A DNA stretch of 64,000 nt from Akkermansia muciniphila (lineage in GTDB: Bacteria; Verrucomicrobiota; Verrucomicrobiia; Verrucomicrobiales; Akkermansiaceae). Location of the stretch: NCBI GenBank assembly GCA_945874895.1, contig CAMCIC010000008.1, positions 1-64,000 of the forward strand, written 5' to 3'. Position 1 is the stretch's first letter; each line of letters starts with the position of its first letter. Positions 1 to 64,000 of the stretch are shown in pieces. The translations under genes were made by a program, and so were the position numbers. The notes beneath the pieces were generated by a model, which was not told the DNA's origin, made no database searches, and saw nothing but the letters and a program-made list of their open reading frames with translations.

Positions 1-156
1 CTTGTTGGCATGCTTGCGCTCCCATCCGGTGATCTCGATGAACTCGTCAAGCAGCTTGCCACGCGCCTTGCGTCCCGTCAGCCGCGCATACCTTGCGCGC
101 ATCTTCTTTGTGTATTCGTCGGTGCTTTTTTCACTCATACTCATGGCTGTCACCAT
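1..156 (-). CDS. Transposase/integrase N-terminal fragment (runs off the window)
   Basis: The first 52 residues of a minus-strand gene are readable from an ATG at 156, and the reading frame is open to base 1. The start is well supported: AAAAGGAG lies 5 bases upstream. The peptide contains YARLTGRKARGKLLDEF followed by GWERKHA. This resembles the N-terminal helical, DNA-binding part of integrase-core (DDE) transposases common in Verrucomicrobiota and Planctomycetes (family knowledge, not searched). The catalytic domain lies outside the window, so whether the gene is intact is unknown. A later ATG (codon 5 or 7) is possible. Confidence 0.6.
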   Translation of the reverse strand, partial: MVTAMSMSEKSTDEYTKKMRARYARLTGRKARGKLLDEFIEITGWERKHANK

Positions 157-237
157 GGTGTCTCCTTTTATGAGGCAACGGCACTCTCCCATTCGCTCTC
201 AGTAATATTTTCGGTGTCCGCTTCAATGAGGCAACAC
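154..237 (-). mobile_element. Putative end of an insertion sequence, with a repeated ~23-bp motif
   Basis: Read on the minus strand, GTTGCCTCATTGAAGCGGAC (from about 236) recurs as GTTGCCTCATAAAAGGAGAC (from about 179), just before the transposase start. The two copies match at about 18 of 23 bases including the following ACACC. Repeated subterminal motifs of this kind often serve as transposase binding sites, so the insertion-sequence end is placed near 237. The other end of the element is outside the window. Exact boundaries are inference. Confidence 0.4.
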
Positions 238-314
238 GCAACGCGAAAAAATCGTAAAAATGCATTGCCAAAGCCCGAAAAATTCTCCTTACTGCGCGCC
301 CCACAACGGTATCA

Positions 315-404
315 GGACAGATGGCAGAGTGGTCGATCGCGCACGCTTGGAAAGCGTGTTTACTGTTAAAGGTAACGAGGGTTCGAATCCCTCTCTGTCC
401 GCCA
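315..404 (+). tRNA. tRNA-Ser (anticodon GGA)
   Basis: The acceptor stem GGACAGA (315-321) pairs perfectly with TCTGTCC (394-400). It is followed by discriminator G401 and an encoded CCA (402-404). The anticodon stem CACGC/GCGTG (342-346/354-358) encloses the loop TTGGAAA, giving anticodon GGA (349-351), which reads UCC/UCU serine codons. A long variable arm precedes the T arm with GGTTCGAATCC, as expected for a class II tRNA. Its 3' end (386-406) is repeated exactly at 903-923 and is the apparent target of the adjacent small element. Confidence 0.95.
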
Positions 405-482
405 TTCTTCGCTTCCTGCGGAAGCTACGAATGGCAAGCCATTGGTAGCTGGAGAAGGATGCGAAGAATGCCCTTCGTAGCT
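403..482. repeat. Nested inverted repeats at the left end of unit A
   Basis: CATTCTTCGC (403-412) is the exact reverse complement of GCGAAGAATG (461-470). AGCTACGAA (423-431) is the exact reverse complement of TTCGTAGCT (474-482). The block is conserved in copy B, where 398-502 and 5500-5604 match at 101 of 105 positions. It could form a folded DNA or RNA element, for example an element end, a binding site or a terminator for the tRNA. The function is unknown. Confidence 0.6.
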
Positions 483-547
483 CGCAGAGCGAAGTAGGGC
501 TGCCAATACGACTCTCCAAGCTCCAATCCAGAACCGTCCTCCGCAAC

Positions 548-802
548 ATGCACTACGCATAAATTCTTCGTTCTTTGTCCGATCCAGACAAATTCTACTA
601 CGGAAGCACTGCTGATTTAAAGGCCCGATTTTCGGTTCACAATGCAGGAGGCAATGTTTCCACAAAGCCTTTTCGACCACGGGAACTTGCGTGGTATGGT
701 GGATTTGCTAACAAGCAAACGGCTGTCGATTTTGAAAAATATCTCAAAACTGCATCCGGCAAAGCATTCGCCAAAAAACGACTGATTCCCTCGCCTTTCT
801 GA
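548..802 (+). pseudogene. GIY-YIG nuclease, copy A (in-frame stop)
   Basis: Translation from ATG 548 gives MHYA, then TAA at 560-562, then ILRSLSDPDKFYYGS in the same frame through to TGA at 802. Copy B has TAC (Tyr) at the stop position, so one C-to-A change broke this copy. The remainder keeps GIY-YIG features: a YYG motif, an LKARFSVHN helix, and the FEKYLKTASG segment with the likely metal-binding Glu. At ~84 aa this is a single-domain, stand-alone GIY-YIG protein of the small UvrC-N-like type. Restart at TTG 575 would lack the first conserved beta-strand Tyr, so activity is doubtful. Confidence 0.75.
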
Positions 803-902
803 TAATTCCATCCTTGCACCCAGGGCCATGGGTTTGAATACAGACTTCGCTTCGAGCGAAATGCGAAAAAATCGCGCAGCGCAAACTGGCATAGCCAAAG
901 GC

Positions 903-923
903 AATCCCTCTCTGTCCGCCATT
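903..923 (+). repeat. Duplicate of the tRNA-Ser 3' end (att-like)
   Basis: These 21 bp are identical to 386-406 in the tRNA gene, covering the T-arm 3' half, acceptor strand, discriminator and CCA plus two bases. There is no tRNA 5' portion here, so this is a junction sequence and not a second tRNA gene. Confidence 0.85.
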
Positions 924-1247
924 TCCGTTCAAGGTAGCTTACACAAAAGTAACAATGCACGAGCGTGTTGCTGGAGTGGAACAACGAATTCTCCCTTCGC
1001 AAAAAGTGAATGACATTAAGGAAAAACCCTTGTGTGAAGCATTTGCAGATTTCCGAGCAGTTGGAAAAGGAGCATGATCCATCCGTAGGACGATTAAGGG
1101 AGCGGGGAAAGCTAATGAAATCATCAAGAAACAATGCAAAGAGCTCGAAAAAATGTTACCATGCGAGGACTGCCCCAGAGACATTTACCGAATCATTAAA
1201 ATTTCCTTTACGGATAAATGTGGAGATATTACGCGTATTCGCGAATT
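924..1247. other. Gap with no gene recognised (island left flank)
   Basis: The stretch between the att-like repeat and the first cargo gene holds no convincing coding region. Short frames on both strands lack homology that I recognise. The composition is AT-richer than the right-hand chromosome, as in the cargo. No clear promoter consensus was identified. Confidence 0.5.
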
Positions 1248-2699
1248 ATGAGCGACATAGAAGATTCTTTCAATGAAAGCGATGGCATGTTGAACGCGAT
1301 GGGGCATATGGCAGCCATCAGCCAGCGCAATCGACAAATTGCCCAGCAAAAAGAACAAGCGGAAGCGATCCGTAAACAGACGGAAGTATTGGAAGCGTCG
1401 AATCGAATTGAAGCCGATCGAGCTGAAGTCGAAAAGCAACGCCTTAACATTGAGAAGCAGCGATTACTAGCAGACGAGGCAGAGCGGGAAATGCGTCGCC
1501 AGCAAGCTGAACAAGTCAGGCAATTACGCAACCTCATGGTCGATAGCATGGAGACACTTGATTCAGTAAAAATATCGCTGGCAGTTCAGTCTATTGATGA
1601 CGCATTAAAACAAAGTGCTCTTAGGAAGACAGCCGCACTTCAAGCTCAGTTGAAAATTTTGGAAAGCCAGTCGGACATTCTTACTGAAATGTCTGACATG
1701 AAAGAGCTTCGAGTCTTGCGCTCAAACCTTTCTGAATTTATCGCCGAACAATCTGCAAATGACAATTTGCCCGATAAGCCCTTGGCCATAATCACAGATC
1801 GTTTGGAATCCCTTAAGACATTTTTCGCCCAATCTGATAATGAGTTGAATCAACTTCTTGGCTGGAAAGCCGATTGGTTGAATCAATTCCCTAAAGTTAG
1901 TCTGGCGGAAATGCACCAAGTCAAAACGGAATTAGCGGAACTCAAAAGCCACCTGCCTAGCATTCAGGAACGTCTGCGTAGCATGCTCAATCCATTGGAT
2001 TGGTGCATCAGTGGTGGATCTCCTGACCTACATCAAGAACTGCGAATTTGCGCAGAACTCATGCCGCGTGAGGAGATTAAAGGCAGTGATGTTTCAGCGG
2101 GAGGAATTATTCTTCCTGGGAGCAAAAAGTCTTATCGTTCATATCTACCACAGTCTCGAGCATGCGCTGAAAAATATGAGTTCGCACACTCTAAAGGCGT
2201 AGCAAACGACCAAGTGATTGCCCACCTTGGCAAGGTCGATAAACGCATCGATGAGCTCATATGCTTGCACGAGAAACATCATGCGTTACTGGTCGAGGCT
2301 GAGGCTCATCTAGCCAATGAAAATTTCCGTAGCGCGGAGAGAGTGATTAAAATCTATGACAAGCAGAAATTCGCTGACATCGACTACAACAAGGTTGATT
2401 CTCTTCTTCAAAGACAACTTACTGTGTGGAAAAAATTTGCTAATCTTGAATCTCGCGTCAACTTATGCTCTTACAAAGATGCTCAAGAAAATCTGAAAAT
2501 GCTAAAAGCAAAGGAAGTCAAAAAAGGTTCGGAGCTTGAAAAAGAAATTGCTCTGATGAGCAAAAAAATAGAAAATGCGATTATAATTCAAGAAAAAATT
2601 CGAAAAAAATCTTTATTAAAAAAAAGAATATTTATTTTTATTTCTATACTTCTAGTAGCCGTATTTATGGCTTATTGCACTTTTAGAGGTTATTATTGA
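1248..2699 (+). CDS. Coiled-coil, C-terminally membrane-anchored protein of unknown function
   Basis: I do not recognise a family. The protein is about 483 aa when started at ATG 1248 (MSDIEDSFNE). An upstream in-frame ATG at 1218 adds ten residues but has no better ribosome site. Residues ~25-130 are rich in Q, E, K, R and A and predict a long coiled coil (repeated EKQRL-like segments). More helical, charged segments follow. The last ~25 residues, after a Lys-rich stretch, form one hydrophobic helix (IFIFISILLVAVFMAYC), so it is probably tail-anchored with its bulk in the cytoplasm. It is first of three same-strand cargo genes, 38 bp before the AbiGi-like gene. The GC content is low compared with the right-hand chromosome. 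Confidence 0.7.
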   Translation: MSDIEDSFNESDGMLNAMGHMAAISQRNRQIAQQKEQAEAIRKQTEVLEASNRIEADRAEVEKQRLNIEKQRLLADEAEREMRRQQAEQVRQLRNLMVDSMETLDSVKISLAVQSIDDALKQSALRKTAALQAQLKILESQSDILTEMSDMKELRVLRSNLSEFIAEQSANDNLPDKPLAIITDRLESLKTFFAQSDNELNQLLGWKADWLNQFPKVSLAEMHQVKTELAELKSHLPSIQERLRSMLNPLDWCISGGSPDLHQELRICAELMPREEIKGSDVSAGGIILPGSKKSYRSYLPQSRACAEKYEFAHSKGVANDQVIAHLGKVDKRIDELICLHEKHHALLVEAEAHLANENFRSAERVIKIYDKQKFADIDYNKVDSLLQRQLTVWKKFANLESRVNLCSYKDAQENLKMLKAKEVKKGSELEKEIALMSKKIENAIIIQEKIRKKSLLKKRIFIFISILLVAVFMAYCTFRGYY

Positions 2700-2737
2700 G
2701 AATAAATTTTAGTCTTAAAAAGATTCAAAAAATCTAA

Positions 2738-3598
2738 ATGAAAATTCACGAAAACATGTTATTCCGCTGGGTTGGATACGACATCGAAATGGGCGATGAG
2801 TATGCAAAATTACCGGCACCGAAACGTCCATTGATTCCGCTCAAAGCAGAATTGACTGATGACCAGCGCGAGATCTACCTTAACCGATTGCGCGATGCTT
2901 TCGATCCAGACAAAGGATTGAGAGTATCGCGATTCGATTGCCAGGATAAGGTGGGAAAGCAGAATGTTGCGACGGATCCTCGACACTGTCTATTTTTCAC
3001 GGAGCAGGCAGCGGGAGATGCGGAGGGTCATTTTCGCCGTTATGGTCGTATGGGTTTCGGCTTTTCAAAAAGAGCGATTTTCAATCAGGGTGGCAGTCCA
3101 GTCATCTATACCGGAGGCAAAAATGCCATACTAGAAAAATCAATCGATATCCTTCGTAAGCATCTTTCGATCTCGAACGCTGGCACAGATGTCACAGATG
3201 CTCTAGAGGTATTCGCCCGATACGTAAAGGTTTCTCGAATGCCTGAAAGTGATGATGTAGCCCAAAAACCGAGTTCAAACGAGAAGCGAGAGCGTAACCG
3301 CGAACAAAGACAAGAAATTGATTCAATGGCGTATCCAATGGAAAAACGCATCCGTTTTCTTGCCGAGCGCGAATGGCGATTGGTGCATAATCCATCTCAG
3401 AGACGTCGTTGGGTGCACTGTTCCGCAGACTGGCTTTGGTATCGTCCTGAGCTTGGCCGAGAACTTCAAGTGGTGATTCTCCCCGACAATCGAACGCTCA
3501 GCATGGCTATCGACTGCGACAAAATCAGGAAAAGTCTTATCTCAAAAAGCCGTCCTCCTGTGCAGTTAATCACAGCAGACGCACTCAAGAAAATCTGA
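2738..3598 (+). CDS. AbiGi-like (abortive infection, DUF2743-type) protein
   Basis: The 286-aa protein shows the pattern of the AbiGi family: CLFFTE (about residues 84-89), then an HFRRYGRMGFGFSK block (~98-111), then NQGGSPVIY (~116-124). These correspond to the family's 'C-FT-, -YG--G-GF-K, NPV-Y' pattern. AbiGi is known as the antitoxin half of the AbiG phage-resistance pair, whose partner AbiGii is a nucleotidyltransferase-like toxin. No AbiGii-like gene is adjacent here. The C-terminal ~100 residues (EWRLVHNP, W-rich) are conserved in many stand-alone members. It lies 17 bp before the lipoprotein gene, so co-transcription is likely. A role in defence is inferred from the family only. Confidence 0.55.
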   Translation: MKIHENMLFRWVGYDIEMGDEYAKLPAPKRPLIPLKAELTDDQREIYLNRLRDAFDPDKGLRVSRFDCQDKVGKQNVATDPRHCLFFTEQAAGDAEGHFRRYGRMGFGFSKRAIFNQGGSPVIYTGGKNAILEKSIDILRKHLSISNAGTDVTDALEVFARYVKVSRMPESDDVAQKPSSNEKRERNREQRQEIDSMAYPMEKRIRFLAEREWRLVHNPSQRRRWVHCSADWLWYRPELGRELQVVILPDNRTLSMAIDCDKIRKSLISKSRPPVQLITADALKKI

Positions 3599-3615
3599 AC
3601 ATTTAGCAATCAAAA

Positions 3616-5142
3616 ATGAAAACCATACTATACCACTTACTGCTACTCGTGCTGATAGCCACGATTCCTTCTTGCTCAAAAAAGCCAGTCCAAGTCTCAG
3701 GACAGATTTTTGTTGTCACGAAATCCAGAGATAACATTAAGATGGGCGGACTGGACGTCTATGTTATTCCTGACTCTGCATTTCAGGCTAGCGCAAAATT
3801 CGTCCTTCCATGGATGCAGGACCAAGTGAAGAAAGAGGCTCAATCTCGTGCCGATTCTGATTACATGACATCCTTCATCAAGGAGGTCATGGTCTTGGAG
3901 AAGAATTTTCCAGAACACCAATCAAAATTTGAGCCAATCAGAATGGGCATTGCGAAGGAGTCTGGAATCGCGGAAGAAATCATTCAGTCAGCATTAACTC
4001 CAGAACTAAAAAAACGTGCCATTGCAAAATTGATCGAAGGCAGCGCATCCAAGGTTACGGTCACAACCGATGCCGATGGACGATTTGTTGTCCCGATTAC
4101 GGAAAAGACCTGGTTTGTTTCAACTGGAGAACGTTCTGTGGGCGATCAGACAGAGCGGTATCTCTGGGTTAAAAGTTATGAGGTTCCCGAAAATATGGTG
4201 AGTGCTACCATGACAATTTCCAATGATGCTGATATTGATGAAGATAACTCATTATACAACTTATTAAATCATTCGATCGGTTCACAGAGTGATCTCAATC
4301 AGTCAAAAAAAGTGGAAGTATCTGAGAAGATGAAGACGATTGTCGAAAAAAATAGTCAGAAAGTTTCTGAAATAAAAGCGAGCATTGAAAAACAAATCGC
4401 AGAAGCAAAGAAAAAATTCAACGGGAATCGAGCAGGCGAGGAAAAAACTCTAGAAATCGCGCCAAGAGTCAAGATGACATTTTGTTGGTGTCCTGCTGGT
4501 GACTTTACCATGGGAAGTCCAGAATTAGAGGGAGCTAGATCATCTGACGAAAAACAAGTCAAGGTGACGCTAACCAAAGGATTTTGGATGGCAAAAACGG
4601 AGGTGACTCAGGCGCAGTGGGAGGCTGTAATGAGATCAAATCCGAGTCTATTTAAAGGTGATAATTTGCCCGTTGTGAAAGTGAGTTGGAACGATGCTCA
4701 AGAGTTTCTGGAAAAGTTAAATGCATTGATAGGAAGTGACGGCGGAGGGAAGATGGTTCTGCCAACTGAATCGCAATGGGAATACGCATGCCGTGCTGGG
4801 GAGGCGGGACCTTTTTCAGGAGGAACAATCGATGAGGTGGCCTGGTATTCTGACAACAGTGGATCTAACACGCACCCAGTTGGAACTAAGAAGCCGAATG
4901 CATGGGGTCTGCATGACATGCATGGGAATGTTTGGGAATGGTGTCAGGATTGTTATAATGATCAGTTGCTAGGTGGAGTTGATCCACGAGTTATTACTTC
5001 GGGCACGCACCGGGTGTACCGGGGCGGCGGCTGGAACGACAACGCGTACGACTGCCGCGCCGCAAACCGCGACTACAGCCTCATCATGTCAACCGCGTAC
5101 GGCAACAACGGCTTTCGTGTGGCCCGCAGTTCAGTCCCCTAG
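3616..5142 (+). CDS. Lipoprotein with C-terminal FGE/sulfatase-modifying-factor (C-type-lectin-like) domain; putative DGR target
   Basis: The 508-aa protein starts with a lipoprotein signal peptide (lipobox ATIPSC, Cys20). An unassigned exported region (~21-285) follows, with a helical, Lys/Glu-rich linker at ~235-275. From ~286 to the end is an FGE-sulfatase domain: GDFTMGSPE, KTEVTQAQWEAVM, LPVVKVSWNDA, LPTESQWEYACRAG, GLHDMHGNVWEWC and a final RGGGWND...GFRVARS. This fold is a common DGR variable-protein scaffold, and the 3' 46 codons have the DGR codon signature (see separate entry). The paired Cys of true FGEs is not evident, so a binding role is likelier than sulfatase activation. Surface display through the lipid anchor is typical for DGR targets. 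It is third in the cargo operon. GC rises sharply at about base 5,000. Confidence 0.85.
   Translation: MKTILYHLLLLVLIATIPSCSKKPVQVSGQIFVVTKSRDNIKMGGLDVYVIPDSAFQASAKFVLPWMQDQVKKEAQSRADSDYMTSFIKEVMVLEKNFPEHQSKFEPIRMGIAKESGIAEEIIQSALTPELKKRAIAKLIEGSASKVTVTTDADGRFVVPITEKTWFVSTGERSVGDQTERYLWVKSYEVPENMVSATMTISNDADIDEDNSLYNLLNHSIGSQSDLNQSKKVEVSEKMKTIVEKNSQKVSEIKASIEKQIAEAKKKFNGNRAGEEKTLEIAPRVKMTFCWCPAGDFTMGSPELEGARSSDEKQVKVTLTKGFWMAKTEVTQAQWEAVMRSNPSLFKGDNLPVVKVSWNDAQEFLEKLNALIGSDGGGKMVLPTESQWEYACRAGEAGPFSGGTIDEVAWYSDNSGSNTHPVGTKKPNAWGLHDMHGNVWEWCQDCYNDQLLGGVDPRVITSGTHRVYRGGGWNDNAYDCRAANRDYSLIMSTAYGNNGFRVARSSVP
5003..5140 (+). other. Putative DGR variable region (VR) and IMH-like 3' end
   Basis: Within the last 46 codons nearly all divergent positions relative to the usual RGGSWNNNA...NRNNN pattern are NNC codons: CAC, GGC, GAC, TAC, GAC, GAC, TAC, AGC, CTC, ATC, ACC, TAC, mixed with unchanged AAC. 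Every one can be made from AAC or AGC by changing only A bases, which is the hallmark of adenine-specific DGR mutagenesis. The final GC-rich segment (~5105-5140, GGCTTTCGTGTGGCCCGCAG) resembles an initiation-of-mutagenic-homology end. No template repeat or reverse transcriptase was found in the window, so the driver would have to be elsewhere or lost. Confidence 0.6.
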
Positions 5143-5499
5143 GAAAGCAGGAAGCGGAGCGAGCGGAACGGAGTAGCCAAGCGAGGGACGAGCGCAAGCA
5201 ACGCAGTGTAAGAAGCGGAGTGGCATGCTCCCCGCGAAGCGGGACGAGATTTCTCTCAGTTGACTCCATGCATTGGGCATGAGCGCACTCACCGTCACCC
5301 TTGGAGCCGACATCTCCGCGTTGCAGAGGTCTGGGTTTCAAATCCATTTATTCATCCAGGACAGAATGACGGTTTTCCCGACGGATTTCTGACAAAGATC
5401 GTGTCGTCAATTGTCGCTATTTGAAACCCGGAGAATCCACTGAACCAACATATACTATGAAGTCAATAAACGACCGACCCAACGTGGGCTTCCTGCCCA
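5143..5499. other. Non-coding stretch after the VR gene, with hairpin and inverted repeat
   Basis: No gene is supported here. Directly after the stop is a purine-rich, GC-rich tail (5143-5220). A small GC hairpin CCCGC-GAA-GCGGG follows at 5231-5243. Further on, GGGTTTCAAAT (5333-5343) is the exact inverse of ATTTGAAACCC (5419-5429). DGR variable genes often carry a short GC stem-loop just downstream of the VR, but this one is ~90 bases away and has only 5 bp, so the link is weak. Confidence 0.4.
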
Positions 5500-5860
5500 T
5501 CCGCCATTCTTCGCTACCTGCGGCAGCTACGAATGGCATGCCATTGCTAGCTGGAGAAGGATGCGAAGAATGCCCTTCGTAGCTCGCAGAGCGAAGTAGG
5601 GCTGGTTCTTAGTGTAACAAGTAACCCTCTCGCTCATCTCGCTCATGCACTACGCATACATTCTTCGTTCTTTGTCCGATCCTGACAAGCTCTACTAAAG
5701 TAGAACTTCAGATCTAAAGGCCCGATTCTCGGTTCACAATGCAGGAGGCAATGTTTCCACGAAACCAATGCGACCATGGGATTGAACGCGAGCTTCGCTT
5801 GTGGCGAAATTTGAAAAAATCGCGCAGCGCAAACTGACATGGCCAACGGCAATCCCACCT
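5500..5860 (+). mobile_element. tRNA-associated GIY-YIG unit, copy B (decayed)
   Basis: This is a second copy of the unit beside tRNA-Ser. 5500-5604 matches 398-502 at 101 of 105 positions, starting with TCCGCCATTCTTCGCT. The nuclease frame at 5645-5785 matches 548-690. The 3' segment 5793-5859 matches 845-911, ending GGCAATCCCACC where copy A has GGCAATCCCTCT. Only fragments of the tRNA-end repeat remain at its edges. About 0.1 kb of the nuclease gene is missing. With copy A it brackets the AT-rich cargo at 924-5499. Confidence 0.65.
5645..5785 (+). pseudogene. GIY-YIG nuclease remnant, copy B
   Basis: ATG 5645 gives MHYAYILRSLSDPDKLY, then TAA at 5696-5698, then recognisable DLKARFSVHNAGGNVSTKP, ending at TGA 5783-5785. 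The N-terminal Y-I strand that is broken in copy A is intact here. The C-terminal third, including the catalytic-Glu helix, is deleted. The deletion junction CGACCATGGG looks like a hybrid of CGACCACGGG and GGCCATGGG in copy A, suggesting recombination at a short homology. Confidence 0.75.
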
Positions 5861-5895
5861 TCTCAGCCCTCCATCTGTTTGGGCACTTTTACCAA

Positions 5896-6411
5896 TCAGG
5901 GCAGATCATCTTCATCGCCTGGCACGGGCGGGATCAGATCCTCGCGTTGCAGCAAGCGAACAAGATCAAGATCATCGAGCAGGTCTTCTGGGGTTCGTTG
6001 CACGGTGATGGCGTAGGGCATGATTCGGTCCAATTCGGCGATCGTGCAATGCACCATCGAGGTCACGATGTCCGCGTCGTAGCGTTCTTTTTCAAAAATG
6101 TTAGTGATACGGAACACGAGAAACTGACGATCGAGATCGTATTCGAACGATCCGAGATTGAGGAACTTGTTCGCCCGACAAAGCAATTCCAGCAGATAGG
6201 GAATATGCTCCTCGCTCACGGGCAGAGGTGATTCGCCCACGACCGCCAGTGCATTGATGGGTGTGTAGGACTGGGCGTGCAGTTGGATGCGCGTGTGATG
6301 AGCGGAAAAGGAGGCGCGGATCACATCGCGACCTTCGATCAGCTCGCAATGCCAGCCATTGTTACCAAAGGCGGTTTCGACCGATAGAATTTGCAGGGAG
6401 GGTGGGCGCAT
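5896..6411 (-). CDS. YbjN-like (sensory transduction regulator/T3SS chaperone-like fold) protein
   Basis: A 171-aa soluble, acidic protein with no signal peptide or membrane helix. The order of segments (LLELLCRANKFLNLGSFEYD, then a beta strand, then an amphipathic helix with MVHCTIAELDRIMPYAITV) fits the YbjN family, whose fold resembles type III secretion chaperones. The molecular role in most bacteria is undefined. Its ATG is 2 bp after the stop of the upstream membrane-protein gene, so the two are probably co-translated. The assignment rests on pattern, not on a search. It is the first chromosomal gene beyond the island's right unit. Confidence 0.5.
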   Translation of the reverse strand: MRPPSLQILSVETAFGNNGWHCELIEGRDVIRASFSAHHTRIQLHAQSYTPINALAVVGESPLPVSEEHIPYLLELLCRANKFLNLGSFEYDLDRQFLVFRITNIFEKERYDADIVTSMVHCTIAELDRIMPYAITVQRTPEDLLDDLDLVRLLQREDLIPPVPGDEDDLP

Positions 6412-6413
6412 AA

Positions 6414-6923
6414 TCAGGAAGAAGTAGATACAGGTTCTTTGCGAAGCTGAGTGATAGAATCCACCAGCACGCGCAATAATTCTCGTTGGGCGGGCACTAT
6501 AGGTGAAAGCGAAACAATCACACCAGCCGATTTTTCCGCCGTGTAGTGGATCAGCAAGCGGGTGTTAGGACCGTCATACTCCAGCGAATGGATTTCCGAC
6601 CACAGCAGCAACTGCATCGATTTTTCTGGGCGAAATAGCGGAAAAATCTCTAAACCCAGCGGCGTAAAAATCAGATAGGCATGGCGGACGCAACGAACCC
6701 CAAGGCGGAACATCGCCCACGCGGCAAGCAAGGGAAATGCCGCCGTCCATGCGTAGCCTTGGAGGCGAGGAGCCTCGAACTCCGTGCCTTGTGTCGCAAG
6801 CACGATCACGCCCAACGCCATCGCCCCATGCAAAGCGGCCAAGACCAGCCACATGCGCCCCTGGGCGGCACGTGTGAAACGCACTTCCTTTTCCGGAGAG
6901 GCGATGGATGTGGGAGCTGCCAT
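6414..6923 (-). CDS. Two-helix membrane protein with PH-like C-terminal domain
   Basis: About 169 aa from ATG 6923 (MAAPTSIASPEKE). A start at 6947 is also open but adds only VPVPRF-type residues. Two hydrophobic segments (around WLVLAALHGAMALGVIVLA and AWTAAFPLLAAWAMF) are followed by a ~100-aa cytosolic region. That region has the alternating strand pattern (YLIFTPLGLEIFP, LLLWSEIHSLEYD, LLIHYT) typical of bacterial PH/DUF304-like domains. No enzyme motifs are visible. It is probably in an operon with the YbjN-like gene downstream. The specific function is unknown. Confidence 0.55.
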   Translation of the reverse strand: MAAPTSIASPEKEVRFTRAAQGRMWLVLAALHGAMALGVIVLATQGTEFEAPRLQGYAWTAAFPLLAAWAMFRLGVRCVRHAYLIFTPLGLEIFPLFRPEKSMQLLLWSEIHSLEYDGPNTRLLIHYTAEKSAGVIVSLSPIVPAQRELLRVLVDSITQLRKEPVSTSS

Positions 6924-6974
6924 GAATCGGGGAACAGGCACCAGCATCTACAGATTCACCCCGCTGGCAACGAT

Positions 6975-7970
6975 TTATCCGTCTTGCAACATCGATCCCG
7001 ACCAATCGCTGATTTGCGGTTTGGTGACCGCGGATGGATACTGCTTTTCCTCCAATCCCCGCTGCCATGGATCGGGACCTACCCATTCGGTTTTGCGACC
7101 GGCGATGGTCATTTGGCCGGCATCAAAATCCAGAGTCACCAGAGCCCACAACGCTTCACGATAGGGCGCGACTTGTGCGAGATTCGGATGAGCCGAGTGG
7201 ATGCTTTTCTCATAAACCTCGCGTCGTGCCGTGGCGGGCAGCCATACGTAAGAAGCACTGTTGACTTGCACGTAGGGGATGTCCTTGATGCGATTCACCG
7301 AATCCTGGTGCAAATGCCCGGCAAACACGGCGATCACACCCGCGTGATCCTTGCCGCGATTTTTTTCCAACAGTGCGCGGATTTCGTTTTGATTGGTGAT
7401 GCCACCCGGAAGATCCAAGGGCTGATGCACCATGACGATCACAGGCAGGGTCGTGCCGTCCAATTGTGCTTCCAGCCAGTTCTTCTGCTCCTCCGCGATG
7501 AATCGCTGGTAGCCGCTTTTTCCGGCTTCGGGATCATTGCCATCGAGCACAATGAATTTCACGCCGCCCTGCTCGAACGCGTAATAGCGCGCAGGCATGC
7601 CATACCACGCGACGGTTTGTTCGCGTTTGAACCCTCCATCCATATCGTGATTGCCCAGCACATGATAGCGTGGCCCCTGATAAGAATTCCACAAATCCAT
7701 GAAGGGCTTGTTTTTTTCGATGGGTTGGCAGAAATCCCCGAGTTGAAAAATCAGGTCAGGCTTCTCCACCTGCATGGCATCGAGAAAAGTACGCAGGCGG
7801 TCCATGGCATCGTGCATGATGTCCTGATGCACGTCGCTGATCATGCCGATGCGCATCTTTCCCTTGCGGGGATTGCGAGCCAGCGCCGGCATATTCAGGG
7901 TAAGCCCCGCCGCTGCCAACAAGGTGTCACGGAAAAAATCACGCCGTGTCGAAAGGGATGAATCGGCCAT
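6975..7970 (-). CDS. Tat-exported calcineurin-like metallophosphoesterase
   Basis: About 331 aa from ATG 7970. This start places a twin-arginine motif STRRDFF at residues ~8-14 before a hydrophobic stretch (LLAAAGLTLNMPALA), so folded export by Tat is predicted. Metallophosphoesterase signatures are present in order: D-x-H in ISDVHQD, GDFCQP, GNHD (VLGNHDMDGG), a later MVHQPL histidine, and GHLHQD. These bind a two-metal centre that hydrolyses phosphomonoesters or diesters. The natural substrate cannot be told. Further upstream in-frame starts exist (to 8036) but would bury the Tat motif. It is 51 bp upstream of the PH-like gene. Confidence 0.85.
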   Translation of the reverse strand: MADSSLSTRRDFFRDTLLAAAGLTLNMPALARNPRKGKMRIGMISDVHQDIMHDAMDRLRTFLDAMQVEKPDLIFQLGDFCQPIEKNKPFMDLWNSYQGPRYHVLGNHDMDGGFKREQTVAWYGMPARYYAFEQGGVKFIVLDGNDPEAGKSGYQRFIAEEQKNWLEAQLDGTTLPVIVMVHQPLDLPGGITNQNEIRALLEKNRGKDHAGVIAVFAGHLHQDSVNRIKDIPYVQVNSASYVWLPATARREVYEKSIHSAHPNLAQVAPYREALWALVTLDFDAGQMTIAGRKTEWVGPDPWQRGLEEKQYPSAVTKPQISDWSGSMLQDG

Positions 7971-8057
7971 GCACTTCATTACCGAGATGATGCCGTTTGA
8001 TCTTTCAACTTCTGCCAATCCGCACACATTGATCACGCCGCGGGTGAGATTTTGATA

Positions 8058-8348
8058 CGGACTGAAGTCCCAATGCCATTAAAGCTTCGGAATGATGATG
8101 AATGCATTCGTATTTCGTCCCATCGGGACGATTCATGGAACGACACGCTGCCGTTTGATCAATCGGTATGGTCCTCGATATTGTCGTTGAATCCTCTGAG
8201 TCGACGCGTTCCCCGATGAGGCGTCCCGTTGGGACGCAAAAATCTTATGAGGTGAAGTTACCCACGGCTTCACCGTGGGCTGACATGAGTCGTCCTTTTA
8301 GGACGAAAAAGCCATAGCCAATCCTTAAAGGCATTGGACTGAAGTCCG
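8058..8348. repeat. Palindromic repeat block (REP/MITE-like) with inverted ends
   Basis: This gene-free stretch carries four short palindromes: CGTCCC-ATC-GGGACG (8116-8130), GCGTCCC-GTT-GGGACGC (8221-8237), CCCACGG-CTTCA-CCGTGGG (8261-8279) and CGTCC-TTTTA-GGACG (8291-8305). The edges are imperfect inverted repeats of each other: CGGACTGAAGTCCCAATGCC at 8058 against the reverse complement of 8323-8348 (CGGACTTCAGTCCAATGCCT). It looks like a non-autonomous repeat element or a cluster of REP-type hairpins between two convergently unrelated operons. Transcription termination is a possible side role. Confidence 0.6.
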
Positions 8349-8373
8349 CGCTCCTACAGATGAACCTCTGCGA

Positions 8374-9264
8374 TCACTTCTGCGGGATGCGGGCTCTTTG
8401 GTAGCTGTCCCACAGTGCCGCCGCCTGTTTTTCGGCATTAGGCAAAGGCAAACCGGCGGGGACGCCCGGACGCTGATGTTTGGTTTCCGTCAACCAGGCG
8501 TGTTTCAACAAATCGTTGCGTTGGATCAGAATGTTCAGGGCCTCGCCCTGGGCCACGGTGGGAACACCGGGGAGTTTCCACAAGGGCCACAATTGTTTCA
8601 CGATGGATGCGGCGATGAAATCATGCCCTTGCGGACCGGGGTGCACTTTGTCACCGGCGTATACGAATCCGGGATTTTTCTGTTTCGCCTCCGCGATCGC
8701 AGTGCACAGGTCGGGACGGATGTCGATGACTGACCAGCCTTTTTGTGAGAGCAACCACGCAGCTTGCGCATCGAGCACGGCATCATAGCGCTGCGGATCT
8801 TGCGACGGGTGATCGGCATCATGCAAAGGCGCGGTGATGACCACAAACCTGCCCCCCTGTTTTTCCACGGCATCTTTCAAACGCAACATGCCATCTTGAA
8901 ACGCCTTTTGGCGCGTGTCATCAAGCGGTTGGTAAATGCCATCATTCATGCCATAACAGGCCAACACATGCGTGGGGCGATAGGCTTCCAGGATGCGGGT
9001 GAGTCTCTCGTGAAGACAAGGGCGGGGAAATTTCCCGCCAGCGTGGCCATTTTCCGATAGACCGGACACGGTCTCGCTGCCCAGACCGAAATTCACGATC
9101 ACCGCTTCGGAAAAGGCGGGAGTCTCGCGCAAGGCAGATTCCACCAGAGTCGCCCAACGTCCGCCGTAGGTGATGCTATCGCCGAGGATGGCCACGCGAG
9201 GAGCCTCGGCGAGGCAGAGGAGCATCGTGGCAAGGCAGGACACAAAAAAACTGAGGATTTTCAT
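8374..9264 (-). CDS. Secreted SGNH/GDSL hydrolase
   Basis: A 296-aa protein with a cleavable signal peptide (MKILSFFVSCLATMLLCLA). SGNH blocks are in order: GDSIT with the catalytic Ser (residues 28-32), an oxyanion Gly after GLGSETVSG, GMND (105-108), and D..H in GDKVHPGPQGH (~residue 222). The fold covers esterases and lipases acting on acyl or acetyl groups, often on polysaccharides, and the substrate is unknown. A ~60-aa C-terminal helical extension follows the core. It is the last gene of the tyrS-DUF-grx run, 13 bp after the glutaredoxin stop. Confidence 0.85.
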   Translation of the reverse strand: MKILSFFVSCLATMLLCLAEAPRVAILGDSITYGGRWATLVESALRETPAFSEAVIVNFGLGSETVSGLSENGHAGGKFPRPCLHERLTRILEAYRPTHVLACYGMNDGIYQPLDDTRQKAFQDGMLRLKDAVEKQGGRFVVITAPLHDADHPSQDPQRYDAVLDAQAAWLLSQKGWSVIDIRPDLCTAIAEAKQKNPGFVYAGDKVHPGPQGHDFIAASIVKQLWPLWKLPGVPTVAQGEALNILIQRNDLLKHAWLTETKHQRPGVPAGLPLPNAEKQAAALWDSYQRARIPQK

Positions 9265-9277
9265 AGGTGAAGGGCAA

Positions 9278-9520
9278 TCAGCCTTTCACCTTACGCAGAA
9301 AAGGCACCAATTCTTCCACGCCAAAATCCGCCAGCACCTGACCGTGCCAATCGAGGGTGGGAGCTTTGCTTTGGCCAGAAAGCGCGACCATTTCCGCCAT
9401 CGCCTCACGATTGCCACTGACCACGATGGTTTCGTAATCGATGCGATGGCGATCGAGATAAGCGATGACTTCATCGCACCAAGGACAACCGACTTTGATA
9501 TAGAGGATGGGTAAGGACAT
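9278..9520 (-). CDS. Glutaredoxin family protein
   Basis: An 80-aa single-domain thioredoxin-fold protein. The dithiol active site CPWC is at residues 12-15 after a first beta strand (PILYIKVG). The TVP-type cis-proline site is represented by KAPTLDW (~52-58), and the GVEEL helix closes the domain. It probably reduces disulfides or glutathione mixed disulfides in the cytoplasm. It is 3 bp downstream of the preceding small membrane-protein gene and thus in the tyrS operon. Confidence 0.85.
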   Translation of the reverse strand: MSLPILYIKVGCPWCDEVIAYLDRHRIDYETIVVSGNREAMAEMVALSGQSKAPTLDWHGQVLADFGVEELVPFLRKVKG

Positions 9521-9523
9521 GAT

Positions 9524-9802
9524 TCAGGAATTTCTTTTTTCGCGTTTGGATGCTTGTTCGAGCAGGGATTTTTCTTTGGCGCTCAGGCTGCTCATGCCCG
9601 ATGCGGCGATCTTTTCCAAGATGCGATCGACCTCATCGCGCTCCTGGCGGCGCTTGCGAGCGGCATCGTAATCCTGAAAGCGTTCACCGGGTTGGTGAGG
9701 TGGCTCACCGAAATTGATCGAAGAAAACCACGTCATCCACCTGTGGCGTGTGAACCACAGCAGAGCTGCGATCAGCAAAACCGGCATCCACCAATCGTTC
9801 AT
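9524..9802 (-). CDS. Small membrane-anchored protein (DUF6576-like tail)
   Basis: 92 aa: one N-terminal hydrophobic segment (WWMPVLLIAALLWF) followed by a charged cytosolic tail. The tail contains VDRILEKIAASGMSSLSAKEKSLLE-type sequence. That motif resembles the short C-terminal domain (DUF6576) found on some rhomboid-family proteins, but there is no protease domain here. The function is unknown. It starts 7 bp after the tyrS stop and is co-transcribed. Confidence 0.6.
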   Translation of the reverse strand: MNDWWMPVLLIAALLWFTRHRWMTWFSSINFGEPPHQPGERFQDYDAARKRRQERDEVDRILEKIAASGMSSLSAKEKSLLEQASKREKRNS

Positions 9803-9809
9803 ACCCTCA

Positions 9810-11000
9810 TCAATCGACCAACCGCACCGCGTGTTTTTTTGACAACTTCAAGACATCGCCGGCCTTGAGTGAAACGGAGCCATTGGGATCGGTAAGTTTC
9901 TCACCATTGAGCTGCACGGATCCGCTGGTGATGAATTGTTTACGCAATTCGCCGTTGGATTTTTCCAAGCCGAAGGCCTTGCTGAAGGCGAAGGCACTCA
10001 CGGTCAGGACGTTCCGTTCGGAGGGTAAGGAGGTGAGGGAAATTTCGGGTAGATCCGCATCAGCAAGGTTGCGCTTGGAGAAACGCAGATCCCAGTCCTC
10101 ACGCGCGACCAGGGCGGCGGCATCATCGTGGTAGCGGGCCGTCAGTTTCTGCGCGAGGGCTTTTTTCGCATCCATCGGATGCCCGGATGGATCGCGTGCC
10201 TCGCCTAACAGAAGTTGGTAATAACGATCCATCAATTCATCCGAAACGCTCATCAACTTACCATACATTTCCTGTGGACTGTCGTTGACACCCACGTAAT
10301 TGCCATAGGACTTCGACATCTTTTTCACGCCGTCCAAGCCTTCCAGCAAGGGCATGAGCATGACGACCTGCTGCGGTTGACCCTCCTCTTTCTGCAAGTC
10401 ACGACCGACGAGAATGTTAAACAACTGATCCGTGCCACCGATCTCCACATCGCTGCGAACCACCACCGAATCCCAGCCTTGCATGATGGGGTATTGCAAT
10501 TCGTGGAGACGCACTTCCTGAGCGTCATGGAGACGGGTGCGAAAATCCTCGCGCTGGAGCATCTGCTGCAAGGTCACACGACCATTGAGCTTGAGGACTT
10601 CCTCGTAGGTCATCTTACGGAACCAATCGCCATTGTATACGACCTCCGTCTTCGCACGATCCAGAATCTTAAACGCTTGAGCCGTGTAAGTTTCCGCATT
10701 CGCCAACACCTCATCACGGGTGAGCGGAGGTCGAGTAGCGGAGCGGCCTGTCGGATCACCGATGGTGGCAGTGAAGTCGCCGATGATCAGCACAGCTTGG
10801 TGGCCTAGCAACTGAAATTGGCGCAGCTTCTCCAAGGCCACCGTATGTCCGAAGTGGATATCAGGAGCGGTTGGGTCGACACCCAGCTTCACGCGCAGCG
10901 GTCTACCGGAAGCGAGTTTTTCAGCGAGCTCCTTTTCCGATAGAACCTTGGCAGTTCCTGAAGTGAGAATTTTCAACTGTTCAGTAGGCGAGTGAGACAT
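9810..11000 (-). CDS. tyrS: Tyrosyl-tRNA synthetase
   Basis: The 396-aa class I synthetase charges tRNA-Tyr with tyrosine in the cytosol. The nucleotide-binding HIGH motif is HFGH (residues 49-52) and the KMSKS loop is at 227-231. GGTDQLFNILVGRD forms part of the active site, and an S4 RNA-binding domain (QFITSGSVQLNGEKL) ends the protein. The HFGH form and overall length match the TyrZ-type subgroup. The ATG at 11000 leaves a normal N-terminus. It is first gene of a four-gene minus-strand run with gaps of 3-13 bp. Confidence 0.95.
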   Translation of the reverse strand: MSHSPTEQLKILTSGTAKVLSEKELAEKLASGRPLRVKLGVDPTAPDIHFGHTVALEKLRQFQLLGHQAVLIIGDFTATIGDPTGRSATRPPLTRDEVLANAETYTAQAFKILDRAKTEVVYNGDWFRKMTYEEVLKLNGRVTLQQMLQREDFRTRLHDAQEVRLHELQYPIMQGWDSVVVRSDVEIGGTDQLFNILVGRDLQKEEGQPQQVVMLMPLLEGLDGVKKMSKSYGNYVGVNDSPQEMYGKLMSVSDELMDRYYQLLLGEARDPSGHPMDAKKALAQKLTARYHDDAAALVAREDWDLRFSKRNLADADLPEISLTSLPSERNVLTVSAFAFSKAFGLEKSNGELRKQFITSGSVQLNGEKLTDPNGSVSLKAGDVLKLSKKHAVRLVD

Positions 11001-11170
11001 GAGGTTCTACGTTATCGGCACTCTGGAATACTGGCAAGGCGTTATTGAATGAGATACTCGCAAGTGAGAGCTTGCCTCATCACTGGGCCGAGAATGCCAT
11101 CCATTCCAGCGGTTCTGTCTCTGCTTTCTCCGATGCGCAGCTTCTGGGCAACCATCCCCCTACTCCAACC

Positions 11171-12556
11171 TCAGAAATTCAAGTAAATTTCAGTGCGGCG
11201 ATTGGCGCGACGTCCTTCTGGATCATCTTCGCCAGTGGACTTCACATTGGGTCGGCGAGGTTCGCTGAAACCTTTGGCTGAGGTGAGGATCTGTTCTGCG
11301 ACCACGCCTGCGGAAATGAGATAATCCCTCACGGCATTTGCGCGGTTCTGTGACAAACCCTGGTTGTAGCCTGCGCTGCCAAGGGCATCAGTGTGACCGG
11401 AGAGGTGGATTTTCTTTTTCCGATCGGTTTTCAAAATCATGGCTACGATGGCGAGTTGACGCTCGGTGCGGCCCGTGAGGCGTTCCTCATCAAATTCGAA
11501 ATACAGCACCAAGGTGTCACCTCCCGCGGGGTTCCTGATCAGAGGGGTGTAGTAAACATCACCACCAGCGAAGCGTTGAGCGTAATCACTGAGCAACTGA
11601 TCGAGGTTTAATTCATCGATGACCCAATTCGCCTGCGCGGGAGTTTTTTTGAGAATGATGGCGAACTGTGCAGCGTGGGTTCCATCCGCAGCCTGAACAT
11701 TGGCCAGATAGGATGTGATCTCCTCTTTTTGCAACATCGCACGCAATGGCTTTTCTGAACGAAGTCGATAATTTCCTTCCTCAAACAAAATGCACAAACC
11801 CGCCAGGGTGGTATCCGAGACTTTTTCCCGATTCACAAATTCCCGAGCAAGGGTGAAATTCTGACGCAAGACCGCGAGCAAAAAAGCATCGGTCACTCCG
11901 AGCGCATCCACCATCATGGCGCGAGGAATCTGCTCACCGTCAAGTGGGGGAAGGGTGACACGGTCCACTTCCCATAGGCCGTTATTTTTCGCGAGATCAA
12001 AGTAAATGCGATCTCTGCCAGGCTCGCGATCAGTCAGCTCAAGAGCATATCGTGCGCGCCGATTCAGCTCGAGTTCACCGACCTCGCGCACCGGATGGGG
12101 CTCCTTCAATTTGATCGGCTGTCGGGACAGCATGTCCTTCAGCCCTAGGCGCGTTTCCTCATTCATCGCACGCTGGCCTATCAGCTTTTCTGCGGTGGCG
12201 TAATCCTGATGTGCGAGAGCCTGGCCGATGGAGTTGATCAATGCCATGGGGTCGGTGCGGCGCAAAACCACATCCGGAGAACCCGTAGCACGATTGTCCC
12301 CTTGGTTCTCATCCATCGTGTTTTTCGATGGTCCGTCTGCCGCCTGTTTTTTCACCTCCGCCGATTCTGGCTTTGCAGGCGTGCTTGTCAGTGCCGCACG
12401 TTTCGCACGCTTGTTTTTTTCCAACAGGATCAACGTGGTGCTCATAGCCAAGAGGACCATGAGTAGAAAAACGATCAAAGGCGCCTTGGATCGTGGTTTT
12501 TTCTCACGCCATGCTGGGCTTTGATTCGGTTCGGAAACGGATGAGGGATTGACCAT
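11171..12556 (-). CDS. Inner-membrane-anchored OmpA-domain protein
   Basis: 461 aa. One membrane helix at residues ~25-45 (APLIVFLLMVLLAMSTTLILL) lies after a positively charged N-terminus, so the rest is probably periplasmic. The middle ~250 residues are unassigned. Residues ~350-461 are an OmpA/MotB-like peptidoglycan-binding domain: LYFEFDEERL, LSGHTDALGSAGYNQGLSQ, RANAVRDYL and RRTEIYL. The gene begins 10 bp after the kinase stop, so kinase and OmpA protein form a unit, perhaps coupling signalling to the cell wall. Typical C-terminal Asp/Arg diaminopimelate contacts are visible in the GHTDALG and RRANRRTE parts. Confidence 0.8.
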   Translation of the reverse strand: MVNPSSVSEPNQSPAWREKKPRSKAPLIVFLLMVLLAMSTTLILLEKNKRAKRAALTSTPAKPESAEVKKQAADGPSKNTMDENQGDNRATGSPDVVLRRTDPMALINSIGQALAHQDYATAEKLIGQRAMNEETRLGLKDMLSRQPIKLKEPHPVREVGELELNRRARYALELTDREPGRDRIYFDLAKNNGLWEVDRVTLPPLDGEQIPRAMMVDALGVTDAFLLAVLRQNFTLAREFVNREKVSDTTLAGLCILFEEGNYRLRSEKPLRAMLQKEEITSYLANVQAADGTHAAQFAIILKKTPAQANWVIDELNLDQLLSDYAQRFAGGDVYYTPLIRNPAGGDTLVLYFEFDEERLTGRTERQLAIVAMILKTDRKKKIHLSGHTDALGSAGYNQGLSQNRANAVRDYLISAGVVAEQILTSAKGFSEPRRPNVKSTGEDDPEGRRANRRTEIYLNF

Positions 12557-12566
12557 GACTTTACGA

Positions 12567-15239
12567 CTAGGATTGCTCTAGCATCGACTCCACCCAACCG
12601 TCAAGGTCGTCGGTCTTTTCGAGATAGTCTTTCAACTGTTTCACGAGATCCTGTTGACCGGATTTGTGGGCGGCGGAACCTATTTCCTTTAGCTTTAAGA
12701 CGAAGGAATCGCGGATCTTCCGATTGCGGGATTCATAGCTCGAATCAATATCCTTTTGCTTGATCAGCGAGGAGGAGTGAATCTTCACAATGCTCTCATG
12801 CATGCTGGACAGGCTCGTGTCGCATTCTTTCTGTACTTCTTCCTCGGAAGGCACTCGTCCCGAGAGGGTCAGTTTCTTCATGACCTCGATCGTCTCTTGC
12901 CACTGACTTCTATCCTGGGACTTTGGCCCGCGCATCCACATGTCGAGATCCCAGCTGAATGATTTCACATTGGCGGCATGTTTATCATCGCGCTCTTTGA
13001 GCGATGCCACGAGCAACTCGCGGCATTTATTCAACAGTGGACCGATCGCCGAAGCGGTATCAGAAACATTCCCATTCGCGTTTTTCGCAGCACCTGCATC
13101 CTTGCTCCATTCGAGCAGCACTCCGTCCGCCTTTTTGTCCCGACCGATATTGTGCCAACCGCGCTCTGGGAGGTAGATCAAGAGTGTGGCCGATTCCTCA
13201 CTATCGGGCGACGCGGGTGACCATTGTGCGTATGTCCATGGTTCCTTGGTCGACCACTGCCAAACACCAGCGACTTTTTCACCCGCGAGCCAAATACCCT
13301 CTTGGGCTTTGAACGAATTCAGACGTTCTTTGGCCCAAGCCCCCTCTTCGGGATGACTAAGCGCTGCTACATGAGCACCGGCTTGCTGAGCGAATTCCGT
13401 GGCCTGTTGTCGGGTCATGGATCGCATAATCGGGAGAAACCGACGTGTTCCCAGCGACATGGTTCCCGGAGGGAAAACGGGAGAACCTGCATTCAGGGAT
13501 TGGCGAGTCCTTTGCAAAGATTTTTCCAGTGTCGAAGGATTCGATCCATCTCGCTGCCAGACAATGACAAAAGGCAATTCGAGTGAAGCCTCGGCGGCAA
13601 CGATGCTACCGAATTGTGACAAAGTGGCGTAGTTCCCGATGCCAGAAGGTGTTTTACTGATCGCCCATGAAGATCCATCGAGCAGAGTCCACTTCTCACG
13701 ATCATTTCTTCCGGCACCGATCCAGATTGTCTCATGGTTCTTCAGCAGGGAGGCGAGAAAGCCTAGCTCCTCATCGCTACCAGGAAATGCCATGCATCCG
13801 CCGTGTTCTTCGGCAAATAAAAGTGCGGCATCCCAAGACATGGGTTGCGTGACAAGGAAAAAATCCAATTCACCCCGACGCGTCGTGCCTTTAGGCATAG
13901 GCTGGCGTGAACCTTTGGCGAGATCGAACTTCAGCCTTTCGAGCGACTGCATGGCCATTTCTTTTTCCAAGTTTCTCGCATCTTGGGCTCTGCTGTCGGC
14001 AGAAGGGTTGCTCGATTGAGAACTCCCAATGGTCCTGTTTTTCAAATCCTCCAATCCTTTTCCATTCTCGAAACTTCGGCTGATCGCATCCACTTTTTTC
14101 TTGAGGATCTCGACTTGTTCAGGCGTGTCGACTGACTTTCCATTGCTTTGGATCTTGAAGTAAGCCAAAACAGCCAGAACGGCTAGAGCAGCGGCGATCA
14201 AAAAATTGCGCGTAGAATTCTGACCTGCTTTGCCCGCCGACTTGACAGAGGGACGTAGATCCGTAGCGCCATGGCTATCTGTCGGATGAGACTTCCCGGC
14301 AGAATGGGTTGGCATTTTTCCGGGAACGGGGGATACACGTGCGGCGGCAGTTTTACCGGTCCCCGCTGGTCTGACTCCCGCGCGAACGGGCAAGGGAGCG
14401 CGCGATGATGCCACACTCGCGCGGGCAGCACCTGCCGTCGATGAGACCGACTTGATCGCATCACGGATCGCAGAAGCCATCGACATGGCATCGGAATAGC
14501 GCATGACCGGATTCGGATGGGTCGCGCGCTGGATGATGAGATCAAACTCGTGGCCGCAGCGGCAAAGACTGGAAGTCAACACATTGGGTTGAGGTTTTTC
14601 GGCCGTGAGCAATTCATGGAACATCACGCCAACGGCGAAAATATCCGACCGACGATCCGCGAGTTCCGGATGAGAGATCACTTCGGGAGCGGCGTATCCG
14701 GGGGTGCCCATAACGATGCCCTCGTGCTTCACACCCACGGCTTGAGCTAAGCCGAAATCGCCGATCTTGGGTTCGATCTTTGGCGTGAGCAGAATGTTGG
14801 CAGGCTTGATATCGCGGTGAATGATGCCGTTTTCATGCGCATGGCTCAGGCCTTCGCAAATCGCGATGATGATGCGACTGGATTCCTCCAGATCGACTTT
14901 CTTGTTCCATGCAGAGTGATACAACGATTTGCCGGAAACATATTCCATCGATATATACAACATGCCATCGACATCTCCTGAATCATAAATGCTGATGAGA
15001 TTGGGATGATTCAGTTTGGCCATCGCACGCGCCTCGGTCTGAAAAGAAGCGCGGAATTCGGGGTCAGAACTCAACTCCCGCGGTAAGATCTTCACCGCTA
15101 CCTCGCGGTCCAAAGAAATCTGTTTCGCCAGATAAACGGCTCCCATGCCGCCCTGCGCGATGAAATCAATGAAGTGATAGGTCGGGAGGAGCTTGTTAAG
15201 CGCCTCAATCGACGGCGGCGTGAATTGAGTAGAGTCCAC
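12567..15239 (-). CDS. Transmembrane Ser/Thr protein kinase with two C-type-lectin-like ectodomains
   Basis: 890 aa from GTG 15239. An N-terminal Hanks-type kinase has the glycine loop QGGMGAVYLA (~29-38), Lys50, the HRDIKPANIL catalytic loop (141-150), DFG (161-163) and APE (184-186). All catalytic residues are present. A Pro/Ala/Ser-rich linker leads to one membrane helix (~345-362). The exported part has a coiled stretch, then two regions with the C-type-lectin pattern: WDAALLFAEEHGGCMAF...WIGAGRND (~470-560) and ATEFAQQAGAHVAALS...WLAGEK...YAQWSP (~605-720). A helical C-terminus follows. Ligand sensing outside with phosphorylation inside is the likely logic. The OmpA gene follows at 10 bp. 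Confidence 0.85.
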   Translation of the reverse strand: MDSTQFTPPSIEALNKLLPTYHFIDFIAQGGMGAVYLAKQISLDREVAVKILPRELSSDPEFRASFQTEARAMAKLNHPNLISIYDSGDVDGMLYISMEYVSGKSLYHSAWNKKVDLEESSRIIIAICEGLSHAHENGIIHRDIKPANILLTPKIEPKIGDFGLAQAVGVKHEGIVMGTPGYAAPEVISHPELADRRSDIFAVGVMFHELLTAEKPQPNVLTSSLCRCGHEFDLIIQRATHPNPVMRYSDAMSMASAIRDAIKSVSSTAGAARASVASSRAPLPVRAGVRPAGTGKTAAARVSPVPGKMPTHSAGKSHPTDSHGATDLRPSVKSAGKAGQNSTRNFLIAAALAVLAVLAYFKIQSNGKSVDTPEQVEILKKKVDAISRSFENGKGLEDLKNRTIGSSQSSNPSADSRAQDARNLEKEMAMQSLERLKFDLAKGSRQPMPKGTTRRGELDFFLVTQPMSWDAALLFAEEHGGCMAFPGSDEELGFLASLLKNHETIWIGAGRNDREKWTLLDGSSWAISKTPSGIGNYATLSQFGSIVAAEASLELPFVIVWQRDGSNPSTLEKSLQRTRQSLNAGSPVFPPGTMSLGTRRFLPIMRSMTRQQATEFAQQAGAHVAALSHPEEGAWAKERLNSFKAQEGIWLAGEKVAGVWQWSTKEPWTYAQWSPASPDSEESATLLIYLPERGWHNIGRDKKADGVLLEWSKDAGAAKNANGNVSDTASAIGPLLNKCRELLVASLKERDDKHAANVKSFSWDLDMWMRGPKSQDRSQWQETIEVMKKLTLSGRVPSEEEVQKECDTSLSSMHESIVKIHSSSLIKQKDIDSSYESRNRKIRDSFVLKLKEIGSAAHKSGQQDLVKQLKDYLEKTDDLDGWVESMLEQS

Positions 15240-15357
15240 AGTGTCGTGTGTATAGTCCGCAGATGTATTAGCACAAATCTTGCCTCAATCGAGTAAAATC
15301 AGAAGAATCGCGAAAAAATTGATGTCATAGAAAATCAGTTGGCATGACGGTGAGTGC

Positions 15358-16254
15358 TTGCTAGATAGGGACGTGAATCACAATGCGCTCCCAGGTCTTG
15401 ATACCGCCACCTGTTTGCTCATGGGAGCCTACAGTCTGGCTTTTTTGCTGTTGTTGACTGGGATATCTTTTCAGTTTTTCCGCCGGTCTAAGCTTCTTAC
15501 TGAGCCACCTGCGCTGCCGTCTCGAGCAAAAGTGGCAACTTGGTGGTGCACGCCCATCGACGCACTGGGACTGCTCTTGATGAGCGGTGTTTTTATCAGC
15601 TTCGGACTTGCCGCGGCAGCGGCTGAGGGAAAAAAAACGGAAGCGCTCACCCCTTCGCTGCTCCTGGGCAATGTGATGACGTTTGCGATCCTCGTCGGAA
15701 CAGTGATTGCGATGGTCCGTTGGCGCGTCAAACCATCTATCTGGCTGGGCCTGCGGTGGGCGCAGTGGCCGCACTTTTTCTGGATCGGTCCTGCCGCTGT
15801 TATCATCATGTGGGTGGTTTTAGGAATCCTTAACGCCACCGGCTATATCGCATGGATGGAGCGTCTCGTCGGCAGCAGCAGCATGCAAGACGCTGTGGCG
15901 CTGATGCGCAACAGCAAGGATTCCTTGAGCGTGGGACTGATGGCTTTTTCGGCAGCCGTAGTGGCTCCTTTCGCCGAGGAAATCATCTTCCGTGGCTATC
16001 TCTACCCGGTTGCCAAGTCGTTCGGCGGCATCACAGCGGGCATACTTTTCAGTGCGTTGCTATTCGCCGCTTGTCACGGCAATGTTCCGCTGATGCTTCC
16101 GCTTTTTCTGTTAGGGATTCTACTGGCTCTGGTCTACGAGTGGACAGGTTCGATCTGGGCGGCGATTAGCATTCATTTCTTTTTCAATTCGGCTACCGTA
16201 GCCATCCAATTGGCCATGCGAGCTGGACTCATTCCTGATTTGCCCCCACCATGA
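15358..16254 (+). CDS. CPBP family intramembrane (CAAX-type) protease
   Basis: Up to 298 aa with about eight hydrophobic segments. ABI/CPBP signatures are EEIIFRG (207-213), where the two Glu are catalytic, His240 in FAACHGN, and His273 in SIHFFFN. The start is uncertain: TTG 15358 gives the longest form, GTG 15373 and ATG 15421 (before GAYSLAFLLLLTG) are alternatives. None has a strong ribosome site. It overlaps thiL by 4 bp (ATGA), so the two are translationally coupled although functionally unrelated. The substrate is unknown. Confidence 0.85.
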   Translation: MLDRDVNHNALPGLDTATCLLMGAYSLAFLLLLTGISFQFFRRSKLLTEPPALPSRAKVATWWCTPIDALGLLLMSGVFISFGLAAAAAEGKKTEALTPSLLLGNVMTFAILVGTVIAMVRWRVKPSIWLGLRWAQWPHFFWIGPAAVIIMWVVLGILNATGYIAWMERLVGSSSMQDAVALMRNSKDSLSVGLMAFSAAVVAPFAEEIIFRGYLYPVAKSFGGITAGILFSALLFAACHGNVPLMLPLFLLGILLALVYEWTGSIWAAISIHFFFNSATVAIQLAMRAGLIPDLPPP

Positions 16255-17156
16255 AATCCGTCCGCCATATGGGAGAAGATGCGATCGTGGAACGACTGAT
16301 CGCACATCTCCCGCCTGCGCCTGCCCACCTGATCGTAGGCCCGGGGGATGATTGCGCTGTGGTGCCGTTTTCCTCAACGCACTGGCAACTTTTGAAGACC
16401 GACGCCATCGTGGAGGGGATTCACTTTCTGCCGAACGAGAATTTCGAGCGCGTAGGTTGGAAAGCAATCGCAAGAGTGGTCAGCGATTTCGCCGCCATGG
16501 GGGGCACCCCACAGTGGTTTCTGGTCACACTGGGGATCCCCTCCGAGACAGACATCTGCCATCTCGAAACTCTTTACCGAGGCATGTCGCGCTGCGCTCA
16601 GCATTACCACGCCCCCATCGTCGGAGGAGAGACGACTCGCGTAAGTGACTCCGCTGGATGTGTGATCTCCATCGCGGCCACAGGTCTCGTGAAAAAATCT
16701 CAACTAACCTTGCGATCCACGGCGCGATGCGGCGACGCAATTTTTGTTTCAGGCCTTTTGGGTGGATCTCTGGCCGGTCGTCATCTCGACATCACCCCGC
16801 GCGTGAACGAAGCCCAATGGCTCACCAAAAACGGTTATGCCACTGCGATGATGGACCTATCCGATGGCTTGGCCAAAGATCTACCGCGGTTGGCACAATC
16901 GTCCGGTGAGGGGTTTCAGCTCGATCTCGCAGCGCTCCCCTGCCAACCCGGATGCGAACCTCAGCAAGCTTTACAGGATGGAGAGGACTACGAGTTGCTT
17001 TTCACCGTCTCGCCCCAACGCGTGAAATCCATGGTGAAACGATGGTCGCTTGCATTTCCTGACACCGCCTTGACCTGCATAGGACGCATGGTGGAAAAAG
17101 AAAAGACCATGCATTTTAGCGGCGGATGGGATCATTTCGCCAAGAAATCGCCGTAA
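16251..17156 (+). CDS. thiL: Thiamine-monophosphate kinase
   Basis: 301 aa, the normal length for ThiL, which phosphorylates thiamine phosphate to thiamine diphosphate with ATP. Hallmarks are the metal-binding GPGDDCAVV (~28-36), the TDAIVEGIHF strand, AIARVVSDFAAMGGTP, and MDLSDGLAKDL. QDGEDYELLFTV is near the C-terminus. The ATG overlaps the stop of the CPBP gene. No TPP riboswitch was recognised upstream of the pair. Confidence 0.93.
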   Translation: MKSVRHMGEDAIVERLIAHLPPAPAHLIVGPGDDCAVVPFSSTHWQLLKTDAIVEGIHFLPNENFERVGWKAIARVVSDFAAMGGTPQWFLVTLGIPSETDICHLETLYRGMSRCAQHYHAPIVGGETTRVSDSAGCVISIAATGLVKKSQLTLRSTARCGDAIFVSGLLGGSLAGRHLDITPRVNEAQWLTKNGYATAMMDLSDGLAKDLPRLAQSSGEGFQLDLAALPCQPGCEPQQALQDGEDYELLFTVSPQRVKSMVKRWSLAFPDTALTCIGRMVEKEKTMHFSGGWDHFAKKSP

Positions 17157-17349
17157 AAAAATTCATGGGAACCCGACTAGGAGATATGGTGCATGAATCG
17201 TCATGCGGTCTCCTGTCACCTACATCGAGCACGCGGCATCCGCTATGAGTGCTGAGATCGGCAAACGTGAATAGAATCCGACCTGAGTCCATAAATGTTC
17301 TCGCAAGAACCCGATTTATCGCTACTCTTTTCCGCGCCCGATTTACTGA

Positions 17350-18024
17350 ATGAATAGCTGCAGCCCTATCCCGCAAAGCAACGCCATCAGGGGCGGAACC
17401 AAGGAGAAAATCCTCGGCACGCTCGCGGGGTGGTTGATTCACGCTCTCGGTTGCACATTGCGCGTCAAGTGGCTGCATGCGGCTTCTTTCGAGAACCGCG
17501 ACGAGCCTTTGATTCTGATTTTCTGGCACGGGCAGATCATGCCAGCCATCATCGCGTGGTTCCGCAAAAACCCCAGGACCCGCGGTCTTACCGCACTCAC
17601 CAGTGCAAGCAAGGATGGCGCCATCATCGAGCATACGCTCCGCACCTACGGGGTGAGAGCAGTTCGCGGATCTTCTTCGCGGCGTGCTACATCCGCCCTG
17701 CTAGAGCTGAAAAAAACGTTAGAATCGGATACTGACATTTGCATCACACCCGATGGTCCGCGCGGGCCCAACCGCACCCTACAAGCTGGACCACTGAAAC
17801 TCAGCCAGCTCACTGGCAGCCAACTCCTGAAGATTCGCGTGACTTGCTCCGCATCATGGAAACTCAAAACCTGGGACAGCTTTGAAATCCCCAAACCATT
17901 TTCCTGCATTTATCTGGCCGTCGATGAAGCCGTGGCCATTCCCCGCAAAATCGATGCGCAGGAATTTGAAAACATTCGCCTGCAGATCGAAAAAGATTTG
18001 TCCCAACCCGCATTCACCCCGTAA
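17350..18024 (+). CDS. DUF374-type lysophospholipid acyltransferase family protein
   Basis: 224 aa with the DUF374 signature: IFWHGQIMPAI (catalytic-type His) near residue 57, LTSASKDGAII, VRGSSSRRATSAL, and the diagnostic TPDGPRGP (~135-142). Members are relatives of LpxL/PlsC acyltransferases and probably acylate lipid A or phospholipid at the inner membrane. ATG 17350 lacks a clear ribosome site. folD starts 9 bp after the stop, so both are in one operon. The 190 bp upstream (17157-17349) hold no recognisable gene. Confidence 0.8.
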   Translation: MNSCSPIPQSNAIRGGTKEKILGTLAGWLIHALGCTLRVKWLHAASFENRDEPLILIFWHGQIMPAIIAWFRKNPRTRGLTALTSASKDGAIIEHTLRTYGVRAVRGSSSRRATSALLELKKTLESDTDICITPDGPRGPNRTLQAGPLKLSQLTGSQLLKIRVTCSASWKLKTWDSFEIPKPFSCIYLAVDEAVAIPRKIDAQEFENIRLQIEKDLSQPAFTP

Positions 18025-18033
18025 ACTCAAGTC

Positions 18034-18903
18034 ATGCAACTCATTGATGGAAAATCCGTAGCCGCCGCTGTTCTCGCAGAGTGCCAACTCGAAATCGCCA
18101 AGCTCCAACAACAAGGCATCCAACCCGGTCTTGCCGTGGTGATCGTGGGCGATGACCCAGCCTCCCACGTTTACGTCGCATCCAAGGTGAAAACCTGTGC
18201 GGAACTGGGCATGCACTCGGAAAAAATCCAATTGCCCGCCAGCACCAACCAAGAGGAATTGTTAGAAGTCGTTCACCGCCTCAATGCCGATCCAAAAATC
18301 CACGGCATCCTTGTGCAAAGTCCTCCCCCACCCCACATCGACGAAGAGGAAATCATCCGCGCCATTGACCCCCGCAAGGACGTCGATGGATTTCATCCGG
18401 AAAACGTCGCCAAACTGGTGTTAGAGGACCCCACCGGTTTCGTCCCCTGCACCCCCGCTGGATCGATGCGTTTGCTGCAAGCTGCCGGCATCGACACCCA
18501 GGGCGCAAACGTCGTGGTGCTCGGTCGCAGCATGATCGTTGGCAAACCGATGGCTCTGCTGCTGATGGCAAAAAATGCCAACGCCACCGTAACGGTCGCC
18601 CATTCGCGCTCACGTGATCTCCCCGCTCTCTGCCGAAGCGCCGATATTCTCGTGGCGGCCGTGGGACGCCCAGAAATGGTCAAGGCCGATTGGGTCAAGG
18701 AGGGCGCTGTGGTGATCGACGTAGGTATCAACCGCGTGCCCGATGCCAGCAAAAAATCCGGCTTCCGTCTGACCGGCGATGTCGCCTTCGAGGAAGTCGC
18801 GCCCAAATGCCGCGCCATCACCCCCGTTCCCGGCGGCGTGGGCCCCATGACCATCGCCATGCTAATGAAAAACACCCTGCAAGCTGCGAGGCAGTTGGGT
18901 TAA
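18034..18903 (+). CDS. folD: Bifunctional methylenetetrahydrofolate dehydrogenase/cyclohydrolase
   Basis: 289 aa, normal length. It interconverts 5,10-methylene-, methenyl- and 10-formyl-tetrahydrofolate with NADP. Visible signatures are [13 protein letters not shown] with the catalytic Lys, [12 protein letters not shown] (the usual QLPLP motif is altered here), [13 protein letters not shown], the NADP site [14 protein letters not shown], and [14 protein letters not shown]. Cytosolic. Confidence 0.95.
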
Positions 18904-18951
18904 CGTGGCAGTGGCATCAATCCCATACCTGTGCTGAGAGACTGCACAATC

Positions 18952-20571
18952 TCAGCGCTTGGCTTTTGGTGACGGAACGTATTCGACAACCTGCTTCGCC
19001 TTCAGCAGGCTTTGCTTCAGCGCGGAATAGTCGACTTTTTGCACTGAAACGTTTTTTTCGATGGCTAGACTTGCCGCGATCGCGGCGCTCTGGGAAAGAG
19101 CCATGAACACCGGTTCCATGCGGATGGAACCATGCGCGACATGGGAGGTCGATAGAGTAATGGGCGCAAACAAATTCTCGCACTGTCCCTCCTTGGGCAC
19201 GATCGAGCGATACGAGATGCCGTAAGGCTTGGGTGGAACACGCCAGATCACACCCTCGTTCTGCACGGTGCCCTTGTCGGTAACGAAATGCTGCACACAA
19301 TGAGAATCCATGCCGAATGAGCCCAGCGCCACCGGATCGGGCGCGGATTTTTTGCCTTCGCAATCATGCTGGGTCATGACGTAGTCACCGACCATGCGCC
19401 GCGCCTCGCGGATGTAGATCATCCATGGCCAGCCGCCGTTATCGGTGAACTCGTCCTTAGGCAGGCCATAGGCAGCAGATCTTTTGCGAATCGACTCCGG
19501 CACACGAGGGCTGTGCGCCATGGTCCAGAGAAACCCACGAATGTAGGTTTGATGGTGTTTTTCGATCTCGCGACGGCGTTCATAAGAAGCCTCGGGGTAT
19601 TCATAATTGGCCCCCGGGTGATCGGAACCCACAGCGTGCATGTTGTTCCAATCGACCTTGGACCCCGTGCCTTCAAGAGGTTCGATGAGGGCAGGCATGC
19701 GCTTGTCACCTGCCTCGAAATTGCGCAACAGCAATTCATGATCGATCTCCCTGTAGCCCTCGGGTTTTTCGATGGGAATGCGCAAAGCGGGGTCGCTGGT
19801 GAGGCAGACACGGTAATTGAAAGCCTGGATTTTTTTATCCCCCTGTCCATTGGCAAGTCCATCGTTTTTTACGATATAGGGCAACAATCCACTCTCGGGG
19901 TGTCCTGGTTTCAGAAAAGGGTCCACCTCTTTGACGAAGTGATCCTTATCCTTTTGGCCGTAGTGCACTCGCGGTGTGGTGTCACCGCGTCTCACCCCAG
20001 CCATGTCTTCGCCATATTGGCTCTCTGGCTCACGACCCACGGTGTAGGTCACTCCAGTCGCCGCCATAAGATCACCCACATAAGTGGCATCAATGAACAT
20101 TTTCGCACGAAAGGTTTTCCCACTCAGCGTGGTGATGGACTCGATGCGCTTACCGTTCATCCTCACGCCCTTTTCACGGTCCAACAACTCGTTGTATACC
20201 ACTTCCACCTTAGAATCGGAAAGCAACTGACGGAACACCTTGTGTCCCACGCTGGGCTCGAAACTGCGAACGAAACTTTTGCCGTAGGCACGCGCCACGC
20301 CTTGATAGAACTCGGCCGCGATGCCCCCGAATGTATTTTGCCGACCGAGAAAGTCTGTGGCTCCCAGGCCACTGGCACTCATGCCGCCGGGGAAAGCCAC
20401 GGGGCTGACCAAAACAACTTTCAGACCGCGACGTTGCGCATCGATCGATGCCGTGACAGCACCCGATGAGTCTCCATAAACCACAATGTCGTAAAGCGTA
20501 TCAGCCTGCGCTGGCGTCCATAGACCAAGTGCTAAGACGCTGAAAATCGAGCAAATGAAATGTGATTTCAT
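18952..20571 (-). CDS. Exported FAD-dependent oxidoreductase (FAD_oxidored family)
   Basis: About 539 aa from ATG 20571, which begins a clear signal peptide (MKSHFICSIFSVLALGLW). An upstream start at 20607 would add 12 residues before it. The FAD-binding motif is DIVVYGDSSGAVTASIDAQR with GLKVVLVSP. Mid-protein segments such as KTFRAKMFIDATYVGDLMAATG are typical of the FAD_oxidored family, often annotated xanthan-lyase-like and found in polysaccharide-degrading bacteria. The Gly pattern is GxSSGA instead of GxGxxG, as is usual in this family. It is divergent from the large beta-repeat gene. The substrate is unknown. Confidence 0.8.
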   Translation of the reverse strand: MKSHFICSIFSVLALGLWTPAQADTLYDIVVYGDSSGAVTASIDAQRRGLKVVLVSPVAFPGGMSASGLGATDFLGRQNTFGGIAAEFYQGVARAYGKSFVRSFEPSVGHKVFRQLLSDSKVEVVYNELLDREKGVRMNGKRIESITTLSGKTFRAKMFIDATYVGDLMAATGVTYTVGREPESQYGEDMAGVRRGDTTPRVHYGQKDKDHFVKEVDPFLKPGHPESGLLPYIVKNDGLANGQGDKKIQAFNYRVCLTSDPALRIPIEKPEGYREIDHELLLRNFEAGDKRMPALIEPLEGTGSKVDWNNMHAVGSDHPGANYEYPEASYERRREIEKHHQTYIRGFLWTMAHSPRVPESIRKRSAAYGLPKDEFTDNGGWPWMIYIREARRMVGDYVMTQHDCEGKKSAPDPVALGSFGMDSHCVQHFVTDKGTVQNEGVIWRVPPKPYGISYRSIVPKEGQCENLFAPITLSTSHVAHGSIRMEPVFMALSQSAAIAASLAIEKNVSVQKVDYSALKQSLLKAKQVVEYVPSPKAKR

Positions 20572-20756
20572 TTGAACAAATCCTGATATTAGGTTGATGG
20601 TGAACATGGGTTGACACTGAGGCAGATCGAGGTTTCGTCAAGAAAATGCCCATAGAAATCGTGATCCAAAGCTCTGCGTCGGCTGGACAAGTTCTTGACA
20701 TTGACAAGCATCCGTCGGAAAGTCTTTTCAGAGATTCGAACATTTTGTTCGCCATC

Positions 20757-23700
20757 ATGCCCAAAACCTACAAGCAGACCGACAGCAAGCATTCCCGATC
20801 GATGCGCGTCGCGGGGCATCGCCTGTTCATCATCCTGCGAAAAAGTGTCTTTTATCCCCTGATGTCGGCTCTTGCCATGATTTGCCCAGCGGAAGCCGCC
20901 ATCCGTTATTGGAGTGGCAATGGCAACACAGCAGGAGGGGATGGCACTTGGGATACGACTCGTTTGAACCGATGGGCGGCTGCCTCGGCTGGACCTTGGA
21001 ATCTCGGATGGGTGAATGCGAACAATGATATCGCAGAAAACAGCTCTGCCACGGCTAACATCACTTTGGGTGCCAACATCACTCTCGGCGGATTCACTCA
21101 GAAAGCTGGTGGCACGCCCACCTCCAACTCCATCGAACAGGGCGTTGGTCCGTATACACTGACTTTGGGAGTTACCGGATCTAATACTTTTCTTGCGGCA
21201 GCCAATGCTACTACGGGTCGAGTTCTCATCATCAATGCCGCCATTGCTGGAGTTGCTGGAAAAAATCTTGTGCTCGCTGGCCCCACCACTTCTGGCATCG
21301 GCTCCATCACCTTGGGGCGTGCGAACACCTTTTCTGGCACCACTAGTTTCAGCGCCGGAGCTACGGGTGGCATCGCCGTGACTTTGAAAAATCAGCTCGC
21401 TTTGCAAAACAGCACCGTGATTCTGAGCTCGGATGCCAACCTGATTTTTGACAGCGCCGTTACTGCGAATGCTTTTACCTTCGGTGGACTTTCCGCCAGC
21501 AGTGCGGGCACGGGCTTGAATCTCGCCCTGCGCAACAGCGCATCGGCGCCCATCGCTTTGACGGTGGGAGCAAACAACAGCAGCACCGTCTATGCGGGAA
21601 TTCTCAGCGGGAGCGGCTCACTGATCAAAAGCGGCAGTGGAACGCTCACTCTGACAGCAGCGAATACCTTCACGGGAACCACCACGGTCCAGGCAGGCAT
21701 TTTGCAAATGGACGGCAGCAGCACCAGCCCGACCACGATCCAAAACGGAGCTACTCTCACCGGAAGCGGAGCGGTGAATGCAAGCGTCACAATCGCATCA
21801 GGAGGAAAAATCAATCCCGCTGCTGAAAATCTCACGTTTTCTCAACTGTCATTCACCGGATCTGCCACCATCAACATTGCAGATCATTCGATTTTCACGA
21901 GTAGTTCTGCCATCAAAGTCACTAATGCCTTAAACGCGGGTAACACAACGGGAGCGGTAAAAATCAACCTTCCCACCACCCACGGATTCAATGGCAGATA
22001 TCATCTGATGGAATTCGGCAGCGGACCTGCGAATGCAAGCGGTTTCTCGCTCGGGACCGTGCCCACACTCGCGTGGAATCAAGTCGGTACTTTGCAGATC
22101 AATGGAAAGTTTTTGGATTACGTGATCAGCGGCTTAGGAGATACCAACTCTCCCATTCTGAGCGAGGCTTCACCTGCCAACAACGCTACCATGGTGTCCA
22201 CTAGTACCCATCTGGTCGCCACCTTCCGCGAGACAATCGTTGCAGGCACAGGAAATATCGAATTGCGTCGCAGCAGCAATGGTGCCTTGGTGGAATCGTT
22301 CAACGTTGCCTCATCCACGCGACTTGCCTTTAAGGCTGCAGAATTAACGATTGATCCTACCAGCGCCCTTCTCGCGGGACAAAGTTATTACGTATTGATT
22401 CCTGCCGGGGCACTGCAAGACACCTCGGGCAATGACTTTGCAGGGATCACCGCCAATACGAGATGGAGATTCACCGTTGCACCCACGACAACTTTGTTTA
22501 CGGATTCTGGAAATCCTGCCAACCCACTGTGGAGCACGATTTTACCGACGCTGAATGACGGTTCGAATGACCCAGGACCGGTGTATGGTTCTGCCATCAA
22601 TGTCAACAACGCCGCAGTCGAGGTCGGGCTTTATGGCAACCGCCCGATTCAGGTCAGCTCGTTGCGGTTGCACGTGGCTTGCAACACATCCACATCGAAT
22701 GTCGCGGATTTCACCCGCTGGTTTCAGCAAGATGGCAACACCCACATCTTGCGAGTTTTCGTCAATGATGAAAATACCGCAACCTCGCGGGCGGGCACAT
22801 CATCGCATACAGAAGCTTTTATGGCGGGTGGTTGGAACTCCACCGATTTCGAAACCTACGAATTTACTGCCCGCTACACTCTCGCCCAGCTCAAACAAGG
22901 CTACACCTGCTTTCAATTGAAAAATACCGACAATGATTGGGCGGTCGGACTCAGTGTGGGCACGAACGGATCGCTTACCGTCAACAACCGGATTGGTACT
23001 GACGTGCTCGTCACCCATCCCGATGGCACAGCGAAAAATTTCACGGGTCAGGGCTTCGATGTGCGGGTGCTGGACGACGGAAAGTTATACAAACTCTGGA
23101 TCGACGGGGTGTTGTATGCATCAGGCAGTTACAGCCGTCCCACGGGAGTAACCACTTTCCGCTGGGGCATGTATTTCGGTGCCAACAAGCTCAATGCTCC
23201 GGCGGACTTCAACATCATTTTGATCAGCGGAGTCCAGATTCGCTCGTGGGCTGGTACCTTGGCCAAAGAGATCACGACGATCAACAAAGCGAATAACGCG
23301 ACGAATTTGAACGTTGGTGGAAGCTGGGTAGGCAGCGTGGCACCCGGAATCTACCACCAAGCCGCGTGGACGAACGCAGTGACCACCGCAAACACCACCA
23401 CACTGGCCAGTGATCAACTGTGGAATGGACTCAAAATCACCAACCCGGGCGGAGCTGTAACGATCAACGGAACTTCCACGCTAGCGCTCGATGAGGCCGG
23501 CCTAGACATGAGCACAGCCACACAAAACCTCTCGGTCAATTGTCCGGTGCAAATGCCCGTTCCTAGCACATGGAGTGTGGGCACAGGACGGACGGCCTCA
23601 TTCAATGACACGATCAGCGGCTATCCAGGTCTGACGATCGATGGCGGAGGCACTGTGCAACTAGCAGCTGCAAACAACTATGCAGGAGATACAACCGTCC

Positions 23701-25349
23701 TCAATGGCACATTGCGCGCAAACGACAGTTCCTCACTTAGCAACGGCATTCTCCAAATGAACGGAGGAAATTTAGCAAATACCGTGAGTGCGACTCTCGA
23801 TAATGACGTGGTGCTGAACTCGAACGCAGCGATCAGCACGACACAGACGCTGGGACTACGCGGGGCCATCACCGGCACGGGAGCGCTCACAAAAAACAGC
23901 TCCGGCACACTAGCTTTGTCAGGAAAAAATTCTTTTACGGGTGCCACCACAGTCAACGCAGGCACACTTAGCATCGGTCACCCTCTCTCCCTTTTTAGCA
24001 CTGCTGGAATCAGCCTAGCGAACGGTGCGATCTTGCAACCGAGCATCGATGGCATCATCATCACCGCTCCCATCACACTGTCTGGCAGTGGTGCTACGGG
24101 CATCATCAGTGCGCCTACCGAAGCACCAGGCATAGGGAATGTCTCGACGCTCACTCTCCGCAACGTCATTTCCGGCAACGGCCATATTACCTTCACCAGT
24201 AGTGTGGATCAGAATGCATTGTCGACCGTGTTTCTCGGCTCAAAAAGCACCTACACCGGAAACACCTTGCTGGATACGAATGGCACCACTGCCACTCAAG
24301 TCATTCTCAAACTCGGAACACAGAACGCCCTACCTACCACCACCGTGCTAACGATAGATGGCAAAGACGGCGTTGGCACCGGCCGATTTGCCGAACTCAA
24401 TCTGAATGGCTTCCATCAGCAGCTCTCAGGTCTCACAAACATCACTCGGTCCCTCCGATCACAACGCGTGGTCAATAGCAACGTATCCGCCCCCGCCGTG
24501 CTGACGATCAACAACGCCAATCATTTCACCTTTTCGGGCACGCTTGGCGCCGCTGCCACTGGTTCCGTCTCCCCATCGGTCATGTCCGGCTCGACTCATG
24601 GCAATAACTTCGGAATCACCAAATCCGGCGCAGGCACTTTAACCCTAACAGGATCCAACACCTATTCAGGAAACACGACCGTCAGCGGTGGCATGCTGAG
24701 CTTGGGTGTCAATAACACCGGCAACGATGCCTCCAGCGTTACGATCGCCACGGGGGCTTCGTTGCGCCTCAATTACAGCGGCACCGATACGGTCGCAAAA
24801 CTACTGATCGGAACCTCTCAAAAACCAGCCGGAATCTATGGCCACACCGCTTCCGGTGCGAACAATGGAGGCTTCGGGGTCGGCGCCATGGATGCTTATT
24901 TTGCAAGCGGCACTGGCACGCTCACCGTCACGGATTCCCCTGAGGCCTATGCCATGTGGGTCACAGCAAACGCCCCGATCACGGGAAATGAGCCGGCGGA
25001 TGATGAAGATGGGGATGGAGTCGCCAACGTCATCGAATTTTTGTTAGGCGGAACCAGTTCCGTCAACGATACTCCCAAACTTCCCCAAGCCTTCCTATCC
25101 AACGGAAACATGGTGTTCCGTTTCACGCGCGACCAAGTGTCGATCGACGGATCCACCATAGTGGAAATCGAGGTAAGCTCCGATCTAACGGATTGGAGCC
25201 AACGATACATGGTTCCGCCCGGAGCTACGAGCAATCCCGCGGGGGTGAGCGTCCAAAAAAATTCTCCTAGCGCCGGAAAAGACACCATCACGCTGACACT
25301 GCCCGCCACGGGAGCTAAGCAATTTGCGAGAATCAAGGTCACACGTTGA
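20757..25349 (+). CDS. Large secreted protein with autotransporter-associated beta-strand repeats
   Basis: About 1,530 aa from ATG 20757, chosen because a signal sequence follows (hydrophobic YPLMSALAMICPAEA near residue 45). It contains at least three autotransporter-associated repeats of the type LIKSGSGTLTLTAANTFTG, LTKNSSGTLALSGKNSFTG and ITKSGAGTLTLTGSNTYSG. Others are more degenerate. A bacterial Ig-like (Big_5) domain lies at ~500-610 (SPILSEASPANNATM...). Near the C-terminus, DDEDGDGVANVIEFLLGG is the Asp-rich motif common at the ends of verrucomicrobial secreted proteins. No beta-barrel translocator domain is present, so it is secreted or surface-associated by another route. Confidence 0.85.
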   Translation: MPKTYKQTDSKHSRSMRVAGHRLFIILRKSVFYPLMSALAMICPAEAAIRYWSGNGNTAGGDGTWDTTRLNRWAAASAGPWNLGWVNANNDIAENSSATANITLGANITLGGFTQKAGGTPTSNSIEQGVGPYTLTLGVTGSNTFLAAANATTGRVLIINAAIAGVAGKNLVLAGPTTSGIGSITLGRANTFSGTTSFSAGATGGIAVTLKNQLALQNSTVILSSDANLIFDSAVTANAFTFGGLSASSAGTGLNLALRNSASAPIALTVGANNSSTVYAGILSGSGSLIKSGSGTLTLTAANTFTGTTTVQAGILQMDGSSTSPTTIQNGATLTGSGAVNASVTIASGGKINPAAENLTFSQLSFTGSATINIADHSIFTSSSAIKVTNALNAGNTTGAVKINLPTTHGFNGRYHLMEFGSGPANASGFSLGTVPTLAWNQVGTLQINGKFLDYVISGLGDTNSPILSEASPANNATMVSTSTHLVATFRETIVAGTGNIELRRSSNGALVESFNVASSTRLAFKAAELTIDPTSALLAGQSYYVLIPAGALQDTSGNDFAGITANTRWRFTVAPTTTLFTDSGNPANPLWSTILPTLNDGSNDPGPVYGSAINVNNAAVEVGLYGNRPIQVSSLRLHVACNTSTSNVADFTRWFQQDGNTHILRVFVNDENTATSRAGTSSHTEAFMAGGWNSTDFETYEFTARYTLAQLKQGYTCFQLKNTDNDWAVGLSVGTNGSLTVNNRIGTDVLVTHPDGTAKNFTGQGFDVRVLDDGKLYKLWIDGVLYASGSYSRPTGVTTFRWGMYFGANKLNAPADFNIILISGVQIRSWAGTLAKEITTINKANNATNLNVGGSWVGSVAPGIYHQAAWTNAVTTANTTTLASDQLWNGLKITNPGGAVTINGTSTLALDEAGLDMSTATQNLSVNCPVQMPVPSTWSVGTGRTASFNDTISGYPGLTIDGGGTVQLAAANNYAGDTTVLNGTLRANDSSSLSNGILQMNGGNLANTVSATLDNDVVLNSNAAISTTQTLGLRGAITGTGALTKNSSGTLALSGKNSFTGATTVNAGTLSIGHPLSLFSTAGISLANGAILQPSIDGIIITAPITLSGSGATGIISAPTEAPGIGNVSTLTLRNVISGNGHITFTSSVDQNALSTVFLGSKSTYTGNTLLDTNGTTATQVILKLGTQNALPTTTVLTIDGKDGVGTGRFAELNLNGFHQQLSGLTNITRSLRSQRVVNSNVSAPAVLTINNANHFTFSGTLGAAATGSVSPSVMSGSTHGNNFGITKSGAGTLTLTGSNTYSGNTTVSGGMLSLGVNNTGNDASSVTIATGASLRLNYSGTDTVAKLLIGTSQKPAGIYGHTASGANNGGFGVGAMDAYFASGTGTLTVTDSPEAYAMWVTANAPITGNEPADDEDGDGVANVIEFLLGGTSSVNDTPKLPQAFLSNGNMVFRFTRDQVSIDGSTIVEIEVSSDLTDWSQRYMVPPGATSNPAGVSVQKNSPSAGKDTITLTLPATGAKQFARIKVTR

Positions 25350-25580
25350 ATCAACATGGGTTGTTTTTTTGCGAGCGCACGAGCCCAATCGCCGTGATCT
25401 TTTTTGTCCGCTCATGCGTTTTCTGCCTCACGTCTCGTCTTTTTGATGCACTCCCGCCCCACGATCCTCCATGGATTGAGTGAGCGAGTCACGATTCATG
25501 GCGTGCAGTGCGGGTTTGTACTTTGCAAGCGGGTTTGTGAAGTTTATCCTCTCCACCGCCACATGGCTGGCCCACACGTT

Positions 25581-27263
25581 ATGTCTGATGCTGAGGAGAA
25601 AAACAGAGACTTCATCCGGGAAATCATTGCCAATGATCTCGCCAGCGGCAAACACTCCAGCATCATCACTCGTTTCCCCCCTGAGCCCAATGGATACCTC
25701 CACATTGGCCATGCAAAGTCCATTTGCCTGAACTTCGGCATTGCCCAAGAATGGCGCGCACAAGGCGCCAAGTGCCACCTGCGCTTTGATGATACCAATC
25801 CCTCAAAAGAGGAACAAGAATATGTCGAAAGCATCCGCGAGGACGTGCGCTGGCTCGGCTTTGAGTGGGATGCTCTGCACTTCGCCAGCGATTACTTTGG
25901 CTTCTACTATGATTGCGCCGTGGCCTTGATTCAAAAGGGCCTCGCGTATGTGGATGAGCAGACGCAAGAGCAAATGAAGGAGACACGAGGCAATATCAAC
26001 GTCCCGGGCACTCACTCACCGTGGCGCGACCGCAGCGTGCAAGAAAACCTCGATCTTTTCGCTCGCATGCGAAATGGCGATTTCCCTGACGGCAGTTTGG
26101 TGCTGCGCGCGAAGATCGACATGTCCTCGCCCAACATGAACATGCGCGACCCGGTGCTCTACCGCATCATGCGCGCGCATCATCACAATACCGGCGATTC
26201 GTGGTGCATTTACCCGATGTATGACTACGCGCATCCTCTGGAAGATGCCCTGGAGCACATCACCCACTCGCTCTGCACACTGGAGTTTGAGAATCATAGA
26301 CCCCTATACGAATGGGTGATCGAGAACTGCCCCGTACCCGCCAAACCGCGGCAGATCGAATTTGCGAGGCTCAATCTGACCTACACGGTGATGAGCAAAC
26401 GCAAACTGCTCATGCTGGTAAAAGAAGGGCATGTAAGTGGCTGGGACGACCCGCGCATCCCCACCATCTCCGGATTACGGCGGCGCGGATACCCTGCGGC
26501 GGCCATACGTCATTTCTGCCAACACATCGGCATCACCAAATTCAATGGCACCACCAGCGTGGATCTGTTAGAGTTTGAAGTGCGAGCCCACCTCAATCGC
26601 GAGGCTCCGCGCCGCATGGCGGTTCTAGAACCACTGAAAGTCATACTGGAAAATGTCGAGCACGACGAACGCATCCCTGCCAGCGTACTCGAGCATCCGG
26701 AATACCCAGAACGCGGCGAGCGCAACCTCACCCACGGACGCGAGATATGGATCGAGCAAAGCGATTTCCTCGAAGATCCACCGAAAAAATTCTATCGCCT
26801 CGGCCCAGGACGTCATGTTCGCCTGCGGGGAGGCGATATCATAAAATGCCTTTCCTTCCAAAAAAACGAGGGAGGTGAAATTACCGAGCTGCGCTGTGAA
26901 TTGCTCAAAGGCACTGCGGGCGCCAACGCTCCCGAGGGAGTCGAATGCAGGGCAGCGATCCATTGGGTGGATGATACCAGCGGCGTGGATGCTGAAGTGC
27001 GGCTATACGACCGTTTGTTCCGAGTCGAAGATCCCGATGCGGAGGAAGAAGGTTTTTTAAGTGCGCTTCATCCCGAATCCCTGCGACTGGTTACAGCCAA
27101 GGTGGAGGCCGCAGCGGCTCACATGCAACCGGGGGAAAGCTGCCAGTTCGAACGCACCGGATATTTCGTAGCCGATGCGAAAGATCACCAACCCGGAACG
27201 AAGCCCGTATTCAATCGCACCGTGGGTCTCAAGGACTCGTGGAGCAAGCAAGCGGGAAAATGA
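25581..27263 (+). CDS. glnS: Glutaminyl-tRNA synthetase
   Basis: About 560 aa from ATG 25581 (MSDAEEKNRDFIREI), the normal GlnS N-terminus. The frame stays open upstream to 25404 but that segment has no family likeness. It charges tRNA-Gln directly, so this organism need not rely on GatCAB for glutamine. HIGH is at 41-44 within RFPPEPNGYLHIGHAK, and the KMSKS equivalent is VMSKRKL (~residue 270). GDSWCIYPMYDYAHP and the C-terminal anticodon-binding beta-barrel region are present. It converges with trpD. Confidence 0.95.
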   Translation: MSDAEEKNRDFIREIIANDLASGKHSSIITRFPPEPNGYLHIGHAKSICLNFGIAQEWRAQGAKCHLRFDDTNPSKEEQEYVESIREDVRWLGFEWDALHFASDYFGFYYDCAVALIQKGLAYVDEQTQEQMKETRGNINVPGTHSPWRDRSVQENLDLFARMRNGDFPDGSLVLRAKIDMSSPNMNMRDPVLYRIMRAHHHNTGDSWCIYPMYDYAHPLEDALEHITHSLCTLEFENHRPLYEWVIENCPVPAKPRQIEFARLNLTYTVMSKRKLLMLVKEGHVSGWDDPRIPTISGLRRRGYPAAAIRHFCQHIGITKFNGTTSVDLLEFEVRAHLNREAPRRMAVLEPLKVILENVEHDERIPASVLEHPEYPERGERNLTHGREIWIEQSDFLEDPPKKFYRLGPGRHVRLRGGDIIKCLSFQKNEGGEITELRCELLKGTAGANAPEGVECRAAIHWVDDTSGVDAEVRLYDRLFRVEDPDAEEEGFLSALHPESLRLVTAKVEAAAAHMQPGESCQFERTGYFVADAKDHQPGTKPVFNRTVGLKDSWSKQAGK

Positions 27264-27290
27264 GTGGTGACGAATCCATGGTGAAATGCA

Positions 27291-28337
27291 TCACAATCTG
27301 CTGTAGCGCTGCATCAAACGGAGTTTCTCTACCGCTGAGCCGTCATTGATGGTTTCACGTGCCATTTCCAAGCCACCTCTGATATGATTTGCTATTCCGG
27401 CGCAAGTAAGAGCAGCGGCGGCATTCAGCAACACCATATCGCGCTTCGGACCTGTTTCTTTCCCGCTGAGAATGGATTCCAAAATGATGGCGTTTTCGTG
27501 CGCATCCCCCCCCTGCAATTCAGACACCTCGGCCACGCTCAATCCGAAATCCTCAGGTGAAATTTCCTCTTCTTGCCAATCCCGATGGGCTCCCGTTTGG
27601 CAAATCCACGTCGGTCCCATCAGACTCACTTCATCCACCGCGGCCCCAGTCTGCGTGCTGCCATGCACTGCCCAAGCACTCTCACGACCAAGCCGTTGCA
27701 GGATTTCCGCAAACACCGGACAAAGTGATCGTTCATACACGCCCACCAACTGGCATGCCGGACGAGCGGGATTGAGCAAGGGGCCGATGAGATTGAAGAT
27801 CGTCCGCACCTTCCGCGCACCTAACATTTTTCGTGCTTCTACCACAGCCTTGAAGGCAGGATGATAACTGGGTGCAAAAAGAAAACCGACGCCTGCCTTG
27901 TCCAAACCATGACGGAACTCATCGGTGCTGAGATCCAGTCGAATGCCCAGCGCCTCGAGCACGTCCGCGCCGCCCGACTTGGAAGTGATACCACGGTTCC
28001 CATGCTTGACCACAATCGCCCCCGCCGCGGCGGCAATGAACATCGTAGTGGTCGATACGTTGAACAAATGCAACTGATCGCCACCCGTACCGCAAAGATC
28101 CAGAGTGGGTCCATGGAGCTCGAGCAGTTCCATGTGGGGATTGACCGCGCGCTCCAGAAAAACCTCCACGAATCCAGCGATTTCAGCGGGAGTCTCACCC
28201 TTGATCGACAAGGATTCCAGCAATCGCGCTTTTTTTTCCGAGGATGCGGAACCATCCAACAAAAACTCAGCGGCGTTCTCAATTTCGCTCGGCGATAGGT
28301 TCTGACGAGCTTCAAGTTGATGAATAAGCGAATCCAT
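27291..28337 (-). CDS. trpD: Anthranilate phosphoribosyltransferase
   Basis: 348 aa. It transfers phosphoribose from PRPP to anthranilate in tryptophan synthesis. Signatures are DLCGTGGDQLHLFNVST (PRPP-binding), VVKHGNRGITSKSGGAD, and NLIGPLLNPARP. It is encoded alone here, with no other trp genes adjacent. It ends 27 bp from the glnS stop in a convergent arrangement and is divergent from recA. Confidence 0.95.
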   Translation of the reverse strand: MDSLIHQLEARQNLSPSEIENAAEFLLDGSASSEKKARLLESLSIKGETPAEIAGFVEVFLERAVNPHMELLELHGPTLDLCGTGGDQLHLFNVSTTTMFIAAAAGAIVVKHGNRGITSKSGGADVLEALGIRLDLSTDEFRHGLDKAGVGFLFAPSYHPAFKAVVEARKMLGARKVRTIFNLIGPLLNPARPACQLVGVYERSLCPVFAEILQRLGRESAWAVHGSTQTGAAVDEVSLMGPTWICQTGAHRDWQEEEISPEDFGLSVAEVSELQGGDAHENAIILESILSGKETGPKRDMVLLNAAAALTCAGIANHIRGGLEMARETINDGSAVEKLRLMQRYSRL

Positions 28338-28427
28338 AATGACAGAAAAATACTACCAGAACCGACGCGGTATGCGAGACATCCGTCACGATAATTTGCA
28401 TGGACCAGCCATGATTGGTCATATTTT

Positions 28428-28441
28428 TGTTCAATCGAACA
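28428..28441. promoter_or_regulatory. LexA (SOS) box upstream of recA
   Basis: TGTTC-AATC-GAACA is a perfect palindrome 62 bp before the recA start. It matches exactly the consensus TGTTC-N4-GAACA reported for Verrucomicrobia LexA, which was tested on the Verrucomicrobium spinosum recA promoter (literature recalled). It implies LexA repression of recA and DNA-damage induction. Being only 90 bp from the trpD start, it might also influence trpD. Confidence 0.85.
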
Positions 28442-28503
28442 TCTTTTTTGTTGACTTCTCTGTTTTTTTGTGAGAAATCATTCGCGTCAACCACATAGAT
28501 CCC

Positions 28504-29544
28504 ATGGCAGCGAAAACTACCTCAAACGATACCGGGGCCGAGAAATTGGCCGAAGCCCGCAAGCGCAACCTCGATGCGGCCATCTCCCACATCCAAAAAG
28601 AATTCGGTGAAGCCGCCATCATGCGCATGGGCGACGATAGCCGCATGGACGTGGAGGTCATCCCCACGGGCAACCTGCTCATCGACCGTGCACTTGGCGT
28701 AGGAGGTTTCCCCCGCGGTCGAATTGTGGAGATTTTTGGTCCAGAATCTTCGGGTAAAACGACTCTCACACTGACCCTCATCGCACAGGCACAAAAACGC
28801 GGGGGATTGGCGGCGTTCATCGACGTCGAACACGCTCTCGATCCCCAATATGCACGTCGCCTCGGCGTGAATCTCGATGACTTGCTGGTGTCCCAACCAT
28901 CTTCCGGCGAAGAAGCTCTGCAAATTTGCGAGGCATTGGTGCGATCGAATGCCATCGATGTGGTGGTGCTGGACTCCGTGGCCGCTTTGGTAACGAAACA
29001 AGAGCTGGATGGCGAAATTGGTGATTCCACCGTCGGCGCGCAAGCGCGTCTGATGAGTGCTGCCATGCGCAAACTCACCGGCTTTATTTCCAAGGCCCGC
29101 ACGGTCTGTGTTTTCACCAACCAGATTCGTGAAAAAATCGGCGTCATGTTCGGCAATCCAGAAACAACTCCGGGCGGACGGGCTCTGAAGTTCTTCTCCT
29201 CTGTGCGTGTGGACATCCGCCGCATCAGCCAAATCAAGGCGTCCGATGGCACCGTCATGGGCAACCGCACGAAGATCAAATGTGTGAAAAATAAGGTCGC
29301 ACCCCCATTCGCCGAGGCCGAGTTTGACATCATGTTCAACGAGGGCATTTCCTCCACCGGCTCTTTGCTCGATCTCGCGCTCGAAATGGAAATCGTGCAG
29401 AAGCGCGGCAGTTGGTTCAGCTACAACGGCACGCAGTTGGCTCAGGGACGCGATGCGGCAAAAGACATGCTCAAAAACGATCCGGCTCTCTACGCCGAAC
29501 TCGAAGCTGCAGTGCTGGAGAAACTCAACGAGCCGAAGAAATAA
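28504..29544 (+). CDS. recA: Recombinase A
   Basis: 346 aa, canonical RecA. It forms filaments on single-stranded DNA, drives strand exchange and triggers LexA self-cleavage. Walker A is [11 protein letters not shown] (~residue 78). Also present are [11 protein letters not shown] (Walker B) and the DNA-binding loops with [20 protein letters not shown] and [12 protein letters not shown]. No intein is present. There is no strong Shine-Dalgarno before ATG. A LexA box precedes it and an intrinsic terminator follows. Confidence 0.98.
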
Positions 29545-29593
29545 GGTGCATGAACCTAGCAGGAAGATGCGGCATACTGTCGCATCTTCTGAG

Positions 29594-29630
29594 ATCTGGC
29601 GGCTTTTCAGCCGCCAGATTGCTTTTTTTA
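29594..29630 (+). terminator. Rho-independent terminator of recA
   Basis: An 11-bp perfect stem ATCTGGCGGCT/AGCCGCCAGAT (29594-29604/29609-29619) has a 4-base loop and is followed by TGCTTTTTTT. It lies 50 bp after the recA stop. Confidence 0.9.
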
Positions 29631-29690
29631 AGGGATCTACAGCCTAGAATCGCTGCGAATGATCGCAGGTTTTCGATGCGAAATCGATGA

Positions 29691-29720
29691 GGAAGAAAAA
29701 GCGGTTGCGATGCAACCGCT
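29691..29720 (-). terminator. Rho-independent terminator of katG
   Basis: Read on the minus strand, a 9-bp stem AGCGGTTGC/GCAACCGCT (29712-29720/29700-29708) with a 3-base loop is followed by TTTTTCTTCC. It starts 8 bp after the katG stop and faces the recA terminator. Confidence 0.85.
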
Positions 29721-29727
29721 GATAGAA

Positions 29728-31989
<2,262 letters not shown>

Positions 31990-32045
31990 CTACCACCAAT
32001 TCTTCGTCATGCAAAAAAAATGCACTGCGGATTCGCAGGAAATTT

Positions 32046-32861
32046 TCATCGCCCAGAAGGCGCAGCGTCAGATAGAACCCGCTGCTGAAGGATCTCAGGC
32101 CATGCCTGGAGAAGCTCCCGCCGTTTTTCCGGAACCTGCCTCCCTAGCACTTCGCTCGAAGCCGCAAGCAAGTCCTCATACGAGTCACTTTGCTTCTGTT
32201 TGACGAGCCATTGTCCGTATCCAGCTGAATCGACCAAAAACCATTGTTCACTCACAGCCTCCAATCCGGATTTTCGGAGCGAAGAAGTCGGCAAGGTCAA
32301 TGCCCATGCGATGGCATCAGCGCCCGAACGCTGACCCCACAACTGCAAAATCTGTATGGCCGCCACCTCGTCATCATGCCCATGAATCCCCTGCTTAAGA
32401 AAAAATCCCGCTGCTTCCGCGGGGTCGTGGGCGGCCCAAGCCACAGCCAATCTCGACTGCGCATAGCGCCGATCAATCGGGGAGGCAAGGTTCGCAACCC
32501 AGTGCAGAGCCGAATCCCGATCACGATTCGTCAATGTCATCGCACATCGACTGAGGATGGCTTGCCTTTGTTGATCGGCTATCTTTTGCGATTCCACATG
32601 CCGCCATGCACCGCATGGATCTTCCTCGATCATGCTCCAAATCCCCTCCTCCCCCACTGCATCGCCAAGTGGATCAGACATTTCCGTGTGAGACTGCTCT
32701 GTGTCATAGGTTCGGCGCGCTTCAGACACTGTGGTGAAATGACGGCGACTGTCTGGAATCGATGCCTCTGACTTCCTGCTGAATGGATCACGTGGCCCCT
32801 GTTTTTCGCAAGCGAACCACAAGGGCCAAGTCATCCACAACATGCTGTGCCATCGTATCAT
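32046..32861 (-). CDS. Helical-repeat protein coupled to the giant metzincin gene
   Basis: About 271 aa starting at ATG 32861, which overlaps the stop of the 3,159-aa gene by 4 bp (ATGA). That overlap decides the start over longer open frames to 33119. The N-terminus is hydrophobic (MLWMTWPLWFAC), possibly a signal or lipoprotein leader. The body is built of ~35-residue helical repeats with SALHWVANLASP, RRYAQSRLAVAWAAHDPAEAA and GADAIAWALTLP segments. These are TPR/HEAT-like repeats common in uncharacterised verrucomicrobial exported proteins. The coupling suggests a partner, chaperone or processing factor for the upstream product, but this is inference. Confidence 0.65.
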   Translation of the reverse strand: MIRWHSMLWMTWPLWFACEKQGPRDPFSRKSEASIPDSRRHFTTVSEARRTYDTEQSHTEMSDPLGDAVGEEGIWSMIEEDPCGAWRHVESQKIADQQRQAILSRCAMTLTNRDRDSALHWVANLASPIDRRYAQSRLAVAWAAHDPAEAAGFFLKQGIHGHDDEVAAIQILQLWGQRSGADAIAWALTLPTSSLRKSGLEAVSEQWFLVDSAGYGQWLVKQKQSDSYEDLLAASSEVLGRQVPEKRRELLQAWPEILQQRVLSDAAPSGR

Positions 32862-35800
32862 GGAGCAACAGTCACATTGACAAAGCGTGAAGTATTTAGG
32901 GTGGTGTTCGAACCACTGGCCACATAGAGCCCGATCAAACAGTTGCTTGGCAGGGTCATTGTCACCGCTCCCACGTTGGTCCATGTCGTCCCGTTCGTGC
33001 TGGTAAAGGAAGTGAAAGTATTGCCCACTCGTGTTAAGCGGACCCAAACATTCGGCAAGGTTCCGTTGCCGTGATTCGTCACCGTGCTTTTGGCTCCAGC
33101 AACGGTGCGACGTGACCAACGGTAGGCACCGGTGCCCGTGGCTGTCATCGCAGCATACTGCGCGTTGCTTGCTAGAGTATTTCGAATCATCACTCCCACA
33201 CGTGAGCTCGTGCCAGTATTCTGCAATTGATCCACCCGAGCGATGATCTCTCCGTCACCAAAAAGGGTTTGGTAAACAAAATGTCCGCTATCCACATTTC
33301 CCGCGAGCAATCCAGAACCAGCAACCGTATAGGCGTTGTTCAAGAAAGATGAACTGCCGGCAAGGTTACCAGTTCCTATATGGGCTGTCAGCCATGGCAG
33401 TGGCAAACTCAGGACCCGGATGTTGAGCGTAGCCTGGGCGCTCGCACCATCGCCATCCGTTGCTCGGATGATAAACGAATTCGCTCCTAAGTGAAGCACG
33501 GCGGGCGTTCCACTCAGTGCGCCATTGGCTGCTACCGTCAACCATGCCGGACCGCTGACTTTCGCGTAACTGATGGCATCTCCGGGATTCGCATCCACGG
33601 CTGTTCCCGCTAGGCTGGCCACGTATGCATTGCCGCTGATGGCGGATGCGCCGGCAATGGGGTTGGCAAGGAAATTCGGTGCCACATTCGCTGGTGTCAC
33701 GGTGATGCTTAGAGCCGCGTCACTGAAAGCGCCTGCGGCATCGGTGGCTCTGACGACAAATCCGTTAGTGCCTACATGAGTTGCCGCTGGAGAACCGCTC
33801 AGGCCTCCATCAGATGCCACGTTAAGCCATGTAGGCCCAGAAATTTTCGAGTAAGAAATCGTATCTCCAGAGTCCACATCCGACGCCGTTCCTGCCAACG
33901 ACCCCGTAAAAGCAGTCAAGGCCTTCACCGTTCCTCCTGCGATGGGATTGACCAGAAAAGCTGGTGCATCATTCACATTGATGACCTGGACAACCAACGA
34001 GGTTTCCGCCCAAGCACCCGCCGCATCGGTAACACGAACGATCACCGAGTTCTGCCCCACATGAGAATTGCTGGGAATACCCGAGAGAGAACCATTGGTG
34101 GCAACACTCAACCACGACGGACCCGAGACTTTGCTGAATGTGAGAGAATCACCCGTGTCCTGATCTTGCGCCACACCCGCAAGGCTGGCTGTGATCGATT
34201 GCCCCTGCTCTACCGATCCGCCATCCACTGGATTCATCGTAAAAGTGGGCGCATCATTCACATTCGTTACCCAAATTCGCAATGTCGCGGTGGCAGAGAA
34301 AAGAAACGAATCGGTGACTCTCACGGTCCATTCATTCCACCCTACGTTGGCATTGCCGGGAATGCCAGACATGACGCCGTTCGCCGCGATGGCAAGCCAT
34401 GAAGGACCACTGATTTTTTCATAGATCAGATTTTCTTCCAGATCTGGATCCACGACGGCACTCGCCAGCGTCGAACCATAGACTGCATCTTCGGCAGCAG
34501 CCGCTGCCTCTACGGGATTGCTTGCGAAAACGGGCGCGGTATTCGAGCGCGTGTAAACCAGAACAAGATCATTCCCTAGCGCAGCGACCGCCCACGATCC
34601 TGTCGCCTGAGGCAGCGCGCTCGCATCGATGATGAATTTCTCCGGCGCAAAGCCCATCACGGGAGTTCCTGTTCGAATGAGAGGAAATATTCTGCTTTGG
34701 TTCGTGTATTGGATGATGTCCACCGCTTGAAGAACAATCGTCGCCTGGGTGAGGGAATCCAGTTGCAAGCTCGATGCTTGAATGAGATCTGCTCCCGCGC
34801 CAGGCGCGCCCGTCCAGTTGGTCACTTGCCACCTGATGTTAGGCGTTGACTTCAAACTCAGCGCACCTGTGGCGATCGAACCTACCGTATCACCGCCCGC
34901 AACCAGAGATCCCTCGATCGATACGGCTCCGGAAATCAAACCAGTGCCTGAGAGTGTCGCGCCACTTGCCACCGTCACTGTGCTAGTGCCTGTGGCCGAA
35001 CCAGAGGAGTTCCGTATGGCGAGAGTTCCTTGCTGAACACTGGTCATTCCACTGTATGAATTCGCGGCCGAAAGAACCAGTTCGCCGGCGCCAATCTTCG
35101 CAAGCCCCGCAGACCCAGTGATGGAGCCCGCCAAAGTGACCGTCTGCCCAGAAACCACGGCCAGCGTGCTGCCACCATTGAGCTGCAGGGCATTCGTGAG
35201 CGCATAACTTCCATTGAATTGCAGGGCACCTTGCGATGGATTGTCAGCTTCCAATGAGATAGCGGCTGTGCCCGCGGCATTCGCATGACCGAGAATGAGT
35301 GATCCTGCAGACAATCGAATGATTTCCTGCAGGGTATTGTCTCCCGACAAGAGCAAGTGTCCGGCTCCAGTCTTCACCACTCCCTTGTTGCCAGACAAAG
35401 ACACCCCGATCGTTGCGGTTTGATTCGCCACTGCGATCGTAGGTTGCCCGCTTGTTACATCCAATTGCAAAGATCCGCCTGTGCCCGCAGTCAATGCCGT
35501 CGAGTGTGAAGGTGATGTATCGCCAAATCGCAAGTGCCCCACAGTTCTGTTTCCATCGACAGTCACCATCAGATCCGCGGAGAGGTTTGATGCGTCAAAA
35601 TACGCCGTTGACCCTATGCCATCTGCGATATTTCCGTTCAACCAATGAAGCGCTTGATTCCATGAGCCCCCTGCGGCTTGAATCCAAATTGCCTGCTGCG
35701 ATGTCACTTCGATCGTCAAGGTCGCTGTGGCATAGGCACCGAGTTGGTCCTGCACTCGAACCGTGAACTCGTTCACGCCCAGATCCGCTGATGCAGGAGT

Positions 35801-38800
35801 TCCCGACAAGGCACCATCGGCCGCAACACTCAGCCAGGAAGCACCGGACACCTTCGAAAAAATCAACACATCAGCCAGATTCACATCCGTCGCAGTACCA
35901 GCCAGAGAACCTGTGTAGGCAACGCCTGCCGATACAGAATTTCCTAGGATTGGATTGCTCACAAACACCGGCGATTGATTGTTGGAGGCAACCGAGATCG
36001 GCACTGTCGCAGAACTGACAACCCCACCGCTGCTTACAACTCGTGCAGTGATCGCATAGGAACCTACCGCAGCATTGCTCCAGTTTATCTCATAGGGTGC
36101 CGTAGCATCGGAGGCGATGAGAGTGGAACCGCGGAAGAAGTCCACTGACTGGACTGGCTCCGAACCGACTACCACTTCCGCAGAGAGAACGATCGTCTCA
36201 CCGAGCAAGTATGATGCGCCCGATGAAGGAGAAGTGAGTGCAACCGTCGGAGCTGTGGGAGCCAACGCCGAACCGCCAGGTGTGTAGATCGCACTCGCGG
36301 GAATCGCTTCACGACTGATCCCCGGACCCGACCATGCGACCGATGCGTGATCGCCGCCACCACCTTCTTGGTGATGAACTTCCATCCAATAAATCTGACC
36401 GGCTGCGAGGGGAATGGACACCGATTTTTGCGAAGCGTTCGTATCCCAACTCTGGTAATTCGTGTAGCCGCTGACACCAGCGATTTGCACTTTATTTGCC
36501 TCTAACGAATTCGTGCTCAGGAACAACCGACTGGCGTCATCCGAAGCGATCCAGAAAGTATAATTGCCCGAGACAGCGGGACGAAGGTAACCTGTCAACC
36601 GCCGCGAGTAACTATCGGCCACACTCTGAGCGGTCGTAAAATTCGTCAACACCCCGCTATAATTCGTCGTTCCAGTCCAAGCTTGATTATTATAAGGAGT
36701 GGCGCCACTCCATCGCTGCTCTCGCACACCACTGAAGGAAGGGGGATTGGCGTCGATCGAAATCAAGCCGTCGCCCGAAGCACCCATTTGATCTGTGGCA
36801 CGCACCAACAATCCGAGTGAACCTGGGCTTGGCAAAGCTCCAGGAACTTGCAGGGTAATGGCGCCTGTAGATTGGATCGCAAAAATGCCACCCGCGTTGC
36901 CACCCACAATGGACCAAGACGCAACACTTCGCCCGGGAGAGAAACTGGCCGTAGCAGTGCCAATAACCGTCCCCACTGTCATCTGCGACGTAGCCGTCAG
37001 AATCTGCGAATGGACCACGGGAGCTTCATCATCCATCAAGGTAATCTGATGAGTAGCGGGACTCAAGGCCACCGCTGTAGCCGATGATGAGACAGACACC
37101 ACAATCGATTCCGGTGACTCCGCCACTTGGTCCGTGATCAGAGTCAGCGGTATCGGCTTCATCTGCTCGCCTGCAGCAAACACCAAAGAATCGCTGGCTA
37201 AGAGATAATCCACACCTGACTTGGCCGTACCTCTGACTGTCACATTGATCGAAACCGGTGTCGTGCCTGCGGGACGATCGAGAATGGCTATCAGCATAGG
37301 TTCGCTACCATCCGACTCACGGCGGGTGCTGGCTGATTGAGCCAATCGCACATAGCGCGTTGCTTGGCTTTCCGCCGCCATGGATGGAATCGCCTGACGA
37401 GCTATACCAGGTCCTTCCCACGCCACCGAAACATGGTCACCACCACCTCCTTCGAGATGCTGGACCTCCATGAAATACGACTGACCTGCCACGAGGTTGA
37501 TGAATGCAGAGCGCTGGCTCGCATTGACATCCCAACTCTGGTAATTCGTCCACCCTGCCTGACTCGCGATTTGCACTTTGTTCGCGGCGCTGGAGTTCGA
37601 ACTCAAAAAGAGACGGCTATCGTCATCCGAAGCAATCCAAAAACGATAGGCTCCCGTCACGGGTGCCACAATTTGCCCCCTGAGACGACGAGAATAATTG
37701 TCAGCCACGTTCTGCGGCGTCGTGAACGAAGTCAGATAGTTCGAGATGCTCGGTGTCGATGCACTCCATGATTGATTGGTATAGACCGAACTACCCGTCC
37801 AGCGCTCCTCAAGCACGAGACTGGAAACACTGTGATCACCCACCATCAAGGTGTGACGACTCAGGTTGCTGTTCAGGCCGGCACCTTGCGGCGAACGCAA
37901 CTCGAGGATCAGAGACTCGATCGGCTCGGCAACGCCGTCATTTTTCAATCGAATGCGGATGTTCTGAGAAGTCACTCCTGGCGCGAAAGTCAATACTCCC
38001 TGTGGAATGATCGCATTCGCGGATGATGCATCGGCAAAAGCCCAATCCACATCATCCCCCGTGGCCGATCCACCTCCCGATGCGTAGCGCACGGTCACAG
38101 GCGATGTCGAAGCAGCCGATAATACCACGGCAATATCCCGATATTCCCCAGATGCAGTGGGTTGCTCGGTTGCGGTAGAAACCGCGCTTTGGAAGCCCAC
38201 AGTGATCGGCGAGGTGTCGTTATCCGCGATTTCAAAAGTCGCCGACGAGGGGAGATCCAAACCGTATCCGACGCCTTCCTGCACCTGAAGCGTCAGTGTT
38301 TCCGTGCCCTCGGCCAACGCATCGTCAATCACTATAAACGGAACATTCACCCCGACTTCTCCCGCCAGAATTGTAGCTGATCCATTGAGTCCCGTGTGGT
38401 CCACACCATCGATTGCCGTACCTGACACGGTGAAGTTCACCACAAGGTCACTGGTAGTCGCGCCAGCGCGGTGGAGGTAAAAACGCCCGATCACACCAGA
38501 CTCCGAGGGACTGTCATTATACGTGGATACCATCACACGATCTCCGCTGTCATTGTCACGAATGAAGGCAGTGGCAAATCCATCGTTAAAAACGCGGTAT
38601 CCTGCGCCTGGGGTAATCCGTATGACAACATTTTCCGTGGGCTCGGCTAAAACATCATTGATCACGGGAATCGTGAGGGCCACATCACTCGGTCCGGATG
38701 CAGGCAAGGTGATGGTTCCTGATAGCGGAGTGAAATCAGATCCTGACGTCGCATTGCCAGAAATCGTGTAATTCACCGTCACCGAACCCGTCGCAGATCC

Positions 38801-41800
38801 CACCGAGCGGAAAACCACTGTAGCATTGGCACCGCCCTCGACCCCTACCGTGCCTGTACGTAATGAAATAACGGGCACGTCATTGGCGTCATCGATCGTC
38901 ACGCTCAAACGATGACTCTCGGCCACACTGTAAGCATTGTTGAAAGTGGTGAGGGAGATCGTCACACTCTCGGCTGACTCACCAAGATCATCTGCATAGG
39001 GAGTGACGACAATCGGTGCCGATGCCTGACCGGCAGGAATGGTAATCTCACCGCTCAGCGCCGCATAGTCGGTTCCCTGATAAGCCGTTCCTGACATCCC
39101 GTAATAGACCTTTAACGGTGCTGCAGTGGATCCCGTGCGCGTGACCAAAAACACCGCATTGTCAGGACCACTTTCTCGAGCCGTGCCATCGAGAACGGAC
39201 AGACTGACCACGGGGCTATCATCATCCGTTAGAGTCACCGTCGCTGTCGTAGCAGAGCTGTCACGAAGATAGGAAGCTTGCGTCGTGATGGTGGCAATCA
39301 CATCTTCTGGTCCCTCGATCAAAGAATCATTGAGTGGCGATACCGACAAGGCCACGGAGTTTTGTCCTGCCGGAATCACGACGGTGGTAGGCAAAAGACT
39401 GTAGTCAGAGCCATTGCTGGCTGTGCCGGTCCACGTCATGGAGACGCTCAGTGAAGTGCTTGTGGAGCCCGTGCGAGTCAGAACGATGGATCCCGTCTCC
39501 GCCGGCGATTCTAACGCATATGGATCGATCTGGCGCAGCGCCACCTTCGGCAATGTTGTATCGTCATCAGACACGGTCATCAGCATCGCATTGGCTGCGC
39601 CAGAGAGGTAGTTGCCATTCGATGCCAACTGCAACGCGATCGTTTCGGGCCCTTCGGCCGTCGCATCATTGACAGTGGCGACCGAGACCGTCAGAGAACT
39701 TTGCCCCGCGGGAATCGTGAACGTGCGGTAAGATCCGTCGGTCAAGAAATCCGGTGAAAAATTGTAATCCGTTCCCTTCGTCGCAGTGCCCCCTTGAGGT
39801 GACACACGCACCACCAAATCCGCCGCAGGATCTCCTGTCCGAGTGAGAGTGAAGGAGCAGGCGGAACCGTTTTCCGTGGCATCGGCGTTTTTCACGAGGG
39901 TCACAAACGGAATATTTGTCGCTGCCGTCCAGTGAGCCGTATTGCCTCCCGTCACCACCGTAAGCGGGTTCGTAAAATTAGGCGTTAAAGTATAACCATT
40001 GAGCGTGGCGGTGAATGTCTGAGAACCCGTGGCTAACCCTGCTAGGGCGTAGGTTCCATCCTGGGCGGTGAAGCAGAATTTGCTCCCAGTGGCGACACGC
40101 ACGTTCGGCAATGGTTGACCGTTCAAGGTAACGACTCCGTTGACCGTCTGACGTCCGTGACTGCCCACGTTGAGAACCAAGTGACGCCGTATGGTGCCTC
40201 CTTTGCGATCAGAAACCGTGACCATGACCGTCACTTGTGCGGCAGCAGTGAAAGAACGAGTGATCACCGCACTGTTCGCCCCTGAGGTGCCGTCGTCAAA
40301 TTGCCAGTAGTACGCCAACTCGTCGCCATTGTCATCCGTGGCATTTGCGGTCAGTGTCACTGTCTGCCCCAAGGCCAGAGTCGTGGCGCTGGCGGTGAGC
40401 GTGCAGGCAGGCGCCACATTGCCTGGAAAGGGACCGCGCATGAAAGCGACATCGAGAGAGGGCGGAGAAGTGTCCTGTTTCGACAAGACCGTGAAATGCA
40501 TGTCAGCTTCCTCATCGGAAAACGTTCTTCCTACTTGGATACCGCCATCGTTTTTGCCACCGCTGGAGCCAGGTGTGGTATCGAGTAGATGACCGGCGTT
40601 GCTGCCCATACCACTGTAGATGACTAGCGCATTGTCCTGCCAGGAGCTTCCTCCCTGGGGGTGATACTCGATGTTGTAGGAACGGATGCTATCCTTGGCT
40701 ACGGACAGCCCGTATCTTTTGCCCTCCTCCAAGCGTGGTTGGTCATAGGCGTGAATGCGATAGACCCCATTTTCCTTGGGAAAATGAACGCAATTGCTGG
40801 GCAACCAGCCCACCTGGCGTTTCGAAACCGTATTGTAGTGAGCGCCGAAACCACCGCCACCGCCCATCACATCGAAGGAATTTCCATACTCTTGATTGGC
40901 GCCGTTTCCGTATGCCGTGCCATCACTGGATTGCCAGAAATTTGCATGGTTCAAGCCCAGCGAATGCCCCACCTCGTGGTTGATCACATCCATCCCCCCC
41001 CAGCCCAACCAGACACTGTCACCGCCGCCCCAGGACGCTCCGCTGCGCAGGCCATTGATGCGCAGAATGATGCAGTCGTATTGGGTGGAGTCGTAGCCAA
41101 GACGTCTCGCCTCAATCCGAGCATGCGTTTGCAACAAACCCAGTCCATTCACTTCCGCGTCCTTGGTGGTATACCAGGAGAAAGCATGCGGCAAAACAAC
41201 CATCGGAGTGATGGTTGTCGTGAGCGAGCATTTGCCGAAGGAGGTTTCAGAAAAGAAACGTGCCGTATTCGCCATGTCCGCCGCCGCTTGGTCTTCAGTA
41301 TTCAGCTGTTCCAGACGATCGGGATAAGTGCCGCGGATGTAAAGGCAACGCAAATTGCCTATGGCCCGCGACGACGTGCCCGGATAAGTATCCATGAAAA
41401 ATGCCGCACCACCGGGGCCTGCCGCTTGAACAAGAGTCTTGTATTTCTCATCCATGACCTCAACGTGACTGCCATTGCAAAGCGCGATCACACGCTCGCC
41501 CACTTCGATCACAGGCGTATCGGCTCTCACGGGTTCACCGCTCGCCATGGACTTGGTTTCCTCGCCCGATACGGGGCACACCTTTTCCACCACCGTCCCG
41601 GCAGCAATGCGCTCGCCTAATTCGAGGGCACGCACTGGGCTCTCCGCAACAGCAAACTCACGATCAATCGCAACGCCGCGCAGCGGGATATTCTTGCGGG
41701 ACATGACAGGTGTCATCTCACCAAAAACCCGTGCGATGTAACTGATCCCCTCCACTTCGAAGTAACGCAACACAAGTTCGGGAGGTTTGGTTTCTCCGGG

Positions 41801-42337
41801 TGCCGGACGCGCCATCAGCACATCATACTGACCCGTGGCGGAGACAGGTTTTTCCAATTCGTCCACAATGGACGCGGGCAGATCCTGACGAATCACGCGC
41901 GCCACCGACAACTCGAGCGCGAGTTTAGGATCGGTAGCGATCAGGCGTTTGAACTCCCTTCTCCGCGCCTCCGCCAGCTTGACACCTTCCTCAATCAAGA
42001 CATCGCGCATCGAAGGCGCGGCTTCTTTCCAACGCAGAAGCCAGTTTTGAAAGGCATCGATCTTTTGAAAGTCCGGCGCCACCACGGGCGCACTGGCCCA
42101 TGCCCCGAAATCTGCTGGGGGAGCAGGTTCCATGGCGAGGGAATCCGCACTCGCCCGCTCAAGCGAGGGCGCCAACTCCCGCGCATCATCAGTGGGCATC
42201 ACCATACCCACAGGCACAGCAGCATCGTTCGACAAATCAAGATGATGGCCGAACCACAACGTCAGGCTCATCGCTGTCAAGATACCTAGTGCCGTGATCC
42301 AACGTTTTTTTCGATGGTTTGGGGATGGTGACTTCAT
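32858..42337 (-). CDS. Giant secreted multidomain protein with gametolysin-like (M11-type) metzincin domain
   Basis: 3,159 aa. The N-terminal signal/anchor is WITALGILTAMSLTLWFG. A metalloprotease has the metzincin zinc motif HEVGHSLGLNH (~residue 452) and a downstream Met-turn DVMGGGG (~490). EYGNSFD...KRQVGW resembles gametolysin M11. In order then follow: PKD (~636-724), carboxypeptidase-regulatory-like (~728-800), six Calx-beta repeats (~800-1500), PA14 (~1515-1655), another Calx-beta, a cadherin-like region, PA14 (~1875-2020), a bacterial Ig, and a putative-Ig (He_PIG). After that come an autotransporter-repeat region (~2215-2590), further He_PIG repeats (~2610-2970) and a C-terminal LamG/DUF1349-like domain (~2980-3159). 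It is probably an extracellular protease binding carbohydrate or matrix. Confidence 0.9.
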   Translation of the reverse strand: MKSPSPNHRKKRWITALGILTAMSLTLWFGHHLDLSNDAAVPVGMVMPTDDARELAPSLERASADSLAMEPAPPADFGAWASAPVVAPDFQKIDAFQNWLLRWKEAAPSMRDVLIEEGVKLAEARRREFKRLIATDPKLALELSVARVIRQDLPASIVDELEKPVSATGQYDVLMARPAPGETKPPELVLRYFEVEGISYIARVFGEMTPVMSRKNIPLRGVAIDREFAVAESPVRALELGERIAAGTVVEKVCPVSGEETKSMASGEPVRADTPVIEVGERVIALCNGSHVEVMDEKYKTLVQAAGPGGAAFFMDTYPGTSSRAIGNLRCLYIRGTYPDRLEQLNTEDQAAADMANTARFFSETSFGKCSLTTTITPMVVLPHAFSWYTTKDAEVNGLGLLQTHARIEARRLGYDSTQYDCIILRINGLRSGASWGGGDSVWLGWGGMDVINHEVGHSLGLNHANFWQSSDGTAYGNGANQEYGNSFDVMGGGGGFGAHYNTVSKRQVGWLPSNCVHFPKENGVYRIHAYDQPRLEEGKRYGLSVAKDSIRSYNIEYHPQGGSSWQDNALVIYSGMGSNAGHLLDTTPGSSGGKNDGGIQVGRTFSDEEADMHFTVLSKQDTSPPSLDVAFMRGPFPGNVAPACTLTASATTLALGQTVTLTANATDDNGDELAYYWQFDDGTSGANSAVITRSFTAAAQVTVMVTVSDRKGGTIRRHLVLNVGSHGRQTVNGVVTLNGQPLPNVRVATGSKFCFTAQDGTYALAGLATGSQTFTATLNGYTLTPNFTNPLTVVTGGNTAHWTAATNIPFVTLVKNADATENGSACSFTLTRTGDPAADLVVRVSPQGGTATKGTDYNFSPDFLTDGSYRTFTIPAGQSSLTVSVATVNDATAEGPETIALQLASNGNYLSGAANAMLMTVSDDDTTLPKVALRQIDPYALESPAETGSIVLTRTGSTSTSLSVSMTWTGTASNGSDYSLLPTTVVIPAGQNSVALSVSPLNDSLIEGPEDVIATITTQASYLRDSSATTATVTLTDDDSPVVSLSVLDGTARESGPDNAVFLVTRTGSTAAPLKVYYGMSGTAYQGTDYAALSGEITIPAGQASAPIVVTPYADDLGESAESVTISLTTFNNAYSVAESHRLSVTIDDANDVPVISLRTGTVGVEGGANATVVFRSVGSATGSVTVNYTISGNATSGSDFTPLSGTITLPASGPSDVALTIPVINDVLAEPTENVVIRITPGAGYRVFNDGFATAFIRDNDSGDRVMVSTYNDSPSESGVIGRFYLHRAGATTSDLVVNFTVSGTAIDGVDHTGLNGSATILAGEVGVNVPFIVIDDALAEGTETLTLQVQEGVGYGLDLPSSATFEIADNDTSPITVGFQSAVSTATEQPTASGEYRDIAVVLSAASTSPVTVRYASGGGSATGDDVDWAFADASSANAIIPQGVLTFAPGVTSQNIRIRLKNDGVAEPIESLILELRSPQGAGLNSNLSRHTLMVGDHSVSSLVLEERWTGSSVYTNQSWSASTPSISNYLTSFTTPQNVADNYSRRLRGQIVAPVTGAYRFWIASDDDSRLFLSSNSSAANKVQIASQAGWTNYQSWDVNASQRSAFINLVAGQSYFMEVQHLEGGGGDHVSVAWEGPGIARQAIPSMAAESQATRYVRLAQSASTRRESDGSEPMLIAILDRPAGTTPVSINVTVRGTAKSGVDYLLASDSLVFAAGEQMKPIPLTLITDQVAESPESIVVSVSSSATAVALSPATHQITLMDDEAPVVHSQILTATSQMTVGTVIGTATASFSPGRSVASWSIVGGNAGGIFAIQSTGAITLQVPGALPSPGSLGLLVRATDQMGASGDGLISIDANPPSFSGVREQRWSGATPYNNQAWTGTTNYSGVLTNFTTAQSVADSYSRRLTGYLRPAVSGNYTFWIASDDASRLFLSTNSLEANKVQIAGVSGYTNYQSWDTNASQKSVSIPLAAGQIYWMEVHHQEGGGGDHASVAWSGPGISREAIPASAIYTPGGSALAPTAPTVALTSPSSGASYLLGETIVLSAEVVVGSEPVQSVDFFRGSTLIASDATAPYEINWSNAAVGSYAITARVVSSGGVVSSATVPISVASNNQSPVFVSNPILGNSVSAGVAYTGSLAGTATDVNLADVLIFSKVSGASWLSVAADGALSGTPASADLGVNEFTVRVQDQLGAYATATLTIEVTSQQAIWIQAAGGSWNQALHWLNGNIADGIGSTAYFDASNLSADLMVTVDGNRTVGHLRFGDTSPSHSTALTAGTGGSLQLDVTSGQPTIAVANQTATIGVSLSGNKGVVKTGAGHLLLSGDNTLQEIIRLSAGSLILGHANAAGTAAISLEADNPSQGALQFNGSYALTNALQLNGGSTLAVVSGQTVTLAGSITGSAGLAKIGAGELVLSAANSYSGMTSVQQGTLAIRNSSGSATGTSTVTVASGATLSGTGLISGAVSIEGSLVAGGDTVGSIATGALSLKSTPNIRWQVTNWTGAPGAGADLIQASSLQLDSLTQATIVLQAVDIIQYTNQSRIFPLIRTGTPVMGFAPEKFIIDASALPQATGSWAVAALGNDLVLVYTRSNTAPVFASNPVEAAAAAEDAVYGSTLASAVVDPDLEENLIYEKISGPSWLAIAANGVMSGIPGNANVGWNEWTVRVTDSFLFSATATLRIWVTNVNDAPTFTMNPVDGGSVEQGQSITASLAGVAQDQDTGDSLTFSKVSGPSWLSVATNGSLSGIPSNSHVGQNSVIVRVTDAAGAWAETSLVVQVINVNDAPAFLVNPIAGGTVKALTAFTGSLAGTASDVDSGDTISYSKISGPTWLNVASDGGLSGSPAATHVGTNGFVVRATDAAGAFSDAALSITVTPANVAPNFLANPIAGASAISGNAYVASLAGTAVDANPGDAISYAKVSGPAWLTVAANGALSGTPAVLHLGANSFIIRATDGDGASAQATLNIRVLSLPLPWLTAHIGTGNLAGSSSFLNNAYTVAGSGLLAGNVDSGHFVYQTLFGDGEIIARVDQLQNTGTSSRVGVMIRNTLASNAQYAAMTATGTGAYRWSRRTVAGAKSTVTNHGNGTLPNVWVRLTRVGNTFTSFTSTNGTTWTNVGAVTMTLPSNCLIGLYVASGSNTTLNTSRFVNVTVAP

Positions 42338-42562
42338 ACCTTGGTTTTTGAGGGTTGGTGCGATCGAATCAGGACAAACGAACGTGTTTCTCGCGATTCG
42401 AGCATTCCGTTTCTATTCGTTTTCAATGCGTATGGCGAGAAAATAATGGGGCGGACTGAAGATTTTGCAAGGCACGTGATCCCGCGCGTCGACTTTCCCA
42501 ATTTGTCAGTTGCCAATTGATTATGACAAACCTACGATCCTGATACATTCGATTGCAAACTC

Positions 42563-43867
42563 ATGGCAACCACCAGCAAGATCACCAACCAACGCCTTGA
42601 GCAGATGCTCGGCATGGCGGCATTGTTATTATTGCTGATTGGCGGGTTTTACATCCTCAAGCCGTTCATGACAGCCATCATGTGGTCGGTGATTTTAGGA
42701 TTTTCCCTATGGCCGGCACAACGCTTGTTGTCACGATGGTTTGGAGGTCGCAGAACGCTAGCTGCCGTTGTCGTTGCCGTCACGGTATCGCTACTCCTCG
42801 TGGGACCCATCGTGCTGTTAGGTGTGGGACTGGCGGAGGACGCTTCATCACTGGGACAAGCGACCAAAAAATGGGTGGAATCGGCATCGGAAAAACCACC
42901 CGAGTGGACCAAGAAAATCCCGCTTGTAGGAGATCAGGTAGAGGGATACTGGACAGAGTTCACTCTTGCCCGCAAAGGATGGTTGGAGCGCATCGACAAG
43001 GGCATGATGGAAATGCCTCCCAAAGCAAAAATCGTAGGTCCCGATGGCGAAATCATCGAGGACGCCACCCTGCAGACTCATCCTCTGGAAAATCTGGCAG
43101 CAACTGCGGCATCGCCGTCCGATAGCTTGGTCGATGACGGTAAAATTTTCGAGCTGGTAGGACGTTTTTTTGCTTGGGCTCGCACCTGGCTCGTGGGAGC
43201 CACCGTCGCCGTGGGCATGGGTGTTTTCCAAATCGCACTCAGCATCGTTCTCACTTTTTTCATCTTGCGAGATGGTCAGGAACTCGGTGAGCGATTGGCG
43301 GTAGCGGCGTCTCGGATCGCTGGCGCTCGAGGGCAACGTCTGATCAACGTGGCCGGAAATACCGTGCGCGGCGTAGTTTACGGCATCATCGGCACTGCCG
43401 TTGCACAGGGTATTCTCGCTGGGCTGGGGTTCGGGCTTGCGGGAGTGCCTGCGGCCGCTTTGTTAGGCGTATTGACCTTTTTCCTCTCGGCCGTTCCCGT
43501 TGGTCCACCCATGGTATGGATCCCCGCCACCATTTGGCTCTTCTCACAGGGAAAAAACGGCTGGGGCTTGTTTCTATTGATTTGGGGCATGTTTGTCGTA
43601 AGCGGAATCGACAACATCATCAAACCTTACCTCATCAGTCATGGCTCCAAGATCCCCTTCGTCATCGTTTTCTTGGGAGTGATTGGCGGGGCTATGGCTT
43701 TTGGTCTGGTGGGAGTATTTCTCGGACCGACATTGCTTGCAGTGGCCTACCGGGTCATCGAAGAATGGTCATCCGTAAGTGCACTGCTGCAAGCACACGG
43801 GGAAACGTCCGAGCCACAAGCAGCACCGGAAGCATCCTCTGCTGATACGGGAACCAGCGCTGCCTGA
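42563..43867 (+). CDS. AI-2E family (PerM/YdiK-type) transporter
   Basis: 434 aa. There are two hydrophobic segments near the N-terminus (MAALLLLLIGGFYILKPFM, ~45-70). A ~110-residue loop with FELVGRFFAWARTW follows, then four to five helices containing IVLTFFILRDGQELGERL, GLGFGLAGVPAAALLG and FVIVFLGVIGGAMAFGLVGVFLGP. These motifs mark the AI-2E exporter family, whose members export autoinducer-2, ions or unknown small molecules. The substrate here is unknown. The low-complexity C-terminus is Ala/Ser rich. Upstream, 42338-42562 hold no gene. Confidence 0.88.
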   Translation: MATTSKITNQRLEQMLGMAALLLLLIGGFYILKPFMTAIMWSVILGFSLWPAQRLLSRWFGGRRTLAAVVVAVTVSLLLVGPIVLLGVGLAEDASSLGQATKKWVESASEKPPEWTKKIPLVGDQVEGYWTEFTLARKGWLERIDKGMMEMPPKAKIVGPDGEIIEDATLQTHPLENLAATAASPSDSLVDDGKIFELVGRFFAWARTWLVGATVAVGMGVFQIALSIVLTFFILRDGQELGERLAVAASRIAGARGQRLINVAGNTVRGVVYGIIGTAVAQGILAGLGFGLAGVPAAALLGVLTFFLSAVPVGPPMVWIPATIWLFSQGKNGWGLFLLIWGMFVVSGIDNIIKPYLISHGSKIPFVIVFLGVIGGAMAFGLVGVFLGPTLLAVAYRVIEEWSSVSALLQAHGETSEPQAAPEASSADTGTSAA

Positions 43868-44032
43868 TCCTGATAATCCTTGTCTTCGGTCATGGATCCC
43901 GCACACAAACGAGAAAGTCACGAGACGAAGCACCCCAAGGAGATATTCGATCCATCGGCCGAATGGACTCTCTTTTTCTCCTTGGATCAATGACCACCCG
44001 AGCCGTATCCAGTCTGGGCCATGTGAAAATGT

Positions 44033-45796
44033 TCAAGGGGAAGTTGATGCGAAATGTGAGGTTTCCTCGTCCCGCTCTGGCAGGAATGACTTGCGGCACA
44101 ATTCCGCGTATTTCCCATCACGGGCCAGAAGATCAGCGTGAGTCCCCTGCTCCACCACTTGACCCCCATCCAAGACGTAAATGCGATCGGCATTCTGGAT
44201 GGTCGACAACCGGTGAGCGATGACAAAAGATGTGCGGTTTTCCATTAGGTGATCCAGAGCCTGCTGAATCAGACGCTCGGTCTCCGAGTCCACGGACGCT
44301 GTGGCTTCATCCAAAAGCAGGATCGGTGCGTTTTTCAGCAATGCACGGGCGATCGACAGTCGCTGCTTTTCCCCTCCAGAAAGTTTCACCCCGCGCTCTC
44401 CTACATTGGTATCAAGCCCGTGCGGCAGATCACGCACGAAAGAAGCCGCGTGCGCCGCTTCGAGAGCGGACCACATCGTGGTGTCCGACGCTTGCCGGTG
44501 CGCCAGTTGCAAATTTTCGCGAACCGTGCCGTTGAAAAGAAAGGCCTCCTGCGTGACATAGGCCATGCGGTCGCGCAACGAAGCTTTCGATAAGGTGGAA
44601 AGATCATGATCGTCCAGTAAGATTCTTCCTGAAGAGACTTCGTAAAACCGCGCCAACAACGAGAGTATCGTCGTTTTGCCCGCGCCAGTCGGCCCCACCA
44701 AAGCTACGGTCTGACCCGGCAATGCCTCCAGCGACACCTGCTGCAAGGTCGATTGCTCCTGATAGGCAAAACCCACGTTCTCAAAACGCACATGCCCCTT
44801 CACGTCCTGCGGCAACTCCATCCCAGTCCGAGCGTGGATTTCGTCATCGGTATCCATGATTTCAAACACCCGGTCGGCCGCGGCACGTCCGGAGAGAATC
44901 ATCTGGTTCAGGGAATTGAGACGATCGATGGGCTCGTAAAAGAGCGAGAGAAACAACAAGAAGCTGATGAATTCGCCATGACTCAGCTCTCCACGCATCA
45001 CCGCCATGCCGCCAAACGCCAATACCAGCACAGAACCGCACATGCGCAGCAAGGACATGCTAGGAGAATAGATGGCCCACCATTTCATCATGCGCAAATT
45101 CGCTCGACGCAGCAGATCCGAGAATTGATTGAATCGATCCAGCTCCTCTTTTTCCGCCGCGTAGGCCTTGATTTGGCGAATGCCTGAGATGTTGTCGTGC
45201 AAGAGAGCATTCAGATCCGATGATGCTTCACGCTGGTTGCGGTAGCGATCTCGGCCCTTGGTCGAGTAGATCCACGCTCCGATTGCCAGCAGTGGGACTG
45301 GCAATGTCGCCCACAAGGCGACGGTGGGATTGAGCCAAAACAAAAATACGCCCACACCTACGACCTGCAATACGGAAACCAAACCTTGCTCGATGCCATC
45401 GATCAACACGCGCTCCATGTTCGTGACATCTTCCACCACACGAGTCATGACGTCCCCCGTCCGCCGGGTATCAAACCATCGCAGCGGCAATCGCTGGATT
45501 TTTTCATACAAATCCGAACGGATGTCGTAGATGACTTTCTGCTCGAAGGTATTGTTGACCATGATGCGCAGGCTGTTAAGGCCCGTATTGAGCAAATAGC
45601 CCAATAACGAAACACCAACCCAAAAACCAAATTCGCTGTGCCGTTCGGGATGGGGAATGATGTGATCAATCACGTGACGAGTGGCGTTTGGGAAGACAAA
45701 AACCGCAAGAGTCATGCCCACGGCGCAAAACAGCTGACCGGCTGCATGCAATGGATAGTGTTTGAGATAGGAAAAAACGCGCAGGATTGACTTCAT
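44033..45796 (-). CDS. MsbA-like ABC exporter (fused membrane and ATPase domains)
   Basis: About 587 aa from ATG 45796 (MKSILRVFSYLKHY). A start at 45904 is open but unlikely. Six transmembrane helices span ~15-310. The ATPase domain has Walker A GPTGAGKTT (~375), the Q loop in AYVTQEAFLF, the signature LSGGEKQRLS, Walker B ILLLDEATAS and the switch IAHRLST. It works as a homodimer. Likely substrates are lipid A-core (MsbA), other lipids or drugs. The presence of lpxI and an acyltransferase in the window shows an LPS pathway but does not prove the substrate. It is convergent with the AI-2E gene. Confidence 0.9.
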   Translation of the reverse strand: MKSILRVFSYLKHYPLHAAGQLFCAVGMTLAVFVFPNATRHVIDHIIPHPERHSEFGFWVGVSLLGYLLNTGLNSLRIMVNNTFEQKVIYDIRSDLYEKIQRLPLRWFDTRRTGDVMTRVVEDVTNMERVLIDGIEQGLVSVLQVVGVGVFLFWLNPTVALWATLPVPLLAIGAWIYSTKGRDRYRNQREASSDLNALLHDNISGIRQIKAYAAEKEELDRFNQFSDLLRRANLRMMKWWAIYSPSMSLLRMCGSVLVLAFGGMAVMRGELSHGEFISFLLFLSLFYEPIDRLNSLNQMILSGRAAADRVFEIMDTDDEIHARTGMELPQDVKGHVRFENVGFAYQEQSTLQQVSLEALPGQTVALVGPTGAGKTTILSLLARFYEVSSGRILLDDHDLSTLSKASLRDRMAYVTQEAFLFNGTVRENLQLAHRQASDTTMWSALEAAHAASFVRDLPHGLDTNVGERGVKLSGGEKQRLSIARALLKNAPILLLDEATASVDSETERLIQQALDHLMENRTSFVIAHRLSTIQNADRIYVLDGGQVVEQGTHADLLARDGKYAELCRKSFLPERDEETSHFASTSP

Positions 45797-45948
45797 CGGC
45801 GGAATACATCGCCTGTTGTGAGGCTTTTGTAAAGACACCCGAGAAATTTCTATTTTTCCTGTTGCATACCGCCTCAATTTTCCCTTAGAGTTTCGCCAGC
45901 ACACATCTCCCGATTTCGAAAAAAGCCACCTACGCTCAAAAACACCCT

Positions 45949-46839
45949 ATGCAGACGACTCTCGGAATTTTAACAGCTCTCGCACTTGCCGTGTCCGCTT
46001 TCCTCGGATACAAAAATATGGAGCAATACAAGGCGCAAATCCAAGTCCGCCAAGCGGAAGAATACAAGCGCGACAAAGTGCTGCGTCCTAGGCTGAAATT
46101 GACGCTTGAAGAGCGCGATCAGACGAGAATCGCCAAAGAAGAGCAACAAAAAGCAGCTTCCGGCAAAGCGGATGAGGTCGTTGCCCAACAGAAAAAGCTC
46201 GATGAACTGAAAAGAGACATCGCGGCCAAAGAGGACAAGGTGCGTGAGCAAAAAGCTAGCATCGATGCTCTCACCGAGAAACTCAAAGAACTGGGCGATG
46301 TAACAGAACTCGCTACCAAGCTGCGTCGCATGAACCAAGAGCTGGTTCAACTCCAATCGGACATCGACCAAACCACGACCAAGTTGAACAACCTGATCGC
46401 GGAAAAGAATCGCACCGCTGCTGTCATTGCTGGCTACGAGGAAGAAAATGCTTGGCGGAATGCCAATCTCTCGAATCCCAAACTGGATACCCGCATTTCA
46501 TCGATTTACGATACCTACGGTTTTGTCACACTGCCCGCAGGAAACACTTCGGGTGTGGTGGGTGGTTCATCCCTGGATGTCGTGCGCGATGGTGAAGTGA
46601 TCGCCAAACTGCTGGTCAAAACCGTGGAAGCAAGCACCGCTGCTGCTGAGCTCATTCCTGGTTCGCTGCGAGCCGATACTGTGTTGATGGTGGGTGATAA
46701 GATTCGCGCGTCTGCTGCGAGCAAGCCCACCACTCCTCCACCAGCGCCGACACCGGTTGCGCCTGTGGAAGCTGCTGCACCTGCCACCCAACCCGCTGCT
46801 CCTGCTGCAGATCCAGCCGATGCCGATCCTTTTCAATAA
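45949..46839 (+). CDS. Exported coiled-coil protein with C-terminal beta domain (paralogue 1)
   Basis: 296 aa, family not recognised. One N-terminal hydrophobic segment (LGILTALALAVSAFLGYK) acts as signal or anchor. A long coiled coil (~25-165: KLDELKRDIAAKEDKVREQ, LRRMNQELVQLQSDIDQT) follows. A ~80-residue beta-rich domain comes next (YGFVTLPAGNTSG...LDVVRDGEVIAKLLVKTV...LMVGDKI). A Pro/Ala-rich tail ends it. The beta domain matches that of the next gene in arrangement. The two genes are 39 bp apart on the same strand. The overall design suggests a periplasmic or cell-wall-proximal structural role, which is inference. Confidence 0.65.
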   Translation: MQTTLGILTALALAVSAFLGYKNMEQYKAQIQVRQAEEYKRDKVLRPRLKLTLEERDQTRIAKEEQQKAASGKADEVVAQQKKLDELKRDIAAKEDKVREQKASIDALTEKLKELGDVTELATKLRRMNQELVQLQSDIDQTTTKLNNLIAEKNRTAAVIAGYEEENAWRNANLSNPKLDTRISSIYDTYGFVTLPAGNTSGVVGGSSLDVVRDGEVIAKLLVKTVEASTAAAELIPGSLRADTVLMVGDKIRASAASKPTTPPPAPTPVAPVEAAAPATQPAAPAADPADADPFQ

Positions 46840-46878
46840 GACTTTTTCTTTCGATAAAAACCACCTGAATTCACCTTC

Positions 46879-47679
46879 ATGAAACCAATTCTCCACGTCT
46901 TCGTCATCGTCCTCGGCGGTGCTGGCATCTTTTTCTCTTGGCAGAGCAATGTCAAACACCAGGAGCAAAAATCCATTTACCTCGCGGCCATCCAAGACAA
47001 CAAAAAATTGGATGTTGATATCCGCAAAGCGGAAAAAGAATTGTCGGACGAGCAAGCTGGTCTAGCCGCCGCCAAATCGGATTTCGATGAGCAAGTCGCC
47101 ATCTTGGAAGCCGCTGTTGCATCAGAAAAAGCGATGCGTCGCCAGTTGGCAGAAACCGAAGCCACTCTGGAACAACAAGAAGGACAAATTGCCGAGCAGA
47201 AAAAACTGTTGGATGAAGCCACGAAAATTCTCGGACCTGGTGTGACTTTGGACAACATCGAAACCAAGATTGTTGAAATCGAAAACAACAAGAAAGATCA
47301 AACGAAAAAATTGGATGAGTTGACTACCCTTGCTGATGGTGCCACCAACGACGTCGCCAAAAACAAGGCAACCATCGCAGATCTCTCCTCTCGCAAAGCG
47401 AAACGTGATGAGAATATCTCTCGCAATGCGAAAGAAGCCATGATCACCGCAGTGGAATCCGCATGGGGCTTCGTAGTGATCGGTGCAGGATCCAACACGG
47501 GATTCACGCCACAGACCAAATTGCTTGTCAAACGTGATGGTGTGTTGGTGGGTCGTTTGAACCCTACTTCCATCGAACCATCACAGACCATCGCTGAAGT
47601 CGATCCCGGCAGCATGGCTTTGGGTGCCAGCTTGCAAGTCGGTGACCGCGTGATAATCTCAGTTCCCGCCACACAGTAA
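46879..47679 (+). CDS. Exported coiled-coil protein with C-terminal beta domain (paralogue 2)
   Basis: 266 aa. The architecture is the same as the preceding gene: an N-terminal hydrophobic segment (LHVFVIVLGGAGIFFSW), a coiled coil (~30-175), then WGFVVIGAGSNTGFTPQ...LLVKRDGVLVGRLN...LQVGDRVI at the C-terminus. It lacks the Pro/Ala tail. It is a tandem duplicate that has diverged in sequence but kept its layout. A strong terminator follows at 47706, closing a two-gene unit. Confidence 0.65.
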   Translation: MKPILHVFVIVLGGAGIFFSWQSNVKHQEQKSIYLAAIQDNKKLDVDIRKAEKELSDEQAGLAAAKSDFDEQVAILEAAVASEKAMRRQLAETEATLEQQEGQIAEQKKLLDEATKILGPGVTLDNIETKIVEIENNKKDQTKKLDELTTLADGATNDVAKNKATIADLSSRKAKRDENISRNAKEAMITAVESAWGFVVIGAGSNTGFTPQTKLLVKRDGVLVGRLNPTSIEPSQTIAEVDPGSMALGASLQVGDRVIISVPATQ

Positions 47680-47705
47680 GCGAAAAAATCATTCCATTTT
47701 CCCCA

Positions 47706-47736
47706 CCCCGCACGCTTGCAAGCTGCGGGGTTTTTT
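47706..47736 (+). terminator. Rho-independent terminator after the coiled-coil pair
   Basis: The CCCCG (47706-47710)/CGGGG (47726-47730) stem has further inner pairing of GCTTGCAAGC and is followed directly by TTTTTT. It lies 26 bp after the second gene's stop and before the small lipoprotein gene. Confidence 0.85.
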
Positions 47737-47753
47737 GATAGATTGAACCCAAC

Positions 47754-47933
47754 ATGAAACCGTTGATCCTGCTTGCCGTCGTCTGCCTCGCACCATTTTT
47801 TGCTTCCTGCGTGGATCAGGAACCTGCGCGCAAACCCGTGCCGCCGACTTCATCGGCTGGCAGCATGCCATGGAATCGCCCCATGCCGGGCGAAGGCAAC
47901 TCCCAGTTTGGCGGAATGTTGCAGCGCCGCTAA
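47754..47933 (+). CDS. Small lipoprotein (59 aa)
   Basis: ATG 47754 to TAA 47933. The peptide begins MKPLILLAVVCLAPFFASC, a lipoprotein leader with lipobox FASC and modified Cys at residue 19. A short Pro-rich, polar mature part follows (KPVPPTSSAGSMPWNRPMPG...GMLQRR). It is too short for usual length filters. It sits immediately after the coiled-coil terminator and converges with yicC, ending 7 bp from the yicC stop. The role is unknown. The leader and the compact ending make it likely to be real. Confidence 0.7.
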   Translation: MKPLILLAVVCLAPFFASCVDQEPARKPVPPTSSAGSMPWNRPMPGEGNSQFGGMLQRR

Positions 47934-47939
47934 ACGAGA

Positions 47940-48821
47940 TCACTCGATGTTCTGAACTTGCTCGCGGATTTTTTCCAATTCCGTTTTGGCTTCTACCACG
48001 ATCTGACCGATTCCCGCATCGAGGGCCTTTGATCCCACCGTATTCCACTCGCGGTGGATTTCTTGACAAAGAAAATCCAGTGCCCGACCCGGCGCTGGGT
48101 GATCGTTCAGATATTGATGAAATTGGGCCACATGACTGCGCAATCGCGTAATTTCTTCGCTGATGTCACAACGATCCGCAAACAAGGCGATTTCTTTGCA
48201 AAGCCGCTCATCATCAAGACTCACGGGGCTTTCAAGTTCGGCAAGGCGACGTCGCAAAAGCTCGGCCTGGCGAGAGCTGCGTCCACAAGCTGCTTCCTCC
48301 ACACTCTGGAGCAATCGCTGGAGGTTCTCCAATCGCTGCAAGAAGTCCTTCAAGAGCGCTTTGCCCTCATGACTCCGCGATACTTGGAATGCCTCTAACG
48401 CTTGGTGTAGGGCCGGTTCCAGAGCCTCCCATGCCTTTTCCGCATCCATGACCGATTCCTGCATGCGAATGATCCCAGGAACTTGCAAGAAGTCCGATGA
48501 TTGAGGGACTATGGTTCGTCCCAGTTCCAACGAAAGCTGATGGTAGACTCGCTCCAGTCCTCGCGCCAGACTCACGTCCAACTCCATCGGGCGGATGGCA
48601 TGATCCACCCATCCCACGTGGAGCGATATCTGCACCCTACCGCGGCTGACTTGTGGCAGCATGATAGAGCGTATGCGCGGCTCTAAGACACTCAATTCTC
48701 TTGCCGTAGAGAAGGCCAATTCCAACTGCTTGCGATTGACCGAGGAAATTTCCACCACGGCCATAAGACTCTCTGAACTATGGGAGCTACGACCGAAACC
48801 GGTCATGGAATGAATAGGCAT
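47940..48821 (-). CDS. yicC: YicC family endoribonuclease-like protein
   Basis: 293 aa, the typical length. The family N-terminus MTGFGRS is present (IHSMTGFGRSS), then EISSVNRKQLELAF, a central helical region, and the C-terminal EITRLRSHVAQFHQYL...RALDFLCQEIHREWNTVGSKA. Family members are associated with stationary-phase survival, and E. coli YicC has been reported to act on RNA. Cytosolic, monocistronic as far as seen. Confidence 0.92.
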   Translation of the reverse strand: MPIHSMTGFGRSSHSSESLMAVVEISSVNRKQLELAFSTARELSVLEPRIRSIMLPQVSRGRVQISLHVGWVDHAIRPMELDVSLARGLERVYHQLSLELGRTIVPQSSDFLQVPGIIRMQESVMDAEKAWEALEPALHQALEAFQVSRSHEGKALLKDFLQRLENLQRLLQSVEEAACGRSSRQAELLRRRLAELESPVSLDDERLCKEIALFADRCDISEEITRLRSHVAQFHQYLNDHPAPGRALDFLCQEIHREWNTVGSKALDAGIGQIVVEAKTELEKIREQVQNIE

Positions 48822-48850
48822 CGGCGATCACCATAATGATCTACGGACCA

Positions 48851-49291
48851 TTACTCCACTTCTTTTTTCTGAACTGCAGGAGCAGGATTGCCTGTTGCCG
48901 AAGAAGGAAGGATTTCTATCTGTTCGGCATTGCGAATGACCATTTGTGGTTTGCCCTTATACAAGGTCAGCTTGCCTTTGACCCGAATGGTTTTTCCCAT
49001 GAGGGCCGCGGGCTTTTTATCTGCAGGCAGGGTTTCCGCTACGGCCTTGAAACAAAATAGGATCATCTCGCTGTGATCAAAGTTGTAAAAGCAATGTCCC
49101 GCTGCCGAGGTCGCCGATTTGGCATTCGGCACGCCGGTGATTGTCACCTCCTGATCCATGTGCGCTTTGATCCAATCAGCGTTTTCCACGGAACCCACCT
49201 CAGGATTCGCGGGAACCTCCCCTTGGGATTCGGCAAAAAGAAAACCAACCAACATCCAACTGCCGACAACAGCACACAAAAAAGTCTTCAT
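48851..49291 (-). CDS. Exported OB-fold-like protein
   Basis: About 146 aa from ATG 49291, where a signal peptide begins (MKTFLCAVVGSWMLVGFLFA). Longer frames to 49360 would displace it. The mature part has HMDQEVTITGVPNAKSATSA...HCFYNF and GKTIRVKGKLTLYKGKPQMVI, the strand pattern of an OB-fold (tRNA_anti-like/BOF) domain. The partner or ligand is unknown, and no enzyme residues are visible. It is flanked by yicC, 29 bp away on the same strand. Confidence 0.6.
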   Translation of the reverse strand: MKTFLCAVVGSWMLVGFLFAESQGEVPANPEVGSVENADWIKAHMDQEVTITGVPNAKSATSAAGHCFYNFDHSEMILFCFKAVAETLPADKKPAALMGKTIRVKGKLTLYKGKPQMVIRNAEQIEILPSSATGNPAPAVQKKEVE

Positions 49292-49477
49292 GCTAAGTTT
49301 ATGGCAAACCATCACCGTTTTGTCGAGACGAATCTGCTTTTTTGAAAAATATCGAATCATCGAACTGGTTATCCCATCAACCGATTCAAGCGAGTTCCGA
49401 TGGCATTTCCGAATAAGTGACGAACGCCATGGAGCTCAGGATTTTGGAAGCATCTCACATAGCGGAAGGGCCTTCGC

Positions 49478-49900
49478 TCACCAGTATTTCAGCGTAATCT
49501 CGCGCTTCTCGTCAGCCTTGATCGCGACTATGGCGTCCTCGAACCGAGGCGCACGATTGCCCAATGGCTTGCCCGTCATCCCCACGCCTTCCACCGGAAT
49601 GCCGAAAATGTTGCGCTTCAATTTGCCATCGCCATCCTCGTCATGGAGAATGGTCAGAGCGACCAAGCCAGCGGGCACATTTTTCAACACCAGAGTAACA
49701 GCACCTTGTCGGGCGGGCACTACGTTCTGTGTTTTCGCAAGCTCCACACGATCGGGAAAACCCTTGCCATTGACAAAAGCTAGTGCCGCGATGTTGCCTT
49801 TGTCATTGCGGATGCCCTTAACGGTGATCGTGATTTCCGCAGAGTGGGCAGGGAAAGCATGGAGAACGCAAAACAGAATGAGCAGAGGGAGACATTTCAT
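49478..49900 (-). CDS. DUF2141 domain exported protein
   Basis: 140 aa: a signal peptide (LLILFCVLHAFPAHS) followed by a single DUF2141 domain. Family landmarks are ITVKGIRNDKGNIAALAFV near the start, VALTILHDEDGDGKLKRN with its Asp-rich calcium-like motif, and IFGIPVEGVGMTG. The function of the family is not established. It overlaps the tadA stop by 4 bp (ATGA). Confidence 0.85.
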   Translation of the reverse strand: MKCLPLLILFCVLHAFPAHSAEITITVKGIRNDKGNIAALAFVNGKGFPDRVELAKTQNVVPARQGAVTLVLKNVPAGLVALTILHDEDGDGKLKRNIFGIPVEGVGMTGKPLGNRAPRFEDAIVAIKADEKREITLKYW

Positions 49901-50427
49901 AATTCGTCGTCACGATCAAAGCGATACTCGCGGCGAGGAATTTCTTTCTTTTTGGCTCGAGCCTCGCGAAAAAAAGACTGGATCAGATGGAGGCACTCTT
50001 CACCGAGCACACCGGAGCTCACCTCGCAGGCATGATTGAGGGGCGGATTGGACTGCAGGAGATTGATCCATCCGCCCGCAGCTCCAGACTTCGGATCGGG
50101 ACAACCAAACACCACTCTCGAAGGTCTGCAATGAACAATGGCACCCGCACACATCGGACAGGGTTCCTTTGTAACGTAAAGCGTGCAATGTTCCAGTCGC
50201 CAATCACCGAGAGCAGATTGCGCTGCCGTGAGGCAAAGCATTTCCGCGTGAGCGGTCGCATCCTTGAGAGTCTCCACCTGATTCCAGGCACGGGCGATCA
50301 CCTTGCCTTCATGAACGATTACCGCACCGATGGGCACCTCCGTGGCAACGAGAGCTTTGCGCGCCTCGCGGAGAGCAAGGCGCATGAAATGCTCGTCGCT
50401 GTGGATGTCAATGAGCGGTTCTTCCAT
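49897..50427 (-). CDS. tadA: tRNA-specific adenosine deaminase
   Basis: 176 aa. It deaminates A34 to inosine in tRNA-Arg(ACG). Zinc ligands and catalytic Glu are in HAE (60-62) and PCPMC (89-93), within the standard DATAHAEML and KEPCPMCAGAI contexts. The C-terminal extension, rich in Arg/Lys, is usual. It is translationally coupled to the DUF2141 gene. The icd stop lies 42 bp upstream. Confidence 0.93.
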   Translation of the reverse strand: MEEPLIDIHSDEHFMRLALREARKALVATEVPIGAVIVHEGKVIARAWNQVETLKDATAHAEMLCLTAAQSALGDWRLEHCTLYVTKEPCPMCAGAIVHCRPSRVVFGCPDPKSGAAGGWINLLQSNPPLNHACEVSSGVLGEECLHLIQSFFREARAKKKEIPRREYRFDRDDEL

Positions 50428-50468
50428 GATGGCATGCAGGGCATGGCGTCAAAATGACGCCGCCACGA

Positions 50469-51761
50469 TCACATGTGAGCGATGATGTTGTCGCCAAACT
50501 CGGAGCACTTGATCTGGGTGGCACCTTCCATGAGGCGGGCGAAGTCGTAGGTGACCTTCTTCGATCCAATGGCACCGTTGAGGCCTTTGACGATGAGATC
50601 CGCGGCTTCATTCCAACCCATGTAGCGGAACATCATTTCACCCGAGAGCACTACGGAACCAGGATTGACTTGATCCTTATCGGCATACTTCGGCGCCGTG
50701 CCGTGAGTGGCTTCAAAGATCGCATGTCCGGTGATGTAGTTTGCATTTCCTCCGGGAGCAATGCCAATTCCCCCTACCTGTGCCGCCAACGCATCCGAAA
50801 GGTAGTCACCATTCAGATTGAGGGTGGCGATCACGTCGAAGTCCGTGGGGCGGGTGAGCACTTGCTGCAAAGTGATATCGGCAATCGCGTCTTTGATGAC
50901 GATGCCAGCTCCAGGTTTACCCTCTGGAATCACGCACCATGGTCCGCCGTCGAGTTCTACAGCGCCAAATTCGTTTTTCGCACACTCATATCCCCAGTCG
51001 CGGAAAGCGCCCTCGGTGTATTTCATGATATTGCCCTTGTGAACGATGGTCACTGACTTGCGGTTTTGGTCGATCGCATACTGGATCGCGGCGCGCACCA
51101 AACGTTGAGTGCCGAGCTTGGAAACAGGTTTGAAACCAACACCCACAGTTTCTGGAGCCTCGGCGCCGAATCGGATTTTTTTGAAGTCAGCAGGGAAATG
51201 TTCTTTCAGAAACTCCAGCGACTTCATGGCTTTTTCGCCACCGGCTTCAAAGTCGATACCGGCGTAAATGTCCTCGGTGTTTTCGCGGAAAATCACCATA
51301 TCCACGAGTTCAGGATGCTTGACCGGGCTAGGAACACCATTGAAATACATGACAGGACGCAGGCAAACATACAGGTCGAGGATTTGACGCAATGCCACAT
51401 TAAGGGAGCGGATGCCTCCCCCCACGGGTGTGGTCAAGGGTCCTTTGATGCCCACCAAAAATTCGCGGAAAGCCGTAAGAGTGTCTTCTGGCAACCAAGC
51501 TTGTCCCAGATCACTCACTTGATCCTTATACATGTTGAAAGATTTTTCACCCGCGAAGACCTCGAACCAAGAAATCTTGCGCTGACCATGGTAAGCTTTT
51601 TCCACGGCGGCATCCATCACCCGAACCGAGGCGCGCCAGATATCGCGTCCGGTGCCATCGCCCTCGATGAAAGGGATGATCGGATTGTTCGGTACCGAAA
51701 GTACGCCATTCGCAATGGTGATTTTTTCGCCGGCGGGTGGAGTGATGTGTTGGTAGGCCAT
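50469..51761 (-). CDS. icd: Isocitrate dehydrogenase (NADP type)
   Basis: 430 aa, a TCA-cycle enzyme converting isocitrate to 2-oxoglutarate and CO2. [11 protein letters not shown] starts the fold. Substrate residues are in [13 protein letters not shown], where the Ser is the phosphorylation site in E. coli Icd. [25 protein letters not shown], and [14 protein letters not shown] (NADP-specific region) follow. The neighbouring gap upstream holds the DnaA boxes. Citrate synthase is encoded 10 kb away. Confidence 0.96.
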
Positions 51762-52322
51762 AATCTTGTTTGTTAGTGCGCGCGTAATGGAGCAACTTTA
51801 CCGCTCTGACGCAAGCAGGAACAATGCCCAAGACAAATTCTTTTCCACTTCTGTCGTCCCGTTTTTCGAGATAGTGGATGCATTGTGAATAACTTGCGAA
51901 AAAAATCCCGATTCCCTCCATCTCTTCTCATCGAGTCTGGGATGATCTCGAAGGAATCGGATGGAAGAAAACGCAAGATGAAGGCTTTTCGTCGATGTTT
52001 TTTGGATAGCTGTATGATTCGCAAATCCAAATCTTCGGCCATTTTCCTTGCAAACCCTTGATTTTTTCATTTGCGCAAGCATGCTTCATGCATCGCAGAA
52101 ACAAACCCCATACAAAGGTGCGAAAAAATGATCTACGACCGATTCAGAGTCGCTATCGGCATGCGCTGGATTCATCACGATTGTGAATAACTCGTGAAAA
52201 ACCCTCAAACGATCGCTTCATCTGCATCAAATCGCCTTTTTAGGATACCACTGGGAGATTTCTTTTTTGAAGAAATATCATGGTCAATGCGTCTCAAAAT
52301 CCATATGCATGAGCTGTCACCT
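51762..52322. other. 560-bp intergenic region with two consensus DnaA boxes
   Basis: No gene is supported. TGTGAATAA (reverse complement TTATTCACA, the DnaA-box consensus TTATNCACA) occurs at 51884-51892 and 52182-52190, in the same orientation. Both lie inside a longer direct repeat, TGTGAATAACTTGCGAAAAA and TGTGAATAACTCGTGAAAAA. The reverse complement of the second reads TTTTTCACG-AG-TTATTCACA, like a weak box next to a strong one. AT-rich runs (ATTTTTTCATTTG) are nearby. It may be an origin-like site, a DnaA-titrating site or a DnaA-controlled promoter. The typical dnaA/dnaN neighbours are absent. Confidence 0.4.
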
Positions 52323-53057
52323 ATGATTCGTCTTTTGATCATTTTTACGATTTCTTTGTGGCCCGGATGGGCGCAACCATCCGCACCTACCTCTGGCAAA
52401 CCGAGCACCTTGGTTCCAGTAACCCAGAATCGGGACAAGGCCGTGTATGATTGGGCGACACGACATCAGGACGTATTGAACCTCGGCAAACAAGGTCCCG
52501 TCGACGTGGTTCTGCTTGGCGACTCGATCCTCCACTTCTGGGCTGGCTCGCCGAAGGCGCCGATCGTTCGCGGAGAAGCCTCTTGGAGCGAGCTGTTTCA
52601 GGGGAAAAAAGTAGCCAATCTCGGCTTTGGCTGGGATCGGGTGGAAAACGTGCTATGGCGCGTGCAGAACCAAGAACTGAGAGAACTCAAGCCTTCGACC
52701 GTGTTGATGCTGATCGGCACGAACAATCTTGAATTGAACAGCGCAGTGGAAATCCGCATGGGCATCCAGACGCTGTGCGGAGCCATTCATAAGCAATTGC
52801 CAGAGACTTCGATTCACGTGCTGGGCATCCTGCCGCGCACCATTCCGCCCAAGCTCATCACGCGACCTGCTGAAGTAAACAACGAACTGCACCAGCATCT
52901 CGCCGGAGCCCCGCGCATTCATTTTCACGACTTGTCCACCGTATTTCTCGATGATAATGGCAAACTCAACAGCAAATTATTCAGCGATGGCTTGCACCCG
53001 AACGAAGAAGGCTATCATCGACTCGGCAAAGCGATCCGAGAGATTATCGCTCGTTAG
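52323..53057 (+). CDS. Secreted SGNH/GDSL hydrolase (PAF-acetylhydrolase-like)
   Basis: About 244 aa from ATG 52323, which starts a signal peptide (MIRLLIIFTISLWPGWA). A start at 52194 would add 43 unrelated residues. SGNH blocks: VVLLGDSIL with the nucleophile, GFGWDRVENVLWR, MLIGTNNL, and DGLHPNEEGYHRLG with Asp and His. This arrangement is typical of the PAF-acetylhydrolase beta/gamma-like subgroup in Planctomycetes and Verrucomicrobiota. It may be an esterase for acetylated glycans, but the substrate is not known. It is 54 bp upstream of lpxI. Confidence 0.85.
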   Translation: MIRLLIIFTISLWPGWAQPSAPTSGKPSTLVPVTQNRDKAVYDWATRHQDVLNLGKQGPVDVVLLGDSILHFWAGSPKAPIVRGEASWSELFQGKKVANLGFGWDRVENVLWRVQNQELRELKPSTVLMLIGTNNLELNSAVEIRMGIQTLCGAIHKQLPETSIHVLGILPRTIPPKLITRPAEVNNELHQHLAGAPRIHFHDLSTVFLDDNGKLNSKLFSDGLHPNEEGYHRLGKAIREIIAR

Positions 53058-53111
53058 GACAGGACTGCGTGCTTGACCATAGAGCGCTATCGAAGGAATG
53101 ATTCACGGCAC

Positions 53112-53933
53112 ATGAGCACCACGCGTAACATCGGCATCATCGCGGGCAACGGCGTTTATCCCTCGACTTTCGCCCGCGCGGCCCGCGCTCAGACCACGCC
53201 CGTGCGGCTACGTGTAGCGGCTTTTGAAGGCGAAACTGATGCCGCACTTCTGAGCCCCTTGGTCGATTCCATAGAATGGCTGCGCGTCGGCCAACTCGGG
53301 AAAATGATCAAATTTTTTAAATCTCACGGTGTGACCGAGGCGATCATGGTCGGTCAAATCGCACCAAAAAACCTCTTCGATTTGCGCCCGGATCTGCGGC
53401 TCCTTTTCATGCTCGCCAAGGTCAAGGAGCGCAATGCGGAGAGCCTTTTCGGCGCAATCGCTGATGAATTGGAAAAGGACGGCATCACGCTTTTACCCGC
53501 AACCACCTTCATGGAGGATCTGCTCGCTCCCGCCGGACACATCTGCGGGCCCACGCTCAAACCACGCGCCTGGGAGGATGTGCATTTCGGCCAACGCATC
53601 GCCAAAGAAAGCTCGCGTCTCGACATTGGCCAAACCGTTGTCGTGCGCCACGGCACAGTGCTCGCCGTAGAAGCCTTCGAGGGCACCAATGCCTGCATCA
53701 AACGAGGCGGCGAACTGGGTCGCGGCAAGGCCGTAACCATGGTGAAGGTTTCCAAGCCGAACCAGGATTTCCGTTTCGATATTCCCGTCATCGGCGCCCA
53801 GACCATCCTCACCTGCGCCGAAGCGGGCGTGGGAGTGATTGCCGTAGAAGCAGGTAAGACATTGCTGTTAGAGAAAGAGCGCATCGCCACCCTATGCCAG
53901 GAAAAACGCATCACGCTTGTGGCATTTCCCTGA
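53112..53933 (+). CDS. lpxI: UDP-2,3-diacylglucosamine pyrophosphatase, LpxI type
   Basis: About 273 aa from ATG 53112 (MSTTRNIGIIAGNGVYP). It catalyses the fourth step of lipid A synthesis, cleaving UDP-2,3-diacylglucosamine to lipid X, in lineages lacking LpxH. Family landmarks are GIIAGNGVYP, IEWLRVGQLGKMIKFFKSHG, a long helical middle, then QTVVVRHGTVLAVEAFEGTNACI and KPNQDFRFDIPVIG. EAGVGVIAVEAGKTLLLEK ends it. It supports a Gram-negative LPS outer membrane. Confidence 0.92.
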   Translation: MSTTRNIGIIAGNGVYPSTFARAARAQTTPVRLRVAAFEGETDAALLSPLVDSIEWLRVGQLGKMIKFFKSHGVTEAIMVGQIAPKNLFDLRPDLRLLFMLAKVKERNAESLFGAIADELEKDGITLLPATTFMEDLLAPAGHICGPTLKPRAWEDVHFGQRIAKESSRLDIGQTVVVRHGTVLAVEAFEGTNACIKRGGELGRGKAVTMVKVSKPNQDFRFDIPVIGAQTILTCAEAGVGVIAVEAGKTLLLEKERIATLCQEKRITLVAFP

Positions 53934-54364
53934 TCCGCGCGATAGCACCCGCTTACAACCCATCAAACTCGGCATCCTCCTTGGCCCCTCGAGGCATCTT
54001 TGGTCGAAACCTCTCGCATCAGAGCGGTTCATCGATTCTCGGAAACATGCAACCACGATTTTTTCACCGTGACTTCATCATTCCTTCACGCGCAGAGGCT
54101 TTGATGCAGATCCGCGCTATGAAACCATCTTCACACACACCATCGCACGATCCTTTTTGGGAACAGTCCAAGTCACGCAACAAAAAAAACGAGAACCAAC
54201 CTCGTAGGCCCTATTCAATCTGGCTACTACCATCCGCTAACATTCAGCCATGCCCTTCAACAAAAATACCACTCTCTAGCGACGATCTCCACCGTGCCTT
54301 TCGCGCAGAACTGTTGTCTTGATTCCCCATTTTCTTTTTGCTCGGACTGTCCTATGATGCGGGC
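53934..54364. other. Gap with no gene recognised
   Basis: This 430-bp stretch between lpxI and the PolX gene has one open frame reaching into lpxI but no signal peptide, family pattern or ribosome site. A-rich and T-rich runs (near 54180 and 54330) are the only notable composition. I see no hairpin terminator or RNA motif. Confidence 0.4.
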
Positions 54365-56101
54365 ATGTCACGCGATGAAATGGTCAGAGTGCTGGAGGAA
54401 ATTGCTCTTTTGTTAGAACTAAAGGACGAGAATCCGTTCAAGATCAAAGCCTACCGCGCCGGTGCAGAAACGGTGCGTACCTATCCCGATGACATCGTCG
54501 CTCTAGCGGCAGCAAACGAACTCAAGGGCATCAAGGGCATAGGCGAGGCACTGCGCGACAAACTCCACGAAATGGCCACCACCGGCCGAATGATTTTCCA
54601 TGAAAACCTGAGGGCAGAATTCCCCAACGGGTTGTTTTCGCTCTTCGACCTGCAAGGCCTAGGTCCCAAAAAAATCAAAACCCTCCACCGCGAACTCGGC
54701 ATCAACTCCATCGACGATCTCAAACTTGCCTGCGAGGAAAACCGCATCGCGGGCACACCGGGCTTCGGCGCGAAGACGCAGGCGAACATCCTCGAAGCCA
54801 TCGCCCACCGCGAGAGCTTCGCCGGGATTTTCCGCCTCGGCAGCGTAGCACACATCGTCGAGGATTTGTTAGAAAAACTCCGCAATCATCCAGATGCCCT
54901 ACGCGTCGCGGCCTGCGGTTCCTACCGCCGATCCAAGGAAACGGTGCGCGACATCGACCTGCTGGTAGCTACTTCTCATCCCGCCGAACTCACCTCGTAT
55001 TTCACGACTCTTCTTGGCATTCAGAAAATCCTCGCCCACGGCGACACCAAGGCCTCGGTCATACTCGAAAACGGCCTTCAATGCGATCTACGTGCAGTAT
55101 CGAACGCGCAGTTCCCCTTCGCCCTGCAGTATTTCTCCGGTTCGAAGGAGCACAACGTCGCCCTGCGCCAACTGGCCTTGCGCCGTGGTTGGTCGCTGAA
55201 TGAATACGATTTCACCCGCGTTCAAGACAACGCCGATCCCCTGCCTGAGATTCACGAGGAAAAGGACATCTATCAAGCGCTCGGTCTCTCATTCATCGAA
55301 CCGGAATTGCGTGAAAATCTCGGCGAGATCGAGGCCGCACAAAACGGTGCGCTGCCGCGATTGATCGAGATCGATAACCTGCGCGGCACCTTTCACAACC
55401 ACACCACCGAGTCCGATGGCAAAAACTCGTTGGAGGAAATGGCCTCCGCCGCCCAAGAACTGGGTCTGCAATATCTAGGAATCGCCGATCACTCGAAATC
55501 ATCGTTTCAAGCCAATGGCCTGAACGAAGAGCGACTGCTCGCACAGGTCACCGCGATCCGCGAGTGCAATGCCGCCACCCAAGGTTTCCGCATTTTCGCC
55601 GGCTCAGAAGTGGATATTCTCAAAGATGGAACCCTTGATTTTTCGGATGAGATTCTCGCGCAACTCGACTACTGTGTCGCCTCCGTGCATAACGCCTTCA
55701 CCCTGAGTGAGGATGACATGACCCAGCGCATCATTCGCGCCATGGAGAATCCCAACGTCACCATGCTCGGTCACCTCACCGGACGGCTCTTGCTCAAGCG
55801 TGATGCCTATGCGGTAAACATCAGCAAAATCATCGACTGCGCCGCGGAAACCCGCACCGTCATCGAACTCAACTGCAATCCCATGCGCCTCGACATGGAC
55901 TGGCGCTGGTGGCACCGCGCGCGCGACAAAGGTGTGCTCTGCTCCATCAACCCAGACGCCCACAAAACTGAGCAGCTCCAGTTCCTCCACTTCGGCGTAA
56001 GACTGGCCCGCAAAGGCTGGCTCCGCCGCGAAGATGTGATCAATACATTTTCGTTAGATCAAATCACCGACTGGCTGCAGCGACCGAAGTGCGAACGGTG
56101 A
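54365..56101 (+). CDS. polX: PolX-type DNA polymerase/3'-5' exonuclease (X-family Pol plus PHP domain)
   Basis: About 578 aa from ATG 54365 (MSRDEMVRVLEEIALLLEL). Order: an 8-kDa-like N-terminal domain and helix-hairpin-helix motifs (ELKGIKGIGEALRDKL, LQGLGPKKIKTLHREL), then a Pol X palm with CGSYRRSKETVRDIDLLV (two catalytic Asp) and QCDLRAV (third). A C-terminal PHP phosphoesterase domain has TFHNHTTESDG, LGIADHSKSS, GSEVDIL and INPDAHKT. It is involved in base-excision and gap repair. The first PHP motif reads FHNHT in place of the common DLHxHT. Confidence 0.92.
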   Translation: MSRDEMVRVLEEIALLLELKDENPFKIKAYRAGAETVRTYPDDIVALAAANELKGIKGIGEALRDKLHEMATTGRMIFHENLRAEFPNGLFSLFDLQGLGPKKIKTLHRELGINSIDDLKLACEENRIAGTPGFGAKTQANILEAIAHRESFAGIFRLGSVAHIVEDLLEKLRNHPDALRVAACGSYRRSKETVRDIDLLVATSHPAELTSYFTTLLGIQKILAHGDTKASVILENGLQCDLRAVSNAQFPFALQYFSGSKEHNVALRQLALRRGWSLNEYDFTRVQDNADPLPEIHEEKDIYQALGLSFIEPELRENLGEIEAAQNGALPRLIEIDNLRGTFHNHTTESDGKNSLEEMASAAQELGLQYLGIADHSKSSFQANGLNEERLLAQVTAIRECNAATQGFRIFAGSEVDILKDGTLDFSDEILAQLDYCVASVHNAFTLSEDDMTQRIIRAMENPNVTMLGHLTGRLLLKRDAYAVNISKIIDCAAETRTVIELNCNPMRLDMDWRWWHRARDKGVLCSINPDAHKTEQLQFLHFGVRLARKGWLRREDVINTFSLDQITDWLQRPKCER

Positions 56102-56357
56102 GAGAGGTCCGCCAATGAAAAATCGAAGTCGAATAAAGGGCCGTGCTAATAAAAGGACAGCCAAATGATCGCACATCTTCTTGCAACGCACTGAAAGCAC
56201 GACTGCACTCATCCAAAAATGCAAAGTAAAGCAACTCCTCCCGCTCTACCTTCTTTACTATGAATGTAGTAGGCTGGATCGATTCCAATTCCCATCGATC
56301 AAGCCGACCCTATCGATTTTTTTCTCATGGCAGGGTCGAGCGGAAAATCAACCACCA

Positions 56358-57047
56358 TCACGGAGCGGCGACAAGTTGTGGGATGATTTTGTTCAATTCA
56401 GGAACAATCAGATCTGCAATTGCCTCGGTGCCCTTTTTGTTAAAATGCGTGGTATCACCGTCTTTCCAGTTGTAACTCATGCTTGCTTCGCGTCCCAGTC
56501 GATTGTGATGTTCAATGCTAATGCGGTATAAATCGATGAACGGCAATCTCTTTTCCGCCGCACAGCCTTGCGCACTCTTCGCATAGTCGGCCAATGTGCC
56601 CTTTAGGTTCGATTTTTTAGATGAACCGTGTTTTTCATCGATCTTTCCTGTTGCATCAAAGTTCCGACGCGTAACCGAGCTCACAATGATCGGCTTCGCT
56701 CCCGCCCGTTGGATGCGCTCGATATACGACTGCAAATGCTCGCGGTAGACATCGGTTCCATAACGCTTCTGATCGTTATGACCAAATTGAATCATCACGT
56801 AGTCAGGTTTCTGGGCGATGAGATCATCGAGACGTTTCGAAAGTGATTCGAGAGTGGCTCCGTTGACCGCATGATTCACGACTTTGGCTTTTTGCTGAAG
56901 TCGATCGGCCAAGGCGGGTCCCCAACCCGATTGCTCCGCCACTGTGGAATCGCCGATCAGGCCGATGGTGATCATCTTGATTTCTGCCAGACAGACCTGA
57001 GTGGTCAGCAACAATACTGGAGTGATGGCCGTGAGGATTTTTCTCAT
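56358..57047 (-). CDS. Exported SGNH hydrolase, rhamnogalacturonan acetylesterase-like
   Basis: About 229 aa from ATG 57047, the start of a signal peptide (MRKILTAITPVLLLTTQVCLA). Longer frames to 57164 are not supported. Blocks are GLIGDSTVAEQSGWG (nucleophile Ser), NHAVNGATLESL, MIQFGHNDQKR (block III), VSSVTRRNFD, and DTTHFNKKGTEAIADL with the Asp/His pair. This is the pattern of rhamnogalacturonan acetylesterases, which remove acetyl groups from pectin. It suggests plant-polysaccharide use, but the exact substrate is unproven. Confidence 0.85.
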   Translation of the reverse strand: MRKILTAITPVLLLTTQVCLAEIKMITIGLIGDSTVAEQSGWGPALADRLQQKAKVVNHAVNGATLESLSKRLDDLIAQKPDYVMIQFGHNDQKRYGTDVYREHLQSYIERIQRAGAKPIIVSSVTRRNFDATGKIDEKHGSSKKSNLKGTLADYAKSAQGCAAEKRLPFIDLYRISIEHHNRLGREASMSYNWKDGDTTHFNKKGTEAIADLIVPELNKIIPQLVAAP

Positions 57048-57453
57048 GAGGTTTCTAGCTCTGTGTTTTGATTCCAAAGAAGGAGCGCATCCGCTTACGC
57101 AGCGCGTAGGGAGATTCTCTTCATTCGGCGATGGTATTGTCAAGAATCGAGAAAATGCTGCCACCCTCGATGCGACGACAGCCCGCAGTTGCGATGGGTT
57201 GCCGATCTGAGATCAATGACTGAGTTACATCTTTTTTATCTTTATCGACCGAATCCGTGTTTCACCTGTATCTCTCAGATTTTACACGATGGCTGTGTCT
57301 CAGACCCTAGCTGCAACTTGATGGGGTCGAACGTCCTATCATGTGATGTTTCCCGCACTGTGCTAAATCATTGTTTCGAGCTTGAAGTATCTGACTTTGT
57401 GCGTGCATTCCCACGCCCATGTGCTAATGATCTTCAACACACACGAATGCCTC
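57048..57453. other. Divergent intergenic region, no gene recognised
   Basis: About 400 bp between the divergent acetylesterase-like and M42 genes. It should hold both promoters, but I cannot pick convincing -35/-10 pairs. Short frames here have no family likeness. CTCAGATTTTACACGATGG and surrounding T-rich runs are unremarkable. Confidence 0.4.
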
Positions 57454-58530
57454 ATGAAAGCCGATGAAAAGAGTTTTTTGTTAGAACTGCTGCACACCCC
57501 CAGCCCTACCGGTTTTGAAATGCCGGGACAGCGGATCTGGGCCAAGTATGCGCGGCAATTTGCCGATGATGTGACCTGTGACAGCTATGGCTCCACATGG
57601 GCCACACTCAAAGGCCAGACCGAACGCACGGTGATGCTGGAGGCTCATGCCGATGAGATCGGATACATGATCAAGCACATCGATGCAAATGGCTTTCTGC
57701 GCATCGATCGAGTAGGCGGGAGTGATGCTGCCACAGGACGTGGCCGACGATTGCGCATCTTAGGCAATAAGGGCGAGGTCACAGGCATCATTGGCAACAC
57801 GGCCATTCACTTGCGCCGAGACGAACTGAGCGGAGAAAAAGCTCCCGCTGTGCACGACCTGTGGGTCGATGTGGGAGCCTCCAATGCGGAAGAAGTAGCC
57901 GCCATGGGACTGCGCGTAGGGCATGTAGCGGTGTATTACGATGGACCTTTTGAGCTCTCGCACAAACGCCTTGTCGGCCGTGCTCTGGACAACCGGATCG
58001 GCGGCTACATCATCGCGCAGGTGATGAAAAAAATCGCAGCCCAGAAAAAACGTCCGGATTTCACGTTGATATGCCTGAATGCCGTGCAAGAGGAAATCGG
58101 AGGCAATGGTGCCATGATGGCCACGCACCGATTGATGCCTGACGTTTGCGCCTGTCTGGACGTCACGCACGCTACCGACACACCCGGCATCGATCCCAAT
58201 AAATTCGGCAGCGTCAAACTCGGCGGCGGGCCCACCGTCAGCCACGGCACGGCGAACCATCCCTTGGTGGTCGAGCGTTTGATGAAAGTGGCCAAAACAA
58301 ATCAGATCGAGATCCAGCACGAGGCCAGCTCGCGCTTCACCGGAACGGACACCGATAAGATTTTTCACACGCGCGATGGTGTTCCTAGCGCACTTGTGTC
58401 TCTGCCGCTTCGATGCATGCACTCGGTAGTGGAAACCGCGCATCTCGATGACATCGCCGCCACCATCGAACTTCTCTCCGGATTCGTGCTTTCTCTCAAA
58501 TCCAAGGACGTCTTTCACCAAAGCCTCTGA
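57454..58530 (+). CDS. M42 family metallopeptidase (glutamyl aminopeptidase/TET-like)
   Basis: About 358 aa from ATG 57454 (MKADEKSFLLELLHTPSPTGFE). Two-metal site residues are LEAHADEIGYM (His/Asp), GRALDNRIGG (bridging Asp), NAVQEEIGGNGA (catalytic and ligand Glu), CLDVTHATD (Asp) and the final CMHSVVE (His). Members are cytosolic, often dodecameric aminopeptidases acting on short peptides. Its TGA shares one base with the ATG of the next gene, so translation is coupled. Confidence 0.9.
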   Translation: MKADEKSFLLELLHTPSPTGFEMPGQRIWAKYARQFADDVTCDSYGSTWATLKGQTERTVMLEAHADEIGYMIKHIDANGFLRIDRVGGSDAATGRGRRLRILGNKGEVTGIIGNTAIHLRRDELSGEKAPAVHDLWVDVGASNAEEVAAMGLRVGHVAVYYDGPFELSHKRLVGRALDNRIGGYIIAQVMKKIAAQKKRPDFTLICLNAVQEEIGGNGAMMATHRLMPDVCACLDVTHATDTPGIDPNKFGSVKLGGGPTVSHGTANHPLVVERLMKVAKTNQIEIQHEASSRFTGTDTDKIFHTRDGVPSALVSLPLRCMHSVVETAHLDDIAATIELLSGFVLSLKSKDVFHQSL

Positions 58531-60470
58531 TGCGCGCAATCGTCTGTCAGTTGCTCGTGGCAGCCATCGCTGCGATCTGCCCAGCGGCGGAGACACCCGC
58601 TAAGGCGGCTGTAGCTTTTGCGGAAGGCTTGCGTGATGGTGAGATCGACGAAAAACTACAGAAAATGTGCGCACTCAATCCTGAGACAGGCGAGCGCAAA
58701 AAAAACCAGATCATGGGTGCATGGAAGTCCACAGCAGGCAAAATGTTGTCCGCGCCCTTTGAAATCTCCGAGCAAAAAATCCAAGGATCAAATGCCGCGG
58801 TGATTCTCACCCAGCGAGATCGGGATGAAGCGAGTTCTGCTCACGTCCTTTCGCTCGCAGTCGTCCAACGCGGCAATGAATGGTTGGCAGCGCCCGTGCT
58901 TTCATCATTTCAGAACAGTGTCGTGAGTTACGATCCGACGATTCTGCGCGAACGGCAGGAACTGGAATACTGGATGCTCGGTCGCGAAATCCTTTTGCGT
59001 GAAGATTTGCAGCGCCAATCCGCACAAAGACTACTCGAAGCCATGCAGAAAAAAATTCCTGCTGAGCAGCTCAAGAGCATCGATGCGGTAGAATTGCTGC
59101 GTGGTTTGATCACCGCGATCCGCGATCGTGATCAAGCCGGAGTCTTGGCGCGGCTGGGCGGCTACTCCAGTGAATCGGTGCCAAAGTGGGAAACGATGGT
59201 GCGACATCTTTCTTCCATTTTTGCCAATGGCGGCACGCAGAATTGGCCGTGGAGTCTTCTCGCCCACCCCCAATCCCTGCAGGCACTGGGTTCCCCGCTG
59301 GACCTAGGTGACGAAAAAACCGTCGACATGCTCGCACTCCAACCCGACTCACCCAAAGAGGAGCCGGATTTTCTCACATTTTCCATACAACTTGATACAG
59401 AAGGCCGTGCCCGCGTGATCATGCCCGAGATCTTCTGGCGAAACGAAGTTTCCGAAGAAGAAATGGGCCAGGTCATGGATTACGATGACGAGGAACAACT
59501 CGCGCTCTATGAAAACATTGTGCAACAGGCTCGCCAGGGGCTGCAAGGCATCGATCTAAGCCGCTCTGAGACACTCGCTGGACAGATTGAAAATTGTCTG
59601 CAAAACAACAACTTCGCAACCTTCTGGGGCGCGGGCGCGGCACCCGCGAAAAAGTCGCTTCTGGCGGAAATGCCGCAGATGGTCGCCCTCTGGCAGAAAC
59701 TGCAAGGTCCTGCGGTCGGTTCCAGCCTTTTTGGGCGCGTAGGTCTTTTGGAGGAAAAGAATCACGCGCTGCTGGTGCTGCAATCCTATGTTCCACGCAA
59801 TACCGAAGCCATTCAGTTGCAAAAGCTGTGGCTGGAGCAGCGGGATGGACAGTGGAGACTGCTAGCCAACGAACCGGAACAACCTGCAAATTCATGCATC
59901 ACTTGGTATGAGGAACTGAAAAAAACCTGGTCCAACAAGCTCGCCGACTCGCTCGTCATGGATGCTGCACGCATCGGAGGACTGGCACAGGCACAACCCG
60001 ATCCGGTCAAAGTGCGTGAGGTCTTCCAATCCTGGTTGAAGGCCGTGCAGGAACGCAGCCTTAAAAAAGTAATTCCCTTCTGCGCCGCCTTTCAGGACGA
60101 CCGCTCCATCCAAGCCATGATGCGGGCCCTGGCTGGTGAACTCATGTATGGATCGGGCCGCTACGAACTGCTAGACGTGGCGGTTCATGGCCGCTGGGCT
60201 ACGGTCAGCGCGAAGTATCTTTCGGACCAACCAAAATCCTCCGCGCAATTTCCTCTCTACGTTTTTGTTGCCACGGATCAAGGTCCACGCATGTTGGCGC
60301 AAGTCGAGTTGAAACTTGGAATCAGTGGCAATCGCAGCAAAAACTACCTCAACAACCTAGCGTTCACGGAATTGCAAAAATACCTGCCCGATGGGGCAGT
60401 GAATGAACTCAAAACACTCTACGACAAACATTGTGCTCTGGTGGATCAGCAATCCAAAACCAAACGCTGA
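58530..60470 (+). CDS. Exported protein of unknown function (646 aa)
   Basis: I do not recognise a family. A short signal peptide (MRAIVCQLLVAAIAAICPAAE) is followed by an alpha/beta, Gln/Leu/Glu-rich protein without membrane segments. Three similar stretches hint at internal repeats: KAAVAFAEGLRDGEIDEKL (~24), LRGLITAIRDRDQAGVLARL (~190) and VREVFQSWLKAVQERSLKKV (~490). Each begins a region on how often something is applied, then LSLAVVQRGNEWLAAPV, LVLQSYVPRNTEA or YVFVATDQGPRMLAQ, recalling NTF2/DUF4878-like repeats. It is coupled to the M42 gene and precedes the DUF58 gene. Confidence 0.65.
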   Translation: MRAIVCQLLVAAIAAICPAAETPAKAAVAFAEGLRDGEIDEKLQKMCALNPETGERKKNQIMGAWKSTAGKMLSAPFEISEQKIQGSNAAVILTQRDRDEASSAHVLSLAVVQRGNEWLAAPVLSSFQNSVVSYDPTILRERQELEYWMLGREILLREDLQRQSAQRLLEAMQKKIPAEQLKSIDAVELLRGLITAIRDRDQAGVLARLGGYSSESVPKWETMVRHLSSIFANGGTQNWPWSLLAHPQSLQALGSPLDLGDEKTVDMLALQPDSPKEEPDFLTFSIQLDTEGRARVIMPEIFWRNEVSEEEMGQVMDYDDEEQLALYENIVQQARQGLQGIDLSRSETLAGQIENCLQNNNFATFWGAGAAPAKKSLLAEMPQMVALWQKLQGPAVGSSLFGRVGLLEEKNHALLVLQSYVPRNTEAIQLQKLWLEQRDGQWRLLANEPEQPANSCITWYEELKKTWSNKLADSLVMDAARIGGLAQAQPDPVKVREVFQSWLKAVQERSLKKVIPFCAAFQDDRSIQAMMRALAGELMYGSGRYELLDVAVHGRWATVSAKYLSDQPKSSAQFPLYVFVATDQGPRMLAQVELKLGISGNRSKNYLNNLAFTELQKYLPDGAVNELKTLYDKHCALVDQQSKTKR

Positions 60471-60508
60471 GAATCGAGAGGTCGCCGCGCAACTCAACCC
60501 GGTTTGCC

Positions 60509-61834
60509 ATGCAGAGCATCTTCTTTCATTTTTATCGATGGACCACGGCCGCTAAATTCTGGCTGTTCCGCCGCATATTACCCGCAGGCTGGGGGGTGTT
60601 GATTTCTGGGGTGATATCCGCGACCATGCTTATGGGCAGTCCGCTGATGCCCCTCTATCAAATGTTTGCGCTCTTGTTCGGCCTGTCTTCCATTGCTTTG
60701 ATTTGGACATGGGCGCGGCGAGCAAGTTTGTCGGCACAGCGTGAATTGCCATCGCACGCCGCAGTCGGTCAAGAGTTGCGCTACACGGTGACCGTATTCC
60801 ATCAGGGCGGCACTCTAACGCACGCGAGTCTCTTGGAAACAGCGCCCGATCCGAGGCCAACGTTGCCGGTATTCCTCGCAAGTCGCGAACCTGGAGAGGA
60901 TCTGCGAAACGGATTCGACCGTTTTTTTGCCTTCAACCGTTGGCAGTGGCTCATCGAAAAAGGTACACGATTCTGTGGCGGGCGCAGCAACACACCGTTG
61001 TTTTGTGAAACGGCATGTCAGTGCCGCACTACCCTCTCCATCACACCACAAAAACGCGGATGCATTGTCATGCAAGACATGCGAGTGCTCTTGCCTGATC
61101 CCTTTTCTTTTTTTCAGCGCGCGCGGCGGGTCAAGACATCGACGGATCATCTCATCGTCCTGCCGCGACGATATCGTCTCCCGCCCTTTCGCCTACCTGG
61201 TTCTTCTCATTACCATGCGGGTGATGACGCAGCATCTCGGGAAAAAGGCAACAGTGGCGAATTCACGTCCCTGCGCGAATACCGCACAGGCGATCCGCCA
61301 CGCATGATCCACTGGAAATCGTGGGCCAAGCAAGGAAAGCCCATCGTCAAAGAGGTAGAAGACGTCGTTTTCCCTCGCTACGCGCTCGTGCTGGATACTT
61401 TCGCCATCGGTCACGAACAGGAATTCGAGGAAGCCGTGTCCGTCGCCGCATCATTTGTCGCAGAGATCGATACCGAAGAGGTGATGCTGGATCTGATGTT
61501 TCTCGGTGACAACGAACAAGTCATCACCGCAGGTCGCGACCTAGCGGGTTCCATGAAGCTTTTGGAAGCACTCTCTGGCGTGAATGCTGCTGCAACAGAA
61601 AATTTTGAGGGACTGAGCCGCCTGATCGCAAGACACAGTGGCGATCTAAGCGCCTGCATCTGTGTGTTTACGGGATGGTCGGATGCACGTGCCGCATTTC
61701 TCCGTTCGCTCGACACCTTAGGACTGAATAGCATTTCCCTAGCGATCGAAACACCGAAATCTTCACTCCCCGGGCGAGTGCATGCCCTCCGCCCCAACCG
61801 CGTGCAAGAAGACCTAATGAGATGGCGGGCTTGA
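60509..61834 (+). CDS. DUF58 domain membrane protein
   Basis: About 441 aa from ATG 60509 (MQSIFFHFYRWTTAAKFW). An earlier frame overlaps the upstream gene. Two N-terminal membrane helices (~30-75) are followed by an exported or cytosolic beta region and the DUF58 hallmark LREYRTGDPPRMIHWKSWAKQGKPIVKEVE (given as its key parts LREYRTGD and IHWKSWA, ~285-310). After this is a VWA-like domain with VLDTFAIG. DUF58 proteins usually occur with MoxR ATPases and transglutaminases. None is adjacent here. The gene follows the 646-aa gene by 38 bp. Confidence 0.85.
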   Translation: MQSIFFHFYRWTTAAKFWLFRRILPAGWGVLISGVISATMLMGSPLMPLYQMFALLFGLSSIALIWTWARRASLSAQRELPSHAAVGQELRYTVTVFHQGGTLTHASLLETAPDPRPTLPVFLASREPGEDLRNGFDRFFAFNRWQWLIEKGTRFCGGRSNTPLFCETACQCRTTLSITPQKRGCIVMQDMRVLLPDPFSFFQRARRVKTSTDHLIVLPRRYRLPPFRLPGSSHYHAGDDAASREKGNSGEFTSLREYRTGDPPRMIHWKSWAKQGKPIVKEVEDVVFPRYALVLDTFAIGHEQEFEEAVSVAASFVAEIDTEEVMLDLMFLGDNEQVITAGRDLAGSMKLLEALSGVNAAATENFEGLSRLIARHSGDLSACICVFTGWSDARAAFLRSLDTLGLNSISLAIETPKSSLPGRVHALRPNRVQEDLMRWRA

Positions 61835-61908
61835 GGTCAATGGGCTAAGCTCATCGCGCCTTGCAATGAGTGATCGATCGAATGCCTTGTTTGAGCAATC
61901 AATCACCA

Positions 61909-63039
61909 TCAGCGCTCATCAATCGGCGGCACTGCACTCAATTCCTGTGGTCCCGTGTAAAGTGTCAGCGGACGATAGAGACGGTTATCACGCAACTGCT
62001 CGAGCACCTGTGCCGTCCATCCTGACATGCGGGCGATGGCGAAAATCGGCGTGAACAAATCGGTGGGGATGTTGAGAGAATGATAGACCGTCGCGGAATA
62101 GAAATCCACATTGGCATTGAGCCCCTTGCGATCACGCATGATCTCGGCAATACGCTCGGACATTTGAATCCACTTCGGCTCACCCAGCTCTTGGGTCAAT
62201 TCGATCGCCAAACGACGCAGGTGCGGAGCGCGGGGATCAAGCACTTTGTAGACGCGATGGCCAATGCCCATGATCTTTTCCTTGCGCTCCAGTTTTCCTT
62301 CTACGAAGGCATCGACGTTTTCCAAGCTGCCGATTTTTTCCAACATATGGATCACGCCCTCATTGGCACCACCATGCAGCGGTCCCTTGAGCGTGCCGAT
62401 GGCGGAGGTCATGGCCGAGTAAAAATCCGATAGAGTCGCCACCGTTACCCGCGCCGAGAAGGTAGAGGCATTCATACCATGGTCCGCATGCAGTGTATAA
62501 GCAACATCGAGGATTTTCGTGGCACGTTCGGTAGGTGCTTCGCCGTTGATCAGATAGAGGAAATGAGCAGCTTCCGAGAGGTCCGTGCGGATCGGTGGAA
62601 GTTCGAGACCTTGGCGGAAACGATGGAATGCGGCCACGATGATGGGAGTTTTTGCCACAAGTGAGATTGCGATCGAGGCATTCGCGACCGCATCGGGTTC
62701 GCCGATTTTCGCACGCTTATCAAAGATGCCAAGAATGGAAACACCAGTGCGCACCACATCCATGGGATTGCTATCCTTAGGCAGGGCTTTGAGGAAATCG
62801 ATCAATTCCTGAGGCAATGATCGCTGACTGCGCAACTCCTGCTCCATGGAAGCAAGCTCCGCGCGGTTCGGCAAACGACCGTGGTGGAGAAGATAGGTGA
62901 CTTCTTCAAACGTGCAATGCGCCACCAGTTCATCAATGCTGTAGCCCAGATAACTCAAACGACCCTCCGCTCCCTCTACATTCGATAGCGCGGATTCATT
63001 AGCGATTACTCCCTCTAGGCCTTTTGCGTATGTTGTCAT
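61909..63039 (-). CDS. gltA: Citrate synthase
   Basis: 376 aa, the short Gram-positive/archaeal-like citrate synthase form. It condenses acetyl-CoA and oxaloacetate. Catalytic landmarks are LHADHGMNASTFSARV (His), PLHGGANEGV, GIGHRVYKVLDPRA (second His) and the C-terminal NVDFYSATVYHSL with the Asp-equivalent. A 2-methylcitrate synthase cannot be excluded from sequence alone, but no prp genes are nearby. It is divergent from tsaB. Confidence 0.93.
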   Translation of the reverse strand: MTTYAKGLEGVIANESALSNVEGAEGRLSYLGYSIDELVAHCTFEEVTYLLHHGRLPNRAELASMEQELRSQRSLPQELIDFLKALPKDSNPMDVVRTGVSILGIFDKRAKIGEPDAVANASIAISLVAKTPIIVAAFHRFRQGLELPPIRTDLSEAAHFLYLINGEAPTERATKILDVAYTLHADHGMNASTFSARVTVATLSDFYSAMTSAIGTLKGPLHGGANEGVIHMLEKIGSLENVDAFVEGKLERKEKIMGIGHRVYKVLDPRAPHLRRLAIELTQELGEPKWIQMSERIAEIMRDRKGLNANVDFYSATVYHSLNIPTDLFTPIFAIARMSGWTAQVLEQLRDNRLYRPLTLYTGPQELSAVPPIDER

Positions 63040-63161
63040 GGTATGAATTTGAACGCAGTCAAGAAAGCCTGTGGGGCGCTTCTGCGCAAGGGAGAAACGA
63101 CAAAAATGGCAAAAAAGCGATCAGTTGCCATTTTTCCGCGTTTCTGCAACATTGCTCTTGC

Positions 63162-63818
63162 ATGCAAGCCACGGTTACCGTCGTTTTGGAAACATCCACC
63201 CCACAGGGCAGTGTAGGGTTGTGGAACGGGACATGGCAGGAAATCGCTTTTTTCAGCGAACGCAGCCATAACTGCGCAGTGTTCGCCCCCTTGCAACAAC
63301 TGCTGGATGCACTGAAAGGTTCCCGAATCGAGCGTATCCTCGTCGGCACTGGACCCGGCAGCTATAGCGGCACTCGTGTCGGCATTGCCGTGGCACAGGG
63401 GCTAGCCATCGCCCACTCGGCCGAACTGATTGGGCTGCCCTCGGTTCTTGCCACACCGATCGCACATGCATCACCACGCTGTCGTGCCATCGGCGATGCG
63501 CGGCGCGGCGACTGGTGGTGGTATGATATCCACCAAAGTTCGTGTGCTGCATCACCAGCAATGGGAAACAAAGAGGAGCTCAACCAGATCCTTGGCGATA
63601 CGGTTCCTGCCTTTTCACTGGATCCGATTCCTGCTGACGCTCTCATTCAAACAATCGCACAGGAAACACCCACGGCAGGACTCCTTTGGCAAGCCTGGCA
63701 ATCATTGACCACTGAGCAACAAGCCTACTGGTCGGCTCAAATCGTGCAGCCCGTGTATCTCAAGCCACCGCATATCACCCAAGCCAAAGCGGGGCATCCC
63801 CTACAGCGCGGGCGCTGA
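63162..63818 (+). CDS. tsaB: tRNA threonylcarbamoyladenosine biosynthesis protein TsaB
   Basis: About 218 aa from ATG 63162 (MQATVTVVLETSTPQGSVGL). The open frame to 63024 upstream has no family likeness and overlaps the gltA start. TsaB is an ASKHA-fold partner of TsaD in making t6A37 on ANN-decoding tRNAs. Landmarks are LETSTPQGSVGL, VGTGPGSYSGTRVGIAVAQGLA (as GTGPGSYSGTR), and DARRGDWWWYD. It is shorter than the usual ~230 aa at the C-terminus but complete in core motifs. No gene is seen in 63819-64000. Confidence 0.88.
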   Translation: MQATVTVVLETSTPQGSVGLWNGTWQEIAFFSERSHNCAVFAPLQQLLDALKGSRIERILVGTGPGSYSGTRVGIAVAQGLAIAHSAELIGLPSVLATPIAHASPRCRAIGDARRGDWWWYDIHQSSCAASPAMGNKEELNQILGDTVPAFSLDPIPADALIQTIAQETPTAGLLWQAWQSLTTEQQAYWSAQIVQPVYLKPPHITQAKAGHPLQRGR

Positions 63819-64000
63819 CCTAGGCACCATTTCCATTCATACAGAAATCATATCCATCGTAAATTACGACTTATTATGGAAAATGCTCTAAGATATGCTG
63901 CTAGGCAGAAAAATCAGGGCCTTGAGACATGCTTGGTTGCGGACATCCATCCGCGGACTCAGCCACGGGGTGTTTGTATCAGACTATAGCTCCACCCGCG

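What the first reader, a model, noticed from the sequence alone, without database searches (positions are those of the whole stretch)
5003..5140. DGR-style hypervariable 3' end in an FGE-fold lipoprotein without a visible reverse transcriptase
Seen: divergent codons in the last 46 are almost all NNC (GAC, TAC, CAC, AGC, CTC, ATC, ACC), each reachable from AAC/AGC by changing A only. The segment ends in a GC-rich block after GGCTTTCGTGTGG. Known: DGRs diversify C-type-lectin-fold proteins, often surface lipoproteins, by A-specific mutagenic retrohoming. Inference: an orphan or trans-driven DGR target carried on a tRNA island.
Basis: partly seen in the sequence, partly recalled or inferred. Interest (0 to 1): 0.8.

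Follow-up and report, generated by a model that had tools for sequence, protein, structure and literature searches.

The report
Orphan hypervariable gene in prophage remnant
The end of this bacterial surface-protein gene looks written by a mutation-making retroelement carried by viruses of these bacteria, but here only the target gene and a scrap of the virus remain while the mutating enzyme and its template were not found, so it is probably a frozen copy unless a visiting virus can reactivate it.

Summary
In detail: 31 of the last 46 codons of the 508-aa FGE-domain gene (3616-5142) end in C, against 77 of 462 before them. It is a diversity-generating retroelement (DGR) variable repeat (VR). 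Against nine cassette-bearing homologues, third codon positions are 0.28-0.54 identical in the gene body but 0.75-0.95 in the VR; nine non-cassette FGE ends give 0.21-0.48 there. The VR ends in the VR-type initiation site (AGTTC; templates AGCTC) and a conserved block of about 85 nt. Relatives with this cassette have complete DGRs. No reverse transcriptase (RT) or template was found in the window's draft genome. New: the gene is phage cargo. In IMG/VR contigs its closest relatives (70-71%) lie just before a tape-measure gene, whose first 16 codons survive at 5279-5326; the locus sits at a tRNA-Ser with direct repeats. Most likely a DGR target stranded in a prophage remnant, now frozen, possibly rescuable in trans. 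RT-less targets are known in Treponema denticola (PMC4891356).

The parts
315..404 (+). tRNA-Ser (GGA) at the left edge of the island
   Evidence: ARAGORN
386..406 (+). att-like repeat at the tRNA 3' end (second exact copy 903-923)
   Evidence: 21-nt exact direct repeat
398..920 (+). left copy of long flanking repeat (398-502, 547-684, 826-920)
   Evidence: 96%, 87%, 80% to 5500-5604, 5644-5781, 5774-5868
1218..2699 (+). cargo protein, 493 aa; matches the phage 114-aa protein followed by the N-terminal part of phage cargo proteins
   Evidence: 72% over 108 aa to L280 114-aa protein; 31% and 38% to L280 607-aa target and 1005-aa protein
2738..3598 (+). 286-aa protein, weak AbiGi-type antitoxin match
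   Evidence: PF10899, E 4.9e-5; PHROG 13416, E 1.2e-4
3616..5142 (+). DGR target gene: lipoprotein-like signal (..PSCSKKPV..), FGE/C-type-lectin domain, C-terminal VR
   Evidence: PF03781 E 3.1e-43; best solved relative TvpA 2y3c, E 1.5e-23 over residues 381-502; similar N-terminus in L105 and L226
4999..5121 (+). variable repeat (VR); 5' limit approximate
   Evidence: alignment to TRs and VRs; codon positions
5123..5141 (+). VR-type initiation of mutagenic homing site, CCCGCAGTTCAGTCCCCTA
   Evidence: pattern with Y at position 14 in 31 of 273 loci held, copies of the window and overlapping loci included; AGTTC in VRs, AGCTC in TRs
5143..5226 (+). conserved purine-rich block after the stop codon
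   Evidence: alignment of 18 loci; blastn
5231..5243 (+). CCCGC-GAA-GCGGG hairpin, perhaps a terminator; similar, partly imperfect versions in several RT-less loci
   Evidence: read from sequence, alignment and phage contigs; no terminator or folding program was run on it
5279..5326 (+). first 16 codons (MSALTVTLGADISALQ) of a phage tail tape-measure gene, broken after that
   Evidence: translation; 79% over 87 nt to L276 tape-measure start; intact protein matches PF20155 and PHROG 9959 in L245
5500..5868 (+). right copy of the long flanking repeat

Best explanation
The 3' end is a genuine DGR variable repeat. The gene was diversified by mutagenic retrohoming: an RT copied an A-rich template RNA, misread its adenines, and the cDNA replaced the VR next to the AGTTC initiation site. 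The gene was cargo of a temperate phage, probably of Verrucomicrobiota, next to the tail tape-measure gene. The prophage at the tRNA-Ser then decayed to this cargo plus 16 codons of the tape-measure gene. With no RT or template found at the locus or in the assembled genome, the VR is most likely frozen in its last variant, unless a co-resident phage supplies RT and a matching template in trans. Shown here: VR signature, VR-type initiation site, phage synteny, no RT/template found in the assembly. Inferred: the homing mechanism, decay of a prophage in situ, that diversification has stopped, and a surface-sensing role.
For: Third positions better conserved in the VR than in the body in 9 of 9 comparisons, and the best conserved of the three in 8 of 9 (in L225 position 2 is 0.80, position 3 is 0.77); not so in nine non-cassette FGE ends from other loci. 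TR/VR pairs in 12 of 18 loci and in L225; the scan keeps A-biased repeats by design, but with a stricter mismatch minimum A gives 11 of 18 loci, C or G 1 of 18, T mirrors A on the other strand. In L225 versus phage contig L243 (gene body 95%) 19 of 19 VR differences fall on template A. AGTTC at VR ends and AGCTC at template ends in 6 of 8 cis pairs printed; L079 and L082 lack the motif there. The cassette's RT is 37% identical to Bordetella BPP-1 brt; its accessory is HRDC. Own genome: no RT, no template. Phage origin: tape-measure start, same order VR, block, hairpin, tape measure in L353-L355 and L358, terminase, portal and capsid genes beside a VR target in L247, cargo homologues in L280, tRNA and repeats.
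Against: The genome is an unnamed draft (97% complete, 26 contigs) and the window starts at a contig end, so an RT and template could be missing. The cognate template is unknown, so the 11 of 101 non-A mismatches cannot be split into drift and template difference. FGE ends without the cassette also show raised odds ratios. Apart from the 16-codon stub and the cargo homologues no phage gene was recognised in the island. Only the first 14 kb of the window was examined. Two FGE ends of the own genome without the initiation site (C9a, C10a) also have fairly conserved third positions (0.70, 0.77), so that sign is not unique to the cassette, unless they too are old VRs. The structure model was poor over the VR (mean pLDDT 61.4, below 50 at 436-497) and was not used.
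Confidence: 0.8

Rival explanations
1. Active trans target: the VR is still rewritten by an RT and template supplied by another phage or plasmid in the cell or population, not captured in the draft genome.
For: Cassette kept intact: initiation site, downstream block, open reading frame. In the MAG of L104/L105, which gave no PF00078 hit, two targets differ in the VR while VR third positions are 100% identical versus 83% in the body, as if rewritten from one template. A viral contig with a complete DGR of this type exists (L243). Trans activity is proposed in Thiohalocapsa PB-PSB1 (PMC10907252; passages, sections 7 and 18 read).
Against: No RT or template in the assembly. Three viral contigs L353-L355 with an RT-less target are identical over 2400 nt including the VR, which looks frozen, though they may come from one population. 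Only one VR of this exact cassette was found in the genome.
Confidence: 0.2
2. Ordinary FGE-sulfatase-family C-terminus: the NNC codons only reflect the asparagine-rich family consensus and a GC-rich patch.
For: Six FGE ends without the cassette also mismatch templates more at A (odds ratio 1.7-4.5). The genome has 12 FGE-family matches. Two own FGE ends without the initiation site have third positions 0.70 and 0.77 identical to the window.
Against: Non-A mismatch 11% versus 26-37% in those six; third positions 0.75-0.95 versus 0.21-0.48 in nine non-cassette ends from other loci; conserved non-coding block and VR-type initiation site shared with TR/VR pairs.
Confidence: 0.03
3. Recombinational patch: a GC-rich 3' cassette was swapped onto an FGE gene without retrohoming in this lineage.
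For: Body 44% GC, VR 67%; the same C-terminal cassette is joined to different N-terminal modules; duplication and recombination are proposed for new DGR targets (PMC10907252, section 18).
Against: The FGE body of the window is itself closest to RT-less targets on viral contigs (70-71%), and high VR GC also follows from A-to-N mutation of AAC codons. It explains arrival, not the A-pattern variation.
Confidence: 0.12

Closest known systems
Leftover target genes in Treponema denticola isolates lacking RT and TR (PMC4891356; passages and section 11 read)
   Same: HRDC accessory in the parent DGR, target VRs persisting without RT or template, mismatches mostly at template A. The T. denticola variable protein is the window protein's best solved relative (2y3c).
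   Different: There the authors report no association of known phage genes with the DGR locus (passage); here the target is phage cargo beside a tape-measure gene. Phylum differs.
Thiohalocapsa PB-PSB1 incomplete DGRs and remote targets (PMC10907252; passages, sections 7 and 18 read)
   Same: C-terminal CLec cassettes shuffled onto different N-termini, RT lost or replaced by repeat arrays, targets possibly served in trans.
   Different: There other loci in the same genome keep RT and template; here none was found.
Bordetella phage BPP-1 DGR (mostly recalled; RT similarity)
   Same: Phage-borne, mutagenic retrohoming, initiation-site logic.
   Different: Its target is a tail fibre (passage of PMC8144416); targets here carry lipoprotein-like or signal-like N-termini or cargo modules. 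Accessory here is HRDC; Avd in BPP-1 is recalled. RT 37% identical.
Phage DGR lineages in the global survey (PMC8144416; passages read, part of the abstract among them)
   Same: Phage DGRs with C-type-lectin-fold targets.
   Different: [quoted passage not shown] the terms 'orphan' and 'in trans' do not occur in its main text.

Membership tests
Diversity-generating retroelement (complete) | VR in the 3' end of a C-type-lectin/FGE-fold target | tested here: met
Diversity-generating retroelement (complete) | Cognate template repeat in the genome differing from the VR only at A | tested here: not met
   (draft genome; one search missed one of the ends found, so sensitivity is limited)
Diversity-generating retroelement (complete) | DGR-type reverse transcriptase | tested here: not met
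   (draft genome, 97% complete)
Diversity-generating retroelement (complete) | Accessory gene (Avd or HRDC) | tested here: inconclusive
   tblastn of the HRDC accessory in the window: none; the rest of the genome and Avd were not searched
DGR target gene (orphan) | VR-to-template mismatches concentrated at A, tested with relatives' templates | tested here: met
   the cognate template is not known
DGR target gene (orphan) | VR-type initiation of mutagenic homing site | tested here: met
   (AGTTC in VRs, AGCTC in TRs)
DGR target gene (orphan) | Ongoing diversification in the population | not testable with these tools
   no reads held
Prophage remnant | Phage structural gene next to the cargo | tested here: met
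   16 codons of a tape-measure gene; longer in L245, L248, L353-L355, L358
Prophage remnant | Integrase or att sites | tested here: inconclusive
   tRNA-Ser with direct repeats; no search for an integrase was run, none was recognised by eye in the ORF list

The most novel reading that the evidence does not exclude
RT-less VR cassettes are a maintained class, not debris: phages and their hosts carry stand-alone hypervariable cargo genes (VR, initiation site, downstream block, own terminator-like hairpin) that are diversified in trans by the RT and template of other, co-infecting phages, so that variable surface receptors are shared between phages like a helper-satellite system.
Probability: 0.2. 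Interest if true: 0.85.

Novelty: new variant of a known kind. Interest (0 to 1): 0.6.

Why it matters
DGR surveys usually start from an RT gene (recalled) and so would miss targets like this one. In this order 49 of 386 genomes match window 4995-5190, and only 12 of those 49 have a strong match to the cassette's RT (E<1e-30); the genomes may be incomplete. Hypervariable cargo beside the tape-measure gene, with lipoprotein-like or other cargo N-termini rather than tail-fibre ones, suggests phages that equip their host with a diversified surface or sensor protein. The many related loci make an open question directly testable: do targets without an RT stay frozen, or are they rewritten in trans?

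Tried and rejected
Ordinary FGE C-terminus: rejected on codon positions and non-A rate. Template inside the window: the A-biased repeat scan of window 1-14000 gave none; in the other 22 sources of that scan only L225 gave a true pair, the remaining lines being tandem repeats or paralogues by my reading. Own paralogues as templates: the three other FGE ends found with a relative's template (C9 twice, C10) are internal to giant proteins and lack the initiation site. Accessory or RT remnants after the window VR: none at E 0.01, unlike L223, L224, L227, L231, L232, which keep 26-60 codons of the accessory gene and no RT in the stretch fetched. Plasmid-borne core: best listed plasmid RT 38%. GenBank phages: best listed RT 39%, all 148 records under 60%. 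Structure model: poor over the VR, discarded, no fold search run. Five paper searches showed, in the rows listed, nothing closer than PMC4891356 and PMC10907252; only open-licence PMC papers are held, so this does not show that nothing is in print.

Full report
OBSERVATION. The gene at 3616-5142 encodes 508 aa with an FGE-sulfatase domain at residues 290-504. In its last 46 codons 31 end in C; in the other 462, 77 do; no 46-codon stretch of the rest has more than 14. GC is 0.67 against 0.44. The feature is real and sharply bounded.

IT IS A DGR VARIABLE REPEAT. Of 97 genomes (own genome, same genus, family and order), 95 have a match to the protein; 48 of 97 have a PF00078 reverse transcriptase, and several of the best protein matches lie beside one. 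I fetched 18 loci chosen from these lists and scanned them for ungapped repeats whose mismatches fall on A of one copy: 12 of 18 gave template/variable pairs. The scan selects for A by design; as a control with a stricter mismatch minimum, same-strand repeats biased to A are in 11 of 18 loci, to C or G in 1 of 18 (L087); T mirrors A on the other strand. In G086:C327 (L083) the order is target, HRDC accessory, RT, template, and its target ends with the same AGTTCAGTCCCCTAG as the window. The RT is 37% identical to Bordetella BPP-1 brt.

Against the best of three relatives' templates (G272, L225) the window VR differs at 16 of 38 A positions and 11 of 101 others. Sixteen other cassette VRs gave 1-16% non-A mismatch, the three cis pairs 1-2%. 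Of nine comparison FGE ends without the cassette, three from the own genome (C9 twice, C10) lie in the VR range (10-15%), and six (one own, five from other loci) have 26-37%. The odds ratio does not separate well, so I used codon positions. Window versus nine homologues that carry the cassette (chosen for it; L104 and L105 are from one MAG; the VR segment of 42-45 codons includes its constant end): in the body third positions are 0.28-0.54 identical and positions 1-2 0.47-0.86; in the VR third positions are 0.75-0.95 and positions 1-2 0.59-0.80. Position 3 is the best conserved in 8 of 9; for L225 position 2 (0.80) exceeds it (0.77). Control: against nine non-cassette FGE ends from other loci, the window's third positions in the same segment are 0.21-0.48 and never the best conserved; against four own FGE ends they are 0.70, 0.53, 0.77 and 0.37. 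A template with A in positions 1 and 2 explains the cassette pattern; ordinary selection on protein sequence would favour the reverse.

The end of the VR discriminates too. In 6 of 8 cis pairs printed the VR reads AGTTC and the template AGCTC (L079 and L082 lack the motif there). Over the held loci, 30 distinct contexts read T and 4 read C, the four being known templates; some of the 30 may be one site seen in overlapping loci. The window has T. Conservation continues about 85 nt past the stop codon in an alignment of 18 loci.

NO RT OR TEMPLATE FOUND IN THE GENOME. PF00078: 0 matches. The DGR RT of G086: 0 at E<=10 (the same query works). The window VR as query found itself and two other FGE ends; G086's template found the window VR, three other FGE ends, and nothing else better than E 1.4. 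One search missed one of those, so the first look is not exhaustive. The genome is a draft (97% complete, 26 contigs) and the window begins at a contig end.

THE CASSETTE IS COMMON WITHOUT A DETECTED RT. In 386 genomes of the order, 49 match window 4995-5190 at E<=0.001, two candidates scored in each; weak matches may be plain FGE ends. Of these 49, 24 match the DGR RT at E<=0.001 but 12 at E<1e-30. Of the 19 with a match at E<=1e-20 (own genome included), 5 have such an RT and 3 have it on the same contig. All may be incomplete. Five loci keep 26-60 codons of the accessory gene after the VR and no RT in the stretch fetched (L223, L224, L227, L231, L232). In one MAG (L104, L105) without a PF00078 hit, two target bodies have third positions 0.83 identical, but VR third positions 1.00, all substitutions being at positions 1-2, plus one codon of length difference.

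IT IS PHAGE CARGO. The initiation site occurs in six IMG/VR contigs. L243 (50.7-kb contig) carries a complete DGR, 95.5% identical to L225 over 2786 nt, near a tape-measure gene. Between these two, 19 of 19 VR differences fall on template A, and the stretch from the initiation site to the accessory gene is identical: a recently active DGR. L247 has terminase, portal and capsid genes beside a VR target, with the accessory gene cut at codon 49 next to a template remnant. In L245 and L248 a tape-measure gene (PHROG 9959 in both, PF20155 tested in L245) starts 141 and 173 nt after the VR. The window keeps that start: 5279-5326 reads MSALTVTLGADISALQ and then breaks; 79% over 87 nt to L276. L353-L355 and L358, whose FGE domains are the closest found (71.0% and 69.6% by tblastn), show the same order VR, block, hairpin, tape measure. 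Of 80 loci fetched by that tape-measure protein (best 80 of 203), 12 have an FGE match, in 7 it ends within 200 nt before the tape-measure gene, and none has a DGR RT match. Of 18 whole viral records, one (L243) has an RT; all may be fragments by that tool's note, and three of the 18 (L309, L297, L303) show no FGE match in their loci. The upstream window gene 1218-2699 matches cargo proteins of L280 (72% over 108 aa). The island lies at tRNA-Ser 315-404 with a 21-nt exact repeat and longer repeats 398-920 / 5500-5868.

MECHANISM. Shown: VR signature, initiation-site type, phage synteny, no RT or template found. Inferred: retrohoming wrote this VR; a prophage decayed here, leaving the cargo; diversification has stopped. 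For freezing: L353-L355, three contigs with different metagenome numbers, are identical over 2400 nt including the VR; they may be one population. Against: third positions in RT-less pairs (L104/L105 1.00 against 0.83 in the body; L355/L358 0.91 against 0.66) suggest rewriting after their bodies diverged, which could predate RT loss. The target has a lipoprotein-like signal similar to L105 and L226; its best solved relative is T. denticola variable protein 1 (2y3c, E 1.5e-23). A surface-binding role is inference.

KNOWN OR NOT. T. denticola isolates without RT and template keep target genes whose VRs differ from known templates mostly at A; the authors call them likely leftovers (PMC4891356, section 11). 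PB-PSB1 has remote targets, RT loss and cassette shuffling (PMC10907252). So an orphan target is a known kind; the phage-cargo setting next to a tape-measure gene, the N-termini unlike tail fibres, and the frequency without RT are what I did not find described in five searches. It is not filed as a DGR, since RT and template were sought and not found; it is filed as an orphan DGR target.

ORGANISM. Unnamed. Kin loci are titled Verrucomicrobia (L104, L105) and Akkermansiaceae (L114); Verrucomicrobiota is likely, family uncertain.

Noticed in passing
L004 about 4258 and 5773, L005 about 2778 and 4308 (own contigs C10, C9): Giant proteins (ORFs of 2446 and 2132 aa, open at the contig end) with internal FGE domains. 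Three of four FGE ends have few non-A mismatches to relatives' templates, and one pair (C9a/C10a) has third positions 0.80 identical in the end against 0.55 in the body: possibly older VRs. Both contigs end in the same protein sequence, probably an assembly break in a repeat.
   Followed up: partly
window 2738-3598: Weak AbiGi-type abortive-infection antitoxin match between the two cargo genes; may be a defence component of the phage cargo.
   Followed up: no
L224, between the VR block (about 6315) and the accessory fragment (6501): A GAAGTAT tandem array, reminiscent of the repeat arrays that replaced RT genes in PB-PSB1.
   Followed up: no
L244 2255-2259; L247 9759-9763; L246 2776-2780: Same joint in three contigs (L246 and L247 may be one phage): accessory codon 49 followed at once by the 3' part of a template, RT missing.
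   Followed up: partly
L280 3827-10001: Two cargo modules, each with a 114-aa protein, separated by a 57-codon tape-measure fragment, as if cargo inserts by duplicating the tape-measure start.
   Followed up: partly
window 6761-6827: ARAGORN calls a tRNA-Ala on the minus strand inside a 177-aa ORF on the same strand (6414-6947); probably a false positive.
   Followed up: no
L081 (G076:C142): DGR-like locus with several related repeats of a different type.
   Followed up: no
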